A stretch of 64,000 nt of DNA, taken from the NCBI GenBank assembly GCA_034401795.1, contig CM067370.1, positions 61,544,369 to 61,608,368 on the forward strand. The letters run 5' to 3'. The position numbers were made by a program, and so were the translations under genes. This document shows, piece by piece, positions 1 through 64,000 of the stretch (positions within the stretch are counted from its first letter, which is position 1; every line of letters starts with the position of its first letter). The DNA comes from Chaetoderma sp. LZ-2023a. Lineage: Eukaryota; Mollusca; Caudofoveata; Chaetodermatida; Chaetodermatidae. Under the pieces are notes generated by a model. It worked only from the letters and a program-made list of their open reading frames with translations, made no database searches and had not been told where the DNA came from.

Positions 1-78
1 AAAAACTTTAAATCTTTCCCTGCAAAAAGCGTAGACAGCTCTTGTCGCTATGCAAACAAGAATGAGCTCTATGGTAGA

Positions 79-110
79 CGGGTACTCGGCAGTTGGGAGC
101 CGAGTACCCG
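79..110. repeat. Perfect 12-bp GC-rich inverted repeat (hairpin)
   Basis: The arms CGGGTACTCGGC (79-90) and GCCGAGTACCCG (99-110) are perfect reverse complements around an 8-base loop. The hairpin sits in the only unique-looking sequence (1-185) left of the satellite complex. I see no gene or tRNA fold around it. Its role is unknown; it could be the end of an element that begins outside the window. Confidence 0.6.
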
Positions 111-185
111 GTTCCAAGGAGTCGGTAAAGCTTTCTATGTCTATAGTCCTAGAGCCAGCTGTGTATCAGAAAGTAACAGAATGGT

Positions 186-3100
186 GAGTATTGATCGAAA
201 TAACAGCCACAGTAAATGGAATAACATGGAATAACAGCCATTTTATACGGAATAACGCAGAATAACAGCCATTTTATATGGAATAACACGGAAAAACAAC
301 CATGGTAAATTGAATAACATGGTATAACAGCCATTTTATAAGGAATAACACGGAATAACAGCCATTTTATATTGAATAACACGGAATAACAGCCATTTTA
401 AATCGAATAACATGGAATAACAGCCATTTTATATGGAATAACAGCCATTTTATAAGGAATAACATGGAATAACAACCATTTTGAATGGAATAACATGGAA
501 TAATGGCCATATTAAATGGAATAACATGGAATAACAGCTATTTTAAATCGAATAACATGGAATAACAGCCATTTTATATGGAATAACATGGAATAACAGC
601 CATTTTATAAGGAATAACATGGAATAACAACCATTTTGAATGGAATAACATGGAATAATGGCCATATTAAATGGAATAACGAATAATGAATAACGAATAA
701 AGAATAATGAATAATGAATACAAAATAACAAATAAAGAATAACGACTAACGAATAATGAATAACGAATAACACAGAATAACAGCCATTTTATATGGAATA
801 ACTCGGAATAACAAACATATTATATGGAATAACATATTATGACAGCCATTTTATATGGAATAACATTGAATAACAGTCATAGTAAATGGAATAACATGGA
901 ATAACAGCCATTTTATAAGGAATAACACAGAATAAAAGCCATTTTATATGAATAACACGGAATAACAACCATAGTAAATGGAATAACATGGTATAACAGC
1001 CATTTTATAAGAAATAACATGGAATAACAGCCATTTTATATGGAATAACACAGAATAACGGCCATATTAAATGGAATTACAGCCATTTTATAAGGAATAA
1101 CATGGAATAACAGCCATTTTAAATGGAATAACATGGAATAACGGCCATATTAAATGGAATAACGAATAATGAATAATGAATAACACAGAATAACAGCCAT
1201 TTTATATGGAATAACTCGGAATAACAACCATAGTAAATGGAATAACATGGAATAACAGCCATTTCATAAGGAATAACATGGAATAACGTCCATTTTATAT
1301 GGAATAACACAGAATAACGGCCATATTAAATGGAATAACATGGAATAACAACCATTTTAAATCGAATAACATGGAATAACAGCCATTTTATATGGAATAA
1401 CTCAGAATAACGGCCATAGTAAAGGTAATAACAGCCATTTTATAAGGAATAACATGGAATAACAGCCATTTTATAAGGAATAACATGGAATAACAGCCAT
1501 TTTAAATGGAATAACATGGAATAACGGCCATATTAAATGGAATAACGAATAATGAATAACGAAAAAAGAATAACGAACAATGAATAACGAATAAAGAATA
1601 ACGAATAACGAATAACGAATAATGAATAATGAATAACGAATAATGAATAACGAATAACACAGAATAACAGCCATTTTATAAGGAATAACATGGAATAACA
1701 GCCATTTTGAATGGAATAACGGCCATATTAAGTGGAATAACGAATATGAATAACGAATAAAGAATAACGAATAACAAATAAAGAATAAAGAATAACGAAT
1801 AATGAATAACGAATAAAGAATAATGAATAAAGAATAATGAATAACGAATAATGAATAACACAGAATAACAGCCATTTTATATGGAATAACTCGGAACAAC
1901 AACCATAGTAAATGGAATAACATGGTATAACAGCAATTTTATAAGGAATAACATGGAATAATAGCCATTTTATATGGAATAACACAGAATAACGGCCATA
2001 TTAAATGGAATAACATGGAAAAACAGCCATTTTATATGGCATAACACAGAATAACAGCCATTTTAAATGGAATAACAGCCATTTTATATGGAATAACTCG
2101 GAATAACGGCCATAGTAAAGGGAATAACAGCCATTTTATAAGGAATAACATGGAATAACAGCCATTTTATAAGGAATAACATGGAATAACAGCCATTTTA
2201 AATGGAATAATATGGAATAATGGCCATATTAAATGGAATAACGAATAACGAATAAAGAATAACGAATAATGAATAACGAAAAAAGAATAATGAATAACGA
2301 ATAATGAATATTAAATAAAGAATAACGAATAAAGAATAATGAATAACACAGAATAACAGTCATTTTATATGGAATAACTCGGAATAACAGACATTATATG
2401 GAATAACACAGAATAACAGCCATATTAAATGGAATAACATGGAATAACAGCCATTTTATATGGAATAACACGGAATAACAGCCACTTTATATGGAATAAC
2501 TTGGGATAACGGCCATAGTAAAAGGAATGACAGCCATTTTATAAGGAATAACTTAGAATAACAGCCATTTTATAAGGAATAACATGGAATAACCGCCAAT
2601 TTAAATGGAATAACATGGAATAACGGCCATATTAAATGGAATAACGAATAGCGAATAATGAATAACGAATAACACAGAATAACAGCCATTTTATATGGAA
2701 TAACTCGGAATAACAGACATATTATATGGAATAACATGGAATAACAGCTATTTTATATGGAATAACGGCCATATTAAATGGAATAACAGCCATTTTATAT
2801 GGAGTAACACGGAATAACAGCCATTTTAAATGGAATAACATGGAATAACAGCCATTTTATATGGAATAACTCAGAATAACGGCCATAGTAAAGGGAATAA
2901 CAGCCATTTAATAAGGAATAACATGGAATAACAGCCATTTTATAAGGAATAACATGGAATAACAGCCATTTTAAATGGAATAACATGGAATAACGGCCAT
3001 ATTAAATGGAATAACGAATAAAGAATAACGAATAACAAAAAAGAATAATAACCGCCATAGTAAAAGGAATAACAGGCATTTTACAAGGAATAACATGGAA

Positions 3101-3525
3101 TAACAGCCATTTTATAAGGAATAAAATGGAATAACCGCTAATTTAAATGGAATAACATGGAATAATGGCCATATTAAATGGAATAATGAATAATGAATAA
3201 CGAATAATGAATAACGAATAAAGAATAATGAATAACGAATAAAGAATAACACAGAATAACAGCCATTTTATATGGAATAACTCGGAATAACAGACATATT
3301 ATATGGAATAACATATTATGACAGCTATTTTATATGGAATAACACGGAATAACAGCCATAGTAAATGGAATAACTCGGAATAACAGACATATTATATGGA
3401 ATATCATATTATGACAGCCATTTTATATGGAATAACACGAAATAACAGCCATATTATATGGAATAACGATGAATACCAACCACTTTATATGGAATGACTC
3501 GGAATAACGGCCATAGTAAATGGAA
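186..3525 (+). repeat. Satellite array A, left arm
   Basis: The array is built of degenerate units of about 31 bp, with words such as ATGGAATAACA and GCCATTTTATATGG repeated throughout. It is interrupted by runs of a 7-bp word GAATAAC/T/A (for example about 680-770, 1540-1660, 1738-1860, 2237-2345 and 3180-3255), which suggests a loose higher-order repeat. The open frames on the minus strand are a by-product: the unit has few stops, and 31 bp read three times gives a hydrophobic 31-residue repeat. The same satellite returns inverted at 8005-10214. Confidence 0.9.
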
Positions 3526-4265
3526 TAGCCTAGCTAAGTCGATAAATGCCTAGGTAAGGCTTAGCAAAGCCTGGCTATGGCCTAGGTACTGTCCTGCAAA
3601 GATTGGCTAAAGCACATGCAAGACCTAGCAAAGCGTGGCTTAGGCCTAGTTAAGGCTTGGCAAGACATTACCTAGGCCTAGATATGGCTTGACTAAGGCC
3701 TAGCAAAGCCTAGTTAAGGCATGGATTAAGTCTAGCAACGCCTAGCTAAGACCCAGGTAAAGTCTATCAAAGCCTGGCGTATGCCTACTTACGGTCTGGG
3801 AAAGTGTGGCCAATGCTTGTGTAAGGCATAGTTAAAGCTTACCAAAGGCTGGCCAGTTCCTAAGTAATGTCTTGCAAAGCTTGGCTAAGGTGCATGTAAT
3901 GCCTATCAAGCTTGCTTAAGGCCTAGGTAATACTTAGCAAACCTGGCTAAAGCCTGGATAAGGCATAACAAAGGCTAGCTGCGGCCTAATCAATGTCAAG
4001 CAAACCATGGCTAAGGGCTAGGTAAAGTCTATCAAAGCCTGAAAAGGCCTGAATAAGGCCTGGCTACGACCTGTCTAAGTCCTAGAAAAAGCTAGCTACG
4101 GCATGGCAACAGCCTAGCAAGGCCATGTTATGACATAGGTAACGTCTAGTTAGGAATCAGCAAAGCCTTCTGCGGTCTAGGCAAGGCCTTTGTAAGGTTT
4201 AACAAAGCCGGATTATGGCCTAGCTAGTGTCTTACAAAGCTTGGCTTACGACTAGGTAAGGCCTA
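3526..4265 (+). repeat. Satellite B, block 1 (about 11-bp unit, forward)
   Basis: This is highly degenerate tandem sequence built on a word of about 11 bp close to AAGGCCTAGCT. GGCCTAG, AGCAAAGCCTGG and CTAAGGC recur with no coding frame. It begins directly after the last array A unit and turns into the reverse-oriented form near 4266. Confidence 0.8.
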
Positions 4266-6505
4266 GCAGATCCTTAGTCAGGCTGTACCTAAGCCTTAGC
4301 CACGCTTTGTTAGACCTTAGCCAGGCTTTGCCAAGCCTTACATAGGGCTTAGCCATGCTTTGCGAGGCCTTACATAGGCTTTATCCAAGCTTTGCAAGAC
4401 ATTACCTAGGCCGTAGTCAGGCTTTGCTAAGCCTTACAAAGGCCTTGTTTAGGCCTTAGCCAGCCTTTGCTAGGCCTTACATAGAACTTACCGAGGTCAT
4501 AACGTGGCTTTGCTAGGCCGTTGCCATGGCTTATCTAGGCTTTGTTAGCCTTACTTAGCCAGGCATTTGGTAGGCCATAGCTGCGGCTTGTGTAGATCTT
4601 GGCTAGGCCATAGATTGGTCTTGCCTAGGCATTAGCTAGGTCTTGGTTATGTCCTCAAAGCCTTTCATAGGCCATGGGTAGGCTTGGCTAGACCTTAGCT
4701 AGGCCTTCGGTAGGACTTAGTTAGGCATTAGCTTGGCCTTGGGTAGGTTCGCTAGTCCTTACATAGGTCCCGTGTAGGCCTTGTCTAGGTATTAGATATG
4801 CATTGGGCAGACTTGGTTAGGCCTTTTGGAGGCCTTTATAATCCTTGGTTAGGTTTCCCTAGTCTTTAACTATGTCTCAGGTAAGCCTTATATAGACATT
4901 GGTAGTCTCTTCTGGTCATTGGCTAGGCTGGCTTCGCTAGGCTTTGGTTAGACCCTAAGTGGGGGCTAAGGTATGCCTTAGGTAGACCTTTGCTAGACCG
5001 TGTGTAGTCTCCCATTAGTCTTAGCCAGGCCTTGAGTAGGATTCGCAAGACCATATGTATGCCTTAACTAGACTTGGCTACGTCTTAGCTAGGGCTTGTG
5101 TGGGTCTTAGATAGGTAATAGGTAGGCATTATGCAGGCTTGGCTATGCCTTAGACAGACATTGGCTAGCCCTTGCTAGCTATGTCTTGTGTAGGTTTCCG
5201 TAGGCCTTAAATAAGTCTTCGATGGCTAATACGTAGACATTAGCTAGACCGTAGCACGGTATTAGCAAGGCGTTGGCTAGACGTTAGCTACGGATTATGT
5301 AGGTCTTAGCTAGGCCATAGCTTAGCTTTGCCTAGGCATCAGCTAGGCCTTGGGTAGGTTCTATATGCCTTTCATAGGCCTTGGATAGGCTTGGCTAGAC
5401 ATTAGCTAGCAATTTGTTAGGCTTTAGCTAGGCATTAGCTTGACCTTGGCTAGGTTCTCTAGTCCATACGTAGGCCTCGGGTTGGCCTTGCCTAGGCATT
5501 AGATAGCCCTTGGATAGATTCTCTAGCCATTTCCTAGCCTTGGTTATGCATCATGTAAAGCCTTTGCTAGGTGCTGGAAATTCTCTTCTGTGCCTTAGCT
5601 TTGCCTTGGGTACGTCTTAGCTATGCATTTGGTATGCTTGGCTACGCCTTTGGTAGGCCTTAGCTAGTCATTGGGTAGGCTTCCCTAGTCGTTAGCTATA
5701 CGTTGGGTAAGCCTTAGCTGGCCATTGGGTAGTCTCTTCTGGTCCTTAGCTAGGCATTGGGTATGACTTAGTTAGAACTTGTGTAGGCTTCGCTCGGCAT
5801 TGACGACTATGCACTGCGTAGTCGCTGGTGGGCCTTAAGTATAACTCTGGTAAGTTTTAACAAAGCGCTTGTAGTCTCTCATGGTCCTTAGCTAGGCCTT
5901 CTTTAGGACTTAGCTAGGCCCTGTGTAGGCATTGGTAGGACTTATATAGACATTGACTAAGCGTCACTAGGCGCTAGCTAGGCCTTGGTAGGATTGGCTC
6001 TGCCTTATCTTTGCCTTGAGTAGGTCTTATCTAGGCCTTATGTAGGATTCGCTAGGCTATAGGTAGGACTTGGGGGGGGCTTGGCTAAGCCTTATCTATG
6101 GCTTCCGCCGGTATCAGCTATGCCATAACTAGGCCTTGCCTTGGCATTAGCTATGCCTTACGTAAATTGTGGTGGCCTTTCCCAGGACTTGAATAGACTT
6201 GGCTAGACATTAGTATGCATGTGTTGTGTATGTTGTTCAGGTCTTAGCTAGGTATTTGGCCTTATGTAGGCTTTAGGTAGGATTTTAGCTATGCCTTGGG
6301 TAGGCTTGACTATGCCTTAGCTAGGCCTTGGGTAGCTCCATGGTAGGCTTCGCTAGGCTTTAGCCAGGCCTTAGCTAGGCGTTAAGTAGGCCTTATATCG
6401 GACTTTAGCTATGCTTTGGTAAGCCTTTGCTAGCACTAGCCATGCCTTCTGTAGGCTCCCCTGGGTTTTGGGTAGACCTTAGCATTGTCTTAGCTATGCC
6501 TTGGG
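4266..6505 (-). repeat. Satellite B, block 2 (inverted orientation)
   Basis: Here the same 11-bp word appears as its reverse complement, AGCTAGGCCTT, with variants such as GGCCTTGGGTAGGC and GGCCTTAGCC. The change of orientation near 4266 is seen directly in the word composition, and it changes back near 6506. No open frame of note and no other feature is present. Confidence 0.8.
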
Positions 6506-7965
6506 TAGCCAAGCCTAGCAATGCCGAGCCATGGCTTATGGAAGCCACCCAAGGTCTAGGTAAGGTCTAACAAAGGCCTAGCCATGCCTACCCCAGTCAT
6601 ACTTATGGCCTAAAGAAGCAAACCCAAGCCCTAGCTATGGCATAGTCAAGCACTGCTATGATCTAGCTAAGGCCTAGAGAACATGCCAAAGGCCTAGGTA
6701 TTACCTATCTAAGATGTCACAGGTCCTAGCTAAGGCGTAGCCAAAGCATATCGAAGACGAACAAAGGACTACCTAAAGGCTACCCAAGGCATGGTCACGC
6801 CTACAAAAGCCTAGATATGACCTGGTGAAGCCTAGCCATTGGCTAGCCAAGACCTAGCCAAGGCCTAGCGAAGCCTACACAACGCCTAGCTAAGTCTACC
6901 AAGGCCTAGCTAAGGACCAAAAGAGACTACCCAATGGCTATCTACGGCTTACCCGAGGCATAGCTAAGGACTAAGAAAGGCATCCAAAAGGCCTAGCCAA
7001 GCTTATCCAATGGATAGATAAGCTCGATCCAAGGCAAAGCTAAGGCCGGGAAGAGACTACTTAGCGGCTAGCAAAGACGTAGACAATGCATAACCAAGGC
7101 CTAGAAAACCTACCAATGCCTAAGTAATGTCGAGCTAAGTCCTACCCATGACCTTGGAAATCGCATGAGAACATACTCAAGGCCTATCTAATGCCTAGGT
7201 AATGCCTACTAGAAGCCTACGTAAGAACTAGAAAACCTGTCCAACTACACACGCTGCAGCTACGGCCTATCAAGGCCTAGCTAAGGTGCAGTCGAGCATA
7301 GCTAGGACATATATAAGGCATACTGAACATGCCAAAGCCTGGTTCCTGCATAGCTAAGGCCTAATCAAGGCATAGCTAAGATTTTGCCAAGCCTACCCAT
7401 GGCCTATAGAGGACATTGAGAAACTACCCAAGGTCTAGCTAATATCTAGGTAAGGCCAATCTATGGCCTAGTCAAGACCTACACAAGCCGCAGCAAAGGC
7501 CTACTTAAGGTCTAGCTAAGGCCTACGCTGCATAGCCAATGCCTAGCTAAGTCCTATCTAAGGCATAGCTAGCGCATAGCCAATCCTACTCAGGTCATAC
7601 ACCTGGCCTAGAGAAGCATACCCAAGGTCCACCTAAGGCGTAGTCAAGCATAGCTAGTACCTATGTAATGGCTAGAGAATATGTTAAAGGCCTGGCTAAT
7701 GCCTAGCCAAGAACAAACCAAGGCCTAGCCATGGTCTAGCCGACCCTACAGAATGCCTAGAATAGGCATTGAGAACTTACCCAAGGCCTAGCTAATGCCT
7801 ACGCACGGCCAATCTATGGCCTAACCAAGACCAACAATAAGCGGCATCTAAGGCCTACTCAAGGACAGCTAATGCCTAGCCTGCATAACCAAGGCATAGC
7901 TAAAACCTATCCAAGGCATAGACAACGCGTAGTTATGCCTAGCAATTCCTAGCTAATGCTTAGGG
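6506..7965 (+). repeat. Satellite B, block 3 (forward orientation again)
   Basis: The forward word returns as AAGGCCTAGCTAAGG and CCTAGCCAAGGCC. This is the best-preserved part of satellite B; 11-bp periodicity is easy to see around 6850-6910. It ends in a short unique junction (about 7966-8004) that contains a repeated word, GGGTGATAC. Confidence 0.8.
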
Positions 7966-8004
7966 TGATACATACGGGTGATACTAAAACCCGGATTCAG
8001 ATCT

Positions 8005-10214
8005 GTTATTTGTGTTATTCCATTTAAAATGGCTATTATTCCGTGTTATTCCATATAAAATGGCTGTTATTCCATGTTATTCCATTTACTATGGTTGTTA
8101 TTCCGTGTTATTTCATATAAAATGGCTGTCATAATATGTTATTCCATATAATATGTCTGTTATTCCGAGTTATTACATGTAAAATGGCTGTTATTCTGTG
8201 GTATTCGTTATTCATTATTCGTTATTCTTTATTCGCTATTCTTTATTCATTATTCTTTATTCGTTATTCATTATTCGTTATTCCATTTAATATGGCTGTT
8301 ATTCTGTTTTATTCCATATAGAATGACTGTTATTCTGTGTTATTCCATTTAATATGGCTGTTATTCCGTGTTATTCCATATAAAATGGCTGTTATTCCAT
8401 GTTATTCCATTTACTATGCCTGTTATTCCATGTTATTCCATTTAAAATGGCTGTTATTCCTTATAAAATGGGTGTTATTCCTTTTACTATGGCCGTTATT
8501 CCGAGTTATTCCTTATAAAATGGCTGTTATTCCGTGTTATTCCATATAAAATAGCTGTTATTCCATGTTATTCCATTTAATATGGTGGCTATTATGTGTT
8601 ATTCCATATAAAATGGCTGTTATTCTGTGTTATTCCTTATAAAATGCCTGTTATTCCATGTTATTCCATTTGATATGGCCGTTATTCTGTGTTATTCCAT
8701 ATAAAATGGCTGTTATTCCGTGTTTTTCCTTATAAAATGGCTGTTATTCCATTTACTATGCCTGTTATTCCGTGTTATTCCATATAAAATGGCTGTTATT
8801 TCATGTTATTCCTTATAAAATGGCTGATATTCCATGTTATTCCATTTAATATGGCCGTTATTCTGTGTTATTCCATATAAAATGGCTGTTATTCCATTTA
8901 CTATGCCTGTTATTCCATGTTATTCCATATAAAATGGCTGATATTCCATGTTATTCCATTTAATATGGCCGTTATTCTGTGTTATTCCATATAAAATGGT
9001 TGCTATTCCATGTTATTCCATATAAAATGGCTGTTATTCCATGTTATTCCATTTAAAATGGCTGTTATTCCATGTTATTCCATATAAAATGGCTGTTATT
9101 CCATGTTATTCCATTTACTATGGCTGTTATTCCGTGTTATTCCATATAATATGTCTGTTATTCCGAGTTATTCCATATAAAATGGCTGTTATTCTGTGTT
9201 ATTCGTTATTCGTAATTCATTATTCATTATTCGTTATTCTTTATTCATTATTCGTTATTTGTTATTCGTTATTCCATTTAATATGGCCGTTATTTCATGT
9301 TATTCCTTATAAAATGGCTGTTATTTCATGTTATTCCTTATAAAATGGCTGTTATTCATTGTTATTCCTTATAAAATGGCTGTTATTCCCTTTACTATGG
9401 CCGCTATTCCGATCGAGTTATTCCATATAAAATGGCTGTTATTCCATGTTATTCCATTTAATATGGCCGTTATTCTGTGTTATTCCATAAAAAATGGCTG
9501 TTATTCCGTGTTATTCCTTATAAAATGGCTGTTATTCCACTTACTTTGGTTGTTATTCCGTGTTATTCCATATAAAATGGCTGTTATTCTGTGTTATTCC
9601 TTATAAAATGACTGTTATTCTATGTTATTCCATTTACTATGGCTGTTATTCCGTGTTATTCCATATAAAATGGCTGTCATAATATGTTATTCCATATAAT
9701 ATGTCTGTTATTCCGAGTTATTCCATTTAAAATGGCTGTTATTCTGTGTTATTTGTTACTCGTTATTCGTTATTCATTATTCATTATTCGTTATTCTTTA
9801 TTCGTTATTCTTTTTTCGTTATTCATTATTCTTTATTCGTTATTCATTATTTTTTATTCGTTATTCTTTATTCGTTATTCAATATGGCCGTTATTCCATG
9901 TTATTCCATTTAAAATGGCTGTTATTCCATGTTATTCCTTATAAAATGGCTGTTATTCCATGTTATTCCTTATAAAATGGCTGTTATTCCATGTTATTCC
10001 ATTTACTATGGTTGTTATTCCGTGTTATTCCATATAAAATTGCTGTTATTCTGTGTTATTTCTTATAAAATGGCTGTTACTCCATGTTATTCCATTTACC
10101 ATGTCTGTTATTCCGAGTTATTCCATATAAAATGGCTGTTATTCTGTGTTATTCGTTATTCATTATTTGTTATTTGCTATTCCTTATTCGTTATTCTTTA
10201 TTCGTTATTCTTTA
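8005..10214 (-). repeat. Satellite array A, right arm (inverted copy)
   Basis: This is the reverse complement of array A: GTTATTCCATATAAAATGGC and TTATTCCATG units, again broken by runs of TTATTCG/A/T (about 8200-8285, 9195-9270, 9750-9885 and 10150-10214). With the left arm it forms a long, imperfect inverted repeat around satellite B. The + strand open frames here are the same stop-poor repeat translated, not genes. Confidence 0.9.
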
Positions 10215-10227
10215 TTCCTTTTAGTGG

Positions 10228-10380
10228 AACCCCAACTCTGTTACCGTTTATCGGATCACTTTTAAACTCCATTACCGTTTATTAGATTGCTTTGAAACTT
10301 CATAGGGTGCTTGGACTAGGTCTAGAGTCAAAACCTATCAAATTTTACGATTATCCGAAATTCTAGGGGACGATCGTTAA
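10228..10380 (+). repeat. Fragment of tandem-core family R1
   Basis: Two partial cores share TACCGTTTAT and GCTTTGAAACTTCATAGG with the R1 array at 11985-13150. The fragment abuts the end of the satellite complex directly and lacks the family ends. Confidence 0.7.
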
Positions 10381-11984
10381 TATTGCTGTCTTGTGTAAAA
10401 AAATAAGGTCAAATAAATAAATAAATAAATAACCCAAACAACCAACTCAACCAAACAAACAATCAAGAGAAATCATACTGAATGCAAAAGTAAGAAAGAT
10501 AACTAATACTAATTTGTGTCAAAGGGGGACGATCTGTCTTATGTAAATTAAGCCGAGAGATAACCTTTACGGTTTAGGTAGTTCGGATCAAGACCCGAGA
10601 GCGCGGTGACATAATTCATATGCTACTAGGCCTATCTCGCCGGTGGCAGATTGTCATTTCTAAATGTACTGCTCTACAGGTGCGTGTGGAATGCTCGGCT
10701 AGTCATCCAATTGATTTTTGGCGATTTTTCCTACAGGTAATTCTTTTTATCATTGTAGCTGATCATAGTTCTATGGTATTGCCTGAGCTGCTCCCTTGAG
10801 AGTGAGACTGATGGTGCAGGCCGTATAAGGTCTGGCGAGCACGTGAATGCTGAAATATACGACGGAATAGTTACCTGTCGACCACAGGTGGAATACGTTG
10901 AAATGTATCACAGGTAGGATTCGTTGATCGATCGATCTCTCCCAATAACATGCCATATTCCGCTTTACCGAATAGATGCTGTTTGAGTTTGACAGGCACA
11001 TATAAGTAGTCCTACATATAAAATATATTGAACATTCACATATTCTAATGCGTAGGTGTGCATTAATTTATGTCGTTTCCGTATTAACCGTCGACTGTCC
11101 GACGACTTAATAACTGAAATGAATGCTCAATGAATGTAGACCTATTCAGCTGTGATAATCTGTAAAAGAAGAACTGTTGGATTTGGGCGTTGGTTCGCAA
11201 GTGCCATTTTCATTAACATTTCTCACTTTGTGAAGAAATAATACTGTTTGTTGAAAGCACCTTTTATAGCTCTGATACTATCATAGATTGGAAAAGAGAA
11301 GGCAGGTACGTTTTTATTGCAATTTTCAAGTCATTTCAACAGACCTCGCTACTGTCACCCATTCAGCGCGAGACACTGATTTGATTTCATTCTCACTCTC
11401 ACGCAGCTACAGGCAATTCTCATGAATCTGACATTTTCATTATATGATGCTTATAATACAGTATTTACTGTAAAACAGCGAATTTAATTCCTCAATGGTC
11501 AGATTATCTGACAAGAAACTGTTGATGGGTAATCGTGACCATCATGCTCCATTTAGTATCGGCTTGGAGCCCCGATATTTTAGGGAAATTTAAGTTTTTT
11601 GCGTCTCAGACTAGTTCTCAGAGTACCTAATTTTACAATCTTTCTGTGAGTCAGGGCTGGAGGTAGGGGTAGTGACCCCAGAACCCAGCACCTTAGGGAG
11701 GGGGTGACACTCCTCCCCAAACCCTCCACAAAATCTCACTCTTTCGGTTTTCAAATGTTGAGAGCTCGTTTTCAATTCAGATAGATTTATTTGTTAATTG
11801 CAGAAAAATACATTAATCCTTTGAATCCTGCATATATATTTTCACTGGCACCACGCCCACCCTGAGTTTATACTAAAAGCATTGCCAAGATTTGAATTTC
11901 TAACATTATACTTAGCATTATTACGACTTCAATGAGAATGTAGAGATATTCCTGAAAGGATGGAATACCGGCTGCAATGTATGT
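10381..11984. other. Stretch with no recognised gene
   Basis: The sequence is AT-rich and mostly unique. It contains a short AAAT run (about 10412-10432) and a G-rich stretch with a small inverted repeat near 11695-11722. Short open frames (the longest is 76 codons on the minus strand at 10771-11001) show no recognisable domain. Confidence 0.5.
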
Positions 11985-13150
11985 GTGCTTATTTTTATAC
12001 CCAGCCAAAAAAATTGGTGCAGTATTATGCAATGGCGCGGTCCGGGTGGGCGGGCGGCAAAGTTGTTTCCGCTTGATAACTCTGTTACTGTTTATCGGAT
12101 CGCTTTGAAACTTCATGGGATGGTTGGACTCGGGCTGGAGAACAAACATATCGAAATTGACGATAAATCAAAATCCAAGATGGTCGCCAGCCACCATCGG
12201 CCATCTTCAAAATCCGTTTATTGGACCGCTTTGAAACTTCATAGGATGGTTGGACTAGGGTGGGGAAGAGACCTATCGAAATTGATGATGAGCTGAAATC
12301 TAATATGGCCGCAAGCCACCTTTGGCCATCTTGAAAATTGGTTTCCTGATGATAACTACGTTACCGCTTATCGGATTGCTTTGAAACCTCATAGCGTTGT
12401 TGAATTATGTCTGGGGAAGAAAGCTATCGAAATTGATGATGATCCGAAATCCAAGATGGCCGCCAGCCACTGGCAGCCGTCTTGAAAATTGGTTTCCAGA
12501 TGATAACTGTTACTGCTTATCGGATTGCTTTGAAACTGCATAAGGTGATGATGATCCGAAATCCAAGATGGTCACCACCAAGTGCGGCCATCTTGAAAAG
12601 TGATTTCTGGATGGTAACTCCTTTACCATTTATCGGATCGCTTTGAAACTTCAGGGTGGTTGGACTAGAGCTGGGGAAGAAAGCTATCGAAATTGGCTCT
12701 GATCCGGAATCCAAGGTGGCCGCCAGCCATCGGCAGGCATCTTAAAATTTGGTTTCCAGATAATAACTTACTATTAATCGAATTGATTTGAACCTTCAAA
12801 TGATGACTGGTCTAGGTCTGAGGAATAAACGTATTGAAATCGATGATGATCCTAGATCTAATATGGCCACAAGCGGCCTTCTTGAAAATAGGTTTCCGAA
12901 TAACAACTCCATTTCCTCCATTTCATGAAACCTATTAAAATAGAAGATGATTCGAAATCCAGTATGGCAGACAGACACCAGCAGGCATCTTGGTTTCCGG
13001 AGAATAACTCCATAACCGTTTAGTAGATCACTTTGAAACTTCATAGGATGATAGGTATAGGTCTGAGGAAGAAATCGCTATCTTCTGAAAGCTCTCATTC
13101 ATTGGTTTGTCATCAGGGTGGGGTATTATGCACCGTTTGCGGAGCTCTTG
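11985..13150 (+). mobile_element. R1 element: pearl/Helentron-like non-autonomous element with tandem core
   Basis: The left end has TATACCC and GTATTATGCAATGGCGC. The core holds about eight degenerate units of 110-150 bp, each with TATCGGATCGCTTTGAAAC, CTATCGAAATTGATGATGA and CCAAGATGGCCGCCAGCCAC. The right end reads GGGGTATTATGCACC followed by GGAGCTCTTGTT. A conserved end, a degenerate tandem core and a second conserved end match the architecture described for bivalve pearl elements and Helentron-associated elements. Assignment to that class is inference. Open frames inside it are repeat translations. Confidence 0.65.
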
Positions 13151-13390
13151 TTATTTTATAGCGTCAGCCATAGCTATGTGCAGAGCCAGAATCTTGCCAA
13201 TATCGAGTATATGGACTTTCTCACTGCTCGCAGCCTCAATTCCGTCATTTCGGGTTAAAATGGTTAATACTTAATTTTTTATTTTACACAAAACATCACA
13301 CCATATAAGCTAGAATAAGTATGCTTGTAATTATATCTTAATAATATATCTTTATAATACTTGCGATTCATTCGATGCAAATCACTGAAT

Positions 13391-13462
13391 GATTATTTTG
13401 AAAACAATATGACTGGAAAACAAGTCACGACAACTTGTCTTCCAGTAAAATTGTTTTCAAAC
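13391..13462. repeat. FB2-like fold-back repeat
   Basis: The left arm (GATTATTTTGAAAAC, ATGACTGGAA) and the right arm (TTCCAGTAAAATTGTTTTC) are reverse complements across a short centre that includes ACAAGTCACGACAACTTGT. It resembles FB2 (GAAACTAATTTGACTGG) but is divergent. The surrounding 13151-14050 shows no gene. Confidence 0.6.
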
Positions 13463-14051
13463 AAGGTCGATAGAAATAGAATCTCTGAAGCTGTGGGTGA
13501 AAAGTGACAAGTAGGTCACGCTGATCTACCTTTCTTATGCTTCCTACCGTAAGTCTACAATGCATGTACATACACAAGTTTGATTGCTGTGTATGAAAAC
13601 CTCTTGAAATGACAGCCCGGAATAAACTTTTGTGACTGACTGACTGACTAACGAATGAACCAACTAACTAACAAAGGAGCATCACAGTTTATTGAGCTGC
13701 TACCTGTCCGAACACCTGTCTAGCGCGACACCTGACAGCACGTCATATGTAAACCAGCAAAGATGTATGCAATACTCGCGTTGTTCATGTTTGGAAGAAT
13801 TTTTAATTGTCAGTGTGACATTAATATTTTACCTTTTGACCACAAATTTATCCCATATCTTAGGGACCCCATGAGCAACTTTCCATCCAAGTCTGGTCAA
13901 GATCTGTCCAGTCTCCAGTAGAACTAAGGATAGTCATCAAAATATTCATTGTTAATCTGGACTTTGACCTTTTTACCCTAAATATTTCGAACACATTCTT
14001 GACCCTATGAATAACGCTCCACACAAGTCTGGTCAAGCTCGTTTAACCATT

Positions 14052-14155
14052 TAACCCTCATATATGCCAAAAACATCTTCTGTGGTCTTGAGAATGGACA
14101 TTGCTCAAGACCAGTGCAGAAGCCATTTTTGGCTGATGAGTGTTAAAGGGTGAAG
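14052..14155. mobile_element. FB1 fold-back MITE, centre missing
   Basis: Only the outer parts of the family remain: AACCCTCATAT and GGTCTTGAGAATGGACAT on the left, CAAGACCAGTGCAGAAGCC and GATGAGTGTTAAAGGG on the right. These arms still pair with each other. The hairpin centre present in full copies is absent. Confidence 0.7.
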
Positions 14156-14468
14156 TAATCTTAGCGGCTTAACCGATTCTACTCTGTAAGCAAATTAAGG
14201 AATATATGGATTCGTAATATATGTATTGATCAACATCCAAATGGGTTATGGCCACTACTGGGCTGTATTTCCTACACCTGTCTATAAATAACTCTCATTC
14301 AAGACATACATCTCTGAGCTAAGTGCTGTCTGAATGCTTTGATAATAACCAACTGTGCAGGGTGTGGCATGTTCAGCCATACATCTAGACTATAACATGA
14401 CCTTGTGATGATATATAATGTTTCTTAGAGCACTTTCACCAGAAGTGTTTGTAGAGAGATGCTTGCAA

Positions 14469-14471
<3 letters not shown>

Positions 14472-14508
<37 letters not shown>

Positions 14509-14541
14509 CGTGCGTGCATGCGCGCGTGCGCGCGCGCGTGT
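14472..14541 (+). repeat. (TG)n / (GTGC)n microsatellite
   Basis: About 16 TG dinucleotides are followed by GTGC and GC-rich alternation. Histidine/threonine-rich and cysteine/valine-rich frames here are artefacts of the simple repeat. An alternating purine-pyrimidine run of this kind can adopt Z-DNA in principle. Confidence 0.95.
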
Positions 14542-14930
14542 CCACACATATGTTCGTGTGTGAGTGCATCCATGCCTGCTCGTGTACTTGCATTTCCACA
14601 GGTTTTCTTTGATGTGTGGTGGGGTGTGCTTATGATGTGGCATGTGCACGCATGTGCTTATAAGCCTAGCGTGTCCAGCATGATAACTCTGGTTCTAAGT
14701 AGAGGTCCATTCACCAAGCCTGGGTGCAACCAAATGTGAGATTGCTGTTGTGATTCTGTGGTCTAAGCTTCTAAGGTTCTTGAAGTTTAGTTGCCTTTAC
14801 GATTTTGAAGACGTCTCTTGACCTGCGCTTGAGATTTGATTCTAAAGAAGCTTCATGATTTGCAATGGGAGTTGGGAGTTGGGTGTGTGCTGGTGAGGTG
14901 TAAGAGGTCAAGATCATTGAAAAGCGCAAA

Positions 14931-15744
14931 TTCTACTGGAGTGATCTTCTACTGGAGTGATCTTCTACTGGAGTGATCTTCTACTGGAGTGATCTTCTAC
15001 TGGAGTGATCTTCTACTGGAGTGATCTTCTACTGGAGTGATCTTCTACTGGAGTGATCTTCTACTGGAGTGATCTTCTACTGGAGTGATCTTCTACTGGA
15101 GTGATCTTCTACTGGAGTGATCTTCTACTGGAGTGATCTTCTACTGGAGTGATCTTCTACTGGAGTGATCTTCTACTGGAGTGATCTTCTACTGGAGTGA
15201 TCTTCTACTGGAGTGATCTTCTACTGGAGTGATCTTCTACTGGAGTGATCTTCTACTGGAGTGATCTTCTACTGGAGTGATCTTCTACTGGAGTGATCTT
15301 CTACTGGAGTGATCTTCTACTGGAGTGATCTTCTACTGGAGTGATCTTCTACTGGAGTGATCTTCTACTGGAGTGATCTTCTACTGGAGTGATCTTCTAC
15401 TGGAGTGATCTTCTACTGGAGTGATCTTCTACTGGAGTGATCTTCTACTGGAGTGATCTTCTACTGGAGCGATCTTCTACTGGAGCGATCTTCTACTGGA
15501 GCGATCTTCTACTGGAGCGATCTTCTACTGGAGCGATCTTCTACTGGAGCGATCTTCTACTGGAGCGATCTTCTACTGGAGCGATCTTCTACTGGAGCGA
15601 TCTTCTACTGGAGCGATCTTCTACTGGAGCGATCTTCTACTGGAGCGATCTTCTACTGGAGCGATCTTCTACTGGAGCGATCTTCTACTGGAGCGATCTT
15701 CTACTGGAGTTCTTCTACTGGAGTGATCTTCTACTGGAGTGATC
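14931..15744 (+). repeat. 16-bp minisatellite, 51 units in two homogenised variants
   Basis: The unit is TTCTACTGGAGTGATC. Counting from 14931 gives 33 units with GTGATC, 15 units with GCGATC (15459-15698), one 14-bp unit (15699-15712) and two more GTGATC units. The units are otherwise virtually identical, so the array is young or kept uniform. In the GTGATC variant one frame hits TGA repeatedly. The single T-to-C change turns it into CGA, so only the C block and its edges show open frames of about 100 codons (16-residue repeats such as IFYWSDLLLERSSTGA). I do not regard these as genes. Confidence 0.97.
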
Positions 15745-16096
15745 TTCACAAAACTTGGGTAGGAGGCTGTCCTTGTGGTCCTGAAGACGCTTCTTGATTT
15801 TAGAGGGGCACATGGTCAAAGTTCAAGGTCATTGACAAAGGTGTGTTTACAAGCCTCAGAACAATATAACGCCGCCTATATCTATAGTAGACATCTACTT
15901 TGTGTCCAAAATATCGTAGTCTCTGACCCTTTAATGCTCAAAATCATAATGTTTTGATAGACACTGTCCATTTGCAGAAAAAGTAGAACTATTTTTTTTA
16001 ATTTAACACAAGAATAACTCCCTCATTATTGAGTCAGTCCTTCCAGTTGTAAATTTTAAAAAATCGTCTTCTAATCTTATATTCTTAAGTGTTTAA

Positions 16097-16208
16097 GAAT
16101 TAAGCCTTTAATGGTTGAGCCAAAACCGGCCTCTACAGTGGTCTAGAGGAATGTCCATTTGCAGGCCAAGAGAAGACTATTTTTGAAAATTTATCACTGG
16201 CTCGATAA
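16097..16208 (+). mobile_element. FB1 fold-back MITE, left half
   Basis: The left arm runs from CCTTTAATGGTTGAGCCAAA through GTCCATTTGCAGGCCAAGAG to the centre GGCTCGATAACGGA. The right arm is missing; R2-type sequence follows directly. Confidence 0.7.
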
Positions 16209-17145
16209 CGGAGAAAGTTAAAATACTTCACGAAAACAGCTTCTCCAGAACTGGTGAACGAATTGTGCCAGGATTTAGCAGATATGATTAGGGACTAAGG
16301 GCCATTAAAGTTTGTTCAATGGAAGTTGATGGGTAAAAATACATGGTCGTCGTGAACCAATCAAAATGTAGTGTGCTTGACGGCCATGTTGGATACTTTT
16401 ATTTGATGGATTTTGAAGCCGAAATTGGTTTTATACATTTTTTGGGTATTCTAATTTAAAATTTGCCATTTTCAAAACTGTTGGATGAATGGTTTGGCAG
16501 CCATTTTAGATCTTTTTCCCGCCAAAAACTCACATACTAAAGTTCTCGAGAACCAATGTGCCGATTTCAAGTATATGTGGCAGAAAGCATCCTTAGGCAT
16601 AAGGGTCCAAGTTTATTTAAAGGAAGCCGATCGGACAATTTGGCCAGTGACCATCTTGGATTTTGGACAATTTTTAGAAGCGTCTTTCAAAATCTCTGAA
16701 ACCACTTGGGAGATCGGACGCAAACCTCATGAAATTTAATCTATGGCAAGAGCTGAACCAAGTTTGTTCAAGGGAACTTGATTGGCCAAATGGCTCAGCA
16801 GCTATCTAGGATGGCCTAGTTTTTGGGAAAAGTACTTCTCCAGAAAAACTGAATGGATCGGGCTGAAATTTGGGAGATGTAGCTAGGGCCAGCCGCCTAA
16901 ATGCAATTAAGGTTTGCCCATGGAAAGTTAATACATAAAAAAAAATGTCCGTATTGAATCAACCAAAATTTTTCGTTTTTGGCGGACGTCTTGTATTTTC
17001 CGCAAATTTTTGAGGAAATCATAAAAAGACTACTTATTAACCACCGGGCCAGCTTTGATAAAACTTGGCTAAACCTTCTCTGAAATTAGATTTGCCAATA
17101 TTTCCAGGTGAGCAATACAGGTCCCTTGGGCCTCTTGTTCTTGCT
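16209..17145 (+). mobile_element. R2 element, partial (tandem-core family)
   Basis: The core units carry GCAGATATGATTAGGG, CCATTAAAGTTTGTTCAA and variants of GGTGGCCATCTTGGATTTT. It ends with CAGGTGAGCAATACAGG and GGGCCTCTTGTT, which matches the right end of the fuller copy at 39055-40606. The left hairpin end is absent. An 84-codon frame at 16485-16739 is repeat translation. Confidence 0.6.
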
Positions 17146-17739
17146 GTTGTGCGTTCTTGCTGCATTGGGCTCTGTGTAAAACCATTTCTGTAATGCTAAT
17201 GGTAGTTTGTACTGTTGGTTTCCATGGTAAGCAGAGCTGCCAAGATAGAGCTTTATAGCAATATAGCAGGTTGATTCTAATTGTACATTTCCTGGGGTAG
17301 AAGTGAAATGGGCAAGGCTAGATAGTTGTATAACATGTTGATTGAAAAGTGCCGCTTGTTATAATTGGCATCAACTTTAAAGTGTTTTTCAAAATTCTAA
17401 GTAGACGACACATGTGTCAATAGCTAAAGTTTTGGAAATGATTTGACTGAAAATGATTGTTGTAACAACATTCAAACTGTTTTGAACATAATCAACAGAA
17501 TTTTCAAAGTAGTTACAGTCGCCGAAGACATTTCAAGCAATTCGATTGAAAGTCATTGCTGACTAGGACAGAAACAAGTATCGCCATGAGGGCACATTGT
17601 ACAAGCTTTCCGAGAGAGAGAGAGAGGGGTGGGGGGGGGCGGGAGAGACAGAGAGAGGATAAATATTTAACTTTTAACTCTGCGTCGCTGCCCAATGTGT
17701 GAAAATCCTAATTTATGGACGCAACTTTTTTCATATAAA
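17146..17739. other. Stretch with no recognised gene
   Basis: This is unique-looking AT-rich sequence with a GA-rich, G-rich simple repeat at about 17608-17658. A weak, uncertain FB2-like region lies near 17430-17560. No coding frame with recognisable content. Confidence 0.5.
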
Positions 17740-17917
17740 ATATCCATTTGCGGACCAAGAGAATCCTATTTTTTTAAATTTACAGCTGAAATGACTGACT
17801 CAGTTATCGAGCCAGTCATTTCAGTGCTAAATTTTCAAAAAAGTCTTCTCTTGGTCTGCCAATGGACAGTTCTCAAGACCACTGCAGATGTTTTGGCCAA
17901 TGAGTGTTAAAGGGTTA
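17740..17917. mobile_element. FB1 fold-back MITE
   Basis: Self-complementary arms: CCATTTGCGGACCAAGAGAA on the left pairs with the right arm CTTCTCTTGGTCTGCCAATG, around a centre that includes GACTCAGTTATCGAGCCAGTC. The right end has GAGTGTTAAAGGGTTA. The outer left end is trimmed. Confidence 0.85.
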
Positions 17918-18649
17918 ATTTACTACATTCATTTGGTACATAAACTTGCAATGTTCATCCTGGCACCAATATGTGTATTGTGTATTTCTATGGTTATTTT
18001 TTGGATGTTAAATGGGAAGATTTACAGTAAATAAATGGATTGGTTAACCCTTTTAAGATTATATGGCTGTGATCAATTAGAACAAATACTGTATTACATC
18101 AGAAATATCTTTTTGTATATATTTTGAAAATAATTGACTATAATTGCTGCCCCCAACAACACTAAGCCTAATATTGAGTGAAAGATATGCAGGGTGTGGC
18201 ACCACACCAGTGATTGAATTGAATAAATGCGTAGAAGTAGGAGGCAGGGTGTGGAAACTAAATACCAATACTGTGTGGAAGATAAGCGGGCATGGAATCA
18301 CACCAGCGAATGAATGTACGAACAAGTTAGGGTTGTGAAAGCGTATCAGGAATTATATTTTAAAATTAATTGTGAATAGCCATTATATATAAGTATGCAC
18401 ATATGAGAAATTATCAGTTTATTGTAGAGTTAACTTGTGAAGAATACTAGGATCGGCTGACAGGCTTTCGGCCTAATGCAAACATACTATGTATGTGTAT
18501 TTAAATATTTATTGTTAAACCTGACTACGCCATGCATATTTAAATCTTCTTAGCTTTGTCATTGGCTGTTTGAGTTATAGTGAGCCTGTGGCAATGTGTC
18601 TCCTCAAGTCACGCATGACTGATTTTCCCATTTTTGTTTATTGTGTTTT
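17918..18649. other. Stretch with no recognised gene
   Basis: Unique-looking AT-rich sequence. The word GCAGGGTGTGG occurs twice (near 18189 and 18245), but no clear element borders are visible. Confidence 0.45.
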
Positions 18650-18895
18650 AACCCTTTAATGGTTAAATTTGGTCAAGAAAATCTTAATATTTTCTTTTTG
18701 AATGTCCATTTACAGGCCAAGAGAATACAATTTTTAAAAATTTATGACTGGAATGGCTGGCTCTGTTATCGAGCCAGTCATTCCTGTGGTAAATTTTCAA
18801 AAATTGTATTCTCTTGGCCTGTAAATGGATATTCCACAAGAACATAGCAGAGGCTGAATTTGGCCGGCATGACCATTAAAGGGTTAAGTATTGTT
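18650..18895. mobile_element. FB1 fold-back MITE, near full length
   Basis: The ends are AACCCTTTAATGG and CCATTAAAGGGTT, an inverted pair. Inside, TCCATTTACAGGCCAAGAG pairs with CTCTTGGCCTGTAAATGGA across the centre GGCTCTGTTATCGAGCC. The whole element of about 246 bp is essentially one palindrome. Confidence 0.9.
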
Positions 18896-19189
18896 GCTGT
18901 TAGTAACTTCTTACTTGTAAATACTAAGTAACTAAGTATGCATTTAAGTATGCTGAGTATTTGCAGAAATATTTGATAGAACATTGCTGCTACAACTTCT
19001 GGCCATTTAATTTAAGTATTTAAGCTGTGTAACTGCTCTGATATTGATCGTCTCAGATTTCAGTCATCGGACTGTTAACCGTTGTTTTTAGCCTGACCAT
19101 GTCTATCAGAATGCTTTGCTTCAATGTGACTGTACAACAATCACATCATGGATTGGTCAAAAACAGGAAATTTGTTTAATTTCAATCCT

Positions 19190-19375
19190 ACTGTAATTAA
19201 ATGTCCTGTTGTACTCCGCAATCATATGGCTAACGCATGTATGAAATTAAATTCAACTCAGTTCTCTGTCCAACGGTTGCGGAGGAGTTGTGTTACGATC
19301 TGTTTGTGCGTAGGCAGAAGGATAGGTGGGATGACCTAATCCCCACGTTTCATCCAAAAATTTGGGGATAAATAT
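19190..19375 (+). repeat. Single R3-type repeat unit
   Basis: It shares ACTCCGCAATCATATGG, TCTGTCCAACGGTTG and CCCCACGTTTCATCC with the R3 arrays at 20530-21595 and 51175-52010, but has only about one unit. Confidence 0.65.
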
Positions 19376-19548
19376 TTGAACGCTTTTAACCCATTTCATT
19401 CAGAAGTTCCCTGAATTCTGCATTGACAGAAGCTAGATATAACAGCTGTTAAGTCATGCACCAAAATGACAGCAATAGTTTCTAGCCCATTCTTCATTCC
19501 AGTGTGAATGTTTCTAGAAACATGGAGTAAATAAGATCTATGCTATTT

Positions 19549-19730
19549 AACTCATTAATTACCAAGCTGACCAAAAATGGCCTTTGCAGTAGTCTTCAGA
19601 AATATCCATCTGCAGACCACGAAGAGTAATTTTGACAATTTACCACTAGAATCACTAGCTCAGTAGCTGAGCCAGTCATTCTAGTGATAAATTGTTAAAA
19701 ATACTTTCCTCTTCCATCTTGGCTTGCAAA
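19549..19730. mobile_element. FB1 fold-back MITE, degraded
   Basis: The left arm shows CTGACCAAAAATGGCC and CATCTGCAGACCA. The centre AGCTCAGTAGCTGAGCCAGT is palindromic. The right arm TTCTAGTGATAAATTG is diverged. Confidence 0.75.
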
Positions 19731-19764
19731 ATTCAGTAAGCAAAAATTCTGATTTTCTTACCAC

Positions 19765-19937
19765 TAACCCTTAGCACTCTGATGTCAAAATTTTAATTTT
19801 TAAAATTAAATTAAAAGATGAATCAGTGTTCATAGACAGCAACATAGTCCACCAAAATTGTTGAAAAATGTACAGCAATTTCTTTGCAATTGCCACAGTA
19901 AAGGGATAGAATATTGACATCAGAGTGGTAAGAGTTA
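19765..19937. mobile_element. FB3 fold-back MITE
   Basis: Its terminal sequences CACTCTGATGTCAA and TTGACATCAGAGTG are inverted repeats. The inside shares AAATTAAATTAAAAGATGAA and AATTGTTGAAAAATGTACA with the second copy at 28261-28467. It carries no coding sequence. Confidence 0.8.
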
Positions 19938-20116
19938 AAGGATTAAAATAAAGACAGTGTGTTCAGCTGAATATTTACATACATCAATATTGACAAACTA
20001 AATCTTTAAAAGATACTGTACTTTTTGGCCTTCTGGCAAGATTTATCTAAGATTGAAGTACATACTAAGTAGGCCTGGTTTTCTGTGCATGTCTGTGTAA
20101 GTATGTATGTGCACTG

Positions 20117-20265
20117 GTGTGTGTGTGTGTGCGTGCGTGCGTGTGTGTGTGTGTGCATGTGCATCTTGACTTGTGCATGTCTGTGGGAGCATGCGTGTGT
20201 GTGTGCATGTGCCTGTGTTTGTGTGTGTGTACGGGTGGCGGGTGGGGGTGGGTGTGGGTGTGTGT
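20117..20265 (+). repeat. (TG)n-rich microsatellite
   Basis: Interrupted TG, GTGC and GGGTG runs. The histidine/threonine-rich minus-strand frames and cysteine/valine-rich plus-strand frames over it are artefacts. Confidence 0.9.
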
Positions 20266-20529
20266 GAAACAGTTATGATAATTTGTGAACCATGAAAACC
20301 CATCAAGAGTTGATAATAAATCGACATGACAGCACAATGTTGCATTGAATTGTGACATGCTTATGAATATATTATATGTAATATGTATATGCCCAGTTGT
20401 ATGTAACGGCTGGAGTATTATAAAAAATAATCAAGATAAACTGATAGCATAATGCACAATTGATGGGATCTGCGACAGCAAAATAGAACTAGATTGATCG
20501 GTCGATGATGCGTCATCCCAAATCCCCAC

Positions 20530-21595
20530 GTTCACCTCTTTGAACTTTTGACACACCTTACAACCCACCCCGGGGGCAGAGCCAAATGTCAACATCCTTT
20601 TGCACTCCGCAATCATATGGGTAACTCACATACCAAATTTCATTACCCTTTGACCCCATCCCACACACCATGGGGGCAGGGCCAAATGTAAATTTGCTTA
20701 TCCACTCCACATTACTATGGGTAACTGACATACTAAATTTGGTTGAATTCCATCCAACAGTGTCAGAGAGAAGTTGCATTACAATCAATGTCATGACCGT
20801 TTGACCCCATCCCAACCTCTGTTGGCGGGACCAAATCTAAATGTGCTCACCCACTCCCCAATGATATGGGTAACTCACATACCAAATTTGGTTGAATTCT
20901 GTCCAATGGTTTCGGAGGAGATGCGTTACAATCAATTTCCGCAGGTTAAGGTTTGACCTTTTGACACTTTCCCACCCCCTGGTGGCGGAGCCAAATCTAA
21001 ATGGCTGCTTGCACTCCGCAACCATATGGGTAACAGATATCAAATTTGGTTGAGTTCCGTCTAACGCTTTCAGATGAGTTGCATTACAATCAATTTTTTA
21101 CCTTTTGTCCCCCCAAACCCCCACCCACCCCTAGGGGTGGGCCAAATGTATATGTGCTCATGTACTCCACATTGATATGGCTAACCCACAGACCAAATTT
21201 GGTTGAATTCTGTCCAACGGTTTCAGAGGAGATGCGTTACAATCAATTTTTGTAGGTTAAAATTTGACCTTTTGACTACTCCCCACCCCATAGGGGCGGA
21301 GCCAAATCTAAATGGCCTCTTGCACTCCGCAATCACATGGGTAACGCAGATATCAAATTTGGTTGAGTTCCGTCTAACGATTTCAGAGGAGTTGCATTAC
21401 AACTGATTTTACCTTTTGACCCCTGCCACACACCCCTGGGGGTGGAGCCAAATCTAAATATCGTCTTGCAAAGCGGAATCATATAGCTAACCCACATACC
21501 AAATTTGATTTAATTCCACGTAATGGTTTGGGAGGAGATAGCGTGATGGACAGGCGGACGGAAGCGATTACAATATCCATGACGTTTTTTTAAAA
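20530..21595 (-). mobile_element. R3 tandem-core element
   Basis: About seven degenerate units of 130-170 bp carry GGGGCGGAGCCAAATCTAAA, TGCACTCCGCAATCATATGG, CCAAATTTGGTTGAATTC and GATGCGTTACAATCAATTT. One end reads GATGGACAGGCGGACGGAAG then ATTACAATATCCATGACG, the other ATCCCAAATCCCCACGTTC. A copy in the opposite orientation lies in intron 7 (51175-52010) with the same two ends, so these are element borders. The many short frames here are repeat translations. Confidence 0.75.
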
Positions 21596-21823
21596 TGTGA
21601 GAATAATAAATTGAGTGGAATGATGAGCAATGTTGAATCAGCATGATTGTTGTGGATGGAGTGACTGTCTGTTTGTCTAATTCACTCACCAGTGTTCGGT
21701 CTAGGAAGGTACATGATGGATGGATTATGTTTGTTCAGATTTCAGTAATGTTAATCTTGCTAGGGAATCCATTTGTGTGATATATCAATCAAGCATAAGG
21801 TCACTTCAACTGACATCACATTG

Positions 21824-22497
21824 GATGAATCCAGTTTTAGCTATGTCATGCCAATCTCTAGTTAAGCTCCACCCACACTTTGTCAGTGTTGGGATTGATC
21901 GATCCTTGAATCTGCTCATGGCAGCACCATCGCCCAGTCAAATTAGTTTCAAAATATTCAACAGAATGTTTATTGAATAGTAAAGACATTTATAATAAAT
22001 TTGTACAACTTGACAGACTATTAATCGTTTATGACAGACTTAATTACATTGCGACCATCTCTACAGATTTATCTGGAAAAAACACGATTTTTTAACACGC
22101 CCACAGATTTCCTGATATCCTTAGCAAATATCCAGATATTTTTCATCCATGTATCAAAAAGATTTTCTTTAATTTTATGATGCATTGTGACGATAACAAA
22201 CACATTTTGTGTATATAAATAAATCTGTTGAATTATTATTTATGCCGTTGCAATTTATATTAGGCAGGTTATAATTTTTATTGGTGATTTGTATGCATTT
22301 CTGCATGCTCACATATGCAAACACTGGAAGAGACAATTCGTGCAATTGCACGCTATGCCTGAAAAGGGCAAACCATGCGTTCTCGCGCTCGTCCAAACTT
22401 ATTTTCTGGACAAAAAATCATGACAAGCTGGTCGGGTTGTGATATAAGCCTACATGTGACATAGTTGATCATGATTGATCGATAAATTGGATTCATC
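21824..22497. mobile_element. FB2-composite MITE, long copy
   Basis: The ends GATGAATCCAGTTTT and AAATTGGATTCATC are inverted repeats. After the left end come AGCTATGTCATGCCAATCTC and CACCCACACTTTGTCAGTG, then half of the FB2 palindrome (AGTCAAATTAGTTTC at about 21938), as in the copies in introns 7 to 9. At 674 bp it is roughly twice their length. An interior AT-rich part (about 22050-22420) looks like extra sequence, possibly a nested insertion. Confidence 0.7.
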
Positions 22498-22624
22498 TAT
22501 CTGATGTCACAATCAAAAGATGTACGTCACTTAGAATGTATGTCTTGGTGTAGTAATGTGATAATATGACATGTTTAACCCTTGAAATTCAAGTGTCTCA
22601 ATTCCAAGACAAGTATAAAGGAAA

Positions 22625-22716
22625 GCTGTGAATATTTTAGAACTAATTTGACTCGAACCGGCTGCTGCCATATGCAGCAACAGCTCCCAGCCAAACTAGT
22701 TCCAAGATATTCAACA
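22625..22716. mobile_element. FB2 fold-back repeat
   Basis: GTGAATATTTTAGAACTAAT with CTGCTGCCATATGCAGCAAC forms the arm and centre. The right arm reads CTAGTTCCAAGATATTCAAC. It is self-complementary over about 40 bp with some mismatches. Confidence 0.8.
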
Positions 22717-22896
22717 AAAGATGCGCTACATCAAAAAGAATTTATCATTTGTCATCTCTGATCTGTGAGCGTCAAAGGGTTAATTAATTTGAATATTTTA
22801 AGAGCAAGATGCAATGGCTTTCCTTTATGGGGTTTAATCTCTGAGGATATCATCCCTTTAGAATGGACAAAGAGGTGCCATATAAAGGAGAATATT

Positions 22897-23119
22897 AACA
22901 CTTTAATGACCCAGCCAGCAAAAAACAGATATTACAGTGTTTTTGAGAAATATGCATTTGAAGGCCAAGTGAAGAGTATTCTAGTATTCTTGAAATTTAT
23001 CGCTGGAATGACTGGTTTGATAAAATGAGCCAGTCGTTACAGTGTTAACATTTCAGAAATACTCTTCTTGATATGCAAATGGGCGTGCACTACACAAATA
23101 TTGTCCATTAAATGGTTAA
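22897..23119. mobile_element. FB1 fold-back MITE, diverged
   Basis: AACACTTTAATGAC at the left and GTCCATTAAATGGTTAAT at the right frame a palindrome with the centre GGAATGACTGGTTTGATA and TGAGCCAGTCGTTACAG. An 87-codon frame at 22765-23028 overlaps it and is not a gene. Confidence 0.75.
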
Positions 23120-23935
23120 TTGTAGTATACAAAAGCTTTCCAATCTCTATTTCACTTCAGAAGATATACCTTTAGAATGTACAGATAGATAAGTGCTACA
23201 TAAAGGATGTGTATTGATTCTGGTGATGTCTATACTATTGTATCCCAGGACTTCATAGTCAGCACAGACAGTCAACTAGAAGTGAATGGAGTAAGCATCT
23301 CCATAAATAATGAGAAGACTAATATATATAGTATGAACTGTCCTATCAATAAAGACCTGCTTCTTAGCTCATTGAGGCATCTAACAACAATGGAGTTTTC
23401 CAGTTTAACCAGCAATTATACGACGTCATAAGCAACTATGTGACATGTAGGCTGACATCATAACCAATTTCGTTACGAATGATGTAGCTATAAGCTTTAA
23501 AACCCAATGAAAACGTATGCCAATTTTACTGACAAAAACTAAAACGCAACAGATTTCAGCAACATTGTTTCCAAAATAGACACTTTTGCCCTTTCGCAAG
23601 CCCTTCTGGAAAAATATATCAACAATGTGGGTATTTGACAATTTGTCCTTGTTATATAAGGAATAGGCTGTAATTAATGTCAGAATATCTACATGATTAA
23701 GAGCCAGGACACCATTCTTGACTTGTTTCTCATGGTGTACCACTGGAAATTGCTTTTGTATTCCTCCTACAATTCCTGAATGTGCACCTGAAATGTGGAT
23801 GAAAAGTAGCACACATGTAGAAAGGCAGACCCTAGCGTTTGACCTTTTACATAACCTTCTTTCTATTGCCATGGGCAGCCTAATCTGTTTCTTTGTATCG
23901 TCACTCATCAGCATGTCCAGTCACTGATAGTGTTA
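23120..23935. other. Stretch with no recognised gene; one unassigned 162-codon minus-strand frame
   Basis: The minus strand is open from 23914 to 23426 (162 codons), the longest frame between the satellite complex and the myosin gene. The product shows no domain I recognise. It has scattered cysteines and two hydrophobic patches, and the base composition is like its surroundings. No exon borders or partner exons were found. A chance frame or a fragment of an unrecognised element is equally possible. Confidence 0.25.
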
Positions 23936-23937
23936 AA

Positions 23938-24005
23938 GGAGGAATCCAGTTTTAGCTATGCCGTGCCCATCTTAGCTACATCCAATCATATTCTTTCTTC
24001 TTTTC
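23938..24005 (+). repeat. Left-end fragment of an FB2-composite MITE
   Basis: AGGAATCCAGTTTTAGCTA and GCCGTGCCCATCTTAGCTA match the left end of the complete copy at 57851-58206. The rest is missing. Confidence 0.65.
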
Positions 24006-24039
24006 GTTCGCTGATCATACCGCCAGTCCTGTAAGTGAC

Positions 24040-24235
24040 TATCGACATGATCATAAGCGTTAAGTGCGTGGATCCATGGTTTATTAGAGTGCGCTTTTGC
24101 GGCCTGGAACCTCCGTCTTCAGCACTCGAGGTTTCTGTCAGGGTTACCTCACCCATACCTCCTTTAGTCGCCTCTTACGACACGCAGAGGATACGGAAGG
24201 TGTATTCTAAGCCCCACCTACAGGGCAGATCCAAT
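24040..24235 (-). mobile_element. Possible SINE-like repeat
   Basis: This short GC-richer segment lies in AT-rich surroundings. Its minus strand contains GGTGGGGCTTAGAATACACC and GCGTGTCGTAAGAGGCGACT, words I associate with a dispersed short repeat in animal genomes. A and B box promoter motifs and a tail are not clear, so the class is a guess. Confidence 0.35.
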
Positions 24236-24639
24236 CATATGAAACTGTTACTGTTTATGATCCATGTAGAATTATTATTTATCATCCATGTACATGTAAA
24301 CGTAAAGGCTCCAGGTACACAGGCACTGCATGTCAGCATAAGTGCGTCGACGGCAAATTAACACAGCGTACTGTGTCACCATGTTTTCCTGGTTGCTCAA
24401 AAAGTGATTTTTTGCTGCTTGCTACCTTAATGTACACGGAATGCTCCATAGGTTTCCATAACAGGCAGAAATTTATATTTTAACAAATCACAAGCATTAA
24501 AGGGATGCAAATCCTTACAATCTCACATGGCTCGTCTATATCCACAAATAATTCTAACCATGCCAGATTGCTCTGTTATATATTATATAAAACCTGAGCA
24601 GGTGCTTACTAGGAAGGGTTTTGAAGAAAAGGGGTCCAT

Positions 24640-24920
24640 TTCCAGGTATGCCTCATCCATTTCTAGCTAAACCCAGCCCACTTCTGATTTGAATTTATCA
24701 CATTAAATCCTGAATTCCCCAGAATCTCAACTTCAATGTTGGTGCCAATACGGAAAGAAATTTGGATCCAACAACTCCATGACAAATTAGTTTCAAAGTA
24801 TTTTCCAAAATGTTTATTGCGGTGTAAATTCAGCAAAGATATAGAATTCAGGCAGTTACTTTCGGACCTTTGCCACTTTTGTGTCCACCCTATGGTAATT
24901 GTAATGTCAGCTGACAAGTG
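24640..24920. repeat. Degraded FB2-composite MITE
   Basis: GTCCATTTCCAGGTATGCC, ATTTCTAGCTAAACCCAGCC and ACAAATTAGTTTCAAAGTAT follow the order seen in the composite copies (left end, AGCTAAGCTCCACCC, FB2 arm), with AATGTTTATTGC after them. The ends are too worn to set exactly. Confidence 0.5.
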
Positions 24921-25241
24921 ACGTGAATCCTATGGTATTTGGTGTTTAATATCACACTTCAATGGATATAGCTTGAATTTGTTTGCCCATCATATTCCTT
25001 TTCACTAGCACAGTCTGATCCGTGAATGGCTATAATACTTGACAGTTTAGAATAAAATATTAAACTAGGAAGAATGGATTAGTCAAAGGCCTTTTCAGCT
25101 TTGTACAAATGAAGAATTGTGACACATGCTCTCCCCATTCAGGTAGAAGTAATAAAGGTTCCATCATGTTTACGTTATTGAAGAAGATATGAATCATTTC
25201 AAACCCACAAACCAAGGACCATATTTACGAATAGTACTTAG

Positions 25242-25471
25242 CCCTTTAACACTCATATCAGCCAAAACGGCTTCTGCAGTGGTCTTGAGAAATGTCCATT
25301 TGCAGACCAAGAGAAGACTATTTTTGAAAATTTACCACTGGAATGACTGGTTTGATAACCAAGCCGGTTATTTCAGTGGCAAATTTTCAAAAATAGTCTT
25401 CTCTTGGTCTGCAACTGGACATTCTCAAAATCCGCAGAAGCTGTTTTTGGCTGATATGAGGGTTAAAGGGT
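25242..25471. mobile_element. FB1 fold-back MITE, full length
   Basis: Ends CCCTTTAACACTCATATCAG and GCTGATATGAGGGTTAAAGG are inverted repeats. CCATTTGCAGACCAAG on the left pairs with CTTGGTCTGCAACTGG on the right across the centre GACTGGTTTGATAACCAAGC. This copy best shows that the whole element is one palindrome. Confidence 0.92.
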
Positions 25472-25572
25472 TAAGCGAGCTTGACCAGACTTGCATGAAG
25501 CGTTGGTCATAGGGACCGGAAGATGTGTTCATAATTTGGGGTCAAAAGGTCAAAGCCCAAATTAAAAATGAA

Positions 25573-25682
25573 GTCATTCCAGTGGTAAACTTTCAAAAAT
25601 AATCTCCTGGTCTGCAAATGAACATTTTCTATGAGAAGAGAAAATTAAAATTTACTTGAAGAAATTTGAGGGTTAAAGGGTT
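25573..25682 (-). mobile_element. FB1 fold-back MITE, right half
   Basis: Only the right arm is present: GTCATTCCAGTGGTAAAC, CTGGTCTGCAAATGAAC and TTTGAGGGTTAAAGGGTTA. Confidence 0.75.
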
Positions 25683-25710
25683 ACACATGGAAATGGATGT
25701 AAGTATGGAG

Positions 25711-25830
25711 TAAAGACTCTGGTTTATTATCTACTAAAGACTCTGGTTTATTATCTACTAAAGACTCTGGTTTATTATCTACTAAAGACTCTGGTTTATT
25801 ATCTACTAAAGACTCTGGTTTATTAGCTAC
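25711..25830 (+). repeat. 24-bp minisatellite, 5 copies
   Basis: The unit starts TAAAGACTCTGGTTTATTAT and repeats every 24 bp from 25711. The last unit changes to TTAGCTAC. It leads straight into the 209-bp duplication. Confidence 0.95.
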
Positions 25831-26208
25831 TCTACTCCAGTTCTAACTTACACATTGCCTTACGAATACAGCCATAGATATGACAAATTCTAAATGTAAT
25901 GTAAAATGTTCTGAATATTTGCTAATTAGTTTAACTGGAAGCGGTTGCTGCCAACATTTCAATTATATTCCATGGATGGCGCTAATGTGCCCTCACTGGC
26001 TGGTTTATTATCTACTAAAGACTCTGGTTTATTAGCTACTCTACTCCAGTTCTAACTTACACATTGCCTTACGAATACAGCCATAGATATGACAAATTCT
26101 AAATGTAATGTAAAATGTTCTGAATATTTGCTAATTAGTTTAACTGGAAGCGGTTGCTGCCAACATTTCAATTGTATTCCATGGATGGCGCTAATGTGCC
26201 CTCACTGG
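25791..26208 (+). repeat. 209-bp tandem duplication, two nearly identical copies
   Basis: Copy 1 is 25791-25999 and copy 2 is 26000-26208. Both start CTGGTTTATTATCTACTAAA and end CCTCACTGG. I found one base difference (AATTATATTCC versus AATTGTATTCC). Each copy includes part of the 24-bp repeat and half of an FB2 arm (CTAATTAGTTTAACTGG). Near identity points to a recent event, or to an assembly duplication. Confidence 0.95.
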
Positions 26209-26494
26209 CTTGAATTGAATATCTTCTAAATCCTATGATTAACAACACTAACGTCATCATGATTGAATTTTCATATGCAGTCAGACTAATCTTATCCTCT
26301 TGATTAGAGACCATAGGTACGTGCACATGCACAGTAAATCTAACTTCTTGATCTGATTAATCTGGCAATTATGTCATAACTTAGCCATAGTAACCATACT
26401 TTGCTGCTGATCTGTTCACAGCAACATTTGATAGAATTCTGACTATCACATTGAAATCAGTGTTGTTGTAAGCTGGGGTTTTTTGCTTTTTGAA

Positions 26495-26646
26495 TGTCCA
26501 TTTGCAAGCCAAGAAGACTATTTCTGAAAATTTACTGCTGGAATTACGAGCTTAATTAGCAAACCAGTCATTCCTGTGGTAAATTTTCAAAAATAGCCTT
26601 CCACTACAGATAGGACAATTTAAACAGGTTTAACAATTAAAGTGTT
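26495..26646. mobile_element. FB1 fold-back MITE, shortened
   Basis: GTCCATTTGCAAGCCAAGAA and the arm TGAAAATTTACTGCTGGAAT pair with GTCATTCCTGTGGTAAATTT across the centre. The outer right end is lost. Confidence 0.75.
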
Positions 26647-26868
26647 TTAGAGAAAATTTTAAAGTATTTCATTGGAGATGTGTCACAAGTCTGCCAAAAT
26701 GACACTTAATGCTAATGCGCATTAAAAGCTAGCAAGTATTTTGGCTTCGGGCTATTCATTATTCAAGTAAGATTTCTGATATGTTATATACTGTACATCA
26801 AATGAGTAACTTAATCATGGAAATATAAAGACACGCTTGTTTCCAGTCCATTAAATACATTACCATTT

Positions 26869-27106
26869 AACCCTTAACGTTTTAATGGCCAAGCGGACCA
26901 AATATGGCTTTTGCAGTGGTCTTGAGAAATGCCCATTTGCAGATTAAGAGAAAACTATTTTTGAAAATTTACCACTGGAATGGCTGGCTCGATAACCGAG
27001 TCAGTCATTCCAGTGATAAATTCTCAAAAAAAGCTTTCTCTTGGTCTGCAAATGTATATTTAATGAGAAAATTTAAATTTTCCTGAAAAGATTTGAGACT
27101 TGGGGT
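26869..27106. mobile_element. FB1 fold-back MITE, full length
   Basis: AACCCTTAACG at the left and GGGGTTAAAG at the right. Inside, GGAATGGCTGGCTCGATAAC and CGAGTCAGTCATTCCAG form the centre of a palindrome with arms of about 70 bp. Confidence 0.88.
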
Positions 27107-27152
27107 TAAAGACCAGAAACAATGAATTTGTATATGATTTAAGGGATATTGT

Positions 27153-27241
27153 GTAGACTATTTTGAAACTAATGTGACTGGAAACTGTTGCTGTCTATGG
27201 CAGTAACTGGTTCCAGTCAAATTAGTTTCGAGATATTCAAT
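27153..27241. mobile_element. FB2 fold-back repeat
   Basis: TTTTGAAACTAATGTGACTGG pairs with CCAGTCAAATTAGTTTCGAG across GTTGCTGTCTATGGCAG. There are few mismatches. Confidence 0.85.
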
Positions 27242-27430
27242 TTATTTTCATGTCGTTGCATTCCCATGTCATTCCAAGCGGGAATGATCATGTGTGTCTG
27301 AGTAGGTTTAGGCATACATTTCTCCATATAACAAATTTGAATGAATTTCCCCTATCTGTTTCAAAGTTGACTGTGCCAGACAGACATATGTATATAAGAG
27401 ATCTGTAATATTCAGCTACTATGGATTGTC

Positions 27431-27502
27431 TCTATCTCTCTCTCTCTCTCCCTCCCTCCCTACTCGCCCTCTCTCCCTGCCTGCCTGCCTGCCTGCCTGT
27501 CC
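27431..27502 (+). repeat. (CT)n and (TGCC)n simple repeats
   Basis: A TC-rich tract is followed by CCTGCC tetramers. A 16-base C run follows at about 27572-27587. Confidence 0.9.
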
Positions 27503-28137
27503 CCTTCCACAGCTCAAGTTTTACTTGGGGAGGGGTTAATCTTCACTAAACTTACACATGAAGTTACACTTGGCCCCCCCCCCCCCAACTTTTTAATTCA
27601 AAATGTCAATGATTAAGATGAGGAAAAAGTTAATTTCTACGGGTAGAATCATCAATAAGATTGAATGAGAGATTTTCCTTGTTCTTCTCAATTTTGATCT
27701 CAAACATTTAGACGTTAAAGGTCAAGTTTATCAAATATGGCTGACGGAGAAGTATACTTCCTTGTTATGCATTAATATGCATCTTGACTATATAGTCATT
27801 TCCCTATTCATTCCCCTACAGTTGTGTCTTAAATGAACAAACTCGCTCATTCATACGATCCACAATTCATTCATGACTGGCAATGAATTGAGTTATTATT
27901 TTGATCACACTTCCTGTTGCTGCACTATTGCGTATATTAGAAATGATTCACATGCTGAAGATGAGGGAGGTTACACTGCGTAGTATAATGTATCAGTATT
28001 AAGCGACCATTCAGTGGAATCGTAAGAATCGACAACTGAGCGATAGTGCAAGTGTTATATTATGTAATGATATTGACATTTTGTAGAATTCTTTTAACTG
28101 GTTGACTGAGTTGCAATTAAGCCACCAAATAATAATT

Positions 28138-28213
28138 TCAATGAGCAATAACTCTGGACCTGCTGGCTAAGCCACCAACAACTTTCAGTCAAATTGTTTT
28201 CCAAATATTTGGC
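28138..28213. repeat. FB2-related half element
   Basis: AATAACTCTGGACCTGCTGG followed by CAACTTTCAGTCAAATTG. The same arrangement recurs at 43720-43785, so this is a variant of the FB2 right arm. A third worn copy lies near 28570-28650. Confidence 0.55.
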
Positions 28214-28260
28214 ATATCCGCATCAAAAATGTAATCTACAGAAATTCAGCAAGCAAGTTA

Positions 28261-28467
28261 ACCCTTAAAACACTCAGATGTCAAAATTTTACAATTTCAA
28301 ATTAAATTAAAAGATGAACTGGTGTTCATTTTTCAACAAATTTGGTGGACAATGGTGCTGTCATAGACAGTAACATTGTCCACCGAAATTGTTGAAAAAT
28401 GTACACCAGTTTCTTTGCTATTGACCCGGGAAAAGACAAAATATCGACATCGGGTCGTAGGGGTTAA
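28261..28467. mobile_element. FB3 fold-back MITE, second copy
   Basis: It begins AACCCTTAAAACACTCAGAT and ends near GTCGTAGGGGTT. Inside, TTTCAACAAATTTGGTGGAC pairs with GTCCACCGAAATTGTTGAAA around TGTCATAGACAGTAAC. It shares its interior with 19765-19937. Confidence 0.82.
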
Positions 28468-28650
28468 CTTAATGTACGCTTGTAATTACAAGAACTTAAA
28501 TGAATTCTAGTAATATTTTACTTCAATGTCTTCATCCTTGACCTTTCCGTTGCATGCCAATGCCTGAATGTTTTGGAGATTATTTTACTGAAATATGTTA
28601 CAGCCAGCGGGAGCTTCCAGACTAAATTAGCATCAAGATATAATTCAAAC

Positions 28651-30702
28651 AAAAGTTTCTTAAATCGTGCATAATTTGTTGTATCTTGTCTGTATGGGTG
28701 AGTGTGTTAAATAGTGTGCAGTGTGCACGCAGGTACAAATGTGGATACAGATGTAGTATTTCAATCTTTTTAATCTTGTGTGTGCCGAGTAACCAAATAA
28801 TATAAAGTACCGTAAGCATATTGCACAATATTTTGAAAAATATTTTACTGAAATCCTTGCCACTACTACACATTCCTTCTACCACACAATGAAAGAGGTT
28901 TGACAGGTAAAGGCGGATTTGGCAGGCATGCGTAGATTCTTTGTAAATGCCTGGATTTTCATCACTACAGGGACAAGTAAGCGCTGGCCGAAAAATAAGG
29001 CAGGCGGGCAGGCAGGCAGGCATGGAGGGAGAAAGAGAAACAATTCATAGTAGCTGAATATTACAGCTCACACTGGAGCAAGAGGTTGCATGTGTTTCTC
29101 TTTTAAAATATGCTTTAATATCATTAATTATGAAATATCAGTCACATGTTAAAATAACTTTCAGTAGATTTCATATCCAGCTCTTGTTAAACTACTGAAA
29201 CAATCATGTTTGTAGAGTAATAGATTAAACAGGCTCTTTGAACCGAGAAATTTTCAGGTTTAATGATACTACATTTATCTAATCGACTATGTACATGTAT
29301 TGATTTAATTTTAAATTTATTAGCCTGCTGTAAACGGCCCTGTTCGAAATACTTCATGGCTGACCAGTTCAATTCATGCTGACCTGCATTAGAGTTTAGA
29401 TCAAATGCATGAAAAATTATCTCTAGCATTATGTAAATTTATGTTTGTAAAGTTAAACAGTGTACATGTAGTATATAGCATTTTGTAGTGCTGTCCACTA
29501 GCAAGACTGTTAAATTTAGAAAATGTGTAATATTGTTAATCAGAATGAATAATGATTGTTTTATTTTTCACAAGTATTGTGATGATTAAGTACAATTGAT
29601 GTATGTCTTAGACACACATGTTTTATATTATGTGCAGAAATATAGTCTAAAACTCTAAAATTACAGCAGCGTCTCTTACTTGGAATTTTCAATAGTAGAT
29701 GTGAGTTTTTAAACGAAGCATTATTTGAGGAAAAACATGCATTTCGTGTCCAAGTCTCAATTTGAAGGCAGTTCTACAGGAAAGATATTAATTTTTAGTT
29801 GCCACTTGCAACTCTGGTAGTATAAGAATGGTATTCCATGAATGCAGTTTTATCTGCATGGATATAGCCACCTAGTGGTTACCTGCATGGCAGAATCTAT
29901 TTCCATGTGTACATTTTTAAACAGTTGCCATCAAAGAATTCTTTCATGTGTGTTAGTAAATTTGGGTTCAGTAATTATGCTATTAAATAACAACTATAAT
30001 AAAATGATTGAATTCATGATAGTGTACCCACGTGCATACACACGCATGAGCAAAACATGTATTGAAAGTAGGGGCATGTACACATATGAGCAAAGCATGC
30101 TTGGAGGTAAGGGCACATGAATAAGCAAAGCAATGAAGCATTCTTGAAAGTAGGATTTGTCCTATGAGAGACATAATTTAATGGATTTTCCTAGTGCCTG
30201 AAAAATTGAGCAATGGTAGATTTTATTTGCTGCGCGGATCTGGACTCGCGGGTACCAGCCCACATGGAAAAGGTTACACTGTAAAACAACTTGCAGCCAC
30301 CTACTGGCTAGTCGCTAACTGGCTAGCTGGGTGGCTGAAATGGCGTTCGTGGGAAAACTGGCTTAAGTCAGACAGTTGGTTTGCCTGTCTGTTGGCTAAT
30401 CTGTCAAATTTTTGGTATTTCTGACAAAACTGACTCGGTAGCAACTATAGGGTGTCGTGCCTGGAATTTTATGCATATACAATTTTATAAATATGACCAT
30501 TTGCTTAAAGCTGCTTTAAAAAGTTATTTTAGCTCATTATTTCACACTGTTGGCAAAACCTTAAAGGAAGGAAAAAGGGAAACAACAAATGATGTTTATT
30601 GGTAATTTCATACAATATTAAATAAACTACCATCATTTAAAAATGGAAATTAATCAGGATTATTTGAGAAAAAGCATTTACTAAATCTAGGAGCACTTAA
30701 CT
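28651..30702. other. Stretch with no recognised gene
   Basis: AT-rich, mostly unique sequence with a (GGCA)n run at about 28998-29022. Several frames of 60-133 codons (for example minus strand 28622-29023) have no recognisable domain or splice context. Confidence 0.45.
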
Positions 30703-31178
30703 TGGAACCGATTAGTGACGTCGCTGGTGCTTCGCACTCCGCCGTATGTCAACTGTGTGTGCCTACCTGAATATAATGAAAGTACACCTGAATATGTAGG
30801 TGGTATGAATATTATTCTCTATAGGCGGCGATGTAGAGCGATTAACTCACTAGTACTGCTAATTCACTATTGATCCTTTTGAAAATGTTATATTTGAAAG
30901 TCACTTTTTCTGGTGGAAACAACAAGTTTCTGTCAAAATGATTTCAAAATACAGTGCTTGTTTCCAAGGTCGCAATATGATGCCTACTGAATATTTTGAA
31001 ATTTGTGCAACTGAATGTAGACTCTGTCTCTGGAAACAGTCAAATTGTTTTAAAACTAGACACTAGTTTAACTGTACGACGTAGTGGCTGAGCTTATATG
31101 ACCGGCTGTAGTGGGTATTATTTATTCGCTCGGCATACACCAGAGCGCATAGGACCAGCTGCATCACTAATTGGTTCT
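30703..31178. mobile_element. 476-bp element with terminal inverted repeats
   Basis: The left end has AACCGATTAGTGACG then TCGCTGG; the right end, read on the minus strand, has AACCAATTAGTGATG then CAGCTGG. The termini are inverted repeats of about 24 bp with four or five mismatches. The interior holds two short self-complementary regions related to FB2 (about 30880-30960 and 30990-31072). No clear target-site duplication and no coding frame were seen, so it is a non-autonomous DNA element of unknown superfamily. Confidence 0.65.
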
Positions 31179-31346
31179 CGCCAGAGTGACATGAATGGTA
31201 TTTAGCAGCTTTTTTGTAATTATTCTGATTTATTTCTTTTTTTTACTTGGGGATATAGGTTGATTATTATATAAAGCTGTCATTCAGAAGCATATGTTAG
31301 TTCCCTGATCCTTTCCTTTAATTCTTACAGAGTCAGTAGAAGAAAG

Positions 31347-31434
31347 GCTGTTCTGTATTTTAGAACCAATGTCACTGAAAACTGTTGTTGACTTAAAACA
31401 GCAGCAGCTTACAGCAACATTGTTTACCAAATCA
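31347..31434. repeat. FB2 fold-back repeat, diverged
   Basis: TTTTAGAACCAATGTCACTG with GTTGTTGAC, then CAGCAGCAGCTTACAGCAAC and ATTGTTTACCAAATCAC. It lies about 200 bp upstream of the myosin start codon. Confidence 0.6.
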
Positions 31435-31637
31435 CAAATAATCATACAGAAATTGAATTTATCCATTTGAGATTTTAGTTGTCTAGTCATAATTTGTTTC
31501 ATTATTGTCCTAGGTCTCTGTGATTACAGCATATCTATGGAACGACTGATTAATTAGAGACGACGCTCATTCTGACAGACTTATTCTTTGGTTGACTGAC
31601 TGAAGCATTACAGTGACGCTATAACAGCAGCAACAGC

Positions 31638-31763
31638 ATGGAGGAAGAACTACATAAGCGAGATCAGGTCGGTGTACAAGACTTTGTACTCCTCGAAGAT
31701 TACAGAAATCCAAAAGCTTTTGTCGAGAATCTGCGGCGACGGTTCAAAGAGAGGCTCATATAT
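31638..31763 (+). CDS. MYO1C: Myosin-I exon 1 (residues 1-42)
   Basis: It encodes the N-terminus, including [15 protein letters not shown] and [15 protein letters not shown], a signature of MYO1C/H heads. The donor is TAT|GTAAGT, phase 0. The ATG is the first in-frame match to the family start. Confidence 0.93.
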
Positions 31764-34700
31764 GTAAGTTTCAATTGATAAGCTTATGTATACTTCTTTG
31801 TCTGTCAAGAGAAAGATAGTAAAAAATAGTAAAATAGTAAAAAAAAGGAATAGATCCCTACTATGTGGCACTAACCCAGACAGACAGTAAGATAGACAGA
31901 CAGATGGATGGATTAGCAGACCGGTAAACAGGCAAATGGACAGACAGACTTATACTACGGTGGTTGCGAGTCATAGCTAATAAATAAGTAGTCTTCTTCT
32001 GGCCTGCAAATGGCCATATAAGCAAATATTTTTATGTTCATGACCAATCTTGACCATTAACGCTTTATTAGTCAGATTTGGTCAAGAAGAGTATTTTTGA
32101 AAATTTAACACCGGAATGACTGGTTGATTATCAAGCCAGCCATTCCAGTGGTAAATGTTAAAAAATACTCTTCTCTTTACCTGCAGATGGACATTCCTCA
32201 ACACTAGTTCAGAGGCCATGTTTGGCCGGCTTGACCATTAAAAGATTAATAGTTAATTAGTAAAACATTGCTAAATGGTATGTCTTAACTCTCTCACCAG
32301 ACTTACATTGGGACAGTGCTGGTGTCAGTCAATCCATACCAGGAGTTGCCAATCTACAATGATGATGTGATCAAGTCATATCGTAATGTCAACTTTTATG
32401 AACTGCCACCACATATGTAAGTATTTGACTTTTAAACTTTTAGTGGCACCTTGTCCTTATGACACAAACCTCGATGCTTTCTTATATGCCTGTTTTGAAA
32501 GATTGGTCATATTATGTGATGGTGCGTGGCATCTGTCTGTCCGACTGTTTTTAATCTACATTTGAAATTATTTTTAGTGGATATATGGGAGTGGGAATAT
32601 AGTTGTAATGATGTCTCGGGCTGTCTTGGGTCGTACTCGCTTGGCCGAAGGGGGTTTTCTCCTTAAAAAGAAGACAAGAAATTCTTCGTAAATAATCCGA
32701 GCAAACTGCAACTTTTTATTATGGCTAAATTCAGTTCAGTGCCTTATTCAGTAGCTATATTAATATACTTACTGTAGATCTATATATGATCAACTGTATT
32801 ACATTTAATTACTTATTAAATAAATTCATAATCATCTTTGAGACTGAATATTCTAAAATTAAACAGATAACTATATGTGAAAATCATATAAACTAGCTTT
32901 CTCAATTCGATTGAATGCATAAGCCTAATAATACATGTATATATAAAATAAATTGATGGATGCAAAAACACACTAAAATAAGTTGGTGTCAACCAAGGGA
33001 GACAACTCAGACTCTAGACAAATTTAGTTCTATTCAGGGGAGATAATTTGATCTGGACTGAATTAGAAACATAAATCAAATGCTTGTTTGTTTTCACTTC
33101 AATTAATCCAAATTAGATAAATCTTTGATAAATGTTTTCAATGTTAAGTCTAAATAAATCATAGTTGATTGGAGGGAATCATTAAAATATTTTCTTCAGT
33201 TAACTTGATTGTCTGTAAATTGTGAAATCCATGAATAATTCATTTCATTTCCAAAATGTGATATTTGCATCCATACACAAGGGGAGATTACTATTTTTAA
33301 TGGCTTAAACATCAAATGCATTCAGCTCTTGAAATCACTTAGTTATTAATCAAAGATATGTGATATATATAATTATAAAAAATATAAAGTTTAATATAAA
33401 AACCACACACTATAAAAATGGTAAATGACTCCTGTTATCAACAGCGTCCAAAATATCTTAATGAATTATGTACGGTACATTTGTTGACTTCCAAATAATT
33501 ATAGCTTCAGCAAATGCAAGTATACTGAACTGAAAAATCAGCTTATGAAAAGCTTTATGGTTAAAGATGCATGCATTTTAAATATACAAAGTTATCAAAT
33601 AGCTTACTGGTGACTTCTGATAATTTGTACTCTGTGCTATGATCATTCTTCAGTTCAAAATATAGCTATAAATCTAACTTATGAATTATAACTAATTTTG
33701 ACTTTCTAAAGGCTGTTGATACAGTTAGTCTTTTACTTTATGATACAAATTGACTATGGCTTACCTTAAAAAGAAGACTTATAAAGGTTCCAAATTATCT
33801 CAGCTAAAGTTGGATTCAGTGTGATTGGCTCATCTTGTCTGGCAGTTGATTTGTCATTGGACAGTGGACTTAGGTCAATGGTTAAGTTAACTGCCTGGCT
33901 TTTGTAAATAACATTTATCAACATTTAATTAAATCTTAGCAGGTGTTCAGTTTCGTCACATTGCATAGTTTTACATAATGTCAGGAGTGGAATTTCAGGA
34001 GAACTTTTGACATTGTATTTTCTGCATAATGACCTAAGCTTATATTTATAAATTGACTGCTCCCAAAGCAAAATGAAAATCTGATCTGGGAGAGTACAAT
34101 GAAGCATAGAACATGATTTGGGACAATATGAAGATAATGCCTGGTGTATGATAACACCAGCCCATTTGCAGGAAGATAAAAGACAAGTTTTATATAGAAA
34201 TATTCTAGTTGCCAGCTTTGACATAATAAAGTGTACATTTACTGCAAACCAGTATTTTACTAAAGAGCTACAAAATTCTTAATAATAGATAGGAATATCA
34301 AAGTTATCCAGATTTATGTAATAAAATGGACAATGTATTGAATAAGCCATGTGTTAGTAAAACGCTGCCCTGTATAATAAATAACATTAGATGTGTGCGT
34401 GAGCGACTCAGGAATTTAGTGAAAGACTTCTAAGTACTGTTAAGATGTACTTATTTCAGATAATAGGTAGACATGTTGTCAGTGTTTTTGTCATAAACTG
34501 AGCACTGTTTACTAATGACCACAATCAAAAGAATCTAAACAAAGGGGCTAGCTTAACAAAATGCATGTGCCTAAAAGAATCTAAGCCATTGCCAATAGTC
34601 TGTTATATCTATACAAAATTTAAAGAATCTTGAATCATTTCTATTTGCTTTTCAAACACAAAATGTAAACAGTAAAGTTATAATTACAATCTGTTTACAA

Positions 34701-37700
34701 GCCATCTCAAAATAAAAATATACCAATAATTAATGTCTATATACAACATAATCAAAAATCAATATCAAAATTTATTTACATGTATATTTCATACGCCATA
34801 GATATATTAGGTAGAGATGACATGTCATGATTTTTTCAGTGAGATCAGTCCATATTTGTGAAACTTATCCGCCCTGAATTGCTTAAAATGGGTCAAAAAT
34901 CGTGTGTCCAGTTCATATCTCATAAAGTTTTAATCTGCATTTGAAATCTTTCAGCGGACATACTAGGTAGAGACGAAGTCCCATGATCTTATTTGAGTGA
35001 GATCCATTCATATTTATGAGAGTTATCCCCCCTGAAAAGAGTAAATTTCATCAAAAATCTATTGTCCTGGACAGATCTCAGGGAGTTTTGAACCTACACT
35101 TGAAATTCTTTTTTCCAGTGGAAATATTATGTAGTGTCATGATTTTGTTTCGGCAAGATCTGTCAATATTTTTCAGAGTTATCCTCCATGTTTTAGACAC
35201 CTTTATCAAAAATGTCAAACATGATTTGAATAAAGTAAAATACAGGCAAAATTTCAGATGCAGCATCTCCCAGGCTGATAGAAAACTTACTCAAATATTA
35301 GCAAATGACAAATCCATTGTGATTAAAAAAGTCGACAAAGGACAGGCTACAGTCATACTAAACTCTTATGACTATAATGCTGAAGCCCTAAAACAACTCA
35401 GACACACACTACTACGAATTGGTGACAGAAAATCTGACCACCAAACACGCTGAAATGGTAGAGACAGCCATCACTGGACTGGTTCTGAGAGGGGAGATAA
35501 CTAGTGACACCGATGGACATTACATCGCTATATACAAACATCCCACACAATGAGGGACTAAAAGCCGCCGCACAATATATCAGAGAATTTGGTATGCCTG
35601 GCGACCTTACACCAAGGTCACTGTTGGAACTGCTATCCATTGTATTAAGATGTAATAATTTTGAATTTAATGACAAACAATACCTACAAATGGGTGGGAC
35701 AGCTATGGGCACTAAAGTAGCACCAACTTATGCTATCATCTTCATGGCCCAACTGGAGAAAAAGCTTCTGCTTCATTCTCCCAATAGACCAGCCCTCTAT
35801 CTCCGATACATTGACGACATATTCATAATCTGGACATCTGGCCAACAAAAAGTTGATGAATTCATCCACTACATGAATACATCTCATCATTCCATCAAAT
35901 TTACAGCAGAGCAGTCCACAACTAAGGTCAGCTTTCTGGACACATACGTATACATTGATACTGATCGCTCACTATGCTTCGATTTATACTGTAAACCCAC
36001 CGACACACACGGCTACCTACATTACGAATCAGCACACCCGCAGTCCACCAAAAACTCCAGCCCATATGGACAATTCCTTAGATTACGCAGAATCTGCAGC
36101 AAGGAATTAGATTTCCACAAACACGCCCATGAACTCATTGGTTGCTATCAAAGGAGAGACTATCCCCCAGATCTTCTTCTAAACAGCTATCAGAAAGCAT
36201 GCACATGTTCACGGCTCGATCTGCTGATACCCAAAGTAAAAATCACAGAGATAAACACACATAACCTATGCATAATGGACTTTCACACTCAAAGCCATAA
36301 AGCTAGCAAAATCATCAAAAAGAACTGGAAACTACTAGACAGTAGTCCCAAATGTAGAAGCACATTCCCAACTCCACTGATGTTTGGCTACAGAAAGAAT
36401 CCAACTTTCAGAGACACACTTGTCACCGCCAAATTTGAGTTTCCTGCCAAATCAGGCCTCCAAAGAAAAACATTCCAAAACCCAATTTATCCATGCACAA
36501 GAAAAAATTGTTTCTTCTGCAAGAATATGGACAACAAATGTGAATTCACTAGCACACACACGGGTCTAAAATACAGATGTAAGGTCAAAACATATTGCGA
36601 TACACGCAATGTCATTTACCTACTCACATGCACACACTGTCACAAACAGTATGTGGGGGAAACAAAACGTGAGTTCCACGTACGAGTGAAAGAACATTTA
36701 AGGGTATTAAAAAACACAAAGATACCCCCATTGCAAAACATTTTAATTTACCCAACCATACTGGACAAAATGTGTCCTATAAAATTATACAAGTTCTCCC
36801 TCACGATCCTGAGGACACTGATAAAACTCATATCAGGAAAGAACAAGAGTTGATACACCAACTGCACACATTGGACCCCATAGGGATTAATCATGCAGAT
36901 TGGTGATTCCAAAATCTGAGTTGTTCTTTATCCTCCATGAAAACCTTAAAATTGATCAAAGACAGGCATATTAAGCCCGCTAGGAGGCGCTCTTGTCATC
37001 TTAATTGACCATGCAGTTCAAGCACTTTTGTTTGTTGAATCTCTGATATGTGTGTCTTGGTTAATTACTCTGTCAGTATAAATCCTTATGCTTTTCTGCC
37101 TACTTTATCCCTAAATTGTATGCTGTCTTAAAACTTAAATCTGCCTATGTTGAACACTGAACTGCAAGATCTTTGGTTATCTGCATTTGTTAACCATTAA
37201 GTACAAGCTCAGTTGCTTGATCTACATTTGTAAAGCATTAGGTCCAACGTTGTTTTGGTGACCTAATAATGAGGCTCAAACTCTGATGTACAAATCTGTT
37301 GATGAGCTGCAATTAAAATTTTTTCACAGATGAGAATTTTGTTATTGGCCAGTATTTTTGCATTGGGTGAGATTACATGTAATACATCTTTTCCAGATTG
37401 ATGTAATTACGCAGGGATTCCCCAAAATTAACGCTCAGAACATGGTTGCTGGCTGGTAAATTGCACAGCCAGCAGCAGGCCTACATTTTTAAAGAATTCC
37501 TATGATAAACTACAATCACAATATTATTGAAGTCATACACCATTGGAAAGCTCGTTCATTTTTATACCCCACGAAAAAATTTGACGGGGTATTATGTAAT
37601 GGCGCCGTCCGTCCGGGATGGCGGGCCAGCATTTGGGCGGGCGTACAGAGTGGTTGCTGGATGATAACTCTGTTACCATTTGTCAAATCGCATTGAACCA

Positions 37701-40700
37701 TCACAGGATGGTTGGACGAGGTCTGGGGAAGAAACCTATCGAAATCGACAATGATCCGAAATTCAAGATGGCCGCCACCCACTGGCAACCATCTTGAAAA
37801 TCAGTTTCGAGACGATAACACCTTAACCGTTTATCGGATCGCTTTGAAACTTCATAGAGTGGTTGGACACGGTCTGGGGAAGAAACCTATCGAAATTGAC
37901 AATGAACCCAAATCCAAGATGGCTGCCAGCCACCAGTGGCCATCTTGAAAATTAATTTCCGGATGATATCTCCGTTATCATTTATCGGATCACTACATAG
38001 GGTGGTTGGAATATGTCTGGTGAAGAATCTAATCAAAATTTACGACAATCCGAAATCCAATATAGCCGCCAGTCAGCGGTGGTCATCTTGAAAATTGGTT
38101 TCAGTACGATACCTCCTTGACCGTATAACGGATCGCTTTGACACTTCATAAAGATGACCAGTCTGTGTCTGAGGAAGAAATAACTATTTTCTAATAGCTC
38201 TCATTCATTGGTTTGTCATCATGGTGGGGTATTATGCGCCATTTGCGGAGCCCTTGTTCTAATTTTATTTGCATATATAAAATACACCATTGTCGCTAGA
38301 TTTAGTCAATCAACTGGCCAATATGGTGTATTTTAAAATTATAATTAAGTTTACAAATTTTTTAAAAACTATAAAAACTAATACATAAATGTTTAGAAAA
38401 TTGAATGAACTTTCCATTGATGTACGAATTCAATAATATTGTGATCTTGCTCCTTGATATAAATGGCTTAAAGTGCATTGTCTCCAAACCTAGTAGCAAA
38501 GTAACGCTGTTCGAGCATTGCCTGGTTAGATTACCAGCCAGAAGTGCTGCAAGCGATGCATTGTTGGAAGGTATTTTTTTAAATACATCAATCCGGGAAA
38601 GGTGTATTGTGTGCACACTGCACATGCGCAGACAAATAAACCAAATTGTCATCTTTGGAATAGACTAAAAATTCAACATTCAAACTTTGTTGATTATCTG
38701 CCTTGGTTAACCATGAACTACAATCTCTGTTGATTATATGCCTTGGTTAACCATGAACTAAAAGCTCTGTTGATTATCTGCCTTGGTTAACCATGAACTA
38801 CAAGCTCTGTTGATTATCTGCCTTGGTTAACCATGAACTACAAGCTCTGTTATGTGTCTTGGCTAATCATATGCTGTAAGCTCTAGTGATTATCCGACTG
38901 TTTTAAACCATCAACTACAAGCTCTGTTGCTTATCTACCTTGGTTAACCATGAATTGCAAATTCTATATTTGTTGATAGTGGGGTGAGCTAAGTGCTTGA
39001 ATAGTCATGGCTTCCTGTACTCTCTGTTTATATATTTGTTCTACTTATTCTGTTGAGAATTTTTATCCCACCTGGCTAGAATGGCCTACCTGGTCAGATT
39101 GGCATGGTCGGCTTATGCCATGGCAACCATCCATCACCTGTATCGTCTGTCCATCCATCATCCATTCATTTGTCATCCATCCATCCATACATCCGTCAAC
39201 TTTTGATTTAAAATGTATCTTCCTAAACCGCTTGGCGGATCTTAACCAAATTTGCCTGCAGGATCCTACGGTGGTAGGCTTCAAGACTTCTATTCAGATT
39301 TTTGATTGGTTGAATTTTTCGGTGGCCATCTTGGATTTTCCGAAAATTTTCCAGAGCCCTTTAAAACACTACTCCTTAATCAATGGTCTTATTTCAGTGA
39401 AACTTTCATTGAATGATCCTATGAACAGATCAAATTTATTAGTAAATTTCTTTTGGTGGCCATCTTGGATTTTCCTAAAATTATCCGGAACGTATTTAGA
39501 ATGCATTTTCTCCTAAACCGATTGGCAGATTTTAAGCAAGTTTGGCTAGACATACCATGCTGTGGTAGCTGCTCCAGAACCTCTATTCAGATTTTTGATT
39601 GGTAAATTTTTTGGGAGAAAATCTTAGACTTTATGAAAAATTTACCAAAAATTGTCAAAATGCATCTCCTTAACCACTTGATGGATTTTAACCAAATTTG
39701 ACTGGAACGATTCTATCATGCTAGGCTCCAAAAAACTATTAAAAATTTTGATTGGTAAATTTTTGGGGTGAAATTTTTTGATTTTATGAAAAATTGACTG
39801 GGAATTGTCAAAACACATCTCCTTGTTAGCCGTTTGACGGATTTCAACCGAATATGGCTAGAAGGAGCATATTGTGGTATAGGCTCCAGAATTTCTATTC
39901 AGAATTTTAATTGGTCAATTAATTTACCGGAATAATTTACCTGAAGTGTCAAAATCTCGTCTTTAACCGTTTTGTGAATTTTAGCCAAATTTGGCTGGAA
40001 GCATCCTACAGAGTACCACTGTAGAGAACTTCTAATCACAATTTTGATTGGTCAATTTTTTGGGTGACCGGCCTGGATTTTCCGGAAGCATGAAGAATAC
40101 TACTCCTTAATCAATGGCCCAATTTCAACGAAACTTGGGTGGAACGATCTTATCACAGTTGGCTTCAATATATCAAACAAGAATTTTAGTTTGTCACCTT
40201 TTTGGAGGCCATCTTGGATAAAAATATCTCTTCCTAAACCACTTGGTAGATTTTAACCAAATTGGCCAGGAATGATCCTAAGTTGGTAGCCTTTCAAACT
40301 TCTATTAAGAATTTTGATTGGTTGATTTTTGAGTGGCCATCCTCGATTTATTGAAAATTTTCTTTAACCATTTAGAATGCCACTCCTCCTTAGTCAATAG
40401 CCTGATTATGTACAATTGAATTTGGGTAGAACAATCCTATATGGCGTTAAGGTTTTGACATATTAAACAAGAATTTTGATTGGTCAATTTGTTTGGTGGC
40501 CAATTGGATTTTCCTAAAATTATCCATTATGTTTAGTGAAATACAAATGGAACGATCGAATATGCTAATGGACCAGGTGAGCGTTGCGAGCCCTTGATCA
40601 TCTTGTTTAAGCAATCCATGTAATACATGTTTGCTCCATCTATAAGCATGGGATTCACATTCATATTTGTTCATCAAATCATTGGACAAAAATTTATTTA

Positions 40701-41896
40701 TTTCAGTAATTGAATTCCCTTACATCTCTCTGCATGACACTTTTAAGGTTTGCTATTACAATCAACAATTTATCAGGATTCAGGATTCATCATTTATTAT
40801 GGCAACCTCTAGCATTATACATATAATTTATGACCTTGTTTCTATGTCATTATTGAACCAACCTATATAAATGGCTTCAGTCTGTGGCACTCTAATAACG
40901 CCTTGTCATCATAAATTCCCAGAAACATCCCAATTTCAGACATTCTAAGTGTTAAGTTAACACAAAAAGGGTTAACATAGTAAATAGTTCTGTGTTGGTT
41001 ATCATTCATATTTTTGTAGTGATGATTTGAGTACACTCTCTGTCAGGAGATACAATTACATAGCTATGCATACATGTACATGTATTTTCTAGTATCATAT
41101 TACTGCTGAATTTTCAGCCAACTAATGTTTGCTTATATTTCATGATAGTGTTCACGTTACAAGTGTTGTTGCCCTCATGCTGGTGTTGTCTAACACCAAC
41201 AGGCTGATCATAACCTTCAACACAGCTCTTCTGTCAGCCAGCGCCTACAAATTTTGAATGTGTTGAACTGTTCAGCTGGATAAATTTTGTGAATTCTTTA
41301 CTTTTCTGTCACTGACTTGGTATTGATTTCTAGTACACCGTCATGGCTATATTACCTTTATTGACTCGTCATGCGTTTAATAGAAAGTTCTGTATTGAAA
41401 TCACGCTCAGTATCATAAAATCTCTCCATATTATTTGGTTTGCCAACTATTAACCCTTTAGCACTCAAGCTGGACAAAATGGCTTGGGCAGTGGGCTTAG
41501 CAGTGTCCATTTGAAGCCTAAGAAATTATTATTTTTTGATAATTTAACACTGGAATGACTGGTTTGATAACAGAGGTCTTCTCTTGGCCTGCAAATGGAG
41601 ATTTTCTTTGACAAAATTTAATGTTTTCTGACTAAATTCGAGGATTAAAAGATTAATATAACACTCGGGTGATTTACTGTCTATTGATCAAGCATATCAT
41701 ATAGGTAAACAATAACATGTTCACATAGCTAGCTCGGGCTCTAACCTCCAGTATACCCATTCAGCTGTTGTTGAATATTTAAAAAATGGACAGGAAGCTG
41801 CTTCCAGTTAAATTAGTTTCTAAATTGTGTCTGTATGTTTGTGGCTCTGGATTATTATGTATGCGCATGTGTATGTACATGAGTGCCTACACGCAT

Positions 41897-41995
<99 letters not shown>

Positions 41996-44900
41996 AGCGA
42001 GCGAGCGTGTGTATACATAAATGTGCATGCGCGAATGTAAATGCATGCTGGATGAACATGTGATATGCATCCAGACCTGAAGTACTGTGTCTAGTGTGTC
42101 ATACATAGTCTTTATGCTTAATCAATGCGGCTTTGGGAGTTGTTTAAAATTATAGCATGTGGCATATGAAGGATTAGCACTTTAACACTCAGTGTGACTA
42201 AAACAGCTACGGCAGTGATCTTCAGAAATATACATTTGCAGACCAAGAGAAGTTTTTCTGAAAATTTACCACTGAAATAGCTGGCTCCATAGCCATGCCG
42301 GTCATTCCAGTGGTAAACTTTCAAAAATAATCGCTCGGTTTGCAAATGGAAATTTTCTATGAGAAAATCAAATTTTTAAAAACAAGTTTACAGGGTTAAA
42401 GGGTTAAAGGGTTACGGTAATGAGTGGAACTCATAACACCAAGGATTTCTTAATTGTATCTCACCTCTGTCTGATAACCCCAAAGTGGAACTCATAACAC
42501 CAAGGATTTCTTAATTGTATCTCACCTCTGTCTGATAACCCCAAAGTGGAACTCATAACACCAAGGATTTCTTAATTGTATCTCACCTCTGTCTGATAAC
42601 CCCAAAGTGGAACTCATAACACCAAGGATTTCTTAATTGTATCTCACCTCTGTCTGATAACCCCAAAGTGGAACTCATAACACCAAGGATTTCTTAATTG
42701 TATCTCACCTCTGTCTGATAACCCCAAAGTGGAACTCATAACACCAAGGATTTCTTAATTGTATCTCACCTCTGTCTGATAACCCCAAAGTGGAACTCAT
42801 AACACCAAGGATTTCTTAATTGTATCTCACCTCTGTCTGATAACCCCAAAGTGGAACTCATAACACCAAGGATTTCTTAATTGTATCTCACCTCTGTCTG
42901 ATAACCCCAAAGTGGAACTCATAACACCAAGGATTTCTTAATTGTATCTCACCTCTGTCTGATAACCCCAAAGTGGAACTCATAACACCAAGGATTTCTT
43001 AATTGTATCTCACCTCTGTCTGATAACCCCAAAGTGGAACTCATAACACCAAGGATTTCTTAATTGTATCTCACCTCTGTCTGATAACCCCAAAGTGGAA
43101 CTCATAACACCAAGGATTTCTTAATTGTATCTCACCTCTGTCTGATAACCCCAAAGTGGAACTCATAACACCAAGGATTTCTTAATTGTATCTCACCTCT
43201 GTCTGATAACCCCAAAGTGGAACTCATAACACCAAGGATTTCTTAATTGTATCTCACCTCTGTCTGATAACCACAAAGAGGGCAAAGCCAAGAGCCCATT
43301 CAAAAGGGAATATGTTGCAGAATATTTTAGATAGGTTGGTGGTGGGGTGGGGGATTGGAATTGGGTCATGGAAACTCAATAAAATGCTACCATATGAAGA
43401 GGAATATTTCTCAAATCATATTTCTAAAGTCTAGAAATAATTTGTTTTTGAAAATTTAATTTATTTCAGTTTTGCAATCACGGATGAAGCATATCGAATG
43501 ATGCGACAAGAGAATCAGGACCAATGCATGTTAATATCCGGTGAATCTGGAGCAGGAAAAACTGAAGCAACCAAGAAAGTATTGCAGTATATCGCAACAA
43601 CCAGCGTGCGTTCAAAAGAAGTGGAGAAAGTCAAGAGCAGATTACTCCTCTCCAATCCCATTTTAGAGGTACACTAACTGTCTGCCTGCGCAATTTCACA
43701 GACTACATTTTCCATGGAGTGTAACTCTGGATGCGCTAGACCACCAACAACTTTCAGTTAAATTATTTTCAAAATATTCAACAGGTCCAGAGTTATTGCC
43801 CATTGAAATTATTGCCAGGTGACTTGTAGCTGTCAGACACGTAATAAATCCCTTAGTACTCACACAAACCAAAACAATGTTTCTACTGTCCATTTGCATG
43901 ACAGTCAAAATTATTTTTTTAAACTTAAGGCTGGATTATGAATGGCTCACCAACAAAGTCAGTCACACACAATTGTAAGTTTTCAAAAGCATTCTTCTAA
44001 TGGCTGTGCAATTGGCCATTCCTTAAGTGACAATATGTACTCTGCTAATGGGCATAACAATAATGACGTCTTAGAACTGCATGAAGGTGACACACACAGT
44101 TCTGTTTAAACTGTCATATGAAGGTTGATATCTATGACAAATATGTATAGTCTCACTATATCAGAACTATAATATTCGTATAATAATAACAACACAATTC
44201 AAAGCTCAGGTATCTCTTAACCTGCTAACCCAGCTTGCTGACCACATACAATAAATTCTTTATGATGTATGGAATATGTGGAATATGCTGTTGAATATTT
44301 CGATACTAATTTGACTGGGATCTGTTACAGTCGATTTAGTTTCAAAATATTCAATAGTTTTCCTGTATACTTGTCATGAAAATGAGATACTGACATTTTA
44401 AGTGGCAAAGACATTGGGCCACCTGACATTTATTACTAAAAGAAAGATAGAATTTATAATTCCAATATTCAAATGGTTAATAATTTGAAAATACTTTAAC
44501 TAGAAGCTAGAAGCCAGATTAATTCTACAATGTTCAACAGAATACTCTGTGGATCATCAAGGATATCCCACCTTTGTCCTACTTATGTAATAGGTTTATG
44601 CTTATGTTGCAGGCATTTGGTAATGCGAAGACAAATCGCAATGACAACTCCAGCAGGTTTGGCAAGTACATGGATGTTCAGTTCAATTTCAAGGTACAGT
44701 GCTATCATGCTCACAAATACAAGTTTCCTGTAAAATATCTAAAGTATTTGTGCTCAAATGGTTTCATGATTTTTGTTGAGCCCTATGCGAAGCATAGGAT
44801 GGCTCGAGATAGCGATCCAAATGGCGTGCAGATAAATGTTAAAGTTTTTCAATAGACATTTAATTATTCAAATCCGATCTTGTAAAACTTTACAAATTTG

Positions 44901-46041
44901 TTCTATACCATCATTGCATCCGGTCTGCATTATAATTAAAATAATTTTCAAATTTTATCCATATTTTTAGGAAGGACTTAGGCTATTTTTCAGCATGAAT
45001 TAGGTAAATGTTAAAGTTTTTAGCTCACCTGGCCTGAAAGGCCAAGTGAGCTTATGCCGTGGCGACCGTCCGTCAACCTTTCCTTTAAACGACCTCAAGA
45101 ACCACAGGGCCGATTTCAATTATATTTGGCATGAAGCATCCTTAGGGCATCAGGATCTAAGTTTGGTCAAATGAACCTGATCGGCCAATTTGGCCGGTGG
45201 CCATCTTGGGTTTAGGCCGATTTTAGGAAAAGTTTAGGATGCAAATCTCAGGAAGTATGATCTAGGACAAGAGCTGAACAAAGTTTGATCAAGGGAACTT
45301 GATTGGTCAAATGGTTCGGCGGCCATCTTGGTTGACCTAGTTGTAGCGAAAATGACTTCTCCAGAACCGCTTAAGGGATCAGGCCGAAATTTGGCAGATA
45401 TGATTAGGGCCTAAGGGCCATTAGAGTTTGTTCAAGAGAAGGTGATCCATCAAAAAACATGGTTGCCGTGGGCCAATCAAAATATAGCGTGTTTGGCGGC
45501 CATATTGGATTTTTTTAATTGATGGAATTTGAGGCCCAAAATGGTTTTCTATGTGTTTTGCGGTATTTACAATTTACAATTTTCAAAACTCAGATAAACG
45601 GTTTGGCGGCCATCTTGGATCATTTTCCCGCCAAAAGCTCCCATACTAAAGCAATGGGAAATTTAAAATATTTTCTTCTCGAGAACTGCTGGTCCGATTT
45701 CAATCCTATCCAATGTTACTGTATACCGCATCAGAGACAAGATCGATTATTTCACCAGATCATGTCAAAGTGGCTTCAAAAGTGGATGCAGCTGCGCAGA
45801 CATTGTATGGGCTCAATGCATGCTTGTGTCGGTAGTCATGTCCAAACACTGGGACTACTACAAAATGGGCATTGACATGTCACGAGCCTTCGACACAATT
45901 AAACGCTCAAAGACCTTAGATGTACTATGCCAGGCCAGTTGCAATGAAGATGAGCTACGAATAGTGAGTCTACTACTTGCAGACACCAAGCTGAGAGTAT
46001 GAGTCAAGTCAGTGAAGTCTGTAGAGTTTGAGACATCAATC

Positions 46042-46073
<32 letters not shown>

Positions 46074-49000
46074 CAGGGAGATGGTCTATCTCCGGTGCTT
46101 TTCACCTGCTACCTTGCTGCTGCATTGAAATCTGTGTGGGAAAGTTCCACAAGACCAAACCCTCCCAGTGTCAATACTGGGCATGCCGCTAGAGATGGAA
46201 TATGCCGACGATGTGGACTTCATAGACGAGGAAAAGATGAGTTCACCCACATATACCTATCGACAAAGCATGAAACTATAGAAAATGACGACCCACTTCG
46301 TGGCGGCGAATCATGGAGGGAAAGTAAAATCCTGGGCTCACTGCTTTGCAGTACTGCTGACATCGCTGCATGCTGCGTCATGGGAAACATAGCTTTCCAG
46401 TCCTTCTGGAAGTAATGGATTCGTAGATCAAAGATGCCCTTGGTAAAAAGTACATTTATACAATGCAACCTGGGTATCCTGCTGTATAACTGTAACAGCT
46501 GGGCAGCTCTAAAGGCAGCTCTAGACAAACTCGATACCTGCCACGACAAACACCTATGCACCATCACTGGACACCGATGGCCAGACAGCATAATTTCCAA
46601 CGATGCACTATACAAGATGTGTAATACATCACCAGTGTCTGTAAAAGTCGCCCAGCAAAGATGGTCCATGTTTGGCCATGTGCTAAGGATGCCAGAAGAG
46701 ACACCAGCACAGAGAGCCTTGGAATTCGCCCTACTCATAGCCAGCAAATACAAAGCCAGGAGAGGACGTCATTGCATAAATCTGCTAAGCGTGTTACGTG
46801 GTGACCTCAAGAAAGCTGGACTCGGTACACTCAAGTCAAGAATGGACCTGAGGAAGCTAAAGATTTCAGCTGAGGACAAGACACAGTGGGCAAAAGCGAA
46901 GAAGGACTGATTGCAGCTGTAGGATGTTTCTACTACTACAGCCACAGAATACAGTAATCATACATAAACATGAGTTCACAAGTACTCACACGGGCTTAAA
47001 ATACAGATGTAAAGTAAACATATTGTGACACTCGCAATGTCATATACTTACTAACATGCACCTCTTGTCACAAACAGTAATTGGGTGAAACAAAACATGA
47101 GTTCGACATACGAGTGAAGGAACACTTACAGAATATTAAAAACTTAAAGATACAACATTTAAATTTACCCAGTCATAATGGACTTCCAAATTATACAAGT
47201 TCTCCCTCACAACCCTGAGGACTCGGATAAAACTTATTAGAAAAGAACAAGAGAAATACTGGATACACCAACTCCATACGCTGGATCCTGTAGGGATCAA
47301 TCATGCAGATGGGTGATTCCAAAATCCTAGTTGTTGTTATGTTCATCAGGGCTTACCAGATCACAATAAAACTATAGAGATTTGTTCTATGCTATCATTG
47401 CATCCTGACTTTATCAAAGGAAACTGATTATTAAATTATTTCCATATTTTTTTGTGGTTTGGACATAGTTTATTGTGGACCAAGAATTAGAAGAATGTTA
47501 AAGTTGTTCAAGTTCTTTTAATTTATCAAGGGTTATACTATTTTAAGAAAGCCTTGTTTTGCAACACTGCCATACATGTGTGATATATGAAAAAACTAAA
47601 GGGCTCCACAAGCAGGACATGGTCCATCTAGTTAGTTTTAAAGTTCAAAGAGGCCAAAAATGACTTCTGCAGTGGTCTTGAGAAATGTCCATGTGTAGAC
47701 CAATAGAAGTCTATTTAGAAAATTTACCACTGGAGTGATAGTGATAAACTTTTAAGAATGATCTTCAGTTGCTCCGCAAATGAACATTCTTTAGAAAATT
47801 TTCTGAAAGACATTTACGGATTAAAGAGTTATAATGGCCATTTCGTTGTCTGGTCTAGACAATCATGATGGAAGTGTTATTATGGCACCCAGATTATTCT
47901 GGTACCAACAATATTGTGCATATGATGATAAGTTTTGTTTTGAAGGAATCTTGTGTATGCGAGTAGATGGTGGGACGTGGTTGTCGGACAGTGGTGTGGT
48001 GTGGTGTGTGGCATTGCGTGGTATCTAATGTATTGTGTGTGTGTGATGTGGTGTAGCGAGGTGCTATGCTGCGATCTGTGATGCACAATAACTAGTTAAA
48101 TTAGGTTAATACATATATTCATAAGTATATTTCATGCATCCTAAAGTATGTGTTCTATCTGGTTATGATATTGAAAGTGTTCATTAATACCAGATATAGG
48201 AGCTATTTCTATTAATATCACACAGGGCATGCCTGTTGGAGGCCACATTCTGAACTACCTTCTGGAGAAATCACGAGTAGTACATCATGCGATTGGGGAG
48301 CGGAATTTTCACATATTTTATCAGATTTTGCATGGAAATCCATCTTTAATGAGTGTTCTTCACCTAAATGGTTCTGCGGATCAATTCTTCTATCTAAAAC
48401 AGGTATGGTAAAGATGTCCTGTACATACAGCATTGTGCTACAAGATACTGAGAGAATCTCTTAATTTAGTTTTAATTTTATTTTTATCACTAAGACAATT
48501 TGTGTAAAAGGTCAAGTGTATTTAATTTGACATGTATTCCTAAGTCAGTGTAGCATAGCTTAAGCTTAATGACAGTGGAACCCATGGTCAGTGGATGACA
48601 TTTGGGGGGAGATTTAATACAAATTTTATAATATATATGGAAATTCACTTATTAAGCAATAGCAGTTCTCCAAACTATACTGTGTTGATCCTAAGATTGT
48701 AAAAAGTTTAGCCAGTTGCTTCTTACTTAACAAGATCTCTTCAAATTAATTTTTATTTCTTTATGGAATGGTAGTTAAAATGTTCACCTCCGGGAATGTC
48801 ATCATTTTCAAAAAAATAAAGTTCACTATACATGTAGCAAATAATATTTCTGTTAGATGCCCATCAGCTATTTGTTTTCTTTGTATTTCAGTCATTATTG
48901 GAAAATTAAAAACAAGTTGTGAGAGTACCCCAGGAAACCCATGTCTGCTTCATATATCTGCCCAGGTCACCATTTGTGTAATAGAAAGGCGTCCCTGCTC

Positions 49001-52000
49001 ATGAGAGATTTTACATAATCAATGCTGATATATTGAATTAAACATTTTAAATATTAAGATCTGATATTGCGTAGGATAGTGAGTTCTATGCGGAATATAT
49101 CATGAGTGTTTAACGTTAATCTGTATTTTATTTTATGTACTTTAGGGTCACAGTATTGATGTAGACTCGATTGATGATGCTCATAATTTCAAAGTTATTC
49201 AAGATGCACTTAATGTCTGCGACTTCTCACTGCAAGAACAGCAGGTAATAGTTGCATTGAAGAGTTTTCTTTCTTATATATTTACACTTGCAATGTAAAA
49301 TTAATAATATTTACTTGTACATGAGTCGTGGATGGAAACTATTATGGCCTATGGCAGAAATGACATCCAGTCAGTTTGTGTTCAATATCGTCAACATTAT
49401 TGCTGCCTGGTTGCTTTGAAATTGACTTTATCAGATTTCTGAAATTAAATAAGGTTAAATTGTTCCAAGCTTGAATGATGGATTACCATCAGTTGATTGG
49501 CTAACTGCCATTATTGTCTCATAGTAACTTTATTTTGAATACCTCCTTTCAATCATGCATATCAGGGCTTCATTTTTGGCAACTTGTGGTGAGCTATAAA
49601 TCGCTCTCCATGATCAATGCTAGGTGAGTGATCGCTCCTCTGGTAGAATCAACATTTGAAATCTCTTGATAAATTTTCGTTTAGATCAAAATATTTGATT
49701 TGGGTTTTAAGATTTGTTATTCATTGGTCCTCTGTGATGAAAAGTTATGCAAGTGAGGGTAATAGCTCACCTCAGAAACGAAGGCCTGAAGCATTATTTT
49801 TTATCACACTGATGTCAAGATGTTACTCATTACCAAGTTATTAGGAAGGCTGATGTACAGTCTGGAAGCACTGTTGTTGTTGAAACCTGTTGCTGTTTTG
49901 GAGCGCAACTGCTTCCATTAATATTGTTTCCAAAGTGAACACCATTTAGAATTTGCAATCAAGTGGAGTTTAAGAAACTGAATTTTCTGTGGTCTAGTGT
50001 TTATGCTACATCTTAGGAATATTGTGAGAACAATTTGGCAACAGCAGTTGTCAGCCATCATTTTCAAAATAATCAGCATTAATTTGCATATAGTGCATAG
50101 TACATAATACCTCTGACAAGATCTGCATCAGGTATTTCTTCTTCATGTATTTCAGGCATTATTTGAAGTTGTGGCTTCGGTCCTTCATCTTGGCAATATG
50201 GTATTCGTGGCAGATGGAGACATTACAAAGATAAAACAACCGAATGAGGTGCAATATATAGCTGAGGTCAGTACAAGTAACGGAACGCTTATTTACTATT
50301 CAGTAATTGTGTTTATATTATTATATGACTGTAATCTGCTCAATGGACTGCCTGGTTTACATGACATTAAAATTGTGCTTCCTTAGCCTTTTAACACTCA
50401 TATCAGCCAAAACTGGCTTCTGCAGTGATCTTGGGAAATGTCCATTTGCAGACCAAGAGAAGACTATTTTTGAAAATTTACCACCAGAATGACTGGCTCG
50501 ATAACCGAGCCAGTCATTCCAGTGGTAAATTTTCAAAAATAGCCTTCTCTTGGTCTGCAAATGGACATTTTCTATGAGAAAATTGAAATTTTCTTGAGCA
50601 AATTCAAGTGTTAAAGGGTTAAAACAGGTGAGCTAAAATGTCTACAGGTTTCTGGCGTGTATTAACTCTTTAATAGTCATGATTTGTGGGGGAAAAAATT
50701 AACAAATTTGCTTAGTGAATGTCCATTTGCAGGTCAAGAGTAAACTATTTTTGAAAATTTACAATTGAAATGGTTGGCTTGATTAAATCGTCTTCTCTTG
50801 GCCTGCAAATAGGCATCCTCATGACCACTGCAGATGCTGGTTTTGGCTGGATTGACCATTAAGGCATTAGAAGTCCCACTGTCTTAATTACTGACCACTA
50901 TATACCCAACCAAGCATCAGGAAAGAGGATAAGAATAATGTTCGAAGTCTGATGACATAATCTTAATTGCTTGAAATTGCTGGGTAAATAAAACACGATT
51001 GTCTCGAAAAATGTCATTTAATCGGAATCCAAAGCTGATAAAGTGACTGTCAGCAGATAAATTTCATATACTAACATGAGCAATCAGAGATTGCAAACCC
51101 ATGCCCTCACATTTTCCTCAACATTATAAAACGTTTCTTAACCGTGTCACATAGAGTGCTTGTTATCCCCATGTTTTAAAAAAAATGTCAGGGATATTGT
51201 AATCGCCTCCATCTATCTGTCTGTCCGTCTGTCCGTCACGCTATCCTCCCAAACCATGGGGTAGAATTAAATCAAATTTGGTATGTGGTTTACCCATATG
51301 ATTCCACTTTGCAAGATGATATTTAGATTTGGCTCCGCACCCAGGGGGGGGGGGGTGTTTGTGTGGGGAGGGCGGCATGGCAGGGGTCAAAAGTTGTAAT
51401 GCAACTCCTCTGAAATTGTTAGACTGAACTCGATCAAATTTGATATCTGAGGTACCCATATGATTGCGGAGTGCAGGAGGTGATTTAGATTTGGCTCTGC
51501 CCCCAGGTGGTGGCGGAGGGGGTCAAAAGGTCAAAATTTAACCTGTGGAAATTGATTGTAATGCATCTCCAAAATCGTTGGACAAACTTCAACCAAATTT
51601 GGTCTGTGGGTTATCCATATCAATGTGGAGTACATGAGCACATTTACATTTGGCCCTGCCCCCAGGGGTGACTGGGGGTGGGCATCAAAAGGTAAAAAAA
51701 ATTGATTGTAATGCAACTCCTCTGACACTGTTGAAATAAATTCAATCAAATTTAGAATGTCAGTTACACATCAATGTGGAGTGGATGAGCGCATTTACAT
51801 TTGGTCCCACCCCCACGGTGTGTGGGATGGGGACAAAAGGTCATGAAATTGATTGTAATGCAACTCCTCTGACACTATTGGATGAAATATGATTGCGGAG
51901 TGCAAAGGGACGTTTACATTTAGCTCCTCCCCCGGGGTGGTTTGTGGGTTTTTGTGTCAAAAGTTCAAAGCGTTGAATGTGGGGATTTACGATGACATGT

Positions 52001-55000
52001 CATCAACCAATCTACCATAATACACACATTTAGTAGCTGATGGTAGCACAATGGACCTTTCCATTTTTAGCTATGCCCCGCCCATCTCTATATAAACTCC
52101 ATCCACACCTCACTCGTGTTGGGATCGATCAATCTCTGAACTTGCTGGCTATCAATTTCTATACATTTAAGCTATTGCCGTCAACCCTTAGCAACCCTGG
52201 TAGTCATTCGATTATGTATAAAGGAATTATTCAACATTGAATGAGCCTCTCCCAAAATCATGAACGAAATTTCATGAAATTTTACGACACCCTGGCAAAT
52301 TATTGCAACACGTAGCCTATGGCAGCAACAGTGTCCAGTCAAATTGGTTTCAAAATATTCAACAGCATGTTTATTAAATAGTAGAGACATAGAATTCATA
52401 CAACGTGTCTGACTATTAAGAGTTAGACGGGCCAAATAGAATCAATTATGATGTAATGATTATGACATCATTCTACACGCCGCTTAGCTGATTATGCTGT
52501 CATATGACGTCAGATGATAGATGGATACTCTGAAAAGGTGAGTGGAGTTCTAGACCGCATCACCTGACCAGGTGTATATATATTCGCTATCATATTTTTT
52601 CTAGTTGCTTGGCTGTCCTGCTGAGAAACTGATGAGTTCTCTACACACCAAAAGTATTGAGACAAAAGGCGAGAGGGTGAGTTACTGAGTTAGTTCAGAT
52701 TAATATTAATCTAACCATCTAATACTCAAGCCAGCCAAAGACAGCTTCTGCGGGAGTCTTGAGAAATGTCCGTTTGTGGAACGAGAGATGACGGTTTTTG
52801 AAAATTTAACATGTGAATGATGACTGGCACGATAAGCGAGCCAGTCGATCCAGGGCCACATTTTCAAGTCATGTTTTTGTTTGTCTGCAAATGGACATTT
52901 TCTATGAGAAAATTACACCGTTTTCAAAATTAACAATATTTGTCATGGTGAGAGGCACTGGAAATGGTAATTTTACAGTGGCTGTGTTAATATCATTAAA
53001 AAATTTTGCTTTATATGTGTAGATTGATTGCTAGTTCTATTCTGCCAAGAATCAGTTTAGCTCATTGTAATCATGTTGTTTTAACTCTCCTGCTTGTTCT
53101 AACTATTAATGGAAAATTAAAAATTTGTCGTATCCACCCATGTATTAGGCTTGTCTGTAGGTCTGTCTGTCTGTATAATTGACAGAATAATTTTGGATGT
53201 AATAGAAAGGTTTGGTTGAGGTAATGAATGCATTCTGAATGAAGTTGGACCTGATCATGCAAAGTTGACTATAGCTACAGCAGCCATTGAATTGGAATTC
53301 CAGCCTCAATTAACCTTTCCAGTTTTAGCCGTGCCCTGTCCTAAGATCCACACACAGTTTGCTCATGTTGGGATCGATCGATCGATCCCTGAACTTCATG
53401 ACTATCAATTTCCAGAAAACTATACAGGTAAGCTGTTGAATATTTTGAAACTAATTTGACTCTGTGCTGTCGCTGCCTGTTATTCAACATGATGTTTATT
53501 AAATAGTAAAGACATAGAATTCGTACAACAACACCAATTATGTGGTTGTGCCGAACTTATCTATGTCATTCATGATGTCATTGATTATAATGTGATCCTA
53601 CACATCACATAGTTGATTATGATGTCATATGATGGATGGATAAACTGGAAAGGTCCATTGGCTCAGCCCTTACAAGGTTGATGATCCAATTAAAACTCAT
53701 TGCTGATGTCCAGTTAGATACTTTTTCCATCAAATTGAGCTTTTTATTATGTGCTCCTGTGCTTTAAATTTCAAGTGACTGGGAATGCACAGGATGTTCG
53801 AAATAAGATGAATCACACTATTTCTTGATTCAAAGTCAATATATTATCTCTCTTTCAGTTGAGCACCCCATTGACAGTGGACCAGTCTGTCTATGCACGT
53901 GATGCTCTCGCTAAAGGTGTTTATGATCGCATGTTCACCTGGATTGTTAAGAAAATCAACAGCTCACTCGAGTCAAAGGTAAGATATTACACTAACCCAG
54001 AGAATAACTAGATCCTATAAATGCTTTTACTATGCTTTATAATTAGCTAGGTAGTTACTGAGCCATTATTTTATTGATAGATATAAAATTATTTTAGTGA
54101 TAGATATAAAAATATTCTTTTCTGGACCTGTACATTTGATTGTGTCTACTTAATACAATTTATTATCCCCCAGTCTGGAAGATGGGGGTTTGGTGGGGAG
54201 GGGGTGGGGGTTAGTGGTTTGTGGGTATATAGCGATCAGCATATCCGTCTGTCCCGTCTTGTCAATGCAACTCCTCTTACAGTTTAGTTACAATTTGTTT
54301 GAAACGTGGTTAATCTAGTCATTACCATTTGAAGATGTGCATGTGCTTTTTTCCGCGACACAAAAATTGTTCATCACAGAGTTATCACCCTTGGCATTGC
54401 CAATCATTTCTTGTCAACTCCTACAGTTTAGCTCCGATTTTTTTGAAACTTGGTAAGTGTTATCATTACCACGTGAAGGTGTGCATGTGCTATCTGTATG
54501 CCTGTACATCCATCCGTCTGTCCAAAATGTCTGTCTGTGTGTCAGTCCATCCATCTCTGACAGTCATTTCTTGTCAGCGCAACTCCGCTTAGAGGTCTCA
54601 ATTGATTAACTTGAAATTGTGTGCACATTATCAGTATTATGTGCAGATGTGCATATGCTTTTTTCGTGACCAAAAGATTATTCATTGCAGAGTTATCCCC
54701 TTTAAATATCTTAAAGCCGATACATAAAACATAAACTGCATTGCCAATCATTTCTTGTCAATGCAACACCTACAGTTTAGCGCCAAGTCTTTTGAAACTT
54801 GCTAGGTGTTATCATTACCACATGAAGGTGTGCATGTGCTATCCGTTTACCTGTATGTCCATCCGTCTGTCCAAAATGTATGTATGTCCATCTGTCAGTC
54901 TATCCATCTCTGACAATAATTTCTTGTCAACGCAACTCCTCCTAGAGGTCTCAACTTAAAATTTTGTCCACATTATCAGTATCATTTCCAGTTGTGCATG

Positions 55001-58000
55001 TACTTTTTCTGTGGCCAGAAGATTATTCATACAGAGTTATAACCCTTTAAATATCTTAAAGCTAATATAATAACTGTATTGCCAATCATTTCTTGTCAAC
55101 ACAACTCCTCCTACAGTTTAGCTGCGATTCTTTTGAAACTTGGTAAGTGTTATCATTACGACATGAAGATGTGCATGTGCTATGCATATACTTGTACCTC
55201 CATCTGTCTGTCCAAAATGTATGTTCATCTGTCAGTCCATCCGCAATGCAACTCCTACAGTTTAGTTACAATTCTTTTAAAACATGGTGAATCTAGTCAT
55301 TACCATCTGAAGATGTGCATGTGCTTTTTCTTGTGGCCAGAAAATTATTCATTACAGATTTATCCCCCTTTGTATACCTTTAAGCCAATACATAAACTGC
55401 AGCCAATTCACATCCCCTAATAGTGAGATAATTGGGGCCCAAGGGAATATTCCATCTTCTGATGGCTCTTGTTTTAATTTTTGACATGATGCTGCTGTTG
55501 ATGATGAAGATGATACTGTATTATACAACTACTAGTGGCTATAACTAGGGCTGCGTGATATACCGATACCATATTTAAAACCGATATCCTTCACTGACGG
55601 TTTCATAACCGATTATAAAAAATAAATATCGAAACACTGAATATGAACATATTTTCAGTTTTTCGTATCAGGATTGTTAAAAATAAAAGATACTAACGAG
55701 CGTGAAAAGCGTAATGAATAATAATGGCCATACTTTCCATTAAGCTACGTTCGGGGCAACTAATAATTGAACGTGGCCCCAATTGCGCATATTGTGTAAC
55801 TCCATGTAACTCGCTGTACGCTGAGAGAAATCAAGCAGTGAATTAATTAAATAAATATCCACTCGTCTTTTCTCTGGTAGTCTCAGATAAATTTGCAATA
55901 TAAAACACAATACTAATGTGGGAATTTGTCATTAAAATTTGTATCGAGGAAAACATTTCTAAACAACGGCATCCATTTTATTTACATCACCGGCTAATTA
56001 ACATAATGCAAAGTCGTCCCAAAACTAAATCGCCCGAATGCATAAAAATCTCGCCAATAAATATAATGCTGAATACATTTTGCTGATTAGGATATAATTT
56101 AAAATAAAATTATTACTCAAACTGTTTTTAAAACATTATCTTCTATACACAATATCATATTAACTTATGAAATTCGCGTTCGCAATATTACAGTTAATAT
56201 TTTCTTCAAGGCATGATTTCGTCCTCGGGCCGAATTGGAAATGAAAGAAGAAAGGGAGGTAATTACATCATAATTAATTATAATCGCGCGATTTACGTCT
56301 TTTCGCAACCTGTTTTGCTGATTTATGATTAATTTTGACACTGTGTGTAATATTTAGGCGGTCTAATTAATAATTTCACTCCCGCCATGATGGATATTAT
56401 AAGGTATATTAAGCTTTAAAGGCGTAAAACGTTACGAATGTATCAGGGCGTGAAAATATGTTCTGTTTTCGTGCTAATTTTTATCATTTAAATTTTTTGT
56501 TTCATGTCCATAAAACCGATATTCGGTTAAAACCGATATGAAAAGTCATATCGAAACAGATATGGCTGTAAGCCAACCCGCGCAGCCCTAGCTATAACAT
56601 TGTGCAGCTGCAATCAATCTTTCATCTTTAACCACAGTTTCTAGTCCTCAACCTGTCCTTAGCTCACTCAGGTTTGTGATTGTCTTCAGAGTCCCTAATC
56701 TTGCTTAGTTTAAGTCATTACATAGCACATTTAGCGGATCTTTGCAGTGGTTACATTTACCAATGTTATAGGTGTAGGTTCAGAACCTCTCTGTGAAGGT
56801 ATGACTGGTGGCTTTCGAAGAACATAGCCAAACATCTTTGTTATGCCACATTTGTTGACCATATTGCACATAGGATATAATTCGTCATTAAAGATTATGC
56901 TGTCTGGCCAGTAATGTTAGTTGATGGTGTTTGCAGTGGTATGCATCATACTTATCTATTTCGATTTGAAAAACTTGTAAACTGCTTTTGACCTGATGCT
57001 AACGGTTAGTTTCCGTTGAGTCTGGATGTCAGTGCACTGTTTGTGTGCTCCTTTTATACTGTTTGGGCTACACTGACCACAATTATACTTCAGTCGACCT
57101 CAGAATCATTGAAGTGCTCCATCACCATCCTGATTCACCGGAAGCCACCTCTTTCCATCAGGAACGTGAGAAATTCTGGATTCATCAGATGCACTGTATG
57201 AGTCCAATCTGGATTAATCATGCCGATTGGTAGCAAATTCTACCTGAAAGTAGTAAAACAAATACATTAATCATACTTATCTATAGCTGTCTTTGATGTT
57301 GCCTAGCTGTGACATTCTTACAGCATCAGTTATACACAGCTTGCATCATATAAGTATAGTTTTCTGGACAGAGGGCTCATTGATCCACAGATTCACAGTT
57401 TCCAACAGACTGGAGAGGAATGTTTCCATTGAAGCAACATAAAGCTATGTCATGTGTATCTGTGTAACCTGTGTATCATTGATTAGGGAGAGGGCATCTC
57501 TAAGTTGACAGAACTTGCACCCAATCCCATTGTACATATATGTTACAATAAAATATGTTTAAATAAAATAATGTCAGACGAGTTGCACATCAATGAGCTG
57601 AGTACTTTGCTCTTCCTCAATTCAGCTCATTCATACAACCGGGTCGCTTTGTCACTAAATTCCTTTGCATCTGTATGTACCATAGGTAATCTCAGTCTTG
57701 ACTTGATTTATGAAGAGATTTCCATTCTTGAGCTGTCCTGCAGCTATTGAGAGGAGCTTATCAAGAAGTTGTCAACGTATAATTAATTTCTGATAATTGA
57801 GAATGAAATAAATGTTAATGTGTATTTTCGAAAAGGGGCATAAGCCATGGAGGAATCCAGTTTTAACTATGCCCCACCAATCTCTAACTAAGCTCCACTC
57901 ACACGTTGCCCGTGTTGGGATTAATCGATCCCTGCACTGTCTGAATCTCAATTTCCTGAAGCTGTTGAATATTTTGAAACAAATCTGACTGGGTGCTGTT

Positions 58001-61000
58001 TCTGCTTATGTCAGCAACAGCGCCCAGTCAAATTAGTTGCAAAATATTCAACAGCATGCTTATTAAATAGAAACACATACAACCTGATAGACTAAGTGTT
58101 TAAGACAGACTAAATCAAGTCATTCATGATGTAATTGATTACGACATCATCAAACACGTCACAGTTGATTATGACATCATATGATTGATGCATAAACTGG
58201 ATTCCTGTATTGAAGACAGAAGATGGTGGTTCTTTAAAATGTATGGTCATAAGGAACCACTAACTTTTGGTCAGATATGGTATTAACGATGGTAAACTTG
58301 TTGCATTTCATGACCATGGACCTTTCCATTTTTAGCTATGCCACGCCCATCACTAGCTAAGCTCCACCCACACCTCGCCGTGTTTGGATTGATCGATCCC
58401 CGAATGCCCTAGCTATCAATTTCCTGAAAACTATACAGGGAAGCTGTTGAATATTTTGTAACTAATTAGACTGGGTGCTGTTGCTGCCATACAGAATATT
58501 TATTAAATAGTAAAAGCAAACAATTTGTACAACAGCCCATAGACCGTCATCAAATATGCGTTCGTGACGTACTTATCGACGCCATTCATGACGTCATTCA
58601 TTATGATGTCATTGTACACACCACGCAGTTCATTATGACGTCATATGATGGGTGGGTACTCTGGAAAGGTGAATTGGTTCTTAGTGTTCATTTCTGATGA
58701 GTCGTGTGGTATGCATTATAGACAGGTGTTATGGTGCTCTTTTCCATTGTGCAGGTGATGCATAGAGGGAATGTGATTGGTCTGCTGGACATTTATGGAT
58801 TTGAAATCTTCGAGTCAAACAAGTAAGTCCAATAGATGGTATCTTCTAAGGTGTAATTTATCATTAATGGCTAGACTATAACCTTAAAGGAGCACCTTAT
58901 GGGGCAGCACCAAATAATGGGTCCCAATAGAGAGGCGGTCGCTACGATCATGTCAATCATTGTATGAAATGTCATTTGGTGATACAATACGGCTTATTCA
59001 GACAGGTTCTCTTTCAACCATCTGTCCTGAAACATTATCTTTGCACAAACTGTTTGACATGTTTTAATCAATGCAAATTCTCTCTTTAATTAACACTTTA
59101 ACTCTTAAGCTGGCTAAAAACTACTTTTTGCAGTGTTCTTGAGGAATTCATTCACAGGTCAAGAGATTAGTATTTTCTTAAATTTATCACTGGAATGTCT
59201 GGCTCGAGAACAGAGCCAGTTAGTTATTCGAGTGATACATTTTTAAAAGTAGTCTTGTTTTGGTCTGCAAATGGAAATTTTGTATGAGAAAATTTGAAAT
59301 GTTCTTGAACAAATTTGATGGCTAAAGGATTAAGATACAAGTTTTTATACCCTTCTAAGATATTGCTTAAGCGTCGTGAGCAGTGGTTTTGAAATGAAAG
59401 TTCCTCTAAGGGATGTCAGATCTGATTATCGTTTCATAGATCCATCGGATAAATTAGAATATCTCTGGGATCAAAACCATTTGAGGTTGATGATGATCTG
59501 AAATCCAGCGACTTGGAGTGAAAGTTCCTCTAAGGGATGTCAGATCTGATTATCGTTTCATAGATCCATCAGATAAATTAGAATATTTCTGGGATCAAAA
59601 CCATTTGAGATTGATGATGATCTGAAATCCAGCAACTCGGAGTCAGTTTACAAGTTGTGAATCTGATGCAGGTTATGCATTCGCTTAAAAAGTTTATGCT
59701 GTAATTTCATCGGTCTGAGGGAGAAACATATGTCTAAATTAGCTATCATCTGAAAAACAATATTGGCATCAAACACCGGCAGCCATCTTGGAAACCATTT
59801 TCCAAATAATAACCTAAAACGAGTCATACAAGATGAAATGGAATATATTAATCTGAGATATCATTGATCTCAGGGTTACAGAGATTCAAATTGCTGGCTT
59901 TCTGCAATGCCTTGTAGGCTAAGGATGATGTTATCAAATGACATAGAGCGATATTATTTAAGTTCGCATTTAAATCTTTTTAAATTTCAGATTTGAACAG
60001 TTTTGCATAAATTATTGTAATGAGAAACTGCAGCAGTTGTTCATTGAGCTAACTCTGAAGTCTGAGCAGGAGGAGTATCTGAGAGAAGGCATTGAGGTGA
60101 GATGTGTTACTACTCACTATGTGTATTATATACCAGCTGCACATTCTGAGCACCTCATAATATTCTGTAGCCCTGCTCTATTGCCTTCTATTTAGTTTTT
60201 GTAGAACCCGTAGCGAAGCTGAGAATAACTCAACTTAGTTATCCACATGACGGTGTCCGATGTGAGAATAATTAGGAAGATGATAAACTATTTGACTGGA
60301 CATTTAAATCAAGTTTTCTGATTTAAATAGGACGTAGTTTTAATCTTTTTCATGATCCCATCAACTCTGTATCATAATGAGAGTAATTTTTTACTTTTTT
60401 CCATACTTTTATGGGATTTTGTATTTATTTGTGCATGATTTATTACACGAATGCCATTGAATTTTATAGTTTTTAGCAATGGACTGTTACTTCACTACTA
60501 GTAAAGTAACAGTCCATTGCTAAAAATATGTTTTTGTTGTTTGTTGTAATATGGTGTTGCTGGTGGCGACGGAGGGTTGGTGTGGTGTGGAGGGTGTGTG
60601 TATGTGGTTATAATGTGCTGGTATTGATGATGTCGTAGTATTGATGATGCTTATAATGTGCTGGTAATGATGATGCTTATAATGTGCTGGTGATAATGAT
60701 GATGATGCAAAGGCGGTGCTGCTGCTGCTGATGATGATATAATATATCAATCAGTAACTGCGGAATGAGATCTTAAAATTATCAGCACTTACCTCGAATA
60801 CAGATACATCTATGAATAATATTCATCCAATTAAAAATAACATGTAAAGGAGGTGGGTGGGTGTGAGGAACACAACCTGGTTGCTAGGACCTTGGAGGAG
60901 AAGGCATACATCTGATTGCTTTGCCCACAAAGGGGAAAACCTACATCTTATTGCTGGGGCCTGAAAGGGGAATATCTACATCTGGTTCAGAGAGGATCCT

Positions 61001-63157
61001 GAGGGAGGGATACATCTTATTCGGAGAGGATCCTGTGAGGAGGACTACGTCTGTTTGCTGGGATCTGACAGAAGGCATACAGCTGATTGCTGCGACCTGA
61101 GAGAAGGATGTACAGATGATTAATGGGTCATTGGACCGGAAGGTCTACACCTCATTGCAAGGTCCTGGGTGGAGGTTTATAGGTAATTGCTGGGGTCTGG
61201 GATGGGAAACCTTTGACTAATTTCTGGACCCTGATAGGTGAAAAGATCTGCTCTTCATGTATATATTCTTTGATTATTTTTACTCAAGTCTATTGTTTTA
61301 TTTTAGTGGGAGCCAGTTGAGTATTTTAACAATAAAGTGATCTGTGATCTGGTGGAAGGCAAGCCGCTTGGTATTATATCTGTAATGGTAAGCAAACAAT
61401 TGGTATTATATCTGTAATGGTAAGCAAACAATTGGTATTATATCTGTAATGGTAAGCAAACAATTGGTATTATATATGTAATCGTAAGCAGACAATTGGT
61501 ATTATATCTATAATGGTAATCAGACAATTGGTATTATATCTGTAATGGTAAGCAAACAATTGGTATTGTATCTGTAAGCAAACAATTCACATATTAATCA
61601 TCCTGTATGACATAGACAAAACACACTTGACCCAATCATGTTACTACCTAATTAGGGGGAGTCAGTACATTAAGTATTTACTTAATCGTTGAAATTTGAA
61701 TGTCGCAATCTCAAGACACCTATACAGGAAAGTTGTTAAATATTTTGAAAGTAATGTAACTGGATCCTGTTGCTGCCTTTAGCAACAGCTCCCAGACAAA
61801 TTACTTTAAAAGATATTCAACATATCATTATTTGTTGCAGAAGGCATTTGAATTTTTTTTAGCTTGTAAGGGTTAAAGTTATTCATTGTATATTGTATAG
61901 TTTTGTTGTATGACATTTAGATCACATACTTGATAGTTTATTAATCTTGTTTTTGCTAATGTCCTTGAGAGAGCTATTTCCCATTAACACATCTTGAATT
62001 CAGCAATTTCATGATCCTATTCTAAACTGTGTTACACTGAGTGGATAATGATGAAGTAGAATCTACTCAATATTTAATCAAAGTGGGGAACAAATGTCTT
62101 TGTGTATAGTTTCAATAAAAGCAAGAATATTGAGAGAGTTTGTATTGTCTGTATTGCCTTGTTAGAATAACGCTACTCCTCAACAAAAGATAAGCTTGTA
62201 CATTAATTGAAAAGCTCCATAGAATATATCCCATTCATACAATCGACTGATCTCTTTTGAGAAAATGGCTCATTTCATTAGTAAATTATTTTCAGTTGAC
62301 AAATGAAATCGCAAGACACTTCAGAATAATAGAGAATAGCACTCTCAGCTCAGCTTCTGGCTATTAAATGATTATTTCTTGCTATGTGTTTCAATCAGGA
62401 TGAGGAGTGTTTACGCCCTGGAGATGTAACTGATGCTACTCTACTCTCAAATCTTATATCAATGGTCGGTAAGCACCCACACTTTGTGAGTCACCAGACT
62501 GCGGATGTCGCCACCAGGAAGACACTGACTAGAGAGGTACTCTACCATAACATAGCTTCATGTGGAAAGCTGTCTTATACAACCATTTAACTCTTTAACA
62601 CTCATATCAGCCAAAAATGGCTTCTGCTGTTGTCTTGAGAAATGCCCATTTGCAGACCAAAAGAAAACTATTTTTGAAAATTTATCACTGGAATGACTGG
62701 CTCGATAAGTGAGCCAGTCATTCCAGTGGTAAATTTTCAAAAATAGTCATCTTTTGGTCTGCAAATGGGCATTTTCTATGACAAAATTGAAATTGTCTTT
62801 AACAAATTGAAGGGTTAAGTCAGTTCGGCACACTAGCTCCTTGTACCAGGCAAAGCTAGCAACATCAGCCAGCCACAGTCTGTTGCACGCTATGGTTAGC
62901 AAACATTCTGATCACAGCCACTACATTGGTCAGCTAGTGACACTTATTAGTGCCGATACAACAATCAGCTGGCCTGTAAGAGTTAACCCCCTTTGTAATC
63001 CAGTTTTACAATTAAAAACAAAATGCACTATATTATATCGTCTTGTTGTCTTTCTTTATAGGACTTTCGGTTGAAACACTATGCTGGTGAGGTCACTTAC
63101 AACATCAATGGTTTCTTAGACAAGAACAATGACCTCCTTTTTCGTGATCTGAAGGAG
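31638..63157 (+). CDS. MYO1C: Class I unconventional myosin, MYO1C/MYO1H-like (partial: exons 1-14, motor domain)
   Basis: This is a single-headed, actin-activated ATPase motor. Vertebrate MYO1C links membranes to cortical actin; that role is family knowledge, not read from this sequence. Coding segments: 31638-31763, 32301-32416, 43470-43668, 44613-44693, 48226-48402, 49146-49244, 50156-50266, 52605-52676, 53859-53978, 58755-58822, 59991-60096, 61307-61387, 62399-62536, 63062-63157. All introns are GT-AG and the segments join in frame to 530 residues. Visible motifs are P-loop GESGAGKT (105-112), switch [10 protein letters not shown] (157-165), TEDS-site Glu326 (16 residues before DALAK) and switch II DIYGFE (379-384). 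The start is the ATG before [19 protein letters not shown], which aligns with the vertebrate MYO1C/H N-terminus. [17 protein letters not shown] also favours MYO1C/H over MYO1A/B. The rest of the motor, the IQ motifs and the TH1 tail lie beyond the window. No promoter was identified; an acceptor-like site near 31514 hints at an upstream 5' UTR exon. Confidence 0.93.
32050..32250. mobile_element. FB1 fold-back MITE in intron 1
   Basis: GACCATTAACGCTTTATTAG and CTTGACCATTAAAAGATTAAT are the ends. The centre GGAATGACTGGTTGATTATC pairs with AGCCAGCCATTCCAGTGG. A loose right half of another copy (CTTCTGGCCTGCAAATGGCC) precedes it at about 31990-32015. It lies 50 bp from the exon 2 acceptor. Confidence 0.85.
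32301..32416 (+). CDS. MYO1C: Myosin-I exon 2 (residues 43-81)
   Basis: It encodes [19 protein letters not shown] and YELPPH, the conserved segment before the P-loop. The acceptor is CTCTCACCAG and the donor AT|GTAAGT. The exon ends after two bases of the Ile81 codon. Confidence 0.94.
32640..34790. other. Intron 2, AT-rich stretch with no recognised feature
   Basis: Mostly unique AT-rich sequence. The word CCTTAAAAAGAAGAC occurs near both 32662 and 33764, which may mark a worn element, but I could not set borders. A 99-codon minus-strand frame at 33925-34224 has no recognisable domain. Confidence 0.4.
34800..35190 (+). repeat. Degenerate tandem repeat R5 (about 140-170 bp units)
   Basis: Two to three units share AGGTAGAGA, GAGATC with CATATTTATGAGAGTTATC, and GAAATCTTTCAGCGGACAT. 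They lie directly before the Penelope-like coding region. They may be the core of a tandem-core element into which the Penelope-like element inserted; a related word string at about 32540-32590 fits that view. Confidence 0.5.
35191..36906 (+). mobile_element. Penelope-like retroelement (RT plus GIY-YIG endonuclease), defective
   Basis: The main open frame is 35504-36853 (449 codons). It shows [14 protein letters not shown] (residues 5-18), [14 protein letters not shown] (64-77), the RT active site YIDD (102-105), [17 protein letters not shown] (163-179), a Cys-rich CTRKNCFFC (331-339) and a GIY-YIG-type nuclease start with IYLLTC (371-376) and YVGET (383-387). This RT/GIY-YIG pairing defines Penelope-like elements. 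Upstream, 35200-35400 encodes the N-terminal part ([17 protein letters not shown]). The block that normally lies between it and DITSLYT, with the LPKIHK-type motif, is absent. The C-terminus ([17 protein letters not shown], ending 36906) is in another frame. The copy is dead but fairly young. It lies sense to the myosin gene in intron 2. Confidence 0.9.
36907..37554. other. Penelope 3' flank and degenerate repeat
   Basis: After the coding end comes AAGCCCGCTAGGAGGCGCTC then TTGTC near 36975-36999, resembling the CTCTTGTT ends of the R families. 37020-37330 contains worn relatives of the 40-bp repeat found at 38690-38975 (TTGGTTA and CCATTAAGTACAAGCTC words). Confidence 0.4.
37555..38262 (+). 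mobile_element. R1 tandem-core element in intron 2
   Basis: It has a complete-looking structure. The left end TATACCCCACG pairs with GACGGGGTATTATGTAATGG as a small hairpin. Four core units follow (TATCGGATCGCTTTGAAAC, TCCAAGATGGCTGCCAGCCA). The right end is GGGGTATTATGCGCCATTTG then GGAGCCCTTGTT. It is the same family as 11985-13150. Confidence 0.75.
38690..38975 (+). repeat. 40-bp minisatellite, about 7 units
   Basis: Unit words are CTCTGTTGATTATCTGCC, TTGGTTAACCATGAACTAC and AAG. The middle four units are nearly identical; the outer ones are diverged. The unit contains a GGTTAACC palindrome. Confidence 0.92.
39055..40606 (+). mobile_element. R2 tandem-core element in intron 2
   Basis: About eight or nine units of 130-170 bp carry CGCTTGGCGGATTTTAACC, CAAATTTGGCTGGAA, TTCTATTCAGATTTTTGATTGG and GGTGGCCATCTTGGATTTT. 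It starts near CACCTGGCTAGAATGGCCTA with GGCTTATGCCATGGCAACC, and ends with CAGGTGAGCG, GAGCCCTTGATCA and TCTTGTTT. A 169-codon frame (39007-39516) is repeat translation. Confidence 0.7.
40607..41452. other. Intron 2 stretch with no recognised feature
   Basis: Unique-looking AT-rich sequence with no repeat family or coding frame that I can name. Confidence 0.4.
41453..41655. mobile_element. FB1 fold-back MITE, right arm shortened
   Basis: AACCCTTTAGCACTCAAGC, then GGAATGACTGGTTTGATAAC, then GTCTTCTCTTGGCCTGCAAA. Part of the right inner arm is missing, so the hairpin is weak. A half FB2 arm (GTTAAATTAGTTTC) follows near 41805. Confidence 0.75.
41899..42010 (+). repeat. (TG)n(CGTG)n microsatellite
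   Basis: About 23 TG units are followed by about 14 CGTG units and GAGC tetramers. Histidine/threonine/arginine frames on the minus strand are artefacts. Confidence 0.95.
42178..42414. mobile_element. FB1 fold-back MITE
   Basis: CACTTTAACACTCAGTGTGA at the left; GGTTAAAGGGTTAAAGGGTTA at the right, with the terminal word repeated. CATTTGCAGACCAAGAGAAG and GTCATTCCAGTGGTAAAC form part of the arms. The 61-bp minisatellite starts ten bases later. Confidence 0.82.
42424..43277 (+). repeat. 61-bp minisatellite, 14 virtually identical copies
   Basis: The unit begins GTGGAACTCATAACACCAAG and ends TGTCTGATAACCCCAAA; starts fall exactly every 61 bp from 42424 to 43217. The copies look identical except for the final edge (CCACAAAGA). 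The array ends 192 bp before the acceptor of the P-loop exon. Such uniformity means recent amplification or ongoing homogenisation. Confidence 0.97.
43470..43668 (+). CDS. MYO1C: Myosin-I exon 3 (residues 81-147): P-loop
   Basis: It encodes [33 protein letters not shown] and [10 protein letters not shown]. It carries the ATP-binding P-loop GESGAGKT. The acceptor is TTATTTCAG, and the first T completes Ile81. The donor is GAG|GTACAC, phase 0. Confidence 0.95.
43720..43785. repeat. FB2-related half element in intron 3
   Basis: GTAACTCTGGATGCGCTAGA, CAACTTTCAGTTAAATTATT and CAAAATATTCAACAGG; the variant is the same as at 28138-28213. Confidence 0.55.
43848..44055. mobile_element. FB1 fold-back MITE, old copy
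   Basis: CCCTTAGTACTCACAC, GTCCATTTGCATGACAG and AAGTTTTCAAAAGCATTCTT are recognisable, but the arms no longer pair well. Confidence 0.5.
44289..44355. mobile_element. FB2 fold-back repeat, short
   Basis: TGTTGAATATTTCGATACTA pairs with TAGTTTCAAAATATTCAATA across GGGATCTGTTACAGTC. Confidence 0.75.
44613..44693 (+). CDS. MYO1C: Myosin-I exon 4 (residues 148-174): switch I
   Basis: It encodes [20 protein letters not shown] and DVQFNFK, the switch I loop that senses nucleotide gamma-phosphate. The acceptor is CTTATGTTGCAG and the donor AAG|GTACAG, phase 0 on both sides. Confidence 0.95.
45019..45712 (+). mobile_element. R2 element, left part, cut by a LINE
   Basis: The left end is the hairpin GCTCACCTGGCC/GGCCAAGTGAGC with loop TGAAA, then TTATGCCGTGGCGACCGTCC. 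Core units follow with GGCCGGTGGCCATCTTGGG and GCAGATATGATTAGGGCC. The core stops near 45712, where LINE sequence begins, so the LINE probably inserted here or replaced the right part. Confidence 0.7.
45713..46960 (+). mobile_element. Non-LTR retrotransposon (LINE), 5'-truncated and broken
   Basis: The translated RT core in three frames shows [56 protein letters not shown], the active site YADD at 46201-46212 (in [14 protein letters not shown]) and a C-terminal part, [18 protein letters not shown], with the frame ending at 46910. This is the order of a LINE RT and its C-terminal domain. The endonuclease is missing, frames change at least twice and a 29-base C run (46044-46072) interrupts the RT. 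The clade is unresolved, possibly RTE-like. Confidence 0.82.
46044..46072 (+). repeat. Poly-C tract of 29 bases
   Basis: A pure C run inside the LINE, preceded by CAATCGG and followed by ACAGGGAGATGG. On the transcript's complement it would be G-rich. Its length is uncertain in sequencing and assembly. Confidence 0.9.
46965..47350 (+). mobile_element. Penelope-like element fragment 2 (GIY-YIG end)
   Basis: It is similar at DNA level to the end of the copy at 35191-36906: CACACGGGCTTAAAATACAG, ACTCGCAATGTCATA, GAGTGAAGGAACACTTA and GGGATCAATCATGCAGATGG. It covers only the Cys-rich to C-terminal part and is worn in all frames. It follows the LINE directly. Confidence 0.82.
47640..47832. mobile_element. 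FB1 fold-back MITE, diverged
   Basis: GCCAAAAATGACTTCTGCAG, GTCTTGAGAAATGTCCATG, TTTACCACTGGAGTGATAGT and GGATTAAAGAGTTATAA; the centre is shortened. Confidence 0.7.
48226..48402 (+). CDS. MYO1C: Myosin-I exon 5 (residues 175-233)
   Basis: It encodes [34 protein letters not shown] and a surface loop that ends FFYLKQ. VGGHI fits MYO1C/H rather than MYO1A/B. The acceptor is ATCACACAG and the donor CAG|GTATGG, phase 0. Confidence 0.95.
48403..49145. other. Intron 5, nothing recognised
   Basis: AT-rich sequence without a repeat family I can name and without coding content. Confidence 0.45.
49146..49244 (+). CDS. MYO1C: Myosin-I exon 6 (residues 234-266)
   Basis: It encodes [20 protein letters not shown] and [13 protein letters not shown], the segment leading to the relay region. 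The acceptor is TACTTTAG and the donor CAG|GTAATA, phase 0. Confidence 0.92.
49245..50155. other. Intron 6, no clear element
   Basis: AT-rich. A worn FB2-like stretch (GTTGTTGTTGAAACC to ATATTGTTTCCAAAGTG) is visible at about 49870-49940. No coding frame of note. Confidence 0.4.
50156..50266 (+). CDS. MYO1C: Myosin-I exon 7 (residues 267-303)
   Basis: It encodes [20 protein letters not shown] and [24 protein letters not shown] is conserved through the myosin family. The acceptor is TATTTCAG and the donor GAG|GTCAGT, phase 0. Confidence 0.94.
50386..50621. mobile_element. FB1 fold-back MITE, full length, best hairpin
   Basis: The left arm 50436-50500 and right arm 50506-50570 (65 bases each) pair with only three mismatches around the loop ATAAC. 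Outer ends are GCCTTTTAACACTCATATC and GTGTTAAAGGGTTA. It lies 119 bp downstream of the exon 7 donor in the sense transcript. Confidence 0.93.
50664..50868. mobile_element. FB1 fold-back MITE, centre partly lost
   Basis: AACTCTTTAATAGTCATG, GTCCATTTGCAGGTCAAGAG, CGTCTTCTCTTGGCCTGCAA and TTGACCATTAAGGCATTAG. It sits in tandem 42 bp after the preceding copy. Confidence 0.78.
51175..52010 (+). mobile_element. R3 tandem-core element in intron 7, opposite orientation to the copy at 20530
   Basis: The end GTCAGGGATATTGTAATCGC with GTCTGTCCGTCTGTCCGTCA is followed by about five core units (CAAATTTGGTATGTGG, ATGATTGCGGAGTGCA, ATTTAGATTTGGCTC, TTGATTGTAATGCAACTCC). It ends near GAATGTGGGGATTTACGATG. 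Both ends match the inverse of the 20530-21595 copy. Confidence 0.75.
52054..52539. mobile_element. FB2-composite MITE in intron 7
   Basis: Ends ACCTTTCCA and TGAAAAGGT are imperfect inverted repeats. After the left end come TTTTAGCTATGCCCCGCCC, AAACTCCATCCACACC and GATCGATCAATC. The FB2 right arm (AGTCAAATTGGTTTCAAAAT) lies at about 52337, followed by AGTAGAGACATAGAATTC. A perfect TGACGTCA (cAMP-response-element octamer) is at 52505-52512. At 486 bp it is longer than its relatives. Confidence 0.72.
52605..52676 (+). CDS. MYO1C: Myosin-I exon 8 (residues 304-327)
   Basis: It encodes [20 protein letters not shown] and KGER, including Glu326 at the TEDS position, which in class I myosins is acidic or phosphorylatable. 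The acceptor is TTTTTTCTAG and the donor AGG|GTGAGT, phase 0. Confidence 0.92.
52712..52925. mobile_element. FB1 fold-back MITE, diverged, next to the exon 8 donor
   Basis: CCATCTAATACTCAAGCCAG, GTCTTGAGAAATGTCC, the centre GGCACGATAAGCGAGCC and TGTCTGCAAATGGACATTTT. It begins 35 bp after the exon 8 donor. Confidence 0.78.
53313..53654. mobile_element. FB2-composite MITE in intron 8
   Basis: Terminal inverted repeats ACCTTTCCAGTTT and AAACTGGAAAGGT match perfectly over 13 bp. The interior has GTTGGGATCGATCGATC, TTGAATATTTTGAAACTAAT, then TATTAAATAGTAAAGACATA, CATGATGTCATTGATTATAA and GATGTCATATGATGG. Length is 342 bp with no coding capacity. Confidence 0.85.
53859..53978 (+). CDS. MYO1C: Myosin-I exon 9 (residues 328-367)
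   Basis: It encodes [20 protein letters not shown] and [28 protein letters not shown] is the reference point of the TEDS rule. The acceptor is CTCTTTCAG and the donor AAG|GTAAGA, phase 0. Confidence 0.95.
54165..55478 (+). mobile_element. R4 tandem-core element in intron 9
   Basis: The left end is the small hairpin CCCCCAGTCTGGAAGATGGGGG-like sequence at 54167-54188. The core alternates units with CTACAGTTTAGC, TTTTGAAACTTGGTAAGTG, TTATCATTACCACGTGAAGG and GTGCATGTGC with (CCATCCGTCTGTCC)-type runs, at least six times. The right end is GGGAATATTCCATCTTCTGA then TGGCTCTTGTTTT. Frames of 69-113 codons inside are repeat translations. Confidence 0.72.
55546..56590. mobile_element. Non-autonomous hAT-type DNA transposon with 8-bp target duplication
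   Basis: The ends TAGGGCTGCG and CGCAGCCCTA are perfect 10-bp inverted repeats. They are flanked on both sides by the 8-bp direct repeat GCTATAAC (55538-55545 and 56591-56598), the target-duplication length of hAT elements. Motifs ACCGATAT, CCGATACC and AACCGATT cluster just inside both ends, as expected of subterminal transposase-binding repeats. The 1045-bp interior is AT-rich and has no transposase frame, so it must rely on an enzyme from elsewhere. Intact ends and a perfect target duplication suggest a fairly recent insertion. Confidence 0.92.
57000..57235 (+). mobile_element. Penelope-like element fragment 3 (C-terminus)
   Basis: A frame at 57045-57230 encodes [16 protein letters not shown] and then [20 protein letters not shown], ending in W and a stop. 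It parallels [17 protein letters not shown] at the end of the copy in intron 2. Only this tail is recognisable, and it is more diverged in sequence, so it probably belongs to a different Penelope-like subfamily. Confidence 0.72.
57851..58206. mobile_element. FB2-composite MITE, complete, in intron 9
   Basis: Terminal inverted repeats AGGAATCCAGTTT and AAACTGGATTCCT match perfectly (13 bp). The order is left end, AACTATGCCCCACC, AAGCTCCACTCACACG, the FB2 palindrome with both arms (TTGAATATTTTGAAAC and TTGCAAAATATTCAA, centre about 58006), TTATTAAATAG, CATGATGTAATTGATTACG, GACATCATATGATTGATG, right end. Length is 356 bp. No clear target duplication. Confidence 0.87.
58320..58670. mobile_element. 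FB2-composite MITE with two CRE octamers, in intron 9
   Basis: Ends ACCTTTCCA and TGGAAAGGT are perfect inverted repeats. The left half has AGCTATGCCACGCCCATC and GATTGATCGATCCCC, then one FB2 arm. The right half carries TGACGTCA at 58589-58596 and 58636-58643, plus near-matches (TGATGTCA). TGACGTCA is the ATF/CREB binding consensus. The copy ends 84 bp before exon 10. Confidence 0.85.
58755..58822 (+). CDS. MYO1C: Myosin-I exon 10 (residues 368-390): switch II
   Basis: It encodes [20 protein letters not shown] and SNK, with switch II DIYGFE. The acceptor is TTGTGCAG and the donor AA|GTAAGT. The last codon (Lys390) is split after two bases. Most family members have Ser or Gly here before [12 protein letters not shown]. 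Confidence 0.94.
59092..59331. mobile_element. FB1 fold-back MITE in intron 10
   Basis: AACACTTTAACTCTTAAGC and GATGGCTAAAGGATTAAG are the ends. The centre GGCTCGAGAACAGAGCCAGT is palindromic, and TTTGGTCTGCAAATGG marks the right arm. Confidence 0.82.
59343..59830 (+). repeat. R1-related tandem repeat, 124-bp unit
   Basis: Two nearly identical 124-bp copies start at 59395 and 59519 (TGAAAGTTCCTCTAAGGG, ATTATCGTTTCATAGATCC, TTGATGATGATCTGAAATCC). A third diverged unit with GGCAGCCATCTTGGAAACC follows. Unit phase and words follow R1, and TTTTTATACCC precedes it, so it is an R1 subfamily or relic. Confidence 0.7.
59991..60096 (+). CDS. MYO1C: Myosin-I exon 11 (residues 390-425): relay helix
   Basis: It encodes [20 protein letters not shown] and [15 protein letters not shown], the strongly conserved relay helix. 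The acceptor is AATTTCAG, and the first A completes Lys390. The donor is GAG|GTGAGA, phase 0. Confidence 0.96.
60470..60526. repeat. Perfect 21-bp inverted repeat in intron 11
   Basis: The arms at 60470-60490 and 60506-60526 (core GCAATGGACTGTTAC and GTAACAGTCCATTGC) are perfect complements with a 15-base spacer that itself contains TACTAGTA. I cannot link it to the FB families. Confidence 0.9.
60610..60740 (+). repeat. GATGAT/GCTGGT-rich simple repeat
   Basis: TTATAATGTGCTGGT recurs three times, separated by GATGATG runs, followed by GCTGCTGCTGCTGATGATGA. Serine/histidine-rich minus-strand frames over it are artefacts. Confidence 0.8.
60868..61225 (+). repeat. Degenerate minisatellite, about 40-bp unit
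   Basis: About nine units carry TACATCTGATTGCTG, GGGACCTGAGAG and GGATCCTG variants. They differ by many substitutions and small indels, so the array is older than the 61-bp and 16-bp arrays. Confidence 0.75.
61307..61387 (+). CDS. MYO1C: Myosin-I exon 12 (residues 426-452)
   Basis: It encodes [20 protein letters not shown] and LGIISVM, part of the lower 50K region before the actin-binding helix-loop-helix. The acceptor is TATTTTAG and the donor ATG|GTAAGC, phase 0. The last 18 coding bases and the donor are repeated in tandem in the intron. Confidence 0.95.
61370..61587 (+). repeat. 32-bp tandem repeat that copies the exon 12 end and its 5' splice site
   Basis: Units start at 61370, 61402, 61434, 61466, 61498, 61530 and 61562 (the last is 26 bp). 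Unit 1 is the last 18 bases of exon 12 plus the first 14 of intron 12. Units 2, 3 and 6 are identical to it and keep TGTAATG|GTAAGC. Unit 4 has ATCGTAAGC and unit 5 ATGGTAATC. Using a downstream donor would add VSKQLVLYL and a stop in frame, so only the first site gives a full protein. Confidence 0.97.
61730..61823. mobile_element. FB2 fold-back repeat in intron 12
   Basis: GTTAAATATTTTGAAAGTAA pairs with TTACTTTAAAAGATATTCAA across CTGTTGCTGCCTTTAGCAAC. Confidence 0.8.
62399..62536 (+). CDS. MYO1C: Myosin-I exon 13 (residues 453-498)
   Basis: It encodes [31 protein letters not shown] and [17 protein letters not shown] is a class I signature. The acceptor is TTTCAATCAG and the donor GAG|GTACTC, phase 0. 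Confidence 0.95.
62589..62817. mobile_element. FB1 fold-back MITE in intron 13, full length
   Basis: AACTCTTTAACACTCATATC at the left, GAAGGGTTAAG at the right. GGAATGACTGGCTCGATAAG and GTGAGCCAGTCATTCCAG form the centre. The arms are about 65 bp with few mismatches. It starts 53 bases after exon 13. Confidence 0.9.
63062..63157 (+). CDS. MYO1C: Myosin-I exon 14 (residues 499-530)
   Basis: It encodes [20 protein letters not shown] and [12 protein letters not shown], a hallmark of myosin heads. The acceptor is TTTCTTTATAG and the donor GAG|GTAATC, phase 0. The next exon is not found in the remaining 843 bases. Confidence 0.95.
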
Positions 63158-64000
63158 GTAATCTAATCTAGAATTTGACAAGTATTTAATATGTTATTCT
63201 GTGTTCAAACCTTATCATCGTGCTATATCTTATATTCTATCACATCAGAGAAAATATACAAGTGTTACAGCTATTGAATGTATATGGTTGATTCCTACTA
63301 AAATGGCAAATCAAATAGGGCTGCTAAGTTACCATTTAAAAAATTGCTTGCTTTTTATGGGTAATTCTGATGCTTTGATCAATTAATTCAAAATGTTTGA
63401 AACAAATTGGGTGTGGTGTGATGATGATCGAAATTCGGTTCAAATGCAAAATGAATATACCCATCAGGTATTTAATGGCAATCATCATGTAGACTTATTT
63501 TTATGTAATAAATAAAAATTTTAAATTGCATAGGATTCATGGGGATTATCGCTTAGGATAGTGTATGATCAGGTAGGTAAAAAGACTCTACGCTGATATT
63601 GAATTTTGAGCATTCAGAGTTTGAGACAAAATTTAATCTCATAGTACGGTCTCCTGACATCCTGATCATATTGAAGATTTCCAACAGAGTTAAAGACAGC
63701 GTTATCACTTCTTAAAACAAAACCTTCCTGTAGTTGACGCCTTGGCCACCCATGGCACAGAACATGAGCTCATCACTATATGACCTGGATCTTGGCACTC
63801 TCCCTTCACTCACTAGGGTCTGATATCTTGTTGGAACAGTTGAATACAGGAACCAGTGGCGAACATCGCGGGACCAATACACAACACAGATCCCCGAGTC
63901 CAGCACATTGTCTAGGGGATCAGGATCCAGCAGACCATATTCTGTGATCATCGGGGCTAAAACTAGCCCACTACAACAGACACCAGCCAACAAAAAGTGG
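63158..64000. other. Start of intron 14; unassigned minus-strand open frame at the edge
   Basis: 63158-63700 is AT-rich with no feature. From 63712 to the window edge the minus strand is open for more than 93 codons (it includes SGICVVYWSRDVRHWFLYS and PTRYQTLVSEGRVPRSRSY) in a GC-richer patch. I do not recognise the product. The sharp change in composition and an open frame running off the edge suggest the end of a transposon or of a nested coding segment. Confidence 0.3.

Follow-up and report, generated by a model that had tools for sequence, protein, structure and literature searches.

Arrays of splice donors such as the one described here are of a kind already known from a human gene; a 1995 title by Turri et al. 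names a minisatellite that yields multiple splice donors.

Donor choice itself has been followed in human genes and minigenes, and one such study (PMC9225289) reports that the upstream of two identical donors, 52 nt apart and flanked by introns of 365 nt, was used exclusively in minigenes, and that weakening the identical donors caused the exon to be skipped in the two larger constructs. Among human events unfiltered for strength, the downstream donor was preferred in about 60% of cases; after strength filtering, the preference was upstream, at 60% overall, and in the class with long introns on both sides (long-long) the upstream donor was preferred when strengths were near equal. The same study cites Reed and Maniatis 1986 for a downstream preference in vitro. 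In human OCT1, downstream use at an 8-bp donor duplication is given as 38-52% in minigenes and 0.3-0.6% in liver, for which the authors argue for decay together with a degree of preference for the correct site (PMC8137991).

The locus considered here lies in a stretch of 64,000 nucleotides (the window) from the mollusc Chaetoderma sp. LZ-2023a. The host gene is a class I myosin, myosin-Ic-like (Table 1). It is a genuine myosin gene, and its model matches Myosin_head with an E value of 1.9e-206. Seven more matches resembling exons, each at E 1.1e-4 or better, are spread from about 14 to about 34 kb beyond the window end, so the gene does not have the look of a relic. With the ATG at 31638 as the start of the count, the exon in question is the twelfth coding exon. 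When the donor at 61388 is joined to exon 13, the product is in frame and ungapped relative to solved myosin-Ic, with the alignment remaining gap-free through GIIS[VM/IL]DEECLRPG.

Table 1. Positions (within the window) of the gene features and array units; U1, computed pairing energy in kcal/mol
Feature	Position	Strand	Description
Coding exons 1-14	31638..63157	+	530 residues, stop-free; gene continues beyond window
Exon 12	61307..61387	+	81 nt, 27 codons, phase 0; phmmer to solved myosin-Ic, E 4.6e-08 for the exon alone
Unit 1	61370..61401	+	final 18 exon bases and initial 14 intron bases; donor ATG|GTAAGC, 61388; U1 -8.0
Intron 12	61388..62398	+	1011 nt; contains whole array except initial 18 bases
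Unit 2	61402..61433	+	same as unit 1; donor 61420; U1 -8.0
Unit 3	61434..61465	+	same as unit 1; donor 61452; U1 equal to unit 1
Unit 4	61466..61497	+	3 changes, -1 G to C; weakened donor ATC|GTAAGC, 61484; U1 -4.6
Unit 5	61498..61529	+	3 changes, +5 G to T; weakened donor ATG|GTAATC, 61516; U1 -5.1
Unit 6	61530..61561	+	same as unit 1; donor 61548; U1 equal to unit 1
Unit 7	61562..61587	+	1 substitution and 6-bp deletion; weakened donor TCT|GTAAGC, 61574; U1 -4.3
Exon 13	62399..62536	+	acceptor AATCAG

The sequence-only reading had described a sevenfold repeat, with a 32-bp period, of the end of exon 12 together with its 5' splice site. The repeat is real (TRF score 371, whereas none of 100 dinucleotide-shuffled versions of 61000-62000 scored above 55), but only six units are full length and the seventh is shortened to 26 bp. 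The division of the unit between exon and intron was also placed correctly, given the exon 12 boundaries, and the three downstream units said to keep an identical donor are units 2, 3 and 6, which match unit 1 and each other at 32/32 positions; units 4 and 5 match these at 29/32. Across the 2.44-Gb assembly, exact matches to a 27-base unit sequence occurred in this array and nowhere else, and unit matches were likewise confined to the array in a search of the window and eleven further loci. One array straddling an exon end was observed and 1.76 were expected for this gene, which is rich in arrays; a single case thus does not exceed what such a gene predicts.

Comparison of the units and their computed U1 pairing bear out a row of competing donors, four at full predicted strength and three weaker. 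All of the weaker donors lie in the diverged units, as expected if those donors are not needed, which leaves conservation of decoys without support. The exon 12 donor scored lowest of the gene's 14 (6.4 versus 6.9-10.2) on a small matrix built from the other 13 donors, a comparison that favours those 13, although by U1 pairing energy it ranked fifth among the 14; leakage could be greater if the first site is weak. RNA folding did not set the first donor apart (z -1.33 and -0.81), and its computed accessibility in the first setting (0.021) lay between the extremes seen for the other six (0.009-0.056).

When 31 GT sites around the exon 12 end were each joined to exon 13 and translated, 61388 alone gave the conserved protein. 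The earlier claim that every alternative donor would append nine residues followed by a stop held for all 21 sites tested from 61420 to 61688 and failed for nine others: 61316, 61337, 61352, 61382 and 61403 remain in frame and open (two residues are lost at 61382 and VSKQL is added at 61403, both weaker sites), while with 61321, 61344, 61371 or 61414 the frame runs into a different stop. That interpretation therefore stands as to an open myosin gene with competing donors and was too broad as to their outcome. For the three downstream full-strength donors the stop falls upstream of the exon 12/13 junction and so should trigger NMD. The predicted chain, ending at residue 461, would be without the remainder of the motor, and decay of its mRNA is expected.

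Exon 12, between introns of 1210 and 1011 nt, belongs to the long-long class of PMC9225289, and these lengths suggest exon definition of exon 12. Since exon definition predicts use of the upstream donor, according to that study, choice of the first site would be no puzzle and would call for no special device. The rule derives there from human genes and two-donor minigenes with the stronger CAG/guaagu site (PMC9225289), whereas seven donors are present here. The OCT1 minigenes, in which both donors were used near-equally, count against first-site choice in the myosin gene (PMC8137991). On balance, the first donor is probably the one mostly used.

We propose, with a probability of roughly two in three, a local minisatellite that is nearly silent. 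It would have been born by a tandem duplication spanning the boundary between exon 12 and intron 12. The first copy still adjoins the non-repeated exon sequence, so the end of exon 12 and its donor would remain intact at any copy number, and additional copies would fall in the intron. Exon definition would then favour the donor closest to the upstream acceptor, and the minority of transcripts using a downstream copy would meet an early stop and be removed by NMD; together, these would leave the array nearly silent. Its cost may be at most modest, in mRNA yield, and the myosin array offers a good test case, provided by nature, for a known kind of feature.

The array begins in the coding sequence of a myosin gene and runs into the adjoining intron: exon 12 takes in the first 18 bases of unit 1, and intron 12, whose acceptor lies 811 nt past the array end, holds the remainder. 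The sequence-only reading had described seven repeats with a 32-bp period; the period stands, while the count is better given as six complete units from 61370 and a shortened seventh ending at 61587. Tandem Repeats Finder reports a period of 32, 6.6 copies and a score of 371, against a best score of 55 in 100 dinucleotide shuffles of 61000-62000. Units 1, 2, 3 and 6 are identical in every letter, units 4 and 5 each differ from these at three positions (one change common to both), and unit 7 has a 6-bp deletion and one substitution.

The array is local, since the exact 27-base unit pattern has three matches in the 2.44-Gb assembly, all inside the array (a search of exact matches, which diverged copies would escape), and the 973 bases adjoining the array have a single full-length match, to themselves, among the 40 of 3166 candidates scored. 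Of the 70 matches listed, the remaining 69 fall on a short dispersed element (query 91-294, either orientation). The idea that the array belongs to a dispersed repeat is thus rejected as far as exact 27-mers reach, and a second haplotype or a duplicate of the locus is rejected among the candidates scored. Tandem repeats are prone to miscounting, so the extra copies might be an assembly error; the private differences among units, the position of the locus within a 200-Mb contig and the lone full-length match of the flank among those scored make this highly improbable. Other repeats of the window are collected with the features of the array in the table.

Features of the window around and beyond the exon 12 array, with one exon from a related locus
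Feature	Position	Observation
Long array of GAATAACAGCCAT-like units	199-3527	
Long array of GAATAACAGCCAT-like units	8003-10154	Opposite orientation (reverse complement)
CCTAG-rich repeats	~3676-7571	Between the two GAATAACAGCCAT-like arrays; periods ~11 bp and multiples
Tandem array	14931-15747	16-bp unit, 51 copies, 99% match
Tandem array	42423-43278	61-bp unit, 14 copies, 99% match; ends 191 bp before exon 3 start
Open frames in intron 4	46032-46910	Possible resemblance to the last part of a retrotransposon reverse transcriptase
Degenerate arrays in intron 11	60907-61121	Upstream of exon 12; period 32-35 bp; unit differs from that of the exon 12 array
Exon 12	61307-61387	
Exon 12 array, units 1-7	61370-61587 (+)	
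Donors of units 1-7	61388, 61420, 61452, 61484, 61516, 61548, 61574	
GT sites in frame with exon 13	61316, 61337, 61352, 61382, 61403	61382 drops two residues (V-M); 61403 inserts VSKQL
GT sites leading to other stops	61321, 61344, 61371, 61414	
Dispersed element in intron 12	61682-61877	Partly palindromic; many copies on many contigs, matched in both orientations
Intron 12	61388-62398	
Exon 13	62399-62536	
Exon of a myosin paralogue	L024:7263-7370 (minus)	Locus on contig C7 of the same assembly

The exons of the host gene were located with a myosin-Ic sequence as the guide, and one missing exon came from a scan of open AG-GT segments. The resulting model has 14 exons from the ATG at 31638 to 63157 and encodes 530 residues free of stops, with AG before all 13 internal exon starts and GT after all 14 exon ends. 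The predicted protein matches the Myosin_head family (E 1.9e-206). Ranked among solved structures only, myosin-Ic comes first with two sequences, at E 1.7e-212 and 1.6e-210, ahead of myosin-Ib (1.4e-181), and on that ranking the gene is class I (myosin-Ic-like). Exon 12 alone matches solved myosin-Ic with E 4.6e-08, and the exon 12/13 joint is ungapped in that alignment. Scanning the next 40 kb for the remaining part of myosin-Ic yielded nine matches ~14 to 34 kb beyond the window's end; seven reach E 1.1e-4 or lower, and the other two, at E 0.47 and 0.82, are weak. In a class I myosin the tail homology (TH1) region follows the neck; in this stretch (loci L026-L028), which stops short of the tail end, residues 522-858 of a myosin-Ic sequence are matched, two of the matches being weak. 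The open 14-exon model, the Myosin_head and myosin-Ic matches and the further exon-like matches past the window make the gene look intact as far as examined.

A tandem array at a splice site is not an unusually frequent event in this gene. Thirteen merged arrays lie within it, and one crosses a splice site against 1.76 expected under random placement, which gives at least one such crossing in 87% of trials; selection against exonic arrays is left out of this null. One of the 27 splice sites of the window's model falls in an array. Past the window, L026-L028 have no array within 10 nt of 18 approximate exon ends (two of the nine matches used being weak). Among 20 myosin-matching loci examined, 10 are this gene itself and the other 10 have no array within 15 nt of their match ends, which are protein-match ends and not proven splice sites.

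The position of the intron between exons 12 and 13 is not common to all myosins of this assembly, as an exon of the C7 paralogue passes through the joint without an intron and three more myosin matches (on contigs C14, C2 and C6) are unbroken through query residues 452-453. Introns gained by tandem duplication take their two splice sites from copies of a single duplicated stretch. Here the unit has no match in the window outside 61368-61587, while the intron ends at 62398; an origin of the intron from the repeat is rejected. The array resembles such intron gain (e.g. PMC4974935) in that splice-site sequence has been tandemly duplicated, but here the repeat has given rise to no new intron.

Each of 31 GT sites in 61307-61700 was joined in silico to exon 13, and the conserved protein is obtained from 61388 only. 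The earlier claim that any other choice adds nine residues and a stop holds for the 21 sites from 61420 to 61688, all of which give VSKQLVLYL and then a stop, with the predicted chain ending at residue 461, but fails for the nine others tested, which either stay in frame or reach other stops. From the three equal downstream donors (units 2, 3 and 6) the stop lies 2, 34 and 130 nt upstream of the exon 12/13 junction, with another 138 nt of exon 13 ahead of the next junction. By the usual rule for nonsense-mediated decay (NMD), transcripts from the three equal donors are predicted targets. Leaky splicing through 61382 or 61403, whose frames run on without a stop until exon 14 ends, could instead produce small in-frame variants of the motor at its GIISVM/DEEC joint. 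This is most improbable, as both sites score poorly as donors (U1 pairing -1.4 and -4.2 kcal/mol; matrix score 0.8 for each, against 6.4 at the main site) and the alignment to solved myosin-Ic has no gap at the joint.

Two scores were used for the donors, U1 pairing energy and a matrix built from 13 of the gene's own donors. Four of the seven units (1, 2, 3 and 6) have a computed U1 pairing of -8.0 kcal/mol; the other three (4, 5 and 7) fall between -4.3 and -5.1 kcal/mol, so that donor strength is lost in all three diverged units. The exon 12 donor ranks fifth of the gene's 14 by U1 energy and last by the matrix, at 6.4 against 6.9 to 10.2 for the other 13, which score themselves. The decoy donors give no sign of conservation in their sequence, yet the changes are so few that they are no proof of selection against them. 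The array might be a working switch, in which substantial downstream use routes transcripts to NMD in a set or regulated proportion and tunes motor dose, the proportion rising with the number of units. Four donors with equal computed U1 pairing, the identical early stop from all 21 GT sites tested between 61420 and 61688 and a human precedent of 38-52% downstream use in minigenes (the OCT1 donor duplication, PMC8137991) would suit such a switch. It is nevertheless unlikely: no conservation of the decoys is visible, given the weaker donors in three of the six extra units; units 2, 3 and 6 may just be recent copies; and exon definition predicts upstream use (PMC9225289). A related proposal, that the array is a length-variable dial of gene dose, is distinctly unlikely; unit gain and loss by unequal exchange would shift the share of destroyed downstream-donor transcripts, the exon end would be homogenised with the intron copies, and individuals with different copy numbers would make different amounts of motor.

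Gene architecture, unlike local folding, probably sets the first donor apart. No unusual fold was found (z -1.33, with 20 of 200 shuffles as good; z -0.81 for a second fold, with 40 of 200), and none of four folding settings makes the first donor the most accessible of the seven; selection of that donor by RNA structure is rejected. Exon 12 is 81 nt long and is flanked by introns of 1210 and 1011 nt. According to PMC9225289, the upstream of two human donors of near-equal strength is preferred in 60% of events overall; the same preference is seen in exons whose two flanking introns are long, and exons flanked by two short introns lean to the downstream donor. Five minigenes carrying a pair of identical donors at a spacing of 52 nt used the upstream one alone, and weakening both led to skipping of the exon in the two larger constructs. 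The same paper reports that ~60% of events favour the downstream donor when the strength filter is off, and cites Reed and Maniatis for a downstream preference in vitro. The 8-bp donor duplication of human OCT1 gives only 0.3-0.6% downstream use in liver, for which the authors argue both decay and a degree of native bias towards the correct site (PMC8137991). Exon definition would thus favour 61388, splicing would be mostly correct and a small downstream leak would be destroyed, as expected from the long flanking introns, the upstream preference and the OCT1 liver figures. The downstream donors might also act as helpers, with extra intronic U1 reinforcing the definition of exon 12 instead of competing with it. 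In human extracts, substrates with a consensus donor added at their 3' end showed more U1 and SRSF1 binding and more splicing (PMC8724738), but several identical sites within one intron are a different arrangement, no result here favours the helper role, and it is very unlikely.

By its sequence anatomy, the array belongs to the kind represented by human IFI6. The 6-16 (IFI6) minisatellite reportedly starts near an exon end and continues into the intron, with a 12-bp unit in ~26 copies that is in frame, and its downstream donors are reportedly used and add a few residues. Both arrays run from an exon into the next intron with units bearing donor sequences, whereas here the unit is 32 bp, a length that three does not divide, and is present in seven copies; a stop follows from the use of any full-strength downstream donor, and the host is a conserved motor domain in another animal. 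A title cited in PMC2915984 and PMC3618361 (Turri, Cuin and Porter 1995, NAR 23:1854) describes the minisatellite of the human interferon-induced gene 6-16 as having multiple splice donor sites. PMC2812944 describes human paralogues with variable minisatellites, of units of 30 bp on average, that alter gene structure. OCT1 (SLC22A1) rs35854239 likewise duplicates an exon-intron junction and adds an equal donor whose use causes a frameshift and premature stop, but it has two 8-bp copies, polymorphic in people, against seven 32-bp copies here (PMC8137991). The minigenes of PMC9225289 share identical donors, one acceptor and introns over 250 nt, with a spacing of 52 nt against 32 nt here; they are artificial, were used in human cells and have two sites and a stronger donor sequence.

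The array is a real and tidy case of a known kind. It illustrates that a repeat unit that is not a multiple of three can occupy a coding boundary with the protein unbroken. The literature found on choice among equal donors consists of two-site constructs and two-copy alleles (PMC9225289, PMC8137991). Here four identical and three graded weaker donors lie 32 bases apart downstream of one acceptor, and only the first is predicted to give a working protein. The chief use of the array is as a natural test of donor choice, namely of the strength with which exon definition favours a first site that is followed by several equal ones.
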